Origin: Ferroacidibacillus organovorans
GTDB lineage: Bacteria > Bacillota > Bacilli > Alicyclobacillales > SLC66
NCBI RefSeq assembly: GCF_001642725.1
Contig: NZ_LSUQ01000022.1
Coordinates: forward strand, 1-41,736
DNA: 41,736 nt
Direction: 5' to 3'
Made by a program: the position numbers and the translations under genes. The notes under the pieces are model-generated. The model was given only the letters and a program-made list of their open reading frames with translations. It was not told the DNA's origin and made no database searches. Within the stretch, counting starts at the first letter, position 1. Each line of letters starts with the position of its first letter. Positions 1 to 41,736 of this stretch are shown here, piece by piece.

Positions 1-1
1 G

Positions 2-586
2 GCGTATCTGGACGCGGGATGCCGCAAACTCTATCTCTCTATGTTTTTCCTCTTTGCGGCAGGACACGTCAAACACGACATTCCATCTTCACTCCATCCG
101 CTGGTTACGCGCTACGGTGACGCTTCATTCTACATCGGGCCACCTGCGGGAAACGCCGAAGGAATTCTACAGGCGGCGATTTCACGCGTGCAGGACGCAG
201 TGCGTGAACATCCTGCACACAGTGACGCGACGGTTCTTTTGGTGGTGCGCGGAAGCAGCGATCAGGCCGCATGGGCAGACGTATTGCAGGTTGCGCGCGC
301 GCTGTCAGACCGACTTTCGCGTCCTGTGCTCCCGTGCGCGGTGGTCGGAGTGGGTCTCAGATTCAAGGATGCATTGTGCTTCGCTCGCAAAGCGATCATC
401 GTTCTCCCCTATCTCCTTTTCACAGGCAATGTCTTGCGCGAGATTCACGAGCTGTGTATTGCCGTACAGCGGGAGGGACGCATGCTCACGTGTACCAGTC
501 CTTTAGGTGGGCATCCGTTTGTTGAAGATTATTTCTATCAGCAGGCTACTTATCACGCAAATTTTGTGAAATACGCGATAGAATAG
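2..586 (+). CDS. Sirohydrochlorin chelatase/cobaltochelatase CbiX-like, 5'-truncated by window edge
   Basis: The frame is open to the window start (AYLDAGCRKLYLS precedes the first Met at 41), so the true start lies outside. The segment FLFAAGHVKHDIP matches the conserved region around the metal-binding histidine of CbiX/SirB chelatases. RGSSDQAAWADVLQVAR matches the second-half RGSSD motif, and VLPYLLFTGNVL is also typical. The family inserts Co2+ or Fe2+ into sirohydrochlorin for cobalamin or siroheme synthesis in the cytoplasm. The stop TAG at 584-586 is followed 34 bp later by the acetamidase start, so the two may be co-transcribed. No other cobalamin genes are visible. The family call is strong; the metal and pathway are not resolved. 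Confidence 0.8.
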   Translation, partial: AYLDAGCRKLYLSMFFLFAAGHVKHDIPSSLHPLVTRYGDASFYIGPPAGNAEGILQAAISRVQDAVREHPAHSDATVLLVVRGSSDQAAWADVLQVARALSDRLSRPVLPCAVVGVGLRFKDALCFARKAIIVLPYLLFTGNVLREIHELCIAVQREGRMLTCTSPLGGHPFVEDYFYQQATYHANFVKYAIE

Positions 587-619
587 ATGAATCAAAACGA
601 GTTTCGAAGGAGTGGGCCA

Positions 620-1525
620 ATGTTTGAGATTGCAAGCGACAAGCTTGTCTATGCACTGAGCCAGAATCATGCGCCTGTTGCGCGCGTCACAAACGGGGAG
701 ACGGTCGTCTTTCACACGTGTGACTGTTTTCAAAACCAGATCACGCACGAAGAGCAAGAATTTGGAACGCTCGACTGGGAGCGCATCAACCCGGCGACAG
801 GTCCGCTGTTCATTGAAGGCGCTGATCCGGGTGACACGCTGGCTGTCGAGATCCTATCCATTGACGTAGCCGAGCAAGGTGTGATGACCACAGGTCCAAA
901 CCTCGGCGTGCTCGGAGACGAACTCGCTGAGAACGTGATTCGCATGGTGCCCATTCGCGACGGTGTGGCGCATTTTTCATCTTCGCTGCGCATCCCGCTC
1001 TCTCCAATGATTGGGGTCATCGGCACCGCGCCTGCCGGCGCGGACGTCTCGTGTGGAACGCCCGGCGACCACGGTGGAAATATGGACTGCACAAAGATTC
1101 GCGCTGGCGCAACGCTTTTGCTGCCGGTAAACGTGCCGGGAGCACTGCTCGCGATGGGTGATCTTCACGCGGCGATGGCTGATGGAGAGGTGGCCGTCTG
1201 CGGCATTGAGATCGCGGGGAAGGTAACCGTTCGGCTGCATGTGATCAAGGGCAAGACGTGGAAACTGCCGATGCTGATTGATGCGGAGCATGTGATCGCG
1301 ATTGCGTCAGAGGAGCGCCTCGATGAGGCGGCGGAACGCGCGACGAAAAACATGGTGGATTTTCTCGAAGGCTCCTGTGGAATGGAACGCGCGGAAGCGG
1401 TGCTGTTGCTGAGCGCTGCGGGGAGTTTGCGGATCTGTCAAGTGGTCGACCCGAAAAAGACGGCGCGTATGGAATTGCCGCGCGTGTATGCAGAGCAACT
1501 CGGGTTTTCGTTTGCGAACGCGTAG
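620..1525 (+). CDS. Acetamidase/formamidase family protein
   Basis: This is a 301-residue protein of the FmdA/AmdA family, which hydrolyses formamide or short amides to ammonia and the acid. Family signatures seen are the N-terminal GETVVFHTCDCFQNQI, ATGPLFIEGADPGDTL, GTPGDHGGNMDC (metal/active-site region) and MGDLHAAMADGEV. The ATG at 620 is chosen because GAAGGAG (606-612) sits 7 nt upstream; an in-frame ATG at 587 lacks a comparable site. It follows the CbiX-like gene closely and is followed by a hairpin terminator. Substrate is not determined. It may be cargo of element 1. Confidence 0.85.
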   Translation: MFEIASDKLVYALSQNHAPVARVTNGETVVFHTCDCFQNQITHEEQEFGTLDWERINPATGPLFIEGADPGDTLAVEILSIDVAEQGVMTTGPNLGVLGDELAENVIRMVPIRDGVAHFSSSLRIPLSPMIGVIGTAPAGADVSCGTPGDHGGNMDCTKIRAGATLLLPVNVPGALLAMGDLHAAMADGEVAVCGIEIAGKVTVRLHVIKGKTWKLPMLIDAEHVIAIASEERLDEAAERATKNMVDFLEGSCGMERAEAVLLLSAAGSLRICQVVDPKKTARMELPRVYAEQLGFSFANA

Positions 1526-1562
1526 GTCATAGATCAGCATGTGCTTTTCATAGGGTAAAAGG

Positions 1563-1594
1563 GTAACGGTTGGTTTTCGCCGTTACTCTTTTTT
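1563..1594 (+). terminator. Rho-independent terminator after the acetamidase gene
   Basis: GTAACGG (1563-1569) pairs with CCGTTAC (1580-1586) across a 10-nt loop, followed by a T-rich run to 1594. It separates the acetamidase from the small ORF and recombinase 1. Confidence 0.75.
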
Positions 1595-1613
1595 CATATG
1601 AGGGGGAAGTGTG

Positions 1614-1817
1614 ATGGTAAACGAGAATCGCTTGACGCAAAAGGAGGATGAGGTGCGGAGTGAGGAAGCCTGCGCGAGGTTTCTGCGAGCGGAACAGTTT
1701 CGGGCGCGCTTTCGTGTGGAAGAGCAAAGCGGCGAGGCATCTCTTCAAGCGTTGCTTGAGTTACGCTTACAGCGAATCGTCGAAACGTGGCCTGCTGAGG
1801 AGGATTTGCGCGTGTAG
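1614..1817 (+). CDS. Small charged protein upstream of recombinase 1 (candidate accessory factor)
   Basis: A 67-residue protein rich in Glu and Arg (MVNENRLTQKEDEVRSEEAC...), predicted mostly helical with no membrane segment. AGGGGGAAG (1601-1609) precedes GTG 1611 and ATG 1614; ATG 1614 has the better spacing. It ends 51 bp before the recombinase 1 start in the same direction, so the two are probably co-transcribed. No family is recognised. Small proteins beside large serine recombinases often act as recombination directionality factors; that role is inference from position and size only. Confidence 0.6.
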   Translation: MVNENRLTQKEDEVRSEEACARFLRAEQFRARFRVEEQSGEASLQALLELRLQRIVETWPAEEDLRV

Positions 1818-1868
1818 TTAATGGTTGCAAAACGTTGGGGATGTGAACACGGCGGGAGGGAGACGCGG

Positions 1869-3392
1869 ATGCGCTGTGCGATCTATGCGCGGGTTTCGAC
1901 CGATCGACAAGGCGAGTCTGTTGACCATCAGGTTTCGCTCCTGCGCGAGTTTGCCAAACGTCGGGGGCAGGACTGGGAGGTTTTGGAGCATCTCGTTTTT
2001 GAGGATGAGGGGGTTTCGGCGACAAAGGTTTCCATTTGGACGAGACCTGCAATGAAGCGACTGATGGAGGCGGCGGAGCGGTCGGAAGTGGATGTTGTCT
2101 TGTTTAAGGGCATCTCACGTCTGGCGCGCAATACGCAAGAGGCGCTCGACGTCCTTGACCGTTTGCGCGCGCGCGGCTTGCGCGTGCTCTCTTACGAGGA
2201 GAGCTACGATTCGGCGAAGGAGAATTCGAACTTCATGTTCACGATGCACGCGGCCATCGCTGAGTATGAGGCAGAGAAGATCGGTGTGCGCGTGCGGCTT
2301 GGCAATAAAGAGAAGGCGAAATCAGGTCGCTGGGTGGGAGGGACACCTCCTGACGGCTACTACGTTGGGCGGGATGGTCATCTGGTGCCTGATGATGCGC
2401 GCGCGGGACTCATCCGTTCGATCTTTGAGCGCTATGCGTTGGATGGGTCATCGTGCGCCGCAATCGCTCGGGAACTGAATGCGCGCGGCGAGACAACGTC
2501 GACCGGGAATGGCTTCTCACAGACAGCGGTTGCGAGAATTCTTGACAACGAGGTGTACGCTGGACACTTGGTTTACAATCGGCGAACGGATCGCACCGTT
2601 CGCGATTACGACAGTGAGGTGCCCGGCAAGAAGAAAGAGCGGCGAATGCCGAATGTGCGGACAGAGTGGGTAGTGGTACACTGCGCTCATCCACCGTTGG
2701 TAACGCCGGATCTTGTGCAAATGGCACAAATGCGCCGCGGCCGTGTGCGCAGCCAAGCGCCGCGCACAACGCATTTGCTGACAGGAGTCCTCTCTTGCGG
2801 GCGCTGCCGCGCACCCTTGATCGCGCAGGTCAAACGCACGGCAAAGCGGGTCTATCGCTATTATGTCTGCCGCACGTACCACCAAGCGGGGAGGCAGGCG
2901 TGCGCGCAAGGAAGTGTCCCTGCGGATGATCTTGAGTCCTATGTGCTGACGCGCTTGTCTGAGCGCTTGCGCGAGGTGAGCATCAACGTGCTTGCACCCG
3001 CTTTGCAAAGCGCGTGCGCGCAAGGGGAGGAGCAGGCGAAACGCGAACGCGAACGCATCAATCGGCAACTCACGCGTCTGACGGACGCTTGGATTGCGGC
3101 GCAAGTCGATGATGTCCTGGCAGGTCAGGCCGCGTCTATTCGGGGGCGCATCGCGCGCCTGACGGCAGAGCGTGACGCGCTTTACAAGCGCCTGACGCAG
3201 GCGGGGTTGCACAGACACAAACGTGCGCAGGAGATCTATGCGCGGCTTGTCGATCTGGCGCAGGATGAACCTGCGATGAAACGATACTGGGTGCAAATGC
3301 TGATCTCGTCGCTCGTCGTGCACGATCGTACCCTCCTGATCCAGTACACGTTTTCTTCATCTGACGACACCCCGATCGATGGGAACGTTTGA
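1869..3392 (+). CDS. Large serine recombinase 1
   Basis: A 507-residue large serine recombinase. The N-terminal resolvase domain starts [14 protein letters not shown] with catalytic Ser10 in the YARVS motif. The helix region [20 protein letters not shown] and the YEAEKIGVR segment are typical. A recombinase domain follows ([10 protein letters not shown]...), then a zinc ribbon ([10 protein letters not shown] ... YYVCRTYH...QAC) and a coiled-coil tail. ATG 1869 is chosen because GGGAGGG (1854-1860) lies 8 nt upstream; an ATG at 1821 lacks this. The last codons run across the yhbH junction and the stop codon lies in host yhbH sequence, so excision would change this protein's C terminus. It presumably drives integration and excision of element 1. 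Confidence 0.92.
3374..3385 (+). other. Right attachment junction of element 1 (approximate)
   Basis: Recombinase 1 sequence passes into the yhbH frame here: in the yhbH frame the codons TCG ATG GGA encode Ser-Met-Gly, matching the DTSGSMG metal-binding motif of YhbH proteins. The crossover core must lie near GATCGATGGGAA. The exact extent is unknown because the left junction is outside the window. Confidence 0.55.
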
Positions 3393-3733
3393 GAAATATA
3401 TGGCGCGAACGTTTTTCTTCTGGATGGTGCGCTTTTTGCGTACGCGCTATGAGAAGGTTGACATCCAATTTATCGCTCATCACACGGAAGCGCTCGTCGT
3501 CACAGAGGATGAATTTTTCACAAAGGGTGAGAGCGGAGGCACCATCTGTTCATCCGCGTATCAGACGGCACTCAATCTGATTGATGATCGCTATCCGCCG
3601 TCGCGCTACAACATCTACCCTGTGCACTTTTCTGACGGCGACAACCTCTCTTCTGACAACGAGCGGTGTGTGCGCCTCGTTGACGAACTGATGGGACGGT
3701 GCAACATTTTCGGATACGGTGAGGTCAATCAAT
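3376..3733 (+). CDS. yhbH: yhbH middle segment (sporulation protein YhbH, DUF444), interrupted on both sides
   Basis: This open segment encodes [16 protein letters not shown], then [42 protein letters not shown] and FGYGEVNQ. All are hallmark segments of YhbH/YeaH (DUF444), a VWA-fold protein made during sporulation in Bacillus and usually encoded near prkA and spoVR. The N-terminal half, ending in the DxSG part of the MIDAS-like motif, is missing and expected left of element 1. After 3733 the frame runs only 21 unrelated residues to a stop at 3798. Joining base 3733 to 7674 restores [15 protein letters not shown] in frame. It is not functional alone; function would need element excision. Confidence 0.92.
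3723..3733 (+). repeat. Left attachment core of element 2
   Basis: GGTCAATCAAT, identical to 7663-7673, lies in the yhbH codons for Val-Asn-Gln. It is the point where YhbH similarity stops on the left side. Confidence 0.88.
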
Positions 3734-3775
3734 TGAACGGCGTGCGCTCTCTCCACTCCTCATGGTTGAGATCCC

Positions 3776-5341
3776 CTAAAAGAGCAATTCGACATTGAGG
3801 CGTGGACATTCTCCGCCAGTGTCGTTCAGTGTGCGTGTATATTCAATTCTCCGCACGCTTTTGATCAACAACGCGCGCAGATCATCCCCCTTACACGAGA
3901 GGAAAAGGTGGGATGGCTCGCACCTCGCGCGCGCGTTAAGAGCTGATTTGGCGCGATTTGTTTTGTGGTTCGTTTCGTTTCGCTCTTGCTTTAGCGCCTC
4001 AAGGGATTCATTAGCCTGTCGCAGTTGCTCTGCCACTTCATCGTAGCGCGCTTGAAACTGCGTGCGCGTATACACTCCCTGTTCATACATCTCGCAGATT
4101 CGCTTCAATTGTTCTTCCCGTGCCTGGCGCGTCCGCGCAATGACGTGCGCGAGGGAATCAGAGACAGCAGTGAACTCTGTCTGTTCTGGGTTTGGCGTGA
4201 TCGCTACCCCGCGGAATTGATCCGAGAGCGCACGCTGCACAGCGTGCAGGACGAGTTCATAGCGAGCGCTGCGCGTCGGGCAACCTTTTGTGGCACAGCG
4301 CAGTGCATTGTGCGGACGATTTTTCACAGGTTGTCGAACCATGGCGCGCTTGCATGTTGCGCAAAAGATGAGGCCGGCGAGGGGATGGATCTTTTTTTTA
4401 TTGTTGGCTGAGGCACAGGTTGGCGGGCGCTTGGATTCGTTGTTGACACGCTCCCACGTCGCGCAATCTACGATGGGCTCGTGATTTTCTTCGCGAACGA
4501 TCCACGCATCTGGTTCCATCACAACGCGATGATAGCGGGCACGCTCCATCTCACGCACCTTGTGGCTGCGCACGCGTCCCCACACAAGCGCACCGCGATA
4601 GACTGGGTTCAAAAGGATAAAGCGCACGGTCGAAGGCGACCACAAAGCATTCCCCGATGGACTCGGCAACGCCATGGCGCGCAGGCGTTCCGCGATTGCC
4701 GATGGACCAAGGGAATTGCTTGCGAGCGCGTAGATCCACTTCACGACTGGCGCGGTCTGCGGATCGGGGATTAGCTTCAGTTCGTCTGTGCGCAGATAGC
4801 CGTAGGGAGGTCGCTTGCTGATCGAGCGCCCCGCTTTTACACTCTGTTCGCGGCCGCGCTGCATGCGCCGCGTGATTAACTTCAATTCACGGCGAGCGAG
4901 AAAGGATTCGAATTCCGTCCACTCCTCATCCAACTCATCACGCAGGTCGTAGATCTTGCGCGGCGTCACGATGCGCGTGCCGGAGCGCTTAAACGTCTCT
5001 TGAATCACACCCTGGTCGATCAGGTTTCCGCGTCCGAGACGGTCGAGATCCATACAGAGCACCAGGTCGTAGAGTCCATTGGATACATCGTGCAGCAACT
5101 GTTGCATCTGCGGGCGTTCGAGGATGTGCTCACCTGAGGCGATTTCTTGATACGCGCGTCTAATCTCCACGTCGTGTTGACCGGCGAGTTCGCACAGCGC
5201 GCGATGATGTTTGGCGAGCGTTTCGCCGTCTCCGCGCGCTTCGGCTTCGAGATCAGCGCGCGATTTACGCAGATAGAGCGCGGCGCGTAAACGCGGTGAA
5301 TGGACTTGTGATTCATGCACAGTCGTTTCTTTTATCGTCAC
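3776..5341 (-). CDS. Large serine recombinase 2
   Basis: A 521-residue large serine recombinase. The resolvase domain contains [13 protein letters not shown] with catalytic Ser27, followed by [17 protein letters not shown] and the arginine-rich [16 protein letters not shown]. The recombinase domain begins near [11 protein letters not shown] zinc ribbon is seen ([14 protein letters not shown] ... CATKGC), then a coiled-coil tail ([19 protein letters not shown]). The start is GTG at 5341 with GGAGGG (5347-5352) 5 nt upstream. The gene points to the left end of element 2 and its stop is 43 bp from the core. It is divergent from kimA across about 109 bp. Its sequence clearly differs from recombinases 1, 3 and 4, so the elements are not simple duplicates. 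Confidence 0.92.
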
Positions 5342-5361
5342 ATGAAGCCCTCCTTAGTGCA

Positions 5362-5389
5362 TTGCGCTTTCTATCCATTAGAGTATAAT
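5362..5389 (+). promoter_or_regulatory. Sigma-A-type promoter for kimA
   Basis: TTGCGC (5362-5367), a 16-bp spacer and a perfect TATAAT (5384-5389). It lies between the divergent recombinase 2 and kimA starts. No room is left for a full ydaO-type c-di-AMP riboswitch between this promoter and the start codon. Confidence 0.65.
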
Positions 5390-5450
5390 GAGTCACATTG
5401 AACTCGCAGAAGATCCGTCGATGTAAGAAATGATGGAGGCCTCTTATAAC

Positions 5451-7370
5451 ATGGCGTTGTTTCGTCCATGGCTCGATTCGGCAGTGATTACCCTTTCTGT
5501 CGTAGCCATTCTCTATGCATTCTTAAATTTTAATACATTCAAACGAGTGCTCGTCGGATCGCCCATGCGCACCCGCGAGCTACATTCAAAACATAATCGA
5601 CTCTTTTGGCTGATTGCACTACCGATTCTCGCTGCGGATCTTTACTCTTCAGTCGCGTACGGCCCGGAGGCCGGCATTGCGGAACTGACCGTCAATGCGC
5701 ACCTCGGCGTTGACGCCAAGTGGCTGATTCTCCCTGTCACCGGGGCTACCGTCTTGCTATTGATCATTCTTGTCACCTCGTACATCATGGGAGTCATCGC
5801 GTATCCGAACGGCGGTGGCGCGTATGCAATCTCCAAGGACAACTTCAAACGCCCGATCATCTCGCTCATCGCGGCCAGTTCCCTCTTGATCGATTATGTC
5901 CTGACGGTCGCCGTCTCGGTTACGGCAGGGATTCAGGCGATGGCGTCCGCCTATCCGGCGCTTGTTCCGCATGAAACGATCCTTTCGGTCGCATGCATTC
6001 TGCTAATCCTCGTGGTGAATCTGCGTGGTATCTCAGAGTCGGCGACGATTTTTGCGTGGCCGACGTTCCTTTTTATGTTCGCCATGATTTTCTTGATCGG
6101 AACCGGCTTTGTGCAAGAGTTTCATCACGGCTTTGTTCAGCCCGTGACACCGCCGTTTGGTACGCTTCCTAAAGCGCTCACCTCGCTGCTTTTATTAAAG
6201 TCATTCAGCGCGGCGTGTTCCTCACTGACCGGGATTGAGACGATCTCAAACGCGGTTCCGATTTTTCGCGAGCCGAAAACCAAAGGTGCAATCAAAGCGT
6301 ACATCGCGCTCGGCGTGATAACAGGGGTGACACTTCTTGGGTTCTCTTATCACCTTTATGTGAACGGGATCAACGTCATGCCAAACACGACGATGGAGTC
6401 ACAACTCCTGTCGCTCTACTTCGGCTTTGGCCCGATCTATCAAATTATCATCTGGCTGACGTTTATCGTGCTCATCCTCGCGGCAAACTCGACATTCACC
6501 GGATTTCCGCAATTGGCTGCGCTCGTCGCGGCAGACAGCTTTCTCCCGCGCGCCCTCATGCTGCGCGGAGATCGTCTCGGATACTCCAATGGGATGATCG
6601 TGTTGGCTGCGTTTTCCACCATCCTCGTTGTCGTTTTCAATGCACAGACCGATAATTTGATTCCTCTATACTCGATCGGCGTTTTCGTCGCCTTCTCTGT
6701 GGCACAGATTGGACTCGTGCGCTACTGGCTGCGCGAAAAGAAGGGTCGTTGGAAAACAAAACTGACGATCAACCTGATTGGCTCAATCGTAACCATGCTG
6801 GTGTCTGTCGTTGTCTCCGTGACAAAGTTTACGAGCGGTGCGTGGATCATCTTCATTGTTCTCCCGATTCTCCTGTTTATCGCGCTCGCTGTGCGCCGCC
6901 ACTATACGCAGATCGCGAACGAATTGCGGATTGACATGTCATGCATTCGCCCGGAATCACACCGTGTGATCACGGTCGTGCTGGTGTCTGGCGTCAATCG
7001 CGTCGTGCTTAACGCCCTTTCTTTTGCAAAGAGCATCAACAACGAAGTGATCGCGCTCTATATCGGCTTTGACGATGAATCGATCGAGCGCATCGAAAAG
7101 AAGTGGAATGAATGGGAGTGTCCCTGCCGATTGATCACCGTCAAAAGTGAGTATCGCTCGATTCTCTATCCACTGTCTCGCTTTATTGGGCGGCTGCAGT
7201 CGATGGAAGACGGGAAACCGGATCACGTTCATGTGATGATCGCCCAGTTTGTGCCTAAGAAGTGGTGGCACAACATTCTGCATAACCAGACGTCACTCGT
7301 GATCCGTGCTTGGCTTTTACGGCACCGGGATGTCGTGGTAACGACGATTCCCTATCATTTACACGATTAA
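5451..7370 (+). CDS. kimA: KimA-like potassium importer (APC superfamily)
   Basis: A 639-residue integral membrane protein resembling B. subtilis KimA (YdaO), a high-affinity K+/H+ symporter controlled by c-di-AMP. Segments seen include SSVAYGPEAGIAEL, AYPNGGGAYAISKDN, LLIDYVLTVAVSVTAG, LTGIETISNAVP, GDRLGYSNGMI and the C-terminal cytoplasmic domain ending KKWWHNILHNQTS...TIPYHLHD. About twelve hydrophobic spans precede that domain. An extra N-terminal hydrophobic span (residues 10-30) precedes the family core. ATG 5451 is chosen because GGAGG (5435-5439) is 11 nt upstream; ATG 5430 lies before the Shine-Dalgarno site. It is the main cargo of element 2. c-di-AMP control at protein level is possible but not visible. 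Confidence 0.88.
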   Translation: MALFRPWLDSAVITLSVVAILYAFLNFNTFKRVLVGSPMRTRELHSKHNRLFWLIALPILAADLYSSVAYGPEAGIAELTVNAHLGVDAKWLILPVTGATVLLLIILVTSYIMGVIAYPNGGGAYAISKDNFKRPIISLIAASSLLIDYVLTVAVSVTAGIQAMASAYPALVPHETILSVACILLILVVNLRGISESATIFAWPTFLFMFAMIFLIGTGFVQEFHHGFVQPVTPPFGTLPKALTSLLLLKSFSAACSSLTGIETISNAVPIFREPKTKGAIKAYIALGVITGVTLLGFSYHLYVNGINVMPNTTMESQLLSLYFGFGPIYQIIIWLTFIVLILAANSTFTGFPQLAALVAADSFLPRALMLRGDRLGYSNGMIVLAAFSTILVVVFNAQTDNLIPLYSIGVFVAFSVAQIGLVRYWLREKKGRWKTKLTINLIGSIVTMLVSVVVSVTKFTSGAWIIFIVLPILLFIALAVRRHYTQIANELRIDMSCIRPESHRVITVVLVSGVNRVVLNALSFAKSINNEVIALYIGFDDESIERIEKKWNEWECPCRLITVKSEYRSILYPLSRFIGRLQSMEDGKPDHVHVMIAQFVPKKWWHNILHNQTSLVIRAWLLRHRDVVVTTIPYHLHD

Positions 7371-7375
7371 AACAG

Positions 7376-7450
7376 GATAGACGGTAGCATGGCGCTCTCT
7401 CGCCACCGTTTACGGGAAAATAATCGGCTGCGCCGTTATTTTGAGATAGA
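7376..7450. repeat. Structured repeat, copy A (also at 28265-28340)
   Basis: About 90% identical to 28265-28340. It has two potential hairpins. In the first, ACGGT..GGCG pairs with CGCC.ACCGT around a 6-nt loop with a 5-nt bulge. In the second, AAAATAA.CGGC pairs with GCCG.TTATTTT around TGC. It sits directly after the kimA stop and may terminate transcription. Both copies lie near the right end of an intervening element. Confidence 0.8.
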
Positions 7451-7496
7451 GACAAGCGAGCCTCCCATATCGTTAAGAAGATAGGGAGGTGTTTTT

Positions 7497-7697
7497 ATGC
7501 CGTCTACGACGTACTACCTTGATCACGCGATCGTAACCATTCACGTTCGCTGCGAATGGAACGCAAAATCGTTTGATGGAGTGGTGGAGACTCCAATCTA
7601 TCGCACGTTTTGCGAAGCGGTGCGGCGTGTTGCCAGCAATGGACAGGCAGAGAGCCGGGATGGGTCAATCAATACAACCGCAGCTCCACGCTCATGA
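7497..7697 (+). CDS. Small protein at the right end of element 2 (candidate accessory factor)
   Basis: A 66-residue protein starting MPSTTYYLDHAIVTIHVRCEWN. GGGAGG (7484-7489) lies 7 nt before the ATG, so it is likely translated. No family is recognised. Its C-terminal codons cross the right attachment core (7663-7673) and end in host yhbH sequence, so its C terminus would change upon excision. Position, size and its own ribosome site make it a candidate directionality factor or regulator for recombinase 2; this is inference. Confidence 0.55.
   Translation: MPSTTYYLDHAIVTIHVRCEWNAKSFDGVVETPIYRTFCEAVRRVASNGQAESRDGSINTTAAPRS
7663..7673 (+). repeat. Right attachment core of element 2
   Basis: GGTCAATCAAT, identical to 3723-3733. 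YhbH similarity ([13 protein letters not shown]) resumes at the next base. Confidence 0.88.
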
Positions 7698-7816
7698 GCG
7701 CGTACCGTAACATTCGCTCGCCTCGCTTTCGCTGTGCGGTCATCAAGGATAAAGCGGAGGTTTACAAAGCGCTACGCACCTTCTTTTCCACTGCAGAAGG
7801 AGGGATCGTACCGTGA
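7674..7816 (+). CDS. yhbH: yhbH C-terminal segment
   Basis: It encodes (Y)[19 protein letters not shown]...[17 protein letters not shown], matching the YhbH C terminus (compare NRHSTLMSAY in B. subtilis YhbH). The stop TGA (7814-7816) overlaps the spoVR start GTG at 7813 as GTGA, which indicates translational coupling of yhbH and spoVR. There is no start codon of its own; it is the third exon-like piece of the gene after elements 1 and 2. Confidence 0.92.
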
Positions 7817-7991
7817 CACCAGATGAGATTCGCGAACTTGAGTCGTCGATTGAACGCATGATGGAGCTGGCGCAAGGGTTTGGACTTGACTTCTATGACA
7901 TGCGATTTGAACTGGTACCCGCCGACGTGTTATACACGTTCGGCGCGTACCAAGGCATGCCGACCCGCTTTTCACACTGGTCGTTTGGTAA
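7813..7991 (+). CDS. spoVR: spoVR segment 1 (N terminus)
   Basis: GTG start within AAGGAGGGATCGTACCGTGA, with GGAGGG about 7 nt upstream. The frame [20 protein letters not shown], then [23 protein letters not shown] and [12 protein letters not shown], is the conserved SpoVR N terminus. SpoVR affects spore cortex formation in B. subtilis and is often encoded with yhbH and prkA. After the core TTTGGTAA the frame continues only 10 unrelated residues to a TAG at 8020-8022. Joining base 7991 to 14982 restores [20 protein letters not shown]. Confidence 0.93.
7984..7991 (+). repeat. Left attachment core of element 3
   Basis: TTTGGTAA in the spoVR codons for Phe-Gly-Lys, repeated at 14974-14981. CTGGT lies 2 bp upstream at both ends. 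Confidence 0.85.
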
Positions 7992-8018
7992 GACAAAGCA
8001 CCATGTGTATGAAAAAAA

Positions 8019-9437
8019 TTAGACATTCCAGTTGATCTCAAGATCTTGATTGGGACGAAGAAGGATCGTTTTGATGGCGGCCCGTAAAACTGCTTGGCGA
8101 GCGTCAAAATCCAGATCGTCCCAGCTCTGATCGATCAGACGCATAAGATTGAACAGGTCCTCTTTACGTGCGGGCTCGGGCGCTGCCTCCTCCAACGTAT
8201 CACGTTGTAACCATAACGCGCGTTTCTCGGCTTCTAATGCATCGATTCGTTCTTTCAGATGAGATGGCTGAATGAACCCTTCCTCAAAAGCGTCGTACCA
8301 TCGGTTTAATCGATGATCAATCTGGGTTAATTTTTCTTCAATCGCGGATAACACCACGCATGATTGGCGTTGTTCTTCAGTAGAGAGCTCAATTTCTGTG
8401 CGCAGGTCTTCCATGTCAATGGCGGTTGATCTCACCTTAGCGATGATCCAAGCTTCGAGTTTTTCTTGAGGGAAATAGCCTAATTGGCAGTGTTCTTGCC
8501 CTTTTCGATCTCTTTTGCGCACATGTTGATTCTTACAGGCGTAGTATTCGTAGGTATGTGTTTGTCTCTTTGTGCGAACGCGAATGACAGAGCTCCCGCA
8601 TAAGCCGCAACGACACAAACCGGAAAGCAAGTATGCGCCTGTCGATGTCAGACCGTTGCGGCGACGAGCCGTTTCATTTTGAACCATTGTGTATAGATCC
8701 AGAGGGATGATTGCCTCATGCTGACCCTCCACAGGCTCCGAAGGGCCGTTGGGTAACCTCCCGGTATAGATGACCCGGTCGAGGATGGATTTAATTCCGT
8801 TGTGATCGACCTTGATATCAGTACTGCGTGCATTGAGCCAATCAGCCAGTTCGAGTCGCGATTTACCTTGGAGATACATCTGGTTTATTTTACGAATGAG
8901 TTCTGCTTTTTCAGGAACGATCACCAACGTTTGATTCTGTTTATCCCAACGGTAACCAAAAGCGACCCTGCCTCCACTCCATCGACCCTGGCGAATCCTC
9001 ATTCGTCGTCCTGACGTTGTTCGCTCAATGATCATGTCACGCTCCAACTGTGCGAATACCGCAAGGATTCCAATGGTTGCCTTGCCCAAAGGTGTCGCGG
9101 TGTCAAAGGGCTCTGTTGAACTTTTGAAAGCGACATTGTTTTTTTCAAAGACATCCTCGAGGAGATGCAACACATCCTTTTGTCTTCGACTAAGACGGTC
9201 GAGTTTATAAACGACGACAAGATCAATTTTTCCTTCTAGGGTGTGCTTGATAAGTCTGGTCATTGCAGGACGATCAAGCTTCGTGCCCGTATAACCGTCA
9301 TCAATATAAAATCGGTAGTCTTCCCAACCCTGTGAGGCACAGTAGGCAATAAGTCGATCTCGTTGGTGATCGATTGAAAATCCCTGCATCGCTTGTTCTT
9401 CCGTGGAAACGCGGATATAGAGGGCAATCTTAGTCAT
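8019..9437 (-). CDS. Large serine recombinase 3
   Basis: A 472-residue large serine recombinase. [21 protein letters not shown] carries the catalytic Ser in YIRVS at residue 10. [45 protein letters not shown] and [12 protein letters not shown] complete the catalytic domain. A recombinase domain, a zinc ribbon ([11 protein letters not shown] ... YYACKNQ...HCQLG) and a coiled coil follow. ATG 9437 is chosen because GGGGTG lies just upstream and the domain starts there; the frame is open to 9533. The stop is 27 bp from the left core and overlaps the out-of-frame stop of spoVR segment 1. Confidence 0.92.
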
Positions 9438-9661
9438 AGCACACCCCATTGACTTTATTGATGTGACTTGATGCCAATGAATGATTGCTTCACCGTTATG
9501 ATATTTACGTTGTTTTGCAAAATGCGGCTCCACAACTCATATTTAAAAACAATCAAGAGGATATACGTATTCAGTTGGAGGTTTATAACCACAAATAACG
9601 ATTCGATAAGCTGGCAAACGGACGTGCCGCTTGAGCATAGCCTTAATTAGGGGGTGTGCTT

Positions 9662-9802
9662 GTGGAGGAAAAACCGATCAAATTAAATCCGGATGCGGCA
9701 CGGTTGATTTTACGCCTGTGTGTTGAGGCCATACGTAGAGCGAACGCGAAACGGGGAAGAGAACGGGTAGAGGGCGTACAAAATCTTCAAGAGGGCGCTT
9801 AG
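9662..9802 (+). CDS. 46-residue basic protein divergent from recombinase 3 (candidate accessory factor)
   Basis: GTG start with AGGGGG (9649-9654) 7 nt upstream. The product (VEEKPIKLNPDAARLILRLC then EAIRRANAKRGRERVEG) is basic and probably helical. It is divergent from recombinase 3 across about 225 bp. No known family is recognised. Size and location fit a directionality factor or small DNA-binding regulator for element 3; that is inference. It is shorter than many gene callers report. Confidence 0.5.
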   Translation: MEEKPIKLNPDAARLILRLCVEAIRRANAKRGRERVEGVQNLQEGA

Positions 9803-9807
9803 CCTTC

Positions 9808-9974
9808 TTATGTAGGACAGGCCACAGTGAGTATGTATGCACGAGTAAACACCCGATATACGCACTGCAAATCTTCAGCTAAGTGTAACAAAGCATTTCG
9901 AATCCGTTGCCTTGCGTGTGGAGTTAGTTTGTCTATAAATTTTTGTGCGTCTTTGCTCAGGAGTAGATTGTATA
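9808..9974 (-). pseudogene. Decayed RelE/ParE-type toxin remnant
   Basis: Read on the minus strand, IYNLLLSKDAQKFIDKLTPH then ARQRIRNALLHLAEDL closely resembles the N terminus of RelE/ParE toxins. The similarity stops there and 18 unrelated residues lead to a TAA. No ATG, GTG or TTG start is present. It lies immediately downstream of the antitoxin stop. The catalytic C-terminal half is missing, so it should be inactive. Confidence 0.65.
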
Positions 9975-9975
9975 T

Positions 9976-10092
9976 TCAGTTTTCCACGAAGATCTCATCA
10001 AAGGGAACGAAGTCGCCATTTCTCATCTCTTGCCGAATCCGTTTATATTCTGCAATCTCTGCGTCTGTCACGGGTTCATCATCCTCGTTCAT
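9976..10092 (-). CDS. Small antitoxin-like protein
   Basis: A 38-residue acidic peptide MNEDDEPVTDAEIAEYKRIR then QEMRNGDFVPFDEIFVEN. The pattern with a terminal FVPFDEI segment resembles the C-terminal toxin-binding tails of small RelB/Phd-like antitoxins. Its ATG overlaps the stop of the upstream cyclodeaminase-family gene (ATGA), so translation is coupled. The toxin remnant follows directly. It is below common gene-length cut-offs. The function is inferred from the toxin-like neighbour. Confidence 0.6.
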   Translation of the reverse strand: MNEDDEPVTDAEIAEYKRIRQEMRNGDFVPFDEIFVEN

Positions 10093-11039
10093 GAATCACT
10101 TGCTTTCTTTGTACGGGAGGCAATTTTCATGATTTCGTTGGCAACAACAACCTCTGTTCCTGCTAAGCCCACAGAGCAGAATAGAGTAATATCGGTTTCT
10201 GTCATTCTTCCGGATGCTTTTCCACATACGATTTCGGACAGTTGCACAATGCGATTTTCACATTTCGTATCCACCAAGAAATGGGGTGTTTTATAAGCGT
10301 GAAGCTGTTCGATCGAGTCCGTCGCGATGATCGTACTCTTAATGCCCAAATCGAGGGGTACCTCATGCCAATTTTTAGTTTTTGGGCCAACCGTATTGAT
10401 GTGTGTTCCTGGTTTGAGCCAGTCGGATTCGAATACAGGAGTGCCACTGTTGGTCGCACAGATGACGATATCGGCATCTTCGATGCAATCTCTTGGGGAA
10501 GTGGCAACTGCGATATTCGCATGGATCTTCTTGCGCATTCCCTCTGCAAATGCTTCTCGGTTTTCTTGCTTGCGGCTATAAACCTTAATACTTTTAATGT
10601 TTCGTACAGCCACGGCTGCCTCCAATTGTGTCCGCGCTTGTAGTCCCGTACCCATCACGGCGATTTTTTTTGCATCGACTCGAGCCATGGCGTTTATTGC
10701 TGCGCCACCGATTGCGCCAGTACGAATGGCACCGATGAGATTGCCGATGACCACTCCCTTAAAAACACCCGTATCCGAGTCAAAGACGCACACGAGCTGT
10801 TGATGACCCTCTGCATCATTTTCGTACGTATCGTAGACACGAAATCCAGTAACCTTTTCGAGTCCAGTTGCGGCTCCTGCCGTAAAAACCAAGTTGCCCT
10901 GTTCCGCTTCCACACGGAAACGTGGCGGTGATACAAGGGTTCCGTTTATTTGCTCCTGAAAGCAACGTTCGATGGCGTTCACGATCCGCTTCATGGAGGC
11001 AAACGATTCAACATCGTGATCCGTAAGAATGGAGTACAT
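10089..11039 (-). CDS. Ornithine cyclodeaminase/mu-crystallin family protein
   Basis: A 316-residue member of the OCD/mu-crystallin family (NAD(P)-binding Rossmann enzymes: ornithine cyclodeaminase, ketimine reductase, alanine dehydrogenase, opine-type synthases). Seen are FRVEAEQGNLVFTAGAA, the conserved GAIRTGAIGGAAI, the Rossmann motif IAVMGTGLQARTQLEA and ICATNSGTPVFESDWLKPG, then HINTVG. ATG 11039 is preferred (AAGGGG 10 nt upstream); GTG 11048 is too close to the ribosome site. Substrate cannot be assigned. It reads toward the antitoxin gene, with which it overlaps by 4 nt. Confidence 0.85.
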   Translation of the reverse strand: MYSILTDHDVESFASMKRIVNAIERCFQEQINGTLVSPPRFRVEAEQGNLVFTAGAATGLEKVTGFRVYDTYENDAEGHQQLVCVFDSDTGVFKGVVIGNLIGAIRTGAIGGAAINAMARVDAKKIAVMGTGLQARTQLEAAVAVRNIKSIKVYSRKQENREAFAEGMRKKIHANIAVATSPRDCIEDADIVICATNSGTPVFESDWLKPGTHINTVGPKTKNWHEVPLDLGIKSTIIATDSIEQLHAYKTPHFLVDTKCENRIVQLSEIVCGKASGRMTETDITLFCSVGLAGTEVVVANEIMKIASRTKKASDS

Positions 11040-11244
11040 GCAATACACCCCTTCACTGTTCCAATCTGTTACAGTGCGTTTTGTGACGTAAAGGATCTCA
11101 GCGAGTGCCAGGGAACGTCCATCTTCAATTATTTAAAACAAATCGATGCGAATGACAGCATCAAAGGATTCCATTGACCCATGAATAGGACGGTTTAATT
11201 TATTGTGTCTACGTGCTATTGCATAAATCCTCAAGGGATATTAA

Positions 11245-12261
11245 CTAACCATACACCTCTGCCATCCAATTGGCGTAATCGGACACCGCTTGGATCAATT
11301 TTTCCAGCTCTTGCAAAGTATGTATGACTTCTCTGCGCCCCAACTCTCTGTCATCCATGTTGAATAGATCTCTGTTTAAGGAGCGACGCATGTTGTATTC
11401 GAGCCATCCTAACATACCTCCGAAACTGCCGTACACAGCATCTAATACTTCATTGTGCAACGTTCCGCCAGCTTCGAGATAAGCCTGAATCACTCCCTGG
11501 AAACGTTCCTTACTCACGGTCCCGTCGTGACTTCTGCTCCAATTAAATGCCACCTCGACTAATTCTACAGTTGGATGTATATAACCTGCCGATTCCCAAT
11601 CGATCAGATATGGAATGCCTTCGTGATTCCAAATAACATTTTTAGAATCTAAATCCCGATGACTAATGACAAATTTCTGGGGAAGATTGTCTACTGCATC
11701 CTGATACTTTCGAGACCAGTTGGTCACATCTTGCAAGATACTTTCACAAGAAAGACCCCAACACGATGCGTCCCGTCGAGCATTCTCGATGTGATACCTC
11801 TACGTATCGAAGGAAATTGCCGAGAAAGTTGGTAACGCCGAACCATCAATGACAATATCGAGGTTGTGTATCTGGAACAAAATCTCTCCGATGTGCTTAA
11901 CGTGCTCAGACGTACAATTTTCGGGAAGCAACGTGATACCATCGACCCAGTCAAACACCATCACATATTCACCATGCAATTCAATCCATGGTTGACGATC
12001 TACAGTTCTTGCAGAAACCGCACGAATGCCCTTTATATTAGCCTGATGTGCGACTCTTTCTGACATTCTATAATTGGTCTTTGCATCAGGACGAGACATT
12101 ATCTATGAATTCAGTACTTTTATTGCAAATCGTCCGTGGTCTGTCTCTAAACACCACATTCGATGGAGTAATCCGCCTGTGACGGGTTGTGGAGTTCCTT
12201 GGGGAATTCCAATTTCAAAACCATCGCATATCGCATTCAAATCGACACTCAAGCGAGTCAT
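11245..12261 (-). pseudogene. APH-family (aminoglycoside/choline kinase-like) gene with two in-frame TAG codons
   Basis: One continuous frame of 338 codons plus stop, broken only by TAG at 12103-12105 and TAG at 11800-11802. Flanking segments are IPQGTPQPVTGGLLHRMWCL, KVLNS*IMSRPDAKTNYRMS, WIELHGEYVMVFDWVDGITL, FDT*RYHIENA, and the catalytic FVISHRDLDSKNVIWN with LIDWESAGY. These are the Brenner and DFG-like motifs of APH/ChoK kinases. The start ATG 12261 follows GAGGGG. Two nonsense changes with no frameshift suggest a recent pseudogene. Amber readthrough is the alternative. The substrate is unknown; antibiotic resistance should not be assumed. Confidence 0.75.
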
Positions 12262-12292
12262 TTGATTTCCCCTCATCAGTAGAATAAGCCCT

Positions 12293-12721
12293 TTAGCAGA
12301 GTGACAAGCGGCAGTGAAACCGCTCAACTCCGGGATATTTCTCACCAAGGGACCGTATTTCAAATCCATATCTACGATAAAATTCAACCGCATCATGATC
12401 TGTTTCGGCAGTTAATTCCGTGAGATTCTCAAGCATAAGGAGGTTATCTATCATTCTTCGACCAATTCCGCAGTTACGCTTGTGTTCATCGACGGCAATG
12501 TGAAGAATTTCAGCAGAAAATCCTTCTCTCTTGAAACCAATGATGCCTAGCGCTGCGTCGTCATTATCGATGAATACATATAGTTTCGTATCACTTTGCG
12601 AGTACACTTGCACCAAAATATTGCTGAGCTTTTCATCCGTGGCGGAGCCGACCGCGTATGACAACCATTGTTTTATCTGCTCGATGGATGTGATATGGCT
12701 TCTGTACTCAACCAGCGTCAC
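12293..12721 (-). CDS. GNAT-family N-acetyltransferase
   Basis: A 142-residue GNAT protein. The acetyl-CoA binding segment ILHIAVDEHKRNCGIGRRMI shows the Q/RxxGxG/A-type loop (RNCGIG). The C-terminal LTAETDHDAVEFYRRYGFEI is also typical. GTG 12721 is chosen because GGGAGGG is about 6 nt upstream. Substrate is unknown. It lies between psuG and the APH-like gene in the same direction and may be co-transcribed. Confidence 0.85.
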   Translation of the reverse strand: MTLVEYRSHITSIEQIKQWLSYAVGSATDEKLSNILVQVYSQSDTKLYVFIDNDDAALGIIGFKREGFSAEILHIAVDEHKRNCGIGRRMIDNLLMLENLTELTAETDHDAVEFYRRYGFEIRSLGEKYPGVERFHCRLSLC

Positions 12722-12786
12722 AAGCGACCCTCCCTTCCTCAGCAACCAAGCTTCGTTTGTCTCCCGTGAATCAAATCCAAACGATG

Positions 12787-13716
12787 TTATTTAGCGAGTT
12801 CTACAGCCAACAGCGCACCTACGTGCGCATTGTTCTTTACCAGTGCCACATTTGTCTCCAGGCTTTTACCATCGGTCAGTTCTTTAATTTTATCGAGAAG
12901 AAAAGGGGTTACGTCCTTGCCCCTGATGTGTTTCCGATGCGCTTCGTCCAGCGCTTCTGTAATGACTTTTTCAATTTCTTTTGCATCCATTGCGAATTCC
13001 TCGGGGACAGGATTCGCAATGACAGCCCCGCCATGGAGTCCGAGTTTCCACTTCGTGTGTAGGAATGAAGCTAATGCCTCCGGGCTGTCGAGCGAAAAGT
13101 TTGTCTGGAATCCACTTGTGCGACTGTAGAATGCAGGGAACTCGGTGGTCTGGTAGCCAATGACTGGGACGCCGTATGTCTCCAGGTATTCGAGTGTAAG
13201 TTCAATATCGAGGATCGATTTTGCGCCAGCACAGACAACGGCCACGTTGGTCTGCGCAAGCTCGTTCAAGTCCGCAGAGATGTCCATCGTTTGTTCGGCG
13301 CCGCGATGTACACCGCCAATACCACCCGTGACAAATACGCGGATACCCGCAAGCTGAGCGCAAATCATCGTTGCAGCAACCGTGGTCGCGCCACTCTGTC
13401 CTTGTGCGAGAACAAATGCCAAATCACGGCGACTGACCTTTGTGATACTGTCTCGATTTTCAGGGCATCCGAGCCATTCAAGGTTCTCATCGGAAAGTCC
13501 GATATGGATTTTTCCGTTCAAAATTGCAATCGTCGCCGGGACCGCGCCATGGTATCGAATAATGGCTTCGACTTCCTTTGCCGTTTGTACATTGGTTGGA
13601 TAAGGCATGCCATGTGAAATAATGGTCGACTCAAGCGCGACAATTGGCTTCTCAGTTCTCTTTGCCTCCATTACTTCATCCGAAAAATGCAACCATTGGT
13701 TTAACGACGGGTTCAT
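12787..13716 (-). CDS. psuG: Pseudouridine-5'-phosphate glycosidase
   Basis: A 309-residue PsuG (indigoidine synthase A family), which splits pseudouridine 5'-phosphate to ribose 5-phosphate and uracil. Seen are [39 protein letters not shown], the glycine-rich [40 protein letters not shown] and [12 protein letters not shown] 13716 is preferred because GGAGAG is 9 nt upstream; ATG 13725 abuts the ribosome site. It sits 24 bp downstream of psuK, giving a two-enzyme pathway on element 3. Confidence 0.92.
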
Positions 13717-13740
13717 ATCTTCCATCTCTCCTATGATGTT

Positions 13741-14850
13741 CTACAGAATTTCTGACAACCAGGCTTGAGCCTCGCGTGGGTCGATTTCTGTAGATACGGT
13801 TTCTTTTGTCACCAACGTTAGGCTGGACAAGCGAGCGGCAAATTGACATGCCTGTTTGACACTCGCATCGCTGACCATCGCAAAGCAGAAGCCAGCCACG
13901 AATGCGTCACCTGCACCAGTCACATCGACGACGTCGATGCTCTCTGCCGGTATTTTGCCAAAGGTGCCTGCCTCATCCAACCAAGCCACACCATCCCTGC
14001 CCATAGTTGCGACAACGGTCCGACACCCCCTATCTTTCAGTGCGACACATGCGGCGCGAACGCTATCCTCTTTATCGACAGGGATACCTGAAATTGCCTC
14101 CATTTCATCTCGATTGGCGATCAGCGTATGAATCCCGGTAAGGTCTCTTGGCAAGCGCTTGGCTTTGGGACTTGATACCGGAGCAACAATCAGTAAAGTG
14201 CCAGCCCTTGCCGACTCGGTAATGACAAAGGCAAGCGCTTCTGCCGGCAAGTTCGTGTCGACGATCGCAATCGTAGCTTGTTGCAGCACCCGCGATCTCG
14301 GTGTCAACTGCTCGACGGTTAAGTCGTCGTAAATTTCCATATCGGCGAGCGCAACAGTCATACTCCCGTCGACGTCGAGCACCGCAGTGTATGTTCCTGT
14401 GCGGTGTGCAGTCGATCGGATGATCTGGCTGACATCTGTACCAAGGCCCTCAAGGTGCGCGAGTATCATTTCGGCTTCTTTGTCGTTGCCGACCATGGTG
14501 ACAAGCGACGTGGGTAATCCGAGGCGTGTCATATTTTCGGCAATATTTCTTGCAACGCCACCAAATGACTCTACAACAAAAGAGGGGTTCGACGTGCCTA
14601 GCTGGATTGGTTCATACGCTTGAATTTTTCGATCTACATTCGCACCGCCGATGCACAAAATACGCCCTCGCTGTGGCAAAACGTAGGCCCGACCGAGAAT
14701 CTCCCCCTCTTTGATGAGCGCAGAGATATAAGCTGCTACCGCAGGTCTGGATGCATTCATTCGTTCAGCCAAATCTCGTTGGGAGATAAACGGGTTTTCA
14801 CGGATACAATGTAGAACTTCCTGTTTCTTGCTCCGACCCGACTCAGCCAC
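13741..14850 (-). CDS. psuK: Pseudouridine kinase with N-terminal winged-helix domain
   Basis: A 369-residue fusion. Residues about 1-60 form a winged helix-turn-helix (LHCIRENPFISQRDLAERMN then ASRPAVAAYISAL). The remainder is a PfkB/ribokinase-type kinase with GGANVDRKI, the substrate loop SFGGVARNIAENMTRLG and the C-terminal signature DVTGAGDAFVAGFCFAM. The kinase phosphorylates pseudouridine for PsuG. HTH-PfkB fusions of this type occur in several bacteria and may autoregulate. GTG 14850 lies 7 nt after GGAG. Palindromic sites upstream (14864-14897) are candidate operators. Confidence 0.9.
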   Translation of the reverse strand: MAESGRSKKQEVLHCIRENPFISQRDLAERMNASRPAVAAYISALIKEGEILGRAYVLPQRGRILCIGGANVDRKIQAYEPIQLGTSNPSFVVESFGGVARNIAENMTRLGLPTSLVTMVGNDKEAEMILAHLEGLGTDVSQIIRSTAHRTGTYTAVLDVDGSMTVALADMEIYDDLTVEQLTPRSRVLQQATIAIVDTNLPAEALAFVITESARAGTLLIVAPVSSPKAKRLPRDLTGIHTLIANRDEMEAISGIPVDKEDSVRAACVALKDRGCRTVVATMGRDGVAWLDEAGTFGKIPAESIDVVDVTGAGDAFVAGFCFAMVSDASVKQACQFAARLSSLTLVTKETVSTEIDPREAQAWLSEIL

Positions 14851-14863
14851 ATCGTCACTCCTT

Positions 14864-14897
14864 ATAACACATGTTATATTAGGTTAAACAATTGTTT
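14864..14897 (-). promoter_or_regulatory. Candidate operators upstream of psuK
   Basis: The 5-bp inverted repeat ATAAC-ACAT-GTTAT (14864-14877) and the 12-bp palindrome AAACAATTGTTT (14886-14897) lie just upstream of the psuK ribosome site. They may be bound by the HTH domain of PsuK or another repressor. Confidence 0.45.
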
Positions 14898-14973
14898 GTT
14901 AGCAGTCAATCTACGATAGAAATTGCCGCATCGGTGATTTTACATCAATCTGAAATTTTCATATACCTGGTGT

Positions 14974-14981
14974 TTTGGTAA
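14974..14981 (+). repeat. Right attachment core of element 3
   Basis: TTTGGTAA, identical to 7984-7991. SpoVR similarity resumes immediately after ([15 protein letters not shown]). Confidence 0.85.
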
Positions 14982-15620
14982 AGCGTACCACCGTATGAAG
15001 ATGGACTATGATTTGGGATTGAGCCGCATCTATGAACTGGTGATTAATTCGAATCCGTGCTACGCATTTCTGCTCGACAGCAATTCTCTCGTGCAAAATA
15101 AATTGGTGAGCGCCCACGTTCTCGCACACTGTGACTTTTTTAAAAACAACATGATGTTTCACCGCACCTCGCGAAATGTCGTTGAAAGTATGGCGGCGAG
15201 CGCGGAACGCTTTCGTACCTATGAGCTGCAATACGGAAAAGATGAGGTGGAAGCATTTCTGGATGCGGCGCTCGCGCTACAGGAACACATCGACCCATCA
15301 GAGCGCGCATTTCGTCATCCGCATACGAAACCGGATTTGCGCGAGGAGCAAGAGCAGTCACCTCGGGTCGGAAAATATGATGATTTATTTGCGCTGGATG
15401 GTCGTTTATCCGATCGTGCGAAGGTGGATGAAAAGAAGGCGGAAAATCGCAAAGCAAAGGGGTTCGCAAAAGACGCACCGCAAAAGGATTTGTTGCTATT
15501 TTTGCAATCGCACAGCAAGATTCTCGCGGAGTGGCAGCGCGACATGCTGACGGTGATTCGCGAGGAGATGCTCTACTTTTGGCCGCAGATTGAGACAAAA
15601 ATCATGAACGAAGGCTGGGC
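14982..15620 (+). CDS. spoVR: spoVR segment 2 (middle)
   Basis: It encodes [106 protein letters not shown] and TKIMNEGWA, all conserved SpoVR blocks. It is open on both sides and interrupted by element 3 (left) and element 4 (right). After 15620 the frame adds 66 unrelated residues before a stop at 15819. Joining base 15620 to 28449 gives NEGWATYWHLRIMRELEL. Confidence 0.93.
15607..15620 (+). repeat. Left attachment core of element 4
   Basis: AACGAAGGCTGGGC, in the spoVR codons for Asn-Glu-Gly-Trp-Ala, identical to 28435-28448. Confidence 0.9.
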
Positions 15621-15725
15621 TTCGGATTGCAAAAATGGTTTTTTTCATAGCGTACGAAAGATCCAAATGACACGAGTGATTCCGAAGGATTCTAGAATCC
15701 CCAACAAGGAGGCAACGCAAGAGCC

Positions 15726-15757
15726 CCCTTGTTTACGTAAACTTCAAGGGAGTTTTT
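15726..15757 (+). terminator. Terminator just inside the left end of element 4
   Basis: CCCTTG (15726-15731) pairs with CAAGGG (15745-15750), enclosing the palindrome GTTTACGTAAAC and followed by TTTTT (15753-15757). It is oriented to stop rightward transcripts, that is read-through from spoVR segment 2. Confidence 0.7.
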
Positions 15758-16247
15758 ATTCAGCCACGTCTGTGCGAACGAAAAACGCTGGCGGTTCTTT
15801 GCCCAAGAGTCGGAGGTAGACATAGCCTTGTCCGCGGTGATGAATCTCATTCTCGAGAGCGTAAGTAAGCCAACTCATCGCCGTGCCGTCAGGTCCACCC
15901 CAAAATGGCTCCGATCGCATGATTGTAAGCGATTCCATAGAAATCGATGGCCAAAGCTTGCGCGTTTGTTCGCGAACGTGTTGTCCATAGGCGAGCGCTT
16001 CTTGGATTGGAGCAGTCCGCAGCTCGTCTGGGATCCCTTCCCACTTCCATTGATCAAGCGCCAAACCCCTCAGATAGGCGTTTTCAATGCCCCAAATCTC
16101 AAAGAGCATCTCGCGAAACGGTCGCATGCCATTTACGGGCTGCTTGTCCATCGCTTCTGCGGCGTCCAAGTCGCGCGCAACAAAATTCGTGAGCCGCCGA
16201 TTCTCTTCCCACACATCCAAAAACCAAGATTTCCAGTCGAATTCCAA
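15756..16247 (-). CDS. DinB-family protein
   Basis: A 163-residue DinB/YfiT-type four-helix protein. Seen are [20 protein letters not shown] and a C-terminal [20 protein letters not shown], whose HxxxH pair is the usual metal-binding site. Many members are metal-dependent thiol or transferase enzymes. TTG 16247 is preferred because AAGGAG (16257-16262) is 9 nt upstream; an upstream ATG at 16274 would place that site inside the gene. Substrate is unknown. It is the first gene inside element 4. Confidence 0.8.
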
Positions 16248-16318
16248 GATGAACACTCCTTTTGAAGAATCCATGGCGTACGTTTGTACGATAGCACACG
16301 TGACATGCCAAAAACATC

Positions 16319-16549
16319 CTATTTTTCCGGTTCCCCATCAAAGAATGTAATCTGTGCCGCGCGCGCGATGTCTTCGTTTGTTTCTTGTTCAATCCATGTG
16401 CGCAAGGCCGCTTCGCGGACAGATTTGCACCACGTGGTGAGTTGTTGCTCTAGATGTGTCCTCACGGTTAAATCCGGGATTTCAGCGAGTTGTGTAAACG
16501 ATTGTTCGACATCGCCTATCTTAATCGAAAATCTGACGCGAACGGCCAT
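16319..16549 (-). CDS. Small hypothetical protein, coupled to 16556-16741
   Basis: A 76-residue acidic protein (MAVRVRFSIKIGDVEQSFTQ then LAEIPDLTVRTHLEQQLTTW) with no signal peptide or membrane segment. The start ATG 16549 follows GAGG within the stop region of the preceding small ORF, so the two are probably translated together. The family is not recognised. It may be a regulator or directionality factor for element 4, but nothing in the sequence proves it. Confidence 0.6.
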   Translation of the reverse strand: MAVRVRFSIKIGDVEQSFTQLAEIPDLTVRTHLEQQLTTWCKSVREAALRTWIEQETNEDIARAAQITFFDGEPEK

Positions 16550-16555
16550 CTTTCC

Positions 16556-16741
16556 TCACCCCATGTTCATGGATATGAGTGGAGAATCGCGGGACAGCCC
16601 TGTGCAATTTGCTTTGTGATCTATGGTGATATTGCACACCTTCGTCTGAAACGCCACATTGACCAATTTGGGATTGAAATCTACCGTAGAGAGTAGCTGA
16701 ACAGAGACAGGACCTAGAATGCGCCACCCACTCATAGGCAT
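16556..16741 (-). CDS. Small hypothetical protein upstream of 16319-16549
   Basis: It encodes 61 residues (MPMSGWRILGPVSVQLLSTV then DFNPKLVNVAFQTKVCNITI). Its TGA stop precedes the next start by 6 bp in GGGGTGAGGAAAGATG, which supports it as a real gene. The start is uncertain: no strong ribosome site precedes ATG 16741, and the frame is open further upstream into recombinase 4. No family is recognised. Confidence 0.4.
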   Translation of the reverse strand: MPMSGWRILGPVSVQLLSTVDFNPKLVNVAFQTKVCNITIDHKANCTGLSRDSPLISMNMG

Positions 16742-16788
16742 AGAGAAGACGTGATTCGAATGCCTTGGTGAGGTGAGCGGAATCGGCG

Positions 16789-18309
16789 ATGCGTGAAAAT
16801 GCAGCGAAAAAGATTGCGATTTACTGTCGCGTATCCACGGATGAGCAGGCAAAAGAAGGCGTGTCGCTCGATGAGCAAAAGGCGAGGCTTCACGCGTACT
16901 GTCGCGCGATGGGTTGGGCGACAGAAGCTGTAGAGTATATTGATGACGGCTATTCGGCGAAAAATATGGAGCGTCCGGCGCTTGAACGCTTGTTGCGACA
17001 TGTGAAGGCAGGGCGCGTTGAGCGGCTCATGGTGACAAAACTCGATCGATTGAGTCGGCGTTTGCTTGATTTGTTGACGCTGATCGAACTGTTTCAAAAC
17101 CACGACGTTTCATTCGTATCGACAAGCGAATCCTTTGATACAGCGACGCCTTCCGGTCGCTTGACACTGCAGGTGCTCGGAGCTGTCGCGGAGTTTGAGC
17201 GTGAGCGCATACGTGAGCGCGTTTTTGACAACATGCTGCATGCAGCAAAAATGGGGAAATGGTTGACACAAGCTCCATACGGCTATCGGCTCGACGCGAA
17301 AAAGTTGGTTATTTGTGAAATGGAGGCGCTTCTTGTTCAGCGCGTCTTTCGCATGTTTGTCGAAGATGGTTTGGGATACTTTCAAATTGCAAAGAAATTG
17401 AATCAGGAACACATCCCTTCTCGCAATGGGAAGGCGTGGTCGATTCGGAGTGTCAAAATCATGCTGAGTAATCCTGCCTATGCGGGAACGCTTGTGTGGA
17501 ATCGCGTTGATTCGAGTCAAAAGCGTCGAGTGCTTAAAGAAGAAGACGCGTGGGTCGAGATGCGCGACGCTCACCCAGCGATTGTTGAACAGGCGCTGTG
17601 GCATCAGGCGCAGCAGCGCATCGCGAGCCATCCGCGAATGCCGCCGCGCGCGCAAGCCAGCCCTCATCTGCTGGGTGGCTATTTGCGTTGTGGAGAATGC
17701 GGCGCGGCGATGTCGATCGGTTGGTCTGGAAATCCGCGGCGAACGCGCGTCTATCGCTGTTCTGCGTATCGAAATCAGGGGCTTTGTCAGAGTAAGCCGT
17801 ATCGTGCAGACGATGTGGAGCGGTGGTTTGTGGAGGCGCTTGAATGCGTGGTGGAGCCTGTGAATCATGCGCGGCACACCGCTTTGGTTCAGCGTGTGCG
17901 GGCGGAGCAGATCGCCAAATTGGATCAGAGGATGCACGCCGCGAAAATGCGCTATGACAGACAGGTAGAAGCGTATACGGCGGGACTCATCGAGATGGAT
18001 ACCCTTGCGCGTGAAAAGGTGGCGCTGAAGCGATGTGTCGCAGAGTACGCAAAGGAGATGTCGACGACGGATTCATCTTCACATGATAAGGAGCTGGAGG
18101 AACGCCTGCGCGGACGGGCGGTTACGCTCGGCGATGCGCTAACCGTGCTTCCGGCTGACTGGATCAAAGCGAAACTGCGCACATGGATTCACAGCGTCAT
18201 TCTTCACGGACGTGAGGATCTTGAGATTGTGTTGTGTCCTGATCTGACGATGGTTTCTGATGCAATGGATCAATCCATTGGAGGATTTTTAGAGTATGGT
18301 GTCGAATGA
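16789..18309 (+). CDS. Large serine recombinase 4
   Basis: A 506-residue large serine recombinase. KKIAIYCRVSTDEQAKEGVS has catalytic Ser16. [40 protein letters not shown] and FERERIRERV complete the resolvase domain. A recombinase domain (APYGYRLD...), a zinc ribbon (LRCGECGAAMS ... YRCSAYRNQGLCQS) and a coiled-coil tail follow. GAGG occurs upstream but its spacing is long. The catalytic part resembles recombinase 3 more than 1 or 2. Its stop is only 44 bp before the diterpene synthase start with no terminator between, so read-through into the terpene operon is possible. Confidence 0.92.
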   Translation: MRENAAKKIAIYCRVSTDEQAKEGVSLDEQKARLHAYCRAMGWATEAVEYIDDGYSAKNMERPALERLLRHVKAGRVERLMVTKLDRLSRRLLDLLTLIELFQNHDVSFVSTSESFDTATPSGRLTLQVLGAVAEFERERIRERVFDNMLHAAKMGKWLTQAPYGYRLDAKKLVICEMEALLVQRVFRMFVEDGLGYFQIAKKLNQEHIPSRNGKAWSIRSVKIMLSNPAYAGTLVWNRVDSSQKRRVLKEEDAWVEMRDAHPAIVEQALWHQAQQRIASHPRMPPRAQASPHLLGGYLRCGECGAAMSIGWSGNPRRTRVYRCSAYRNQGLCQSKPYRADDVERWFVEALECVVEPVNHARHTALVQRVRAEQIAKLDQRMHAAKMRYDRQVEAYTAGLIEMDTLAREKVALKRCVAEYAKEMSTTDSSSHDKELEERLRGRAVTLGDALTVLPADWIKAKLRTWIHSVILHGREDLEIVLCPDLTMVSDAMDQSIGGFLEYGVE

Positions 18310-18353
18310 ATAAGATTATTGTAGGTTGACGGTTTTTTGTGAGGGATCTAGGG

Positions 18354-19265
18354 ATGGCCAATTCGGTAATTAAAAATTACTCGGACGACATTCGAACTGA
18401 GATTTATCGAGTGACGAATGAGCTACTGGAGCACCTGCACCTGTATTATCAGCCATTTCCTGAATTTGATGCTGTCCGATTTCCGGCAACGGCGCTGACG
18501 ACCGCGACGGAAGGCTTTTTTTTACCGATGATGCTACTAAAAAAGATGGTTGTTATTCCTGTGTGGATTTTTACGATTGATGACGTGATTGATCGTAAAT
18601 TGTTGTCGGATGAAGAATTGGATGCTCGACTGAAAAGTTATGAATGGATCATCACGCAGGGGCTGGATGCGTCTGACGTGTATGGTCGCGTGTTGAAGGA
18701 TCTTTATGACCAGCTAAAAGAGAGGCCGCTTTTTCACGCGTTGCGAGAAGTGTGGGAAGAAGCCTATTTTCGAATGATCCGTGGGATGCTTCTTGAAGCG
18801 CGTGAAACCGTTCGAGTCCCATCGTATGATGAATATCTCGAACACGGATCGTACAGCATTGGCGTTCCGCTCTATGTCGTTTCGACGTGGATTCTCGGTT
18901 CTTATGAAGAAACATTAACGCATCTAGAAGTCCTAAAAAAGCTGATGATGCTGTCGGCGAAAAGCATTCGGCTTGCCAACGACATGCGTACATACGAAAA
19001 AGAGAAAATGGAAAAGAACCTAAACGCGCTTGTGATCATGGAGAATACGTACGAGTCAGAAGGCTACGCGCCTGACGCGGCGAAAGCGTTGGCGTCTGCA
19101 TTTGTACGGGAAGAGTTGGAGCGCTATCGCACGCAGTTTCTTGAATTGGTTGATGAATCGGTACTGCCAATCAGAACGCTGTCAAACGTTACTCAGTTTT
19201 CGCTGTCGTTTTATGATGAGCATGATTTTCATACCGTTGATGCGGGGGAGATCCACCATGTTTGA
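18354..19265 (+). CDS. Class I (ionising) terpene synthase, probably diterpene
   Basis: A 303-residue class I terpene synthase. The aspartate-rich motif is DDVID (residues 76-80) and the second metal motif is NDMRTYEKE (residues 209-217), which fits NDxx(S/T)xxxE. Both bind Mg2+ and diphosphate. ATG 18354 has GAGGG 8 nt upstream. It overlaps the next gene by 8 bp. Together with the class II cyclase and GGPP synthase downstream, it should convert a cyclised C20 diphosphate (for example a copalyl-type diphosphate) into a diterpene hydrocarbon or alcohol. The product cannot be predicted. No P450 or other tailoring enzyme is visible. Confidence 0.88.
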   Translation: MANSVIKNYSDDIRTEIYRVTNELLEHLHLYYQPFPEFDAVRFPATALTTATEGFFLPMMLLKKMVVIPVWIFTIDDVIDRKLLSDEELDARLKSYEWIITQGLDASDVYGRVLKDLYDQLKERPLFHALREVWEEAYFRMIRGMLLEARETVRVPSYDEYLEHGSYSIGVPLYVVSTWILGSYEETLTHLEVLKKLMMLSAKSIRLANDMRTYEKEKMEKNLNALVIMENTYESEGYAPDAAKALASAFVREELERYRTQFLELVDESVLPIRTLSNVTQFSLSFYDEHDFHTVDAGEIHHV

Positions 19266-20763
19266 AAACGCGGGTGAAGACGATGCTTCAAAAACGGATG
19301 TGAAGCGCAGAGCGCGTGACTTGGTCGAGCGATTGCAGGGCGGCGCGATGGGATCGATCGCTTATGACACTTCGTGGGTGGCGCGCTTAAAAAATCGGGA
19401 TGGTTCTCCGAAATTCCCGACTACGATCGCCTGGCTGCGCGCGCATCAACACGCGGACGGAAGTTTTGGCGCGCGCGATGAAACGTTGCATGACCGGCTG
19501 ATTTCTACGCTCGCGAGCGTTAATGCACTGACGACGTTGCACGATGAAACGGATAGCGAGCGCATCTCTCGCGCACTTGACTATGTGGCGCGAAACGGTG
19601 GTCGTCTGCGCGCGGATGACGCTGAAACGATTGGTTTTGAGTTGCTTTTTCCTTCGCTACTCGAAGAGGCAAAAGGCTATGGATATCGACTGCCTTTTGA
19701 ATCCTTCGGATGGGTTGAAGAACTGGGGAAAAGAAAGTTGAGCGCAGTTCCCGCGTCGTGGATCTACGAAGCGGAGTCTCCACTTATCCACAGCATCGAG
19801 TTTCTCGGAAAAACAGCACAGATTGATCGCATGGCGCAACTCGTTTCGGTCAACGGATCGATCGGAAACTCTCCATCCGCCTCGGCATTTGTCTATGGGC
19901 AAACGGACGACCCCCGACTGGAGGCGTATTTGCGTCAGATTGTAGAGACGTCTGAGGATGGCGGTGTCTGCAATGTTCAACCGTTTGAAATTTTCGAAAC
20001 GGCGTGGGTGTACTTCAATCTACAGTTGGCTGGAATCACGGTTGAGGGAATGCAAAAAGGATTGCATGAGATTGAGCTGTCATTCAGGCCGCAGGGTGTC
20101 GGGATTTCCCGCAATGGCCTAATGCCAGACGCGGATGACAGTGCACTCGCCGTCAATGTGCTAGCTCGCGCTGGACGCCGAATGTCACTCCAGTTTTTGG
20201 ATTTTTATCAAGCGGAACGCGGATTTTTATGTTTTCCGTATGAGCGCAACCCTTCGATTTCAACCAATATCCACATCCTTGACGCGCTGCGTGCGTATGA
20301 GCCGCAAGAAGTGGCGCCTCATGTGGATAAGATTCTCACGTTTTTGCGCGAGGCTCAACAGGAAAATGCGTATTGGAAAGATAAATGGCATGCCTCTCCA
20401 TTCTATACAACAGCGCATGCGATTCTGGCGCTGCGAGGATTGACTGAGTCACTGATAAAAACGGCGGTCGATTATTTAATTGAATCGCAACGGCCTGATG
20501 GTTCGTGGGGGATTTTTAGGGGTACGGCGGAAGAAACGGCGTATTGTGTACAGGCGTTGACGCTTGCGCTTCCTTATTCTGCGGATGTGGACAAGCGGCT
20601 TGCACGTGCACTTTCTTTTTTAAGTAGCGAGGGGGCAAAAAAACCTCACTCTGAACTCTGGATTGGGAAGGGGCTCTATGCGCCAACCTATGTGATTGAC
20701 GCTACGATTCTAAGCGCGCGCGCGCTCTACCAGAGATGGAGGTACTCTCATGAAAAAGGATGA
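19258..20763 (+). CDS. Class II diterpene cyclase (copalyl diphosphate synthase type)
   Basis: A 501-residue protein with the protonating DxDD motif as DADD at residues 291-294 (LMPDADDSALAVNVL). It has alpha-barrel repeats with QW-like motifs (QHADGSFGARDE, QRPDGSWGIFRGTAEETAYC). GSIAYDTSWVARL near the N terminus is typical of class II diterpene cyclases. It should cyclise geranylgeranyl diphosphate by protonation, keeping the diphosphate for the class I enzyme. ATG 19258 lies inside the 3' end of the upstream gene; longer in-frame starts have no ribosome-site support. It overlaps the GGDEF gene by 14 bp, indicating a tight operon. Confidence 0.9.
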   Translation: MFENAGEDDASKTDVKRRARDLVERLQGGAMGSIAYDTSWVARLKNRDGSPKFPTTIAWLRAHQHADGSFGARDETLHDRLISTLASVNALTTLHDETDSERISRALDYVARNGGRLRADDAETIGFELLFPSLLEEAKGYGYRLPFESFGWVEELGKRKLSAVPASWIYEAESPLIHSIEFLGKTAQIDRMAQLVSVNGSIGNSPSASAFVYGQTDDPRLEAYLRQIVETSEDGGVCNVQPFEIFETAWVYFNLQLAGITVEGMQKGLHEIELSFRPQGVGISRNGLMPDADDSALAVNVLARAGRRMSLQFLDFYQAERGFLCFPYERNPSISTNIHILDALRAYEPQEVAPHVDKILTFLREAQQENAYWKDKWHASPFYTTAHAILALRGLTESLIKTAVDYLIESQRPDGSWGIFRGTAEETAYCVQALTLALPYSADVDKRLARALSFLSSEGAKKPHSELWIGKGLYAPTYVIDATILSARALYQRWRYSHEKG

Positions 20764-23068
20764 AGAGTTTCAACTCCTGACGAAATCGACACAGTGGGGC
20801 GAGCTTAGCGAGATTGAAAAAGTCGTCATCATGGAAAAACGCATAGTATTTGTGCGCTGGCTCGGCATCGTTTGTGCGGCGGTGACTGTTCCCTTTTTGG
20901 GGTATCAGTGGGCTGCTTTTATGTTTGGAATCATCGGATTTGCTGCGGTCTATAATGTGATTTTTCAATTTTATATCATTGCGAAAAAGAGCGCGTGGCT
21001 TTTGAAACCAGCCATTATCACCATCGGGGATATCATGATGGCGTCTGCCGTCGTGTTTATCACGGGGGGGATTCACTCTGACTTTTTTGTGGTCTATTTC
21101 TTGATTGCAATTCTCTCTGCGATTCGTTTCGGGGGACGCGCGGCTGGTATTTCCACCTTGTTGTCGATCCTGTTTTACTCGCTGGTGATTTTCTTGCGCG
21201 GTCCGGTGCGACCGGTCTACGATTTAGCGAACATTTTATTCAGAATGGGATTTGTCGCGACCACAGGTATTTTTGTGGGGTATGTGGGGGACAAAGCGCG
21301 GCAGGTTGAACTCGATTTGCAACGGGAGTTGGATCAGGCGCATGCCCATTTGAATGAGAGCACGGCACTTCTCAATGCAAACCTTGAACTCGATTCGGTA
21401 TTACAAGTGGCCGTCGCGCAATCGCGGTTACTGATTGACGCGGAATTCGGATTGATCCTCACCAAAGAGAGCGGCCTGTCCTTTTTGCCGCGCGACCTTA
21501 AAGATAATTATGACCGTCCCTATTATTCCGATGTGCGTTCAGAAGCCGTGATGCGTGAGGAGGATGTCGCGTACATTATCGAGTTGTTTCAAGATGTCAC
21601 GCGCTTATCGTCGATTTTTCAAAAGCGGATCTCCGGCGAGTCTTCAGTGGAACTCGTGGAGTGCCACATGAATCCTCAATTGGCGCGTATCCTCACGTTA
21701 AAAGAAAACACCATGTATTATCTCGTATCCGCGCAATTGTTTACTGGAGAGACAGAGATTGGGACGCTTTATTTGCTGAAAACGCACAAGCCTGCCCAAG
21801 AGTTGAGGAAAACCGTTCTAAACGCATTGTCCGTCTTTACGCTCAGAATCTCAGCGGCGATCACGAATTCACTGATGTACACCCAATCGAGAATGCAGGC
21901 TGTTACGGATTCAGTGACTGGTCTCTACAATCATCGTTTTTTGCATGAGTTTCTGAATGATGAGATCAAAAAGGTGGTAGAGCAGCATACCCCCTTGTCG
22001 CTGATTGTATTGGATGTGGATTCATTTAAACAGTTTAATGATATGTACGGCCACTCGATCGGCGACACAGCACTGCGCTCTGTCGCGGATATGATCCGGC
22101 CAGCTATTAAAGATCGGGGGATTGCGGCGCGCTTCGGGGGGGATGAGTTTGTCATTATTCTGCCAGGGATGTCCCATCAAGAAGCGATGACTGTTGCGGA
22201 GTCGATTCGTGCGCGCGCGAAAAATTATAGGCACTTAACAAAAAATCACGCACTCGCGACACTTTCGATCAGTTTGGGCGTAGCTACCGCGCCGCAATCG
22301 GGCGAGACATCACACGCTCTTTTCCACGCCGCCGACCTTGCGCTGTACGATGCAAAGCATGCGGGTAAAAATGTTGTGCGATCGGCAGAATCCACGCGTG
22401 AAGGAGGCGCGTTTCGCGATGAACATCTCACAGCGCTTGGCGAATATCGCTCACTGACAGATTCTGTGGAGGTTATGCAGCGGGATCTTGACGCTGTGAA
22501 TCCGCAGATGGTGGAAACGCTCCTCGCGGCGCTCAAGGCGAAAGACCCAGGCACGTACGAACACTCGAAGAGTGTTTCAGCGTATGCTGAGCGACTCGCG
22601 CGGCGCCTTGGCCTGAGTGATCAAGAAGTGGAGACGATTCGGATAGGATCACTCATTCACGATGTTGGCAAGATTGGAATACCAGATTATGTATTGACAA
22701 AAGCCGCGAAACTCACTAAAGAAGAATACGATATGATTAAAGAACATCCGACGATTGGCGTAGAAATTTTAAAACCACTTCGTCTCTATGAAGGATATCT
22801 TCCCATCGTACGCTATCATCATGAATGGATGAATGGAAAAGGGTACCCTCACCAGCTCAAAGGGAGGGAAATTCCGCTTGAGGCGCGCATTGTTGCGATT
22901 TGTGACGCGTTTGATGCGATGACGTCCAACCGACCCTATAAGGCTGCGATGTCTTATGATAAGGCGCTGCATACGATTGAGGGTTTGGTCAATGAACAGT
23001 TCGATCAGGATGTGTGGGAACAGTTCCGCGAAATGATTCAAGAAGAAATCTCTGTGATTGCAAACTGA
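20750..23068 (+). CDS. Membrane GGDEF and HD-GYP protein (c-di-GMP turnover) inside the terpene operon
   Basis: A 772-residue protein. Residues about 30-180 contain five or six hydrophobic spans. A coiled coil and GAF-like region follow (about 190-375). The GGDEF domain has an intact RFGGDEF signature at 462-467 and no clear RxxD inhibitory site. The C-terminal HD-GYP domain has HDVGK (637-641) and HHEWMNGKGYP (690-700), typical of active c-di-GMP phosphodiesterases. It could both make and degrade c-di-GMP. GGAGG lies 7-8 nt before the ATG. It lies between the class II cyclase and GGPP synthase genes, overlapping the first by 14 bp and 3 bp from the second. Why a second-messenger enzyme sits in a terpene operon is unknown. 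Confidence 0.92.
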   Translation: MKKDEEFQLLTKSTQWGELSEIEKVVIMEKRIVFVRWLGIVCAAVTVPFLGYQWAAFMFGIIGFAAVYNVIFQFYIIAKKSAWLLKPAIITIGDIMMASAVVFITGGIHSDFFVVYFLIAILSAIRFGGRAAGISTLLSILFYSLVIFLRGPVRPVYDLANILFRMGFVATTGIFVGYVGDKARQVELDLQRELDQAHAHLNESTALLNANLELDSVLQVAVAQSRLLIDAEFGLILTKESGLSFLPRDLKDNYDRPYYSDVRSEAVMREEDVAYIIELFQDVTRLSSIFQKRISGESSVELVECHMNPQLARILTLKENTMYYLVSAQLFTGETEIGTLYLLKTHKPAQELRKTVLNALSVFTLRISAAITNSLMYTQSRMQAVTDSVTGLYNHRFLHEFLNDEIKKVVEQHTPLSLIVLDVDSFKQFNDMYGHSIGDTALRSVADMIRPAIKDRGIAARFGGDEFVIILPGMSHQEAMTVAESIRARAKNYRHLTKNHALATLSISLGVATAPQSGETSHALFHAADLALYDAKHAGKNVVRSAESTREGGAFRDEHLTALGEYRSLTDSVEVMQRDLDAVNPQMVETLLAALKAKDPGTYEHSKSVSAYAERLARRLGLSDQEVETIRIGSLIHDVGKIGIPDYVLTKAAKLTKEEYDMIKEHPTIGVEILKPLRLYEGYLPIVRYHHEWMNGKGYPHQLKGREIPLEARIVAICDAFDAMTSNRPYKAAMSYDKALHTIEGLVNEQFDQDVWEQFREMIQEEISVIAN

Positions 23069-23071
23069 AGG

Positions 23072-24184
23072 ATGCGAGGATGGCATAATTTGAAACGTAA
23101 AATGGCCAGAGTACAAATGAGCGAAGATGCAATCATGAAAGAGTTGGACTCCTACATGAAATCTGTGATTGAAAGGGGTTTGGACGGGAAAATTCGCAAT
23201 GTGATTGAGTACCATCTCGGGTGGCGTGACATTGATTTTTCTGAACTGGAGTTTGGGAATATCGGCAAGCGCGGCAGACCAATGATGTGTATTTTGACGA
23301 GTATGCTCTTTGCGTATGATTATAAACGTTCTTTTTCAGTGGCTGCGGCAATCGAGTTTATCCATAGTTTTTCGCTGATTTACGATGACATCCAAGATCG
23401 GGACACCATTCGCCGGGGACGTCCCTCCGTTTGGAGTTTATGGGGGGAGGATGAGGCGATTAATGTGGGGTGTGTGCTGCAAACGATGGTTTATGAGGTG
23501 ATTGCAGATCCTGAGAATGAGAATAAACCTGCGCAACTCTCGTGGTTGATTCAATCTGTCAATCGCACGATGTGGAGAGTATGCAATGGACAACAACTCG
23601 ATTTAGAGCTCACCAAAAGTAGGCATCATGTAACGCAGACTCAGTATTTAGAAGTCATCACCGGAAAAACGGCGGCCTTATTTGAGGCGGCAGCTTATCT
23701 CGGCGCGTTTTGTTCAAACGCTAATGAGCGGGAATTGGCACTTTGTCGCTTGTTTGGAGAGAATGTTGGCCTTGCTTTTCAAATTTTTGATGATGTCGTT
23801 GGAATTTGGGGTAGTCGAGAACAAGGACTGGACAAGCCCAACCTCGATCTAGAGCATCGAAAAAAAACGTATCCGATCATCCATGCGCACGAGAATTGTC
23901 AAACGGACGCCGATCGGCTGATCCTCCATCGCTACTATGAGAAGGAAGAACTCAGTGAGCGCGATTTGATCAACATCACGGAACTGCTGAACCGCTGTGA
24001 TTCGCGATCGAAGAGCCTTGAAATCGGATATCAGTATCTCAAAATTGCAATGCAAGCACTTGATGACATAGCAGGGAATGAAGCGATCAAGACGCGTATT
24101 CGCATTTGGGTTAATTACGTTATCGACAAACAGCTTTCTACATTACAAGGTTACATTAAACTTGATGACGAGCTTGTAAAATAA
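23072..24184 (+). CDS. Polyprenyl diphosphate synthase (probable GGPP synthase)
   Basis: A 370-residue trans-isoprenyl diphosphate synthase. The first aspartate-rich motif is DDIQDRD (DDxxD at 105-109) followed by RRGRPS. The second is FDDVVG, with Gly replacing the last Asp. KRGRPMMC is the substrate-binding region. It should supply C20 geranylgeranyl diphosphate to the cyclases upstream; chain length is inferred from the operon. Alternative in-frame starts at TTG 23090 and ATG 23102 have better-spaced upstream purines than ATG 23072, so the first 6-10 residues are uncertain. It is the last gene of the four-gene operon. Confidence 0.88.
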   Translation: MRGWHNLKRKMARVQMSEDAIMKELDSYMKSVIERGLDGKIRNVIEYHLGWRDIDFSELEFGNIGKRGRPMMCILTSMLFAYDYKRSFSVAAAIEFIHSFSLIYDDIQDRDTIRRGRPSVWSLWGEDEAINVGCVLQTMVYEVIADPENENKPAQLSWLIQSVNRTMWRVCNGQQLDLELTKSRHHVTQTQYLEVITGKTAALFEAAAYLGAFCSNANERELALCRLFGENVGLAFQIFDDVVGIWGSREQGLDKPNLDLEHRKKTYPIIHAHENCQTDADRLILHRYYEKEELSERDLINITELLNRCDSRSKSLEIGYQYLKIAMQALDDIAGNEAIKTRIRIWVNYVIDKQLSTLQGYIKLDDELVK

Positions 24185-24231
24185 AGATGTCGGCATGGAT
24201 CGATTTGTATCGCATAGATTTTTTATAAGTG

Positions 24232-24261
24232 TTGTCATTTTTAAATTGACCGTGCTAGAAT
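24232..24261 (+). promoter_or_regulatory. Promoter of the MFS/kinase operon
   Basis: TTGTCA (24232-24237), an 18-bp spacer and TAGAAT (24256-24261). The inverted-repeat operator starts at the next base, so a bound repressor would cover the transcription start. Confidence 0.6.
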
Positions 24262-24305
24262 AAGCATAACGATTTAGCATAACGATATACTAAATCGTTA
24301 TGCTT
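24262..24305 (+). promoter_or_regulatory. Long inverted-repeat operator for the LacI-type regulator
   Basis: AAGCATAACGATTTAG (24262-24277) and CTAAATCGTTATGCTT (24290-24305) form a perfect 16-bp inverted repeat. The 12-bp spacer itself repeats CATAACGAT. Position at the promoter and the nearby LacI gene suggest this is its operator. The transcript would also fold into a strong hairpin. Confidence 0.7.
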
Positions 24306-24337
24306 GATTTGAACAAAATGATGAATGGAGGGTCGTC

Positions 24338-25627
24338 ATGAAACAAAGAATTGGAAATGTTCGGTGGGGTATTGCTTTTCTCATCGGTGTTGGAATTGTC
24401 ATTAACTATTTTGACCGAACCAATTTGTCCGTGGCTACAAAACCGCTGATGCAAGAGTATCATTTGTCCAGTGCCCAGTTTGGATGGGTACTCTCATCAT
24501 TCGCGTGGTCGTATGCTATCCTTCAAATTCCCGTAGGCGCTTTACTCGATAAGATTGGTGTCAAATGGTTGGTACGGGTAGGGACAATCATCTGGTCGCT
24601 CGCCACATTTATGACCGCGGCAGTCGGTGGAATGGGTCTAATCATTTTATCCCGCGTCTTATTGGGTGTGGCAGAGGCGCCTGCATTTCCAGGAGCGGCG
24701 AAAGCGACGGGATACTGGTTCCCACTTCGTGAGAGAGGTCTCGCGACTTCGGCGTTTGATGCGGCAGCCAAACTTTCAAATGTGATTGGGGTGCCGCTGG
24801 TGGCACTGTCTGTCACACAATGGGGATGGCGCGGCGGCTTTTACATGACAGCTATTTTGAGTCTTATGTATGCGGTTGCATACTGGATTTGGTACCGTGA
24901 CCCGTCGGAGTCCAAAACGCTAACCGATGCAGAACGTGCTTATATTGTAGAAGGCGGGGCTCAAGAGAGCGGAGAAGCACCGGGGGGCGTTGGAAAAAAT
25001 TTAGGATATCTTCTAGGACGTCGTAAGGTGTGGGGATTGACTCTCGGGTTTGCGGCATATGGATATACATTTTATTTGTTGCTTACATGGTTGCCCGGGT
25101 ACCTTGAAACGGAGATGCATATGACCGTTCTAAAATCAGGCATGTACACGATTGTCCCTTGGATCTTTGCGACCATTGCTGATATTGTTATTGGTGGGTG
25201 GTTGGTTGACTTTTTGATAAAGCGCGGAAAAAATCCCACTCGCGTGCGAAAAACGTTGCTTATTGTCGGAATGGTTTTGGGACTCGCGGTCGCTGGGGCA
25301 GGTTTTACGAAAAATCCGCAGATCGCAATCGTCTTCATCACCATTGCACTGAGTGGTCTCGCGTTTTCAGCGCCGATTGGCTGGAGCATTCCTGCGCTCA
25401 TCGCGCCAAAAGGAACGGTTGGTTTAGTGGGAAGCATCATGAACTTTTTTAACAACTTGATGGGGATTTTGGCGCCGATTATCACAGGGTATATTGCAGG
25501 CGGTACAGGCTCATTTGGACTGGGATTTTTAATCGCGGGGATCGTACTGCTGATTGGAATCCTCTGTTACCTCTTTTTACTCGGTGATTTGGAGCCGATC
25601 CAGTCACCTTACAAAGCAAACGTCTAA
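24338..25627 (+). CDS. MFS transporter, anion:cation symporter (ACS) family
   Basis: A 429-residue, 12-span major facilitator protein. NYFDRTNLSVATKPL, GALLDKIGVKWLVRVG and SRVLLGVAEAPAFPGAAKAT are typical of the ACS family (ExuT, GudP and related sugar-acid importers). Start ATG 24338 follows GGAGGG. It is followed by an FGGY kinase and a convergent LacI regulator, suggesting uptake of gluconate or a related sugar acid. The substrate is inferred from neighbours. Confidence 0.85.
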   Translation: MKQRIGNVRWGIAFLIGVGIVINYFDRTNLSVATKPLMQEYHLSSAQFGWVLSSFAWSYAILQIPVGALLDKIGVKWLVRVGTIIWSLATFMTAAVGGMGLIILSRVLLGVAEAPAFPGAAKATGYWFPLRERGLATSAFDAAAKLSNVIGVPLVALSVTQWGWRGGFYMTAILSLMYAVAYWIWYRDPSESKTLTDAERAYIVEGGAQESGEAPGGVGKNLGYLLGRRKVWGLTLGFAAYGYTFYLLLTWLPGYLETEMHMTVLKSGMYTIVPWIFATIADIVIGGWLVDFLIKRGKNPTRVRKTLLIVGMVLGLAVAGAGFTKNPQIAIVFITIALSGLAFSAPIGWSIPALIAPKGTVGLVGSIMNFFNNLMGILAPIITGYIAGGTGSFGLGFLIAGIVLLIGILCYLFLLGDLEPIQSPYKANV

Positions 25628-25654
25628 GAAAATGCTGAATGAAAAAATGGGAAT

Positions 25655-25686
25655 ACAAATACGCCGGGGTGTCCCGGCGTATTTGT
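25655..25686 (+). other. Strong intercistronic hairpin between transporter and kinase genes
   Basis: ACAAATACGCCGGG (25655-25668) pairs perfectly with CCCGGCGTATTTGT (25673-25686) around a 4-nt loop. No T-run follows on the plus strand, so it is more likely an mRNA stability or attenuation element than a simple terminator. Confidence 0.6.
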
Positions 25687-25714
25687 GCGAAATAACCTGA
25701 GGTGTAAACGCGAT

Positions 25715-27196
25715 ATGGATGATAAATTTTGTGTTATCGGGTTGGATTTAGGGACAACTTCGGTCAAGACACTCACGGTGGACCAAACGGGTGTGACGCG
25801 GTTTCGAGCAGCGCGGAAAATCTCGACGAACATTGGTCCGAATGGACGCGCAGTGCAAGATCCGTTTGAGATCCGTGACGCGCTGAATTCGGTGTTCGAA
25901 TTGGCGCTTCACGCTGCGAGAAAGGATGGTCTTTTGGTGCATCGGGTTGGATTCAGCGCTGCGATGCACAGTCTGATGATTGTATCTGAAGAGGGGGAAC
26001 CGCTGACACAGGCGATGACCTGGATGGATTCGCGCGCCAAAAAACAGGCGGAATTGCTGTGGGAGTCGCTGAATGGGAAAAAAATTTATGAAGAGACGGG
26101 TACGCCCATTCACGCGATGTCTCCATTTGTAAAGTTAGTATGGCTACGAGAAACGCAACCGCAATTATTGAAAATGGGCAATCGAATCGCTTCTGTAAAA
26201 GAGTGGATCTGGCATGCGTGGTTCGACGAGTGGATGATCGATGAATCGATGGCGGGGGCGACCGGACTCTACGATGTGGAGAAACGCAGTTGGCACGAGC
26301 ATGCGCTCACTCGCATTGGTGTCAACCCGGCACAACTCTCTCGCATCGTTCCTACGTCGTATCGACAGGCTGGTTGTCGTGAGACGAGGCTGCAGTTGGC
26401 AGGGTTGACTGCGGACACTCTGTTTTCGATTGGCAGCACAGATGGAGTTCTTGCGAATTTGGCGCTTGGTGTGACCGATTCGTCAAAAATGGTATTCACG
26501 GTCGGGACAAGTATGGCTGTGCGTTCAGGGGCAAAGAGAAAAGTCACCAATCCTAGCCTTCGTCCATTCTGCTATCGATTAGATGATCAACGTTTTGTCA
26601 TCGGGGCTCCGAGCAATAGCGGAGGTGTGATCCTAGAATGGCTGATGAACATGTTATACGGCGATGATCGCGCGGAAAATGTAGATGAAACGCTGGCCGT
26701 CCTCATTCGTGACGCGGGAAACGTAGAGCTTCAAAGCCTCTACTGCTTGCCTTATGCGGCGGGAGAGCGGGCGCCGCTCTGGGATGAGGAGGCAAAGGCG
26801 TCGTTTATTGGGCTTCATCTTAAACATCAAAAGATTCACTTGGTGAGAGCGGCAATTGAGGGGATGATTTATAACGCCAAGTGGTTGATTGACAACTTGT
26901 CTGCGAGCACGGGGAACCCAGAGCAGGTGTATCTCTCGGGGAAACTGTTTGATGAACTGTGGATATGTCAATTGTGCGCGAATGTATTCGGAGTTCCTGT
27001 TGTGCGGCAAACGCTTGAGGATGCATCAACGATTGGCGCCATTCTTCTTGCAGCCGATACGGCTGAATTCGCACAGTCACTAAAGCGGTGTGAACGGTCT
27101 GAGAAGATGGACCCCGAAGAAGAAATGGAAGAAGTGCAGCGTCTCCGATTTAAAGAGTATCAGAGACTGTGCCGTCTCCTCTATCCAAGCGCGTAG
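25715..27196 (+). CDS. FGGY-family carbohydrate kinase, probably gluconokinase
   Basis: A 493-residue FGGY kinase. The N-terminal phosphate loop is VIGLDLGTTSVKTLTVD. TWMDSRAKKQAELL, VGTSMAVRS and a C-terminal VYLSGKLFDELW region are also typical. It phosphorylates a sugar or sugar acid; gluconate is favoured by resemblance and by the ACS transporter, but xylulose or similar is not excluded. ATG 25715 has TGAGGTG 10 nt upstream. Its last 47 bp overlap the 3' end of the convergent LacI gene. Confidence 0.82.
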   Translation: MDDKFCVIGLDLGTTSVKTLTVDQTGVTRFRAARKISTNIGPNGRAVQDPFEIRDALNSVFELALHAARKDGLLVHRVGFSAAMHSLMIVSEEGEPLTQAMTWMDSRAKKQAELLWESLNGKKIYEETGTPIHAMSPFVKLVWLRETQPQLLKMGNRIASVKEWIWHAWFDEWMIDESMAGATGLYDVEKRSWHEHALTRIGVNPAQLSRIVPTSYRQAGCRETRLQLAGLTADTLFSIGSTDGVLANLALGVTDSSKMVFTVGTSMAVRSGAKRKVTNPSLRPFCYRLDDQRFVIGAPSNSGGVILEWLMNMLYGDDRAENVDETLAVLIRDAGNVELQSLYCLPYAAGERAPLWDEEAKASFIGLHLKHQKIHLVRAAIEGMIYNAKWLIDNLSASTGNPEQVYLSGKLFDELWICQLCANVFGVPVVRQTLEDASTIGAILLAADTAEFAQSLKRCERSEKMDPEEEMEEVQRLRFKEYQRLCRLLYPSA

Positions 27197-28199
27197 ATTC
27201 GCTTTTGATCAACTCGGACGGAAGGATCTTGAGATGCGCCTCATCGGGTTGTTCATAGCCATCCTTGAATTGCTGAAGGAGGAGGTTTGCGACCCACGCT
27301 CCCATCTCAGGCACCGGCTGTCGAACGCACGTGAGCGAAGGGGAGATCAGTTTGATCCAATCGGGCTCATCGAATGTGGCCAATCCCAGTTTCTCTGGAG
27401 ACGGCCAATCGATTTGCTGTACGTGAGGATAGATTTCATGGAAAATCAACGCATTGGCTGTATAGAGTGCGATCGGTCTTTTCGAAATGTTTTCCTTTAT
27501 ACGCTCAACGACCGATTGCATGGAGACGTCATCCCCGCGTTTCACGATCTCCACGTGAGGAGTGCGATGATAGCGAGATGAACTGTCGAGATAACCCTGC
27601 AGGCGCTCGCTGCGCGTCGAAATGGCATTTGGGGTTTCTGTCACATAAAATACGTTCTGATATCCTTCTGCGTATAAATGGTTCGTCATTTTCATGGATG
27701 CCTCATAATTGTCCGTCAGTACATTTGTGGCGTGCGGGAGCTTGAATTTGCGATCAACGAGAATGACAGGCACTGATTTTGAGATCGTCTCCAGTTCTGT
27801 GAGATTGTCCCCGTTGGTTTGAATCACAATCGCATCGATTTGTTGACCGAGCAGCGTTTTTAGTACATGTGCTTCACGTTTTGGATCTCCCTCTGTTTCA
27901 CAGACGATGACGTTATACCCCTCAGGGGTAAGCGCATTGGAGAGGGAGCGAATGAGGGACACACAAAAAGGATAGCTCAACTTTACGACGATCACTGCAA
28001 TCATTCGACTGCGATTTCCCTTTAATCCTTGTGCGAGTGCATTCGGGTGATAATCCAGTTCTTCAATCACTTGCTCAATTCGCTTTTTTGTCTCTTGGCT
28101 CATCGCCTCATAGCGCGCGTTTAGAAAACGGGAAATGGTCGTGACAGATACGTTTGCTTCGCGGGCAACGTCCTGAATCGTGATTCGTTTCGCTGTCAT
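27150..28199 (-). CDS. LacI-family transcriptional regulator
   Basis: A 349-residue LacI-type repressor. The N-terminal helix-turn-helix is ITIQDVAREANVSVTTISRF, with the hinge helix near YHPNALAQGLKG. A periplasmic-binding-protein-like effector domain follows (IAVIVVKLSYPFCVSLIRSL). Start ATG 28199 follows GGGGAG. Convergent with the kinase gene with a 47-bp overlap. It probably represses the transporter-kinase operon through 24262-24305. The effector is unknown. Confidence 0.9.
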   Translation of the reverse strand: MTAKRITIQDVAREANVSVTTISRFLNARYEAMSQETKKRIEQVIEELDYHPNALAQGLKGNRSRMIAVIVVKLSYPFCVSLIRSLSNALTPEGYNVIVCETEGDPKREAHVLKTLLGQQIDAIVIQTNGDNLTELETISKSVPVILVDRKFKLPHATNVLTDNYEASMKMTNHLYAEGYQNVFYVTETPNAISTRSERLQGYLDSSSRYHRTPHVEIVKRGDDVSMQSVVERIKENISKRPIALYTANALIFHEIYPHVQQIDWPSPEKLGLATFDEPDWIKLISPSLTCVRQPVPEMGAWVANLLLQQFKDGYEQPDEAHLKILPSELIKSESTRLDRGDGTVSDTL

Positions 28200-28264
28200 T
28201 TTGTACGCTCCCCAAAATCCATTCGATGTATGTTCATCAAAGTATGTTCATCAAATATGACGAA

Positions 28265-28340
28265 GATAGACGGTAACATGGCGCTCCCGCGCCACCGTCT
28301 ACGGGAAAAATAAATCGCTGCGCCGTTATTTCGAGATAGA
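28265..28340. repeat. Structured repeat, copy B (also at 7376-7450)
   Basis: About 90% identical to 7376-7450, with the same two hairpins; the AAATAA/TTATTT stem is kept while the inner stem of the second hairpin is altered. It lies 95 bp from the right core of element 4, upstream of the lacI-type gene. Confidence 0.8.
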
Positions 28341-28434
28341 CGTGCCTATTCTCGTGTTGCGCTATCTGATTTTACCACGAAGTGAATTTGAATCAGAAGA
28401 AAATCGGATCGATCGCAAAAAAGCATCTTTACGA

Positions 28435-28448
28435 AACGAAGGCTGGGC
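28435..28448 (+). repeat. Right attachment core of element 4
   Basis: AACGAAGGCTGGGC, identical to 15607-15620. SpoVR similarity (NEGWATYWHLRIMREL) begins inside this core and continues. Confidence 0.9.
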
Positions 28449-29073
28449 GACGTATTGGCACTTAAGGATCATGAGGGAACTCGAACTGACAGACGGTGAG
28501 TCACTCGATTTTGCGCGTACACACTCGGGAGTAGTTCTTCCCTCAAAAACATCGGTGAATCCTTACTTGATTGGACTGAAGATTTGGGAAGACATCGAGA
28601 AGCGCTATGATCATCCGACAGAGGAGATGAAAAAACGATTCGGCGCTCGCGCTGGTCAAGGACGCGAAAAAATGTTTGAAGTTAGGGAGATGGAATCAGA
28701 CACCTCCTTTATTCGAAACTATCTGACGGAGGAACTGGTCAGGGAACTCGATCTCTATCTCTATCAAAAGGTCGGAAATGAGTGGCGAATTGTTGAGACA
28801 GACTGGGAAAAGGTTCGCGACAAGATTTGGAAATCGAGGACAAACGGCGGATATCCGCTTCTTCATGTGGTAGACGGTGACTATCAACTCACGGGAGAAC
28901 TGTATTTGGTACACGCGTACGAAGGGAATGAGTTGGACGTGAAGTACACCGAAAAAACGCTGCCATCCGTCTATAAGCTGTGGGGGCGAACGGTTCACGT
29001 AGAGAGCGTCCTGGAAGGAAGAGCGGTCGTCTTTTCGTATGACGGACGAAAAACGACAAGAAAGTTTCTCTGA
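28449..29073 (+). CDS. spoVR: spoVR segment 3 (C terminus)
   Basis: It encodes TYWHLRIMRELELTDGESLD, FARTHSGVV, SVNPYLIGLKIWEDIEKRYD, DTSFIRNYLTEELVRELDLY, LLHVVDGDYQLTGELYLVHA and the normal SpoVR end. It has no start of its own. Segments 1-3 (7813-7991, 14982-15620, 28449-29073) sum to 1,443 nt, or 480 codons plus stop, close to the usual SpoVR length of about 470. No nonsense or frameshift change is seen in any piece, which favours selection for function after excision. A perfect terminator follows at 29151. Confidence 0.93.
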
Positions 29074-29150
29074 AGTGGCCCTGAATTTGACCTGACCACC
29101 TCAAAAAAGAGTGAGCGGGAATTCGTCGATTGCATTTTGCAAAACGGTTT

Positions 29151-29178
29151 GGCGCCTTGTCGATAAGGCGCCTTTTTT
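29151..29178 (+). terminator. Terminator of the yhbH-spoVR operon
   Basis: GGCGCCTT (29151-29158) and AAGGCGCC (29165-29172) form a perfect 8-bp stem with a 6-nt loop, followed by TTTTTT. Confidence 0.9.
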
Positions 29179-29287
29179 ATGGATTCAAGCTGATCTTTAC
29201 AAAGTCTTCAAGAGACCGCTGTAAAGGATTAACACAGCCGCTCTATGATGATGTTAAATCATGGGTGTTTTGTGGAGGAAGCTTTCG

Positions 29288-30010
29288 ATGAATCGAATTC
29301 TATTTGCAGACCGAGATGAAAGATTCTACACTAAATTGAATTTTGCGCTTCATGAGGCAGGGTTTTCAACCGAATTTTCAAGCGACGGCGAAGACGCATT
29401 CGGGCGTATGATGGTTGATCGGACGCGCTTTGACGTGCTCGTGATCGATAGCAATTTGCCGAGCATGAACGGCATCGAACTTTTAAAACGCGTGCGTACG
29501 GCGCGTCTTCACGTGCCGATTTTGATGTTAAACGAGATGGATGACGCAATGGAACGCATTCTTTCGCTCGAACTCGGTGCAGATGATTGTGTGACGAAAC
29601 CTGTGCATGTCCGCGAGTTGGTATTGCGGATACAAGCTTTGAGCCAGTGTCGCAATCGCGTGAATCCGCCTTTTGCGGTGCAGAGTGGTGAATTGCGACT
29701 GGGTAATATGAGACTGCGCGTCGAAGAGCGGGAATGTTTCATCGATCGCTACGAGATAGGTCTCACACCTGTGCAAGTCCAAGTGCTGAAAGCGCTTTTT
29801 CAAAAACCGGGATCTGTGGTGTTGCGCGAAGCGTTGATGCACGCAGCGTGGGGGAAAATTGTGCATCACCACTTGCTGGCGATGCAGATCTCTTTGCTTC
29901 GGCAAAAGTTTGACACGGTGACTACGCGGTCGCACGAGATTGAAACGGTGCATCATCGCGGGTACCGTCTCGCCAAAATTACCCCTTCAGATGAAAAAAG
30001 TATGGTATAG
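29288..30010 (+). CDS. PhoB/PhoP-like response regulator without adjacent kinase
   Basis: A 240-residue OmpR-family regulator. The receiver domain has the phosphoacceptor Asp54 (LVIDSNLPSMNG) and Lys104 (TKPV). The usual acidic pair is ADRDE rather than DD, and the conserved Thr/Ser is Asn82 (LMLNE). A winged-helix DNA-binding domain follows (ETVHHRGYRLAK). ATG 29288 has GGAGGAA 7 nt upstream. It is 84 bp upstream of pstB and probably controls phosphate uptake. No histidine kinase gene is nearby, so its partner is elsewhere or signalling is non-canonical. Confidence 0.85.
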   Translation: MNRILFADRDERFYTKLNFALHEAGFSTEFSSDGEDAFGRMMVDRTRFDVLVIDSNLPSMNGIELLKRVRTARLHVPILMLNEMDDAMERILSLELGADDCVTKPVHVRELVLRIQALSQCRNRVNPPFAVQSGELRLGNMRLRVEERECFIDRYEIGLTPVQVQVLKALFQKPGSVVLREALMHAAWGKIVHHHLLAMQISLLRQKFDTVTTRSHEIETVHHRGYRLAKITPSDEKSMV

Positions 30011-30030
30011 GTGCAATTCTATGGAGAATC

Positions 30031-30058
30031 TTTACGCCATCTTTACAATCAATTGTTA
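30031..30058 (+). promoter_or_regulatory. PhoP-box-like direct repeats upstream of pstB
   Basis: TTTACG (30031), TTTACA (30042) and TTGTTA (30053) recur with an 11-bp period, matching the TT(A/T)ACA-N5 pattern of Bacillus PhoP boxes. A TATAGT -10-like sequence follows at 30057. Confidence 0.6.
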
Positions 30059-30094
30059 TAGTTTTAGTACTTAACCCATTAAGGAGGAACTTGC

Positions 30095-30946
30095 GTGGGA
30101 AACGATGTTTCACTCATGAGCGATGTGCGTACGTATTCCGTGGGCACGATGGCTACAGCCGCAAGATCGCAAACGCTGGAGGTTGTGCGCGATGCTCATG
30201 AATCGATCATCCATGTGGATCGACTCACCGCATTTTATGGAAATAAGCGCGTTCTAAATGAAGTTACGCTAAAAATCCCGTCCAATCAGATTACGGCATT
30301 GATTGGCCCTTCGGGTTGTGGAAAAACAACACTGCTGCGGACACTCAACAGAATGAGTTATGCCACGCCTGGATTCAGACATGAAGGGACCGTGCAGATC
30401 CTTGGACAGGATGTGCGCAGCCTTAAAGATGTTGAGACGTTTCGCAGGTCTGTCGGCATGCTCTTTCAGCGCCCTAATCCGTTTCCCATGTCGATTCTCG
30501 ACAATGTGACGCTCGCCCTCAAGCTGTTTGGCATTTCAAAGAGACGGCGCAACGAGATCGCAGAAGAAATGCTCGGCGAAGTGGGACTGTTGCATGAGAT
30601 TAAGGATCGCCTCCATCAATCGCCTTCCAGTTTGTCAGGTGGGCAACAGCAGCGTCTTTGCTTGGCGCGAGCGCTTGCCGTTGAACCAAAGATCCTCTTG
30701 CTCGATGAACCTGCGTCGGCACTCGACCCTAAATCGACGCGCCTGCTTGAATCGCTGTTTGTACGCCTCGCCGAACGGATGACACTGGTGCTTGTGACGC
30801 ATAACCTGGCACAGGCGAAACGCGTGGCACATCACACCGCTTTTATGGAGTCTGGTGAATTGGTCGAGTGGGGCGATACGGCAGAACTCTTTTCGGCGCC
30901 AAAAGATGAGCGGACGAAAGTGTATGTTGAAGAGCATATCGGATAA
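30095..30946 (+). CDS. pstB: Phosphate ABC transporter ATP-binding protein
   Basis: A 283-residue PstB. Walker A is GPSGCGKTT (71-79), the ABC signature is LSGGQQQRLCLARAL and Walker B is ILLLDEPASALD. RPNPFPMSILDNV is typical of PstB. The first 35 residues are an extension without similarity. GTG 30095 follows AAGGAGG. It powers phosphate import through PstC and PstA. It precedes pstS, whereas pstB usually comes after pstA, so gene order is unusual. Confidence 0.93.
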   Translation: MGNDVSLMSDVRTYSVGTMATAARSQTLEVVRDAHESIIHVDRLTAFYGNKRVLNEVTLKIPSNQITALIGPSGCGKTTLLRTLNRMSYATPGFRHEGTVQILGQDVRSLKDVETFRRSVGMLFQRPNPFPMSILDNVTLALKLFGISKRRRNEIAEEMLGEVGLLHEIKDRLHQSPSSLSGGQQQRLCLARALAVEPKILLLDEPASALDPKSTRLLESLFVRLAERMTLVLVTHNLAQAKRVAHHTAFMESGELVEWGDTAELFSAPKDERTKVYVEEHIG

Positions 30947-30996
30947 GCGGCGTGTGAGCCTATTCTTGCAGATGCTGGCGTGAATTACACAAATCG

Positions 30997-31045
30997 CTAA
31001 CGTTTGTTAACGATTCCTTTACGTGGATCACATGGTAGCTTTACG
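30997..31045 (+). promoter_or_regulatory. PhoP-box-like repeats upstream of pstS
   Basis: CTAACG (30997), TTAACG (31007), TTTACG (31018) and TTTACG (31040) are spaced by about 10-11 bp or a multiple. A TAGGAT -10-like sequence follows at 31055. This suggests a second Pho-regulated promoter for pstSCA. Confidence 0.6.
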
Positions 31046-31117
31046 TGATCGAGGTAGGATGAAACCATAGAGTTGCGTGAACGCAAACTATGAATCCACG
31101 TTTCGGGGGTTGTCAAA

Positions 31118-32242
31118 TTGAAAAAGAATTGGAAACACAAGGCATACGCGATTGCGAGTGCGTTAACCGTTGGAGCCATGATGATGGGTGGCGTAGGGCA
31201 GGCATTTGCAAAAACGAATGTGGTAAAGCACAGCGTAAAACATGCGAGTGGACCTGTGGTACATCTCCAAGAGACCGGTTCGACACTGCTTTGGCCACTT
31301 TTTCAACTCTGGGTACCTGTTTATAAACATGTTAATTCTAAAGTTGATCTGACAACGGCGGGAACGGGAAGCGGTGTGGGGATCTCGCAAGCTTCCGATG
31401 GCACCGTGCAGATCGGCGCATCCGACGCGTATATGAGCAATCGACTTCTATCACAGCACCCAGGGATGCTCAACATTCCGATGGCCATCTCTGCGCAGCA
31501 GATTATGTATAACATTCCGGGCGTCAAAAAAGGCGTTCACCTTCACCTGACTGGCAACGTCATCGCGCAAATCTATCTCGGCAAGATCCGCTACTGGAAC
31601 GCGCCGCAGATTCAATCGCTCAACAAGGGTGTAAAGCTTCCACACTGGATGATCGTGCCGATTCACCGTACAGACGGTAGCGGCGACACGTTCCTCTTCA
31701 CACAATTCATGACGGACACAAACGCTGCATGGTCGAATTCCGTTCAGTACGGCACGAGTGTAAGCTGGCCGGCGATCAAAGGTGCGCTCGGCGCAAACGG
31801 CAATAACGGTGTCGTGGCACTTGCGAGCAAGACGCCAGGTAGCATCGCGTATGTGGGAATCAGCTGGCTTAACAACGGGCTTAGTGAGGGATTGGGCGAA
31901 GCGGCGCTGCAGAACCGCGCAGGTCGCTACCTGCTTCCGAATCCGGGCACGATCGCTGCGGCCGCAAATATGATGATCGGCAAGACACCGGCGGACGAGA
32001 GAACTTCGCTGATCTACGCACCAGGCGCAAACTCCTATCCAATCATCAACTATGAGTATGCAATCATTAATGAGAAACAGGCGAATCCGGCGACGGCGAC
32101 CGCTGTGAAGAACCTCTTGCTGTGGGCAATCAGTCCGCAGGGCGGTAACAAGGCTGTATTCATGGACAAAGTCCACTTCTTGCCGTTGCCAGCTTCGATT
32201 GCGCCTCTGAGCCGCAAACAGATCGCTAAAATTCACGGGTAA
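31118..32242 (+). CDS. pstS: Phosphate-binding protein PstS (non-lipoprotein)
   Basis: A 374-residue PstS-family protein. The N terminus is a signal peptide (MKKNWKHKAYAIASALTVGA... ending GQAFA) that lacks a lipobox cysteine. ETGSTLLWPLFQLW, TAGTGSGVGISQA, SDAYMS and HRTDGSGDTFLFTQFMT are phosphate-binding segments. TTG 31118 is the apparent start with a GGGGG ribosome site. Most Gram-positive PstS proteins are lipoproteins; this one may be secreted or held in the wall or by other contacts. PstC follows after 11 bp. Confidence 0.92.
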   Translation: MKKNWKHKAYAIASALTVGAMMMGGVGQAFAKTNVVKHSVKHASGPVVHLQETGSTLLWPLFQLWVPVYKHVNSKVDLTTAGTGSGVGISQASDGTVQIGASDAYMSNRLLSQHPGMLNIPMAISAQQIMYNIPGVKKGVHLHLTGNVIAQIYLGKIRYWNAPQIQSLNKGVKLPHWMIVPIHRTDGSGDTFLFTQFMTDTNAAWSNSVQYGTSVSWPAIKGALGANGNNGVVALASKTPGSIAYVGISWLNNGLSEGLGEAALQNRAGRYLLPNPGTIAAAANMMIGKTPADERTSLIYAPGANSYPIINYEYAIINEKQANPATATAVKNLLLWAISPQGGNKAVFMDKVHFLPLPASIAPLSRKQIAKIHG

Positions 32243-32253
32243 GGGGTCATCGA

Positions 32254-33243
32254 GTGAAACGGGAGCGATTTTTATCCCTTATCTTCCGGGTGACTACTGG
32301 CGTAATGGCCAGTAGTCCTTTCCTTATTCTTTTATTCATTCTCATCGTATTGGTTCGCGATGCAATACCTGCCATCCGCTATCAAGGTTCCTCTTTTTTC
32401 ACTGGCGTCACGTGGAACATGGGCAATATGTATGCGAACAATCCGATTGTTCATAACGGCGTTCAAGCAGCTCCAGGCGCCAGCTTTGGCATTCTGCCGT
32501 TTATCATGGGGACGCTTGGTTCCTCCCTCATCGCACTGCTCATCGGCGTGCCGTTTGCGCTGATGACCGCTTTCGCTTTGGTCTACAAGGTGCCAAAGCC
32601 GATTCAGCGTGTCCTTTCGCCCATGGTCGAACTCCTGGCGGGGATTCCGAGTGTGGTTTACGGTTTGTGGGGCGTAGAATCCCTCTCGCCCTTCATCGAA
32701 TTTAAATTGGGTCCACTCTTGACGCGCTTAGGGCATGCGGTTCCCTTTTTGGCAGGACCTGTTGGCACAGGTTTTGGACTGCTGACAAGTGGACTCGTTC
32801 TTGCGGTGATGATCATTCCGATCATTACTGCGACAACGAGGGATTTGCTGATGCAGGTTCCGACGCTCTCGCTCGAAGGCGCGCACGCACTCGGACTCAC
32901 CAGTTTTGAATCCGTTCGCTTTGTGGCGTATCCGTGGGTAAAGCGAGGGATTTTTGGCGCGATTGTGCTCGGCCTTGGCAGAGCGCTTGGCGAGACGATG
33001 GCTGTGCTCATGGTGAGTGGGGACGCGGCAAACTATCTCCCCTACAATTTATACAGCCCTATCTCGACGATGGCGTCAACGATTGCGGCATTGCTCGATA
33101 GCGCACTGACAGATTTCACGGGAATGTCTGTTCACGCCCTTGCTTTCATTGCGCTTACGCTTCTCGTCATTACTGTCATTACCAATCTGATTGCACGACT
33201 GCTCGTATCCATGGGACGTCAAAATGTGCATGTGGAGATGTGA
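32254..33243 (+). CDS. pstC: Phosphate ABC transporter permease
   Basis: A 329-residue PstC with six hydrophobic spans and the permease EAA-type loop LSLEGAHALGLTSFESVRFV. VELLAGIPSVVYGLWG and LGRALGETMAVLMVSG are PstC hallmarks. GTG 32254 follows AAGGGG. It pairs with PstA. Confidence 0.93.
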   Translation: MKRERFLSLIFRVTTGVMASSPFLILLFILIVLVRDAIPAIRYQGSSFFTGVTWNMGNMYANNPIVHNGVQAAPGASFGILPFIMGTLGSSLIALLIGVPFALMTAFALVYKVPKPIQRVLSPMVELLAGIPSVVYGLWGVESLSPFIEFKLGPLLTRLGHAVPFLAGPVGTGFGLLTSGLVLAVMIIPIITATTRDLLMQVPTLSLEGAHALGLTSFESVRFVAYPWVKRGIFGAIVLGLGRALGETMAVLMVSGDAANYLPYNLYSPISTMASTIAALLDSALTDFTGMSVHALAFIALTLLVITVITNLIARLLVSMGRQNVHVEM

Positions 33244-33285
33244 CGCGCGGTGTCATTGAATTTAAGGCAAAACGGAGGAACGCCT

Positions 33286-34137
33286 ATGCACGGATCGACG
33301 ACGATGCGCGGTTACTCTCGCAAAATCGCGTCCAACATGACGTGGATGCTGTCCCTCGGCGCGCTGCTTCTCGTCGTGATTGTCGTGCTAGACATCTTGA
33401 TCACGGTCGTGCGACAAGGCGCTGGTGGAATTTCTCTCTCCCTTTTTACGACGCAGACGACAGGAATTGCAGGCGGTCTCCAAAACGCCATTCTGGGAAC
33501 ACTTGATCTCATTTTTTTTAGCACACTGTTCGCAGGGCCCGTGGGCATCATGGGAGGCATTTATCTCGCGGTGTTTGCACCTGATCGAATCGCGCGGACC
33601 TTGCGCTTCGTTGCAGAAGTACTTGCAGGCATCCCATCGATTGTCATTGGCTACTTTGGATACACGATGATGGTGCAGGCGTTTGGATGGGGATTCTCCG
33701 TCCTGGCCGGTTCCATTAGTCTGTCCATTCTGACCCTCCCCTATATCGTGCGGACGACAGAGGCGAGCATTCGACAAGTCCCAAAGAGTTATTACGAAGG
33801 AGCATTGGCGCTAGGTCTCACGCCCTTTTCGGCGCTGCGAACCGTGGTGATGCGTCCCGCCACACCTGGCATCGTGACGGGGCTCCTCTTGGCGATCTCC
33901 ATCGGACTCGGGGAGACGGCCCCACTCATTTACACGGCAGGTTGGTCGAATTTTAACCCAACCCTCCATTTGACCAAGAACCCAATCGGATATCTGACGT
34001 ACGTCGTGTGGACGTATTTGAATGAACCGTACTCGTCGGCTCATCGATTGGCGTATACAGCGGCACTTTTGCTGATTATTCTCGTCGTCATTCTTCATCT
34101 CCTTGCGCGATTTCTTCAACCGAGAGTAAAAGGGTAG
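33286..34137 (+). CDS. pstA: Phosphate ABC transporter permease
   Basis: A 283-residue PstA. AEVLAGIPSIVIGYFGY, the EAA-type loop SYYEGALALGLTPFSALRTV and SIGLGETAPLIYTAG are conserved. ATG 33286 is chosen because GGAGGAA lies 5 nt upstream; an in-frame GTG at 33250 has no such site. Last gene of the pst operon, followed by a terminator. Confidence 0.93.
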   Translation: MHGSTTMRGYSRKIASNMTWMLSLGALLLVVIVVLDILITVVRQGAGGISLSLFTTQTTGIAGGLQNAILGTLDLIFFSTLFAGPVGIMGGIYLAVFAPDRIARTLRFVAEVLAGIPSIVIGYFGYTMMVQAFGWGFSVLAGSISLSILTLPYIVRTTEASIRQVPKSYYEGALALGLTPFSALRTVVMRPATPGIVTGLLLAISIGLGETAPLIYTAGWSNFNPTLHLTKNPIGYLTYVVWTYLNEPYSSAHRLAYTAALLLIILVVILHLLARFLQPRVKG

Positions 34138-34157
34138 GATCTGGCGCGATAGAGTGA

Positions 34158-34195
34158 ACACATCCCCGAGGGATTTCTCTCGGGGATGTGTTTTT
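34158..34195 (+). terminator. Terminator of the pst operon
   Basis: ACACATCCCCGAG (34158-34170) pairs with CTCGGGGATGTGT (34179-34191) around an 8-nt loop, followed by TTTT. Confidence 0.9.
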
Positions 34196-34196
34196 G

Positions 34197-34427
34197 TCAG
34201 GAATGGTCCGGCTTGTGATCCGGGGACTGATACGAGAAGGTGTCGCAACACGTTCCGCGCTCTGTGCCCACGATCTCATTGCCAATTTTTTTGACGAGAA
34301 TCGACGCTGCACTACAATGAAGTTTCTCATTGTAAACACACTCTTCGACCATACATCGGACAGCGCTTGGCACTGCAACCACCCCCTGACTGGTAGCGTT
34401 GCCATGTCCCGGAACTTCATGCGTCAT
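34197..34427 (-). CDS. DUF1540-domain small protein
   Basis: A 76-residue protein with SAVRCMVEECVYNEKLHCSA, ASILVK and GTCCDTFSY. The cysteine pattern CxxxxCxY...C is that of DUF1540, small probably metal-binding proteins common in spore-formers. ATG 34427 is the first start past the FTR1 stop; its ribosome site is weak. It lies downstream of the FTR1 gene in the same direction, so a metal link is plausible but unproved. Confidence 0.72.
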   Translation of the reverse strand: MTHEVPGHGNATSQGVVAVPSAVRCMVEECVYNEKLHCSAASILVKKIGNEIVGTERGTCCDTFSYQSPDHKPDHS

Positions 34428-34453
34428 TTTGCGACATTTACCAATCACGCCGT

Positions 34454-35284
34454 TCAGGATGAGGTGATCTGGAGTTTTGGCTTGGTCGGTTTTTTTCGCA
34501 GATAGGCGTATACCATCACCGCTAAATAGACGAGATAGGTGACAACCTGAAGCGCGGTCGGGCTGGCGGCATAACCGAAAAAGGAATGCAGGATATCGCC
34601 AAAGGTCGAGTTTTCGTTGATCAAGGAAGACGTGTTCCAAAGCGGGCGAATGCCTAGCGAGATCCAGCCCAGTTGCTGCCAATCTTCAATCGCGTTTGAA
34701 AGAAGTCCTGCGCCAAACAGCATAAGGAGGGTTCCCATGGTAGTGAAAAAGTGACGCATATTAATCTTGCGTCCTGCAACATAGATGACATAGCTGAGCG
34801 ACAATCCTGCGATCAAGCCGAGTGTCGCCCCAATGACGAGCAGAATGGGTTTTGTTTGAAATGCGATGGCAATCATAAACACGACCGTTTCAATGCCCTC
34901 ACGCCCCACGGTGATAAACGCAATGAGTGAGAGTGACCACATCATGCCATGTTGGAAGGCGGCAGACATCTTTTGCTCGATGTCTCGCTTGAGAAAACGA
35001 CTTTGTTTTTTCATCCAGAATGTCATGTAGGTGAGAATCAATGCCGCGATGAGGTAGGTGAAGCTCTCGATTTTCGTCTGCAGCGCCGTCCCCGCGTAAT
35101 CGTGGATCGTGAGGAAAATGGCGACGCCAACGCCAGCGGAAAGGATGACCGCCGCGAATACCCCAATCAGCACGTCGCGAAAGCGATCGCGGCGATTGAT
35201 TTGACGCAGGTAGGCGAACATGATCGAACAAATCATGGAAGCCTCGAATGCTTCGCGAAAAAAGATTAAGAATGATCCTAGCAC
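34454..35284 (-). CDS. FTR1-family iron permease
   Basis: A 276-residue, seven-span FTR1/EfeU-type permease. The two REXXE iron-binding motifs are REAFE (residues 10-14) and REGIE (residues 128-132). It transports ferric or ferrous iron depending on partners. No EfeO or EfeB gene is adjacent. Start is GTG 35284 with a G-rich site upstream. Divergent from the NCS1 permease. Confidence 0.9.
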   Translation of the reverse strand: MLGSFLIFFREAFEASMICSIMFAYLRQINRRDRFRDVLIGVFAAVILSAGVGVAIFLTIHDYAGTALQTKIESFTYLIAALILTYMTFWMKKQSRFLKRDIEQKMSAAFQHGMMWSLSLIAFITVGREGIETVVFMIAIAFQTKPILLVIGATLGLIAGLSLSYVIYVAGRKINMRHFFTTMGTLLMLFGAGLLSNAIEDWQQLGWISLGIRPLWNTSSLINENSTFGDILHSFFGYAASPTALQVVTYLVYLAVMVYAYLRKKPTKPKLQITSS

Positions 35285-35396
35285 GTGACGGCCCCCTAGG
35301 TTTGTCTTGGCTGTGGATCACGTCCTCGATCCGATTGCGTCCGTACATTGCGTGTATTTTTTACGCCCTTCTTTATCACTATAACCTAATGCCGGG

Positions 35397-35414
35397 TGTT
35401 AGTATAGACTAACA
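35397..35414. promoter_or_regulatory. Inverted repeat between the FTR1 and NCS1 genes
   Basis: TGTTAGT-ATAG-ACTAACA, a perfect 7-bp inverted repeat in the divergent intergenic region; a candidate operator. It does not match the usual Fur box. Confidence 0.45.
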
Positions 35415-35495
35415 AACTTTTGCTTGTAACAATTTCGTGAAAGATGAAAAGACGAACATTAAATCTTGAATTAAAGATTCTGTTCGTATTTTTGC

Positions 35496-35523
35496 TTGAC
35501 TCTCTCGTAGAGTTACGTAAGAT
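35496..35523 (+). promoter_or_regulatory. Promoter of the NCS1 permease gene
   Basis: TTGACT (35496-35501), a 16-bp spacer and TAAGAT (35518-35523), 34 bp before the start codon. Confidence 0.6.
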
Positions 35524-35557
35524 GAGAGGTGAGGAATCACACGAAGGGGAGGCTGTT

Positions 35558-36961
35558 ATGTCGAACATGACGTCAGAGTATTACGGTGACGAGGTTCTCC
35601 ATGTCGAACCGCATGGCATTGAACCGATTTCGCAGAGTGAGCGTCACGGAAAGCCGCGCAGTCTGTTTACCCTTTGGTTCAGCGCGAATCTGGAGTTTGC
35701 GACACTCACGGTAGGGGTTCTGTCGGTCGGATTATTCGGCATGAGTCTCTCCCAAGCGTTTTGGGCCATCGCGATCGGCACCATTCTGGGAGCGGTTGTC
35801 GTCGGACTCTTAACGACGTTTGGGTACCGGTGGGGTGTTCCACAGTTGGTTCAGTCACGCGGAGCGTTTGGTTTTTATGGGAATTTTCTTCCATCCATCA
35901 TCAACTTTGCCGCAGGTGTTGGCTGGTACGCGGTGAATACCGTACTAGGCGTTTACGCGTTACAGTGGCTACTTCCGATTGGCTTTCTACCGAATCTCCT
36001 GATCATGATCGTGCTGCAGGCGGCGGTCAGCATCTATGGCCATAACATGATTCACTGGATTGAAAAAGTATCCGCCCTCATTCTTGCCGCAGTTTTCTTA
36101 ATCGTTACGTTCTATGCTTTCGGACATATCAATCTTAACATCGCAGAAAATGTCAAAGCGCCATTGTTCAGTGGCACGGTCGGCTCGTTTATCTTGTCGA
36201 TCGGCGCATCGCTCTCTTATATCATGGGCTGGATGACGTACTCCTCGGATTACAGTCGCTATCTTCCAAAAGGTACCAAAGGGTCGAGCGCGTTTTGGGC
36301 GGCGTTCCTCGGGAACACCATCCCTTGCATCTGGCTCGAACTTCTCGGCGCGGCGCTTGCCTCCGTGAAGAGCATCGCCGTCCCAACCGATTTGGTCTCG
36401 GGGCTCATGCCTCACGCGCTTGTCGTGATCACGATGCTTGCCATCATCCTGGGAACCATTACGGCAAACGTACTCAACATCTACTCGGGTTCTCTGTCGC
36501 TGCTCGCCATCGATACACAGTGGCTGAAAGCGATCGCGCCAAAGCGCTGGATCGTCACACTTTTTATTGGTATTCTCGGCGGCATCCTCTCCTATATTGG
36601 CGGTCGCAGTGGATATTACACGAATTACAGCAACTTCCTCTATGTGCTCTCGTACTGGGTTAGCCCGTGGGTCGCGGTGATCCTCATGGATTATCTGCTG
36701 TACCGGCGTAGCGACGACAATGTGGATTCTTTCTACTCAAAACAGCGTGCGCTCGGCGCGGGACTCTGGTCTTTCATTCTTGGTTTTCTCGCTTCTGTCC
36801 CGTTTTTCAACCAGGCGATGTACGTTGGTTTTATCGCCGCGAAATATCCGCACATTGGTGATATATCGTATTACGTCAGCTTTGTGGTAGCCGCGATCCT
36901 CTATGGACTCTTTTCGACGATTGGACGCTCTACCGCAAAAGCGGGTGCATCGGTCGCGTAG
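35558..36961 (+). CDS. NCS1-family permease (cytosine/purine/allantoin type)
   Basis: A 467-residue, 12-span NCS1 transporter. SLFTLWFSANLEFATLTVGV, QLVQSRGAFGFYGNFLP, GVGWYAVNTVLG, YIMGWMTYSSDYSRYLPKGT and LSYWVSPWVAVILMDYLLYR are family hallmarks. Members import cytosine, purines, hydantoins, allantoin or thiamine precursors with H+ or Na+. ATG 35558 follows GGGGAGG. No riboswitch was recognised upstream and no catabolic gene is adjacent, so the substrate is open. Confidence 0.88.
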   Translation: MSNMTSEYYGDEVLHVEPHGIEPISQSERHGKPRSLFTLWFSANLEFATLTVGVLSVGLFGMSLSQAFWAIAIGTILGAVVVGLLTTFGYRWGVPQLVQSRGAFGFYGNFLPSIINFAAGVGWYAVNTVLGVYALQWLLPIGFLPNLLIMIVLQAAVSIYGHNMIHWIEKVSALILAAVFLIVTFYAFGHINLNIAENVKAPLFSGTVGSFILSIGASLSYIMGWMTYSSDYSRYLPKGTKGSSAFWAAFLGNTIPCIWLELLGAALASVKSIAVPTDLVSGLMPHALVVITMLAIILGTITANVLNIYSGSLSLLAIDTQWLKAIAPKRWIVTLFIGILGGILSYIGGRSGYYTNYSNFLYVLSYWVSPWVAVILMDYLLYRRSDDNVDSFYSKQRALGAGLWSFILGFLASVPFFNQAMYVGFIAAKYPHIGDISYYVSFVVAAILYGLFSTIGRSTAKAGASVA

Positions 36962-36980
36962 GTATATTTCCTTTCCATAC

Positions 36981-37017
36981 AACAAAGCCCAGATCGCACT
37001 GCGATCTGGGCTTTGTT
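36981..37017. terminator. Bidirectional terminator between NCS1 and transaldolase genes
   Basis: A 17-bp perfect stem (36981-36997 with 37001-37017) around ACT; the stem ends in A-rich and T-rich tracts on the two sides, suited to convergent genes. Confidence 0.85.
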
Positions 37018-37056
37018 GCCGCTTGGCGGAGTCACTGGCAGTGATGTTCACCTGTG

Positions 37057-38148
37057 TCAGGCGAGGGATGCGGCGCGCGCCTTTTCGATCGTTTCCATAA
37101 GGGAGTCAAACGATTGGGCGAACGCGTCGAGTCCCTTTTTCTTTAGCTCGCGGCCGATTTCATCCAGATCGATGGAAGCGGTTTTGCACGCGTCGAGGAT
37201 CTCCTGCGTGTGCGCTTTGTCTGCGTCTATGGTTCGCTTGACGACACCGTGCTCAAGGAATGCGTGCAGGGTGGCCGGAGGCATCGTATTCACCGTGTGT
37301 GGGCCAATCAGCGTCTCGACGTAGAGGACATCCCGGAAGGCTTTATTCTTCGTGCCGGTCGACGCAAAGAGCGGTCGCTGCGCGCGTGCGCCATGGTTGC
37401 GCAATTCTGCGAACGGTGCTCCCTCAAAGATGGCTTGGAATGACTGATAGATCTGCTGTGCGTTCGCGATTGCGACGCTCCCTTTGAGCAGGGCGGGGAG
37501 AGCATCGCCGACGCGACTCTCGACGGCGGCGTCGATGCGGCTGACAAACACGCTGGCGACAGATGAAACGGTGCGTAGCGTCTGACCGCTTTTTAGCCTG
37601 CGCGAAAGTCCGCGCAGGTACGCGTGTGCAACGTCCTCATAATCGCGGAGCGTAAACATCAACGTCACGTTGACAGAGATACCATCCGCCGTCAAATTCT
37701 CAAACGCGATGAGCCCCTCAGGCGTAGCCGGAACTTTGATCATGAGATTTGGCAGGTTCAGCAGTTTCACGAGGCGATGTGCTTCCGCCTCCGTTTGCTC
37801 GTGATTGTCACAGAATGCGGGAGGCACTTCCAGGCTGACATAGCCGTCTTCGCCATCTGTCGCTTCATAGAGTGGAAGAAGGCTTTGTGCCGCTGCGTTG
37901 ATGTCATCAAAGACGAGCGCGTCGTAAATTTCCTCCGCGCTCTTTTTGCGCGCTGCCAAGGCGTTAATCTTGGCGCGGTAGAGGTCGCTGTGACCGATCG
38001 CCTGTTCAAAAATGGTGGGATTCGAAGTCATCCCGCGAACGCCGCGCTCGAGAAGCGCGCTCATCTCGCCTGTGCTGAATAAGTCGGAACGAATGTAATC
38101 AAGCCAGGCGCTCTGCCCGTGTTTGTGCAATTCGTGTAACGTGGTCAC
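37057..38148 (-). CDS. tal: Transaldolase
   Basis: A 363-residue long-form transaldolase. [14 protein letters not shown] and the Schiff-base lysine in [12 protein letters not shown] are conserved, as is [15 protein letters not shown]. It exchanges dihydroxyacetone units in the non-oxidative pentose phosphate pathway. The GTG start overlaps the transketolase stop (GTGA), so the two are translationally coupled. Confidence 0.93.
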
Positions 38149-40163
38149 GCGTGGGTCACCTCCCGCAGGGATGTTTTGGCAGCCGCAATGACGTGGCTCA
38201 CCGTAAAGCCGAACTTCTCCATGAGTACGGCGGCAGGAGCGGATGCGCCAAAGTGGTCAATGCCGATCGAGACGCCGTGGTCCTTCGCAAAGGAAGCGAG
38301 TCCGGCAGGGTGAGCCATCTCGATAACCACGCGCGCGCGGATGGAGGATGGGAGCACCTCTTCTTGGTATGCGGCTGTCTGTTCAAGGAAGAGCTGTGGG
38401 CAAGGAATGCTCACGACGCGCGCTCCGATGCCTTCTGCCTCAAGCGCTTTTTGTGCATCCATTGCGAGGATGACCTCTGAGCCGCTCGCGATGAGGAGAA
38501 TGTTTAGCGCAGCCGATTCTTTTGACAAGGTGTAGGCGCCGCGCGCGACGCCTTGGCGCGCGAGTTGATCAGAGTCTGTATAGACTGGGAGCTTTTGCCG
38601 TGTGAGCGCGAGCGCGACCGGACGGTCGCGGTGCGCCATGGCGTAGTGCCAAGCGGCGACCGTTTCGTTGGCGTCTGCGGGACGGATGAGCAAGAGGTTT
38701 GGAATGAGCCTGAGCGCTGCGATCTGCTCGATGGGCTGGTGCGTCGGACCGTCCTCGCCAACGCCGATGCTGTCGTGCGTAAAGACGTAGATGACGGGCA
38801 GCTTCATCAATGCGGCGAGTCGGATGGACGGACGCAAATAGTCGGAGAACACGAGGAAGGTGCCGCCGTAGGGATGGACTCCGCCGTGCAGTGCGAGGCC
38901 GTTTAGCATCGCGCCCATCGCATGCTCGCGCACGCCAAACCAGACGTTTCGTCCGGCAGGGTTCGCGGCGCTGTAGACCGACTCAGTCTTCATTGTCGTC
39001 TCGTTCGATCCGGCGAGATCTGCTGAACCGCCAAACAGCGTGGGAACGCGCTTTGCGATAGCGTTGAGTGCGGCGCCGGAAATTTGGCGTGTCGCAAAGC
39101 CGCTTTTGTCCACTGTGTACGTGGGCAGATCGGCGTCCCAGTTGGCGGGGAGTTCGCCTGACAAGGCGAGCCTAAGCTCGGCGGCGAGTTCGGGATGTAC
39201 CTTCTCGTAGGCGGACATGCGCGCTTCCCACGCAGCTTGCGCCTCTGCGCCGCGCGTTGCGATGGACTGGAAATGCGCGGTCACTTCGGACGGAACAAAG
39301 TGTGTCTCGGATTCGTTCCACTGATAGAACGTTTTGGCGAGGGCGGTCTCTTCGGCGCCGAGCGGGGAGCCGTGCGCCTTGGATGTGCCCTGGCGTCCGG
39401 GACTGCCGTACCCGATCGTTGTGCGAATTTCGAGTAGGGAGGGGCGGGGGTCGCTTTTGGCGGCCGCGATGGCGCGCGCGATAGCGTCGAGATCGTCATC
39501 GCCGTTTTCGACGCGAAGGTAGTGCCAGCCGGCGGCTTCGGCGCGGAGTTTTATGTTTTCGGTGAACGCCATGTCGGTTGGGCCGTCGAGGGAAATGTCA
39601 TTTGAATCGTATAAAACGACCAGTTTTCCGAGTTTCTGGTGCCCGGCGAACGACATGGCTTCGTAAGAGATGCCTTCCATGAGGTCACCGTCGCCGACAA
39701 GCGTGTAGGTCATGTGATCGATGATCTCGTGGTCGGGGCGATTGTAGCGCGCTGCGAGAAAGCGCTCAGCCATCGCAAATCCGACGGCGTTTGTGATGCC
39801 TTGACCAAGCGGCCCGGTCGTCGTTTCAACGCCGCGTGTGTGACCGAATTCCGGGTGGCCAGGCGTCTTGCTGCCCCATTGCCGGAACTGCATCAGATCC
39901 TCGCGTGTGAGTCCGTAGCCAAACAGATGGAGCAAGCTATAGAGGAGCATGGAACCGTGACCCGCGGAGAGCACAAAGCGATCGCGATTGGGCCACGCCG
40001 CGTCTGCGGGATTATGCTTGAGAAACTGCGACCAGAGTACGTAGGCCATCGGTGCGGAGCCCATGGGGAGTCCGGGATGCCCGCTGTTTGCTTTTTCCAC
40101 GCTGTCGATGGAGAGGGTTCGTATGGTGTTTATGGAAAGCGCATCAATGTTCGATGCTGACAT
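38145..40163 (-). CDS. tkt: Transketolase
   Basis: A 672-residue transketolase. The thiamine diphosphate motif is [70 protein letters not shown] and [18 protein letters not shown] are conserved. It works with the coupled transaldolase downstream in the pentose phosphate pathway. Confidence 0.95.
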
Positions 40164-40793
40164 AAAGGGTGACCGCCTTTCGTGAAAGGGACTAGGATGG
40201 CGAAGCGTTTTTTCGATTCAAGAGTGTTCGAAAAGGAGTCAGGTTAAGATTCAAGCAGTGCAGAAAGCCAGTCAAACATGCACGCGAAGCGTATGCGCTT
40301 GGGTACATGACAGAGCAGGTTTGACGCTTACGTCACAATGCGTCGAAGCGTTCTGATCCCATTTTTGAACATCTTCTATTATGCACCAAATGGCGCGGTA
40401 TCGCGAGGCGGGGAGAATCCTGCTGCGCGAGAGGTGGTGGATGGTTCGCGATGCGTGCACCTCTGTAGCCCGCTTTGGAAGCTGGGGCCGTGGAATGAAT
40501 GGGGGATTAAAGTGAGAGGGTAGGGGGGATTGGCGATCGTGGTGTGTTTTCGGTGTCGATTCATATAAATTTCCGTAAGTTTTCCATCATATTTGTCGAA
40601 TTGTGATCTGAAATATATGGTATTTCTTCAATGAGTATAGTAATCTATCATTGCAGTGACGCTGAGGTTCGTTGATGCACCGTCTGTAACATGGGCGCTT
40701 GGGCGGTCGCGGAGCTTATAGCGCATCCATCCTTCTTTGTGGGGTGCAGTACATTTTCAGGTTTTGCCCCAGAAGGAAGGAGAGTTTTCCACC
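40164..40793. other. Intergenic stretch without a recognised gene
   Basis: About 630 bp between the transketolase start and the small peptide gene. Short open frames exist but none has a ribosome site and family support. A T-box, 6S RNA, SRP RNA and known riboswitch cores were looked for by eye and not found. It must contain the tkt promoter (leftward) and the promoter of the peptide gene. Confidence 0.5.
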
Positions 40794-40871
40794 ATGAAAA
40801 AGAAATTGATCGCGGCAGCAACAGTTGTCGCCCTCGTTTTGGTGGCCTCAGCGGAAGTAGTATTAGTTTGA
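40794..40871 (+). CDS. 25-residue hydrophobic peptide
   Basis: MKKKLIAAATVVALVLVASA followed by EVVLV. ATG 40794 has GGAAGGAGAG upstream, a strong ribosome site. It resembles a bare signal peptide or single membrane span ending soon after an ASA cleavage-like site. A terminator follows within 10 bp. It may be a leader, a small membrane protein, or a pre-peptide of a signalling molecule; nothing decides among these. Confidence 0.6.
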   Translation: MKKKLIAAATVVALVLVASAEVVLV

Positions 40872-40879
40872 TGTAAGTT

Positions 40880-40915
40880 CAAAACACCTCACATGAACGC
40901 GGGGTGTTTTGTTTT
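40880..40915 (+). terminator. Terminator after the 25-residue peptide gene
   Basis: CAAAACACC (40880-40888) pairs with GGTGTTTTG (40903-40911), followed by TTTT. Confidence 0.75.
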
Positions 40916-40928
40916 AAGGGGTGCGCCA

Positions 40929-41450
40929 TTGCAACTGATTGTCGTAGGACTCGCAGTGATTATTGCATTTCTTCGGGGTGGTAGAGAATTGATCCTCCCG
41001 AATTTCGTGTGGAAACGGTTGTTACTTGTCGCAATTGGATTGCAGCTTATATCTTTTGTTCTTCCCGTGTTGAAGGTTGTACTGGTCGATCTTTCATATG
41101 CTGTGGCTCTGTTGTTCCTCTATTTGAATTACAAGATCGTGGAGCTCCGGTTTGCGTTGATTGGAGTAGCGATGAATTCTCTTGAAATATGGCTGAATAG
41201 AGGTGCAATGCCAGGGGTTCATGTCTCTGGTATGGATAGATTGACAGTTGGTTTATTGAACAACCACTCTCAATGGCATCAGTTCTTAACTGCAAAGACT
41301 GTTTTTCCTTTTCTTGCAGATATTTTCTACATGAGCTTTCCTTACAAAGCAATCTACAGCGTTGGTGACTTTATGATTGCATTGTCAATCGGTATGCTAT
41401 TGCAAAGAGTCATGGGTAAACCGCTATTTCAAGAGAATAAGAGGTTGTGA
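40929..41450 (+). CDS. DUF5317-like membrane protein
   Basis: A 173-residue protein with about five hydrophobic spans and LNRGAMPGVHVSG, which resembles the NGGxMPV region of DUF5317 membrane proteins. TTG 40929 is chosen because AAGGGG (40916-40921) is 7 nt upstream; an ATG at 40893 lies in the terminator. Function unknown. The gene after it starts 8 bp downstream. Confidence 0.65.
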   Translation: MQLIVVGLAVIIAFLRGGRELILPNFVWKRLLLVAIGLQLISFVLPVLKVVLVDLSYAVALLFLYLNYKIVELRFALIGVAMNSLEIWLNRGAMPGVHVSGMDRLTVGLLNNHSQWHQFLTAKTVFPFLADIFYMSFPYKAIYSVGDFMIALSIGMLLQRVMGKPLFQENKRL

Positions 41451-41457
41451 AAATTAA

Positions 41458-41697
41458 ATGAAATTTAATTTTCGTGCTATTATATTGGGAATAAATGTAA
41501 TCGCATCATCATATTTTATTTATGAAGGTTTGAAAAATACAACTGATATAAATGAAATGTATTGGACTGCTGTTTTTTTTGCCATAACAATTCTTTTACG
41601 GATTAGTCCGACTCTAAATAATAATGGTACAGTCCTTACGATTGGTGGGCTAATAAGTATCTTTATTATGTACGCCCGGCATGGGCGGAATCTATAG
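41458..41697 (+). CDS. Small membrane protein, probably interrupted by a group II intron
   Basis: It starts MKFNFRAIILGINVIASSYF and contains two or three hydrophobic spans. Only residues up to about ISIFIM (base 41669) are likely native; the remaining codons (YARHGRNL) come from the intron-like 5' end at 41670. Family not recognised. It is probably co-transcribed with the DUF5317-like gene. Confidence 0.5.
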   Translation: MKFNFRAIILGINVIASSYFIYEGLKNTTDINEMYWTAVFFAITILLRISPTLNNNGTVLTIGGLISIFIMYARHGRNL

Positions 41698-41736
41698 GGT
41701 GCAAGTCCCGAACGGGGGTTGGCGACAGACCTACCG
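41670..41736 (+). mobile_element. 5' end of a group II intron, running off the window
   Basis: The sequence from GTACGCCCGGCATGGGCGG, with AGGGTGCAAGTCCC and GGTTGGCGACAGACC further on, matches the conserved 5' region of bacterial group II introns (consensus GTGCG at the 5' splice site, domain I start). Only 67 bp are visible; the reverse transcriptase and 3' end are outside. Confidence 0.72.

Follow-up and report, generated by a model that had tools for sequence, protein, structure and literature searches.

A GGDEF-HD-GYP membrane protein encoded within a putative diterpenoid operon of Ferroacidibacillus organovorans: a candidate terpenoid receptor

Positions 18339–24184 of the window (the whole stretch of 41,736 nucleotides from Ferroacidibacillus organovorans that was analysed) appear to form a diterpenoid operon, the third gene of which may encode a receptor-type c-di-GMP enzyme that is set by the diterpenoid; we regard this complete reading as evenly balanced. 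From the sequence comparisons, the signalling gene and the diterpene pathway are likely to be functionally linked, and whether the diterpenoid acts directly on the protein's membrane domain could go either way. To our knowledge, the role of most bacterial diterpenoids for their makers is not known. A fixed pairing of the genes for a cyclase and a receptor-type enzyme makes the function of a diterpenoid directly testable via c-di-GMP, and the reading, if true, would define a class of terpenoid receptors and tie specialised metabolism to the biofilm/motility switch. Among the open-licence papers listed by the literature searches, no title or abstract opening connects a c-di-GMP gene to a diterpene cyclase. 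The features of the region are as follows.

18339–19265, plus strand: class I terpene synthase (PF19086), start possibly at 18354
19258–20763, plus strand: class II diterpene cyclase (putative), DADD motif, 8-bp overlap with the class I gene
20750–23068, plus strand: GGDEF-HD-GYP membrane protein of 772 amino acids, ATG start
20837–21319, plus strand: membrane domain of this protein (residues ~30–190), about six hydrophobic segments, RegB/PrrB-like
21347–21874, plus strand: middle region (residues ~200–375), GAF-like by position only
21899–22372, plus strand: GGDEF domain (residues 384–541), without I-site
22529–23014, plus strand: HD-GYP domain (HD_5; residues 594–755)
23072–24184, plus strand: polyprenyl (GGPP-type) synthase, DDIQD motif

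The order of the genes is thus class I synthase, class II cyclase, GGDEF-HD-GYP protein and GGPP synthase. The open reading frame of the class II cyclase ends at 20763 and overlaps that of the signalling protein by 14 bp, and the GGPP synthase frame opens at 23072, 3 bp past the stop of the signalling gene, with 23090 or 23102 as possible in-frame alternatives for this start. These junctions, together with the terpene synthase motifs, bear out the original prediction that a c-di-GMP turnover gene is embedded in a terpene operon. A candidate ribosome-binding site (GGAGG, 20738–20742) lies 7 nt upstream of the ATG of the signalling gene. Scans for promoters and terminators gave counts that were not above those of shuffles (7 vs 9.0 and 9 vs 8.0). 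Serine recombinase genes are found near the operon.

The terpene enzymes were assigned from motifs and solved relatives. The class I protein carries DDVID and NDMRTYEKE. The DADD motif of the second protein, which conforms to DxDD, and its similarity to solved structures indicate a class II diterpene cyclase; the best solved relative is 6vpt (E 1e-68), which we take to be Rv3377c, followed by the ent-CPP synthase 5bp8 (E 3e-45). With the GGPP-type synthase included, the operon looks able to build a diterpene. The locus could not be identified as one of the terpene-nucleoside (Rv3377c-Rv3378c) kind: three Rv3378c-like queries found no such transferase gene in the window at E values up to 1.

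The signalling protein matches the Pfam families for GGDEF (PF00990, residues 384–541, E 9e-45) and HD_5 (residues 594–755, E 1e-38), and its HD-GYP part resembles the solved structure 4mcw (E 7e-37). The GGDEF loop at residue 463 and DVDSFKQFND at 422 predict a diguanylate cyclase, and HDVGK at 637 and HHEWMNGKGYP at 690 predict an HD-GYP phosphodiesterase; a DAFDA motif is also present. The earlier statement that all visible catalytic motifs are intact holds for these five elements but not for two others. The inhibitory RxxD site (I-site) upstream of GGDEF is absent, KDRG standing in its place, and a glycine, which the protein of the congener shares, occupies the position of the glutamate four residues before the first histidine in 4mcw (KDPGTYEH aligned with KDPETQNH), presumably the ligand of the third metal. 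The domain can accordingly not be classed as a trinuclear HD-GYP of the 4mcw type. Neither the missing I-site nor the glycine alone would be expected to abolish activity. No Pfam match was obtained for residues ~200–375, and a structure model of the full-length protein had a pLDDT of 35 and was unusable. A search of the source genome (3.03 Mb) with the protein found only 16 GGDEF or HD-GYP places, the gene itself included; along with the kept overlap and the selection described below, this low number speaks against a chance placement.

Residues 30–197 resemble the kinases RegB/PrrB/ActS with an E value of 1.4e-6. The score of 27 bits misses the whole-model cut-off of 350, so the protein was not accepted as a redox-sensor kinase of this family, but because the model includes the kinase the score tells little about the membrane part alone. 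At the position of GGxxNPF, presumably the quinone-binding motif of RegB-type kinases, the protein reads GGIHSDFF. Overall, the resemblance is compatible with redox sensing.

The arrangement is not confined to the source strain, as the refutation named beforehand would have required. In the one congener examined the gene order and the 14-bp overlap are the same, and the ATG of the GGPP synthase overlaps the stop of the signalling gene by 1 bp. This synteny is weak evidence by itself, since the DNA around the operon runs collinear in both species as well. The synonymous sites of the operon are highly diverged (dS ~0.8–1.3) and the overlap and frames are still kept. The dN/dS of the signalling gene was 0.054 over 772 codons (dS ~1.2), compared with 0.104 and 0.115 for the two terpene synthases and 0.045 for the GGPP synthase; purifying selection is stronger on the signalling gene than on the two terpene synthases and similar to that on the GGPP synthase. 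The membrane domain is 95% identical between the species, with a dN of 0.025 that is below that of every whole gene of the operon, and a dN/dS of 0.031.

Beyond the genus, the synteny expected in other Bacillota was not found. The class II cyclase gave full matches in 2 of 59 genomes of the order, the two congeners, and weak partial matches in 19 further ones, most of which resemble squalene-hopene-type cyclases; at E 1e-12 it matched only its own genome among 398 sampled genomes of the class (a sample from which the congener is absent), and there was no match in five genomes of other groups. The class I synthase was found in its own genome and one other (G151) among the 398 class genomes, and in its own genome plus one weak match (E 2e-4) among 398 genomes of the phylum; the 20 kb examined in G151 held no class II, GGDEF or GGPP synthase match at E 1e-3. 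The full signalling protein was recovered order-wide at E 1e-60 at full length in the two congeners, and 21 other genomes matched only from residue 339 on. A related-locus search with it returned 35 distant GGDEF or HD-GYP loci, which were uninformative. On plasmids it matched four records, over about half its length only. At four class II loci of other bacteria (L102, L103, L122 and L160) no GGDEF, kinase or sensor-domain match was seen at E 1e-3 in the DNA stretches retrieved around each; L103 has an annotated kinase ~6 kb away.

A second phylum was sampled through one actinomycete class of 39 genomes, probably Rubrobacteria; class I synthases of Rubrobacter radiotolerans are described in PMC7192455. 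Related class II cyclases occur at 11 places, 10 of them complete, and each of these ten is followed directly on the same strand by a membrane signalling gene, with overlaps of 1–4 bp at six junctions and gaps of ~210–480 bp at four. All ten signalling genes share one homologous N-terminal membrane domain that belongs to no Pfam family. The output is GGDEF or GGDEF-EAL in seven (three of them cut by contig ends) and a histidine kinase in three; given these differences, the membrane domain is what stays constant with the cyclase. The kinases sit at two places of the actinomycete cyclase subtree (forks 100/98 and 85/82), which suggests at least two changes of output. In the same tree of 16 cyclases the pair from the window and its congener was not placed with the actinomycete group, but the deep part of the tree has weakly supported forks and a meeting of long branches. 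GGDEF is intact in 9/9 actinomycete proteins in which it was read, EAL in the seven that reach it, and the I-site that the window protein lacks is present in all nine. The sensor domain also occurs apart from the cyclase: 5 of 15 sensor-domain genes with upstream DNA have no cyclase gene (L135, L136, L137, L147 and L149), no terpene gene is in view at L135, L147 and L148, and two genomes with the domain (G902 and G1010) gave no cyclase match.

For an AlphaFold model of the actinomycete membrane domain (mean pLDDT 82), alignment to the hexahelical domain of adenylyl cyclase 9 gave Z 12.4 over 155 residues (rmsd 3.2), and alignment to that of the diguanylate cyclase ImcA gave Z 9.2; helical bundles inflate such scores. 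Beyond adenylyl cyclases and ImcA, the VIA-align rows are mostly helical bundles onto which part of the domain is aligned, and the best Foldseek match, again adenylyl cyclase 9, was weak (E 1.0). Adenylyl cyclase membrane domains are described as lipid receptors (PMC11606603, PMC12505454). A sensor common to both phyla was rejected: the actinomycete domain has no match in the window genome or the congener (G000, G001), and hhalign between this domain (alignments A1/A4) and the membrane domain of the window protein gave a probability of 2.6%. Two unrelated sensors thus stand behind this kind of cyclase, and since their homology is not detectable the second phylum supports the principle and not the sensor of the window.

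In the proposed mechanism, as judged from families and motifs, the GGPP synthase would make GGPP, which the class II cyclase would convert to a bicyclic diphosphate, and the class I enzyme would release the diterpene. The lipophilic diterpene or a derivative would partition into the membrane, where its target would be the membrane domain of the signalling protein, and the ligand would tilt the balance of cyclase and phosphodiesterase and in this way set cellular c-di-GMP; the overlap of the reading frames would couple the amounts of enzyme and receptor to each other. The suggestion that the protein senses membrane terpenoids is partly supported: it gains over coincidence from the ten actinomycete pairings, but their sensor is unrelated, no synteny was found in the Bacillota genomes searched beyond the genus, and that of the congener counts for little.

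Control could also run the other way, with the protein sensing redox state or quinones through its RegB-like domain, or envelope stress, and c-di-GMP adjusting diterpenoid production or membrane use. The operon placement fits both directions and the RegB/PrrB/ActS match would supply the sensor, but the low bit score and the altered quinone motif weaken it; no Rfam family, hence no known c-di-GMP riboswitch, was found in the window at gathering thresholds, and the variable actinomycete outputs (c-di-GMP or phosphorelay) are easier to reconcile with a common input than with a common output. We consider this direction rather unlikely. Still less probable is a common transcript without a common function, in which a general c-di-GMP gene was caught by rearrangement and has persisted because the species are close. 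The restriction of the pairing to one genus among the Bacilli genomes searched, the collinearity of the whole region and the nearby recombinase genes would agree with this, whereas frames and overlap kept across such synonymous divergence, and a like pairing at every complete locus of another class, argue against it. The products of overlapping genes often interact, and the signalling protein might serve as a scaffold in the membrane, recruiting the cyclase or regulating it, while its turnover of c-di-GMP is of secondary importance. What stays the same across the second phylum is indeed a membrane domain together with a cyclase, but a pure scaffold would not need the intact GGDEF of the window and actinomycete proteins or the intact EAL of the latter, and we judge it improbable.

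Returning to the diterpenoid as ligand, the recurrence of the pairing with an unrelated membrane sensor implies that some bacteria may make diterpenoids as self-signals. More tentatively, and with doubt prevailing, bacteria of at least two phyla might produce diterpenoids specifically to bind hexahelical membrane receptors whose genes stand immediately downstream. The receptor domain would then be a terpenoid sensor that can be combined with different outputs (c-di-GMP turnover or phosphorelay) in a signalling module based on a self-made lipid, and the terpene-nucleoside genes of M. tuberculosis might be receptor-less relatives of it.

Known systems share parts of this arrangement. In membrane GGDEF-HD-GYP and GGDEF-EAL enzymes, and in nucleotide cyclases whose hexahelical membrane domains are reported to act as lipid receptors (mammalian mACs, Rv1625c), a membrane domain likewise precedes the nucleotide cyclase that forms the output; the window gene differs by its place immediately downstream of a gene for a diterpene cyclase. 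The plasmid cluster of S. olivoreticuli (L102, Streptomyces-type) also has a polyprenyl synthase and a class I gene upstream of the class II gene, and its cyclase is 35% identical to that of the window, but it carries precursor-supply genes in place of the c-di-GMP gene. The isotuberculosinol/terpene-nucleoside operon (Rv3377c-Rv3378c type, L122) has a cyclase of the same family (E 2e-259 to 6vpt) and includes a GGPP-type synthase; the window differs from it by its class I terpene synthase, its lack of an Rv3378c-like gene and its signalling gene. Neither the actinomycete sensor domain nor the Rv3378c-like protein matched any of the plasmids searched. Homologues of both tuberculosis terpene-nucleoside genes lie side by side, with a sensor gene next to them, in an actinomycete class outside the mycobacteria, and harmless organisms of this class would allow their role to be examined.

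The terpene operon of the window consists of four genes, read in a genome (98 contigs, 3.03 Mb); 18 genomes of the family and two of the genus were available for comparison.

18339-19265, + strand, class I terpene synthase
19258-20763, + strand, class II diterpene cyclase
20750-23068, + strand, GGDEF-HD-GYP gene
23072-24184, + strand, polyprenyl (GGPP-type) synthase

The class I and class II genes overlap by 8 bp, and the gene coordinates confirmed the predicted 14-bp overlap of the GGDEF-HD-GYP gene with the cyclase gene and its end 3 bp before the GGPP-type synthase gene; the four genes are probably co-transcribed. The original prediction also took all visible catalytic motifs to be intact, which is true of the core motifs in the three terpene enzymes, GGDEF and HD-GYP, but the signalling protein has no I-site and carries Gly at the third-metal Glu position. 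The proteins are putative enzymes. The best solved-structure relative of the class II cyclase is 6vpt (E 1e-68); the cyclase encoded at L122, a mycobacterial locus, matches 6vpt at E 2e-259. A serine recombinase gene (16789-18309), which is 81% identical in the congener, runs in the operon's direction, stops ~30 bp short of the class I synthase and may be a trace of the operon's arrival. Between the operon and an MFS gene lies a 16-bp inverted repeat with a 12-nt spacer (24262-24305), a candidate terminator or operator; the congener has a similar palindrome at the same place.

The signalling protein has 772 residues, with about six hydrophobic segments in residues 25-180. This membrane part resembles RegB/PrrB kinases (E 1.4e-6), and the middle region (~175 residues) gave no Pfam match. 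The output domains are:

residues 384-541, GGDEF domain
residues 594-755, HD-GYP domain

Comparison with the only congener genome (G001, locus L074) yielded a dN/dS of 0.054 for the signalling gene, and of 0.104, 0.115 and 0.045 for the class I synthase, class II cyclase and GGPP synthase genes, respectively. The membrane domain is the more constrained (95% identity, dN/dS 0.031), whereas the linker is 62% identical. G001 retains the gene order, the 14-bp overlap and GGAGG, and there the ATG of the GGPP synthase gene shares 1 bp with the stop codon in front of it. The surroundings are also collinear, and the conserved arrangement alone is therefore modest evidence.

The synteny sought in other Bacillota was found in G001, but a full class II match occurred in only 2 of 59 genomes of the order; at E 1e-12, the own genome was alone among 398 sampled genomes of the class. 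The full-length signalling protein was likewise confined to the two congeners among the 59 (E 1e-60), while 21 others match it from residue 339 onward. The operon appears to have been acquired by this genus. A lone class I synthase relative (~35% identical) is present in another Bacilli genome (G151, L100 9166-10155), where 20 kb of examined sequence gave no match to the class II cyclase.

A search with the window cyclase covered 346 sampled genomes of the phylum to which an actinomycete MAG (G800, locus L011) belongs; matches at E 1e-20 came from 10 places in 8 genomes, and one class accounts for seven of the eight. The class is probably Rubrobacteria, since one of its loci (18 kb) has 2 kb in common with a Rubrobacter indicoceani plasmid (75% identity). 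A cyclase profile search of all 39 available genomes of this class gave 11 places in 8 genomes, of which 10 are complete loci and one (G1149, L123) runs off its contig. In all 10 complete loci the next same-strand gene encodes a membrane signalling protein, with the following outputs (those of L145 and L146 assigned from similarity and motifs only):

GGDEF-EAL: L114, L118, L119, L120 (EAL cut by contig end), L146
GGDEF, remainder cut: L121, L145
PAS-kinase-receiver-Hpt: L115, L116
PAS-kinase: L117

With start codons chosen by us, the cyclase stop overlaps the likely sensor start by 1-4 bp in six loci (L115, L116, L117, L118, L119, L145); the gap to the first possible start is 249 bp in L114, 333 in L120, 482 in L121 and 212 in L146.

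The N-terminal ~165 residues are homologous across these actinomycete proteins, and none of 14 members scored better than E 0.0017 against any Pfam family. A profile built from eight members yielded 17 rows in 10 of the 39 genomes, counted as 16 loci because two rows (G1010:C46) are adjacent pieces. All 16 neighbourhoods were read, and a cyclase lies directly upstream in 10; eight of these copies built the profile, so their matches are by construction, and the informative counts are 10/10 cyclases followed by the domain and 6/16 domain copies without a cyclase in view. Five of the latter have 0.8 to 9 kb of cyclase-free upstream DNA (L135, L136, L137, L147, L149), and L148 begins at a contig end, so that its upstream side cannot be judged; its genome (G902) and G1010 gave no cyclase match. 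No terpene gene is in view at L135 (GGDEF-EAL) or L147 (kinase). At L136, L137 and L149 the domain is carried by histidine kinases, with an Rv3378c-like gene nearby and no class II cyclase. Close to sensor genes of this group there are repeatedly small proteins that share a KNQI stretch and have signal-like N-termini:

L136 5306-5707, KNQI small protein
L146 438-917, KNQI small protein
L147 3-386, KNQI small protein

An Rv3378c-like gene adjoins the Rv3377c-like cyclase in all 11 cyclase loci (L114-L121, L123, L145, L146) and is divergent from it in the 10 complete ones (in L120 and L145 the contig start truncates it). The L118 protein matches Rv3378c structures at E 2e-47; L122, the mycobacterial locus, was recognised by its own Rv3378c-like protein (E 8e-145 to 3wqk). 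Judged by sequence, homologues of Rv3377c and Rv3378c, not proven orthologues, are neighbours in a non-mycobacterial class, in contrast to a 2024 paper according to which initial attempts to detect Rv3376, Rv3377c or Rv3378c orthologues beyond the mycobacteria were unsuccessful (PMC11476799). These homologues bear on the origin of the tuberculosis terpene nucleosides.

A sensor common to both phyla was rejected, as the membrane domains are not detectably related. In a tree of 16 cyclases the window and actinomycete groups are not joined; either the pairing arose twice or one sensor was replaced. It is not general among class II cyclases: the stretches examined of four further loci (L102, a S. 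olivoreticuli plasmid cluster; L103; L122; L160) gave no GGDEF, kinase or sensor-domain match, with an annotated sensor kinase ~6 kb off in L103. Literature searches of an open-licence library, covering titles and abstract openings, brought up none that connects diterpene cyclases with c-di-GMP genes. The component families are known; what appears new is the recurrence of the pairing and, in the actinomycetes, a sensor domain that no Pfam family covers.

In actinomycetes the cyclase and membrane domain are constant and the output varies, which points to the membrane domain, not c-di-GMP, as the link to the terpenoid. The predicted structure of the actinomycete domain (mean pLDDT 82) aligned over 153-155 residues with hexahelical domains from two adenylyl cyclases, types 9 (Z 12.4) and 8 (Z 9.6), and from the diguanylate cyclase ImcA (Z 9.2), where unrelated rows reached Z 8.6 over 86 residues and helical bundles can give Z ~13. 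Two papers report adenylyl cyclase membrane domains as receptors with fatty acids and anandamide as ligands (PMC11606603), and inhibition of one bacterial cyclase by unsaturated fatty acids via its membrane domain (PMC12505454). The constancy of the domain, its adenylyl cyclase-like model and these lipid receptors favour a diterpenoid or derivative as the putative ligand of the membrane domain; in the window, c-di-GMP would then be the readout of its binding.

Elsewhere in the window, spoVR is interrupted by ~7 kb (about 7992-14967) that the congener lacks and that carry a serine recombinase gene (8019-9533, - strand) at one end; TTTGGTAA is common to both junctions and the uninterrupted site. 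The insert is a candidate skin-like element interrupting a sporulation gene. In both species, SpoVR matches extend no further than position 270 of a model with 407 positions (window 14995-15819; L074 16203-17135). A 574-bp stretch (16047-16620) is 98% identical between the two species, versus 80-85% in adjacent aligned blocks, which suggests recent transfer.
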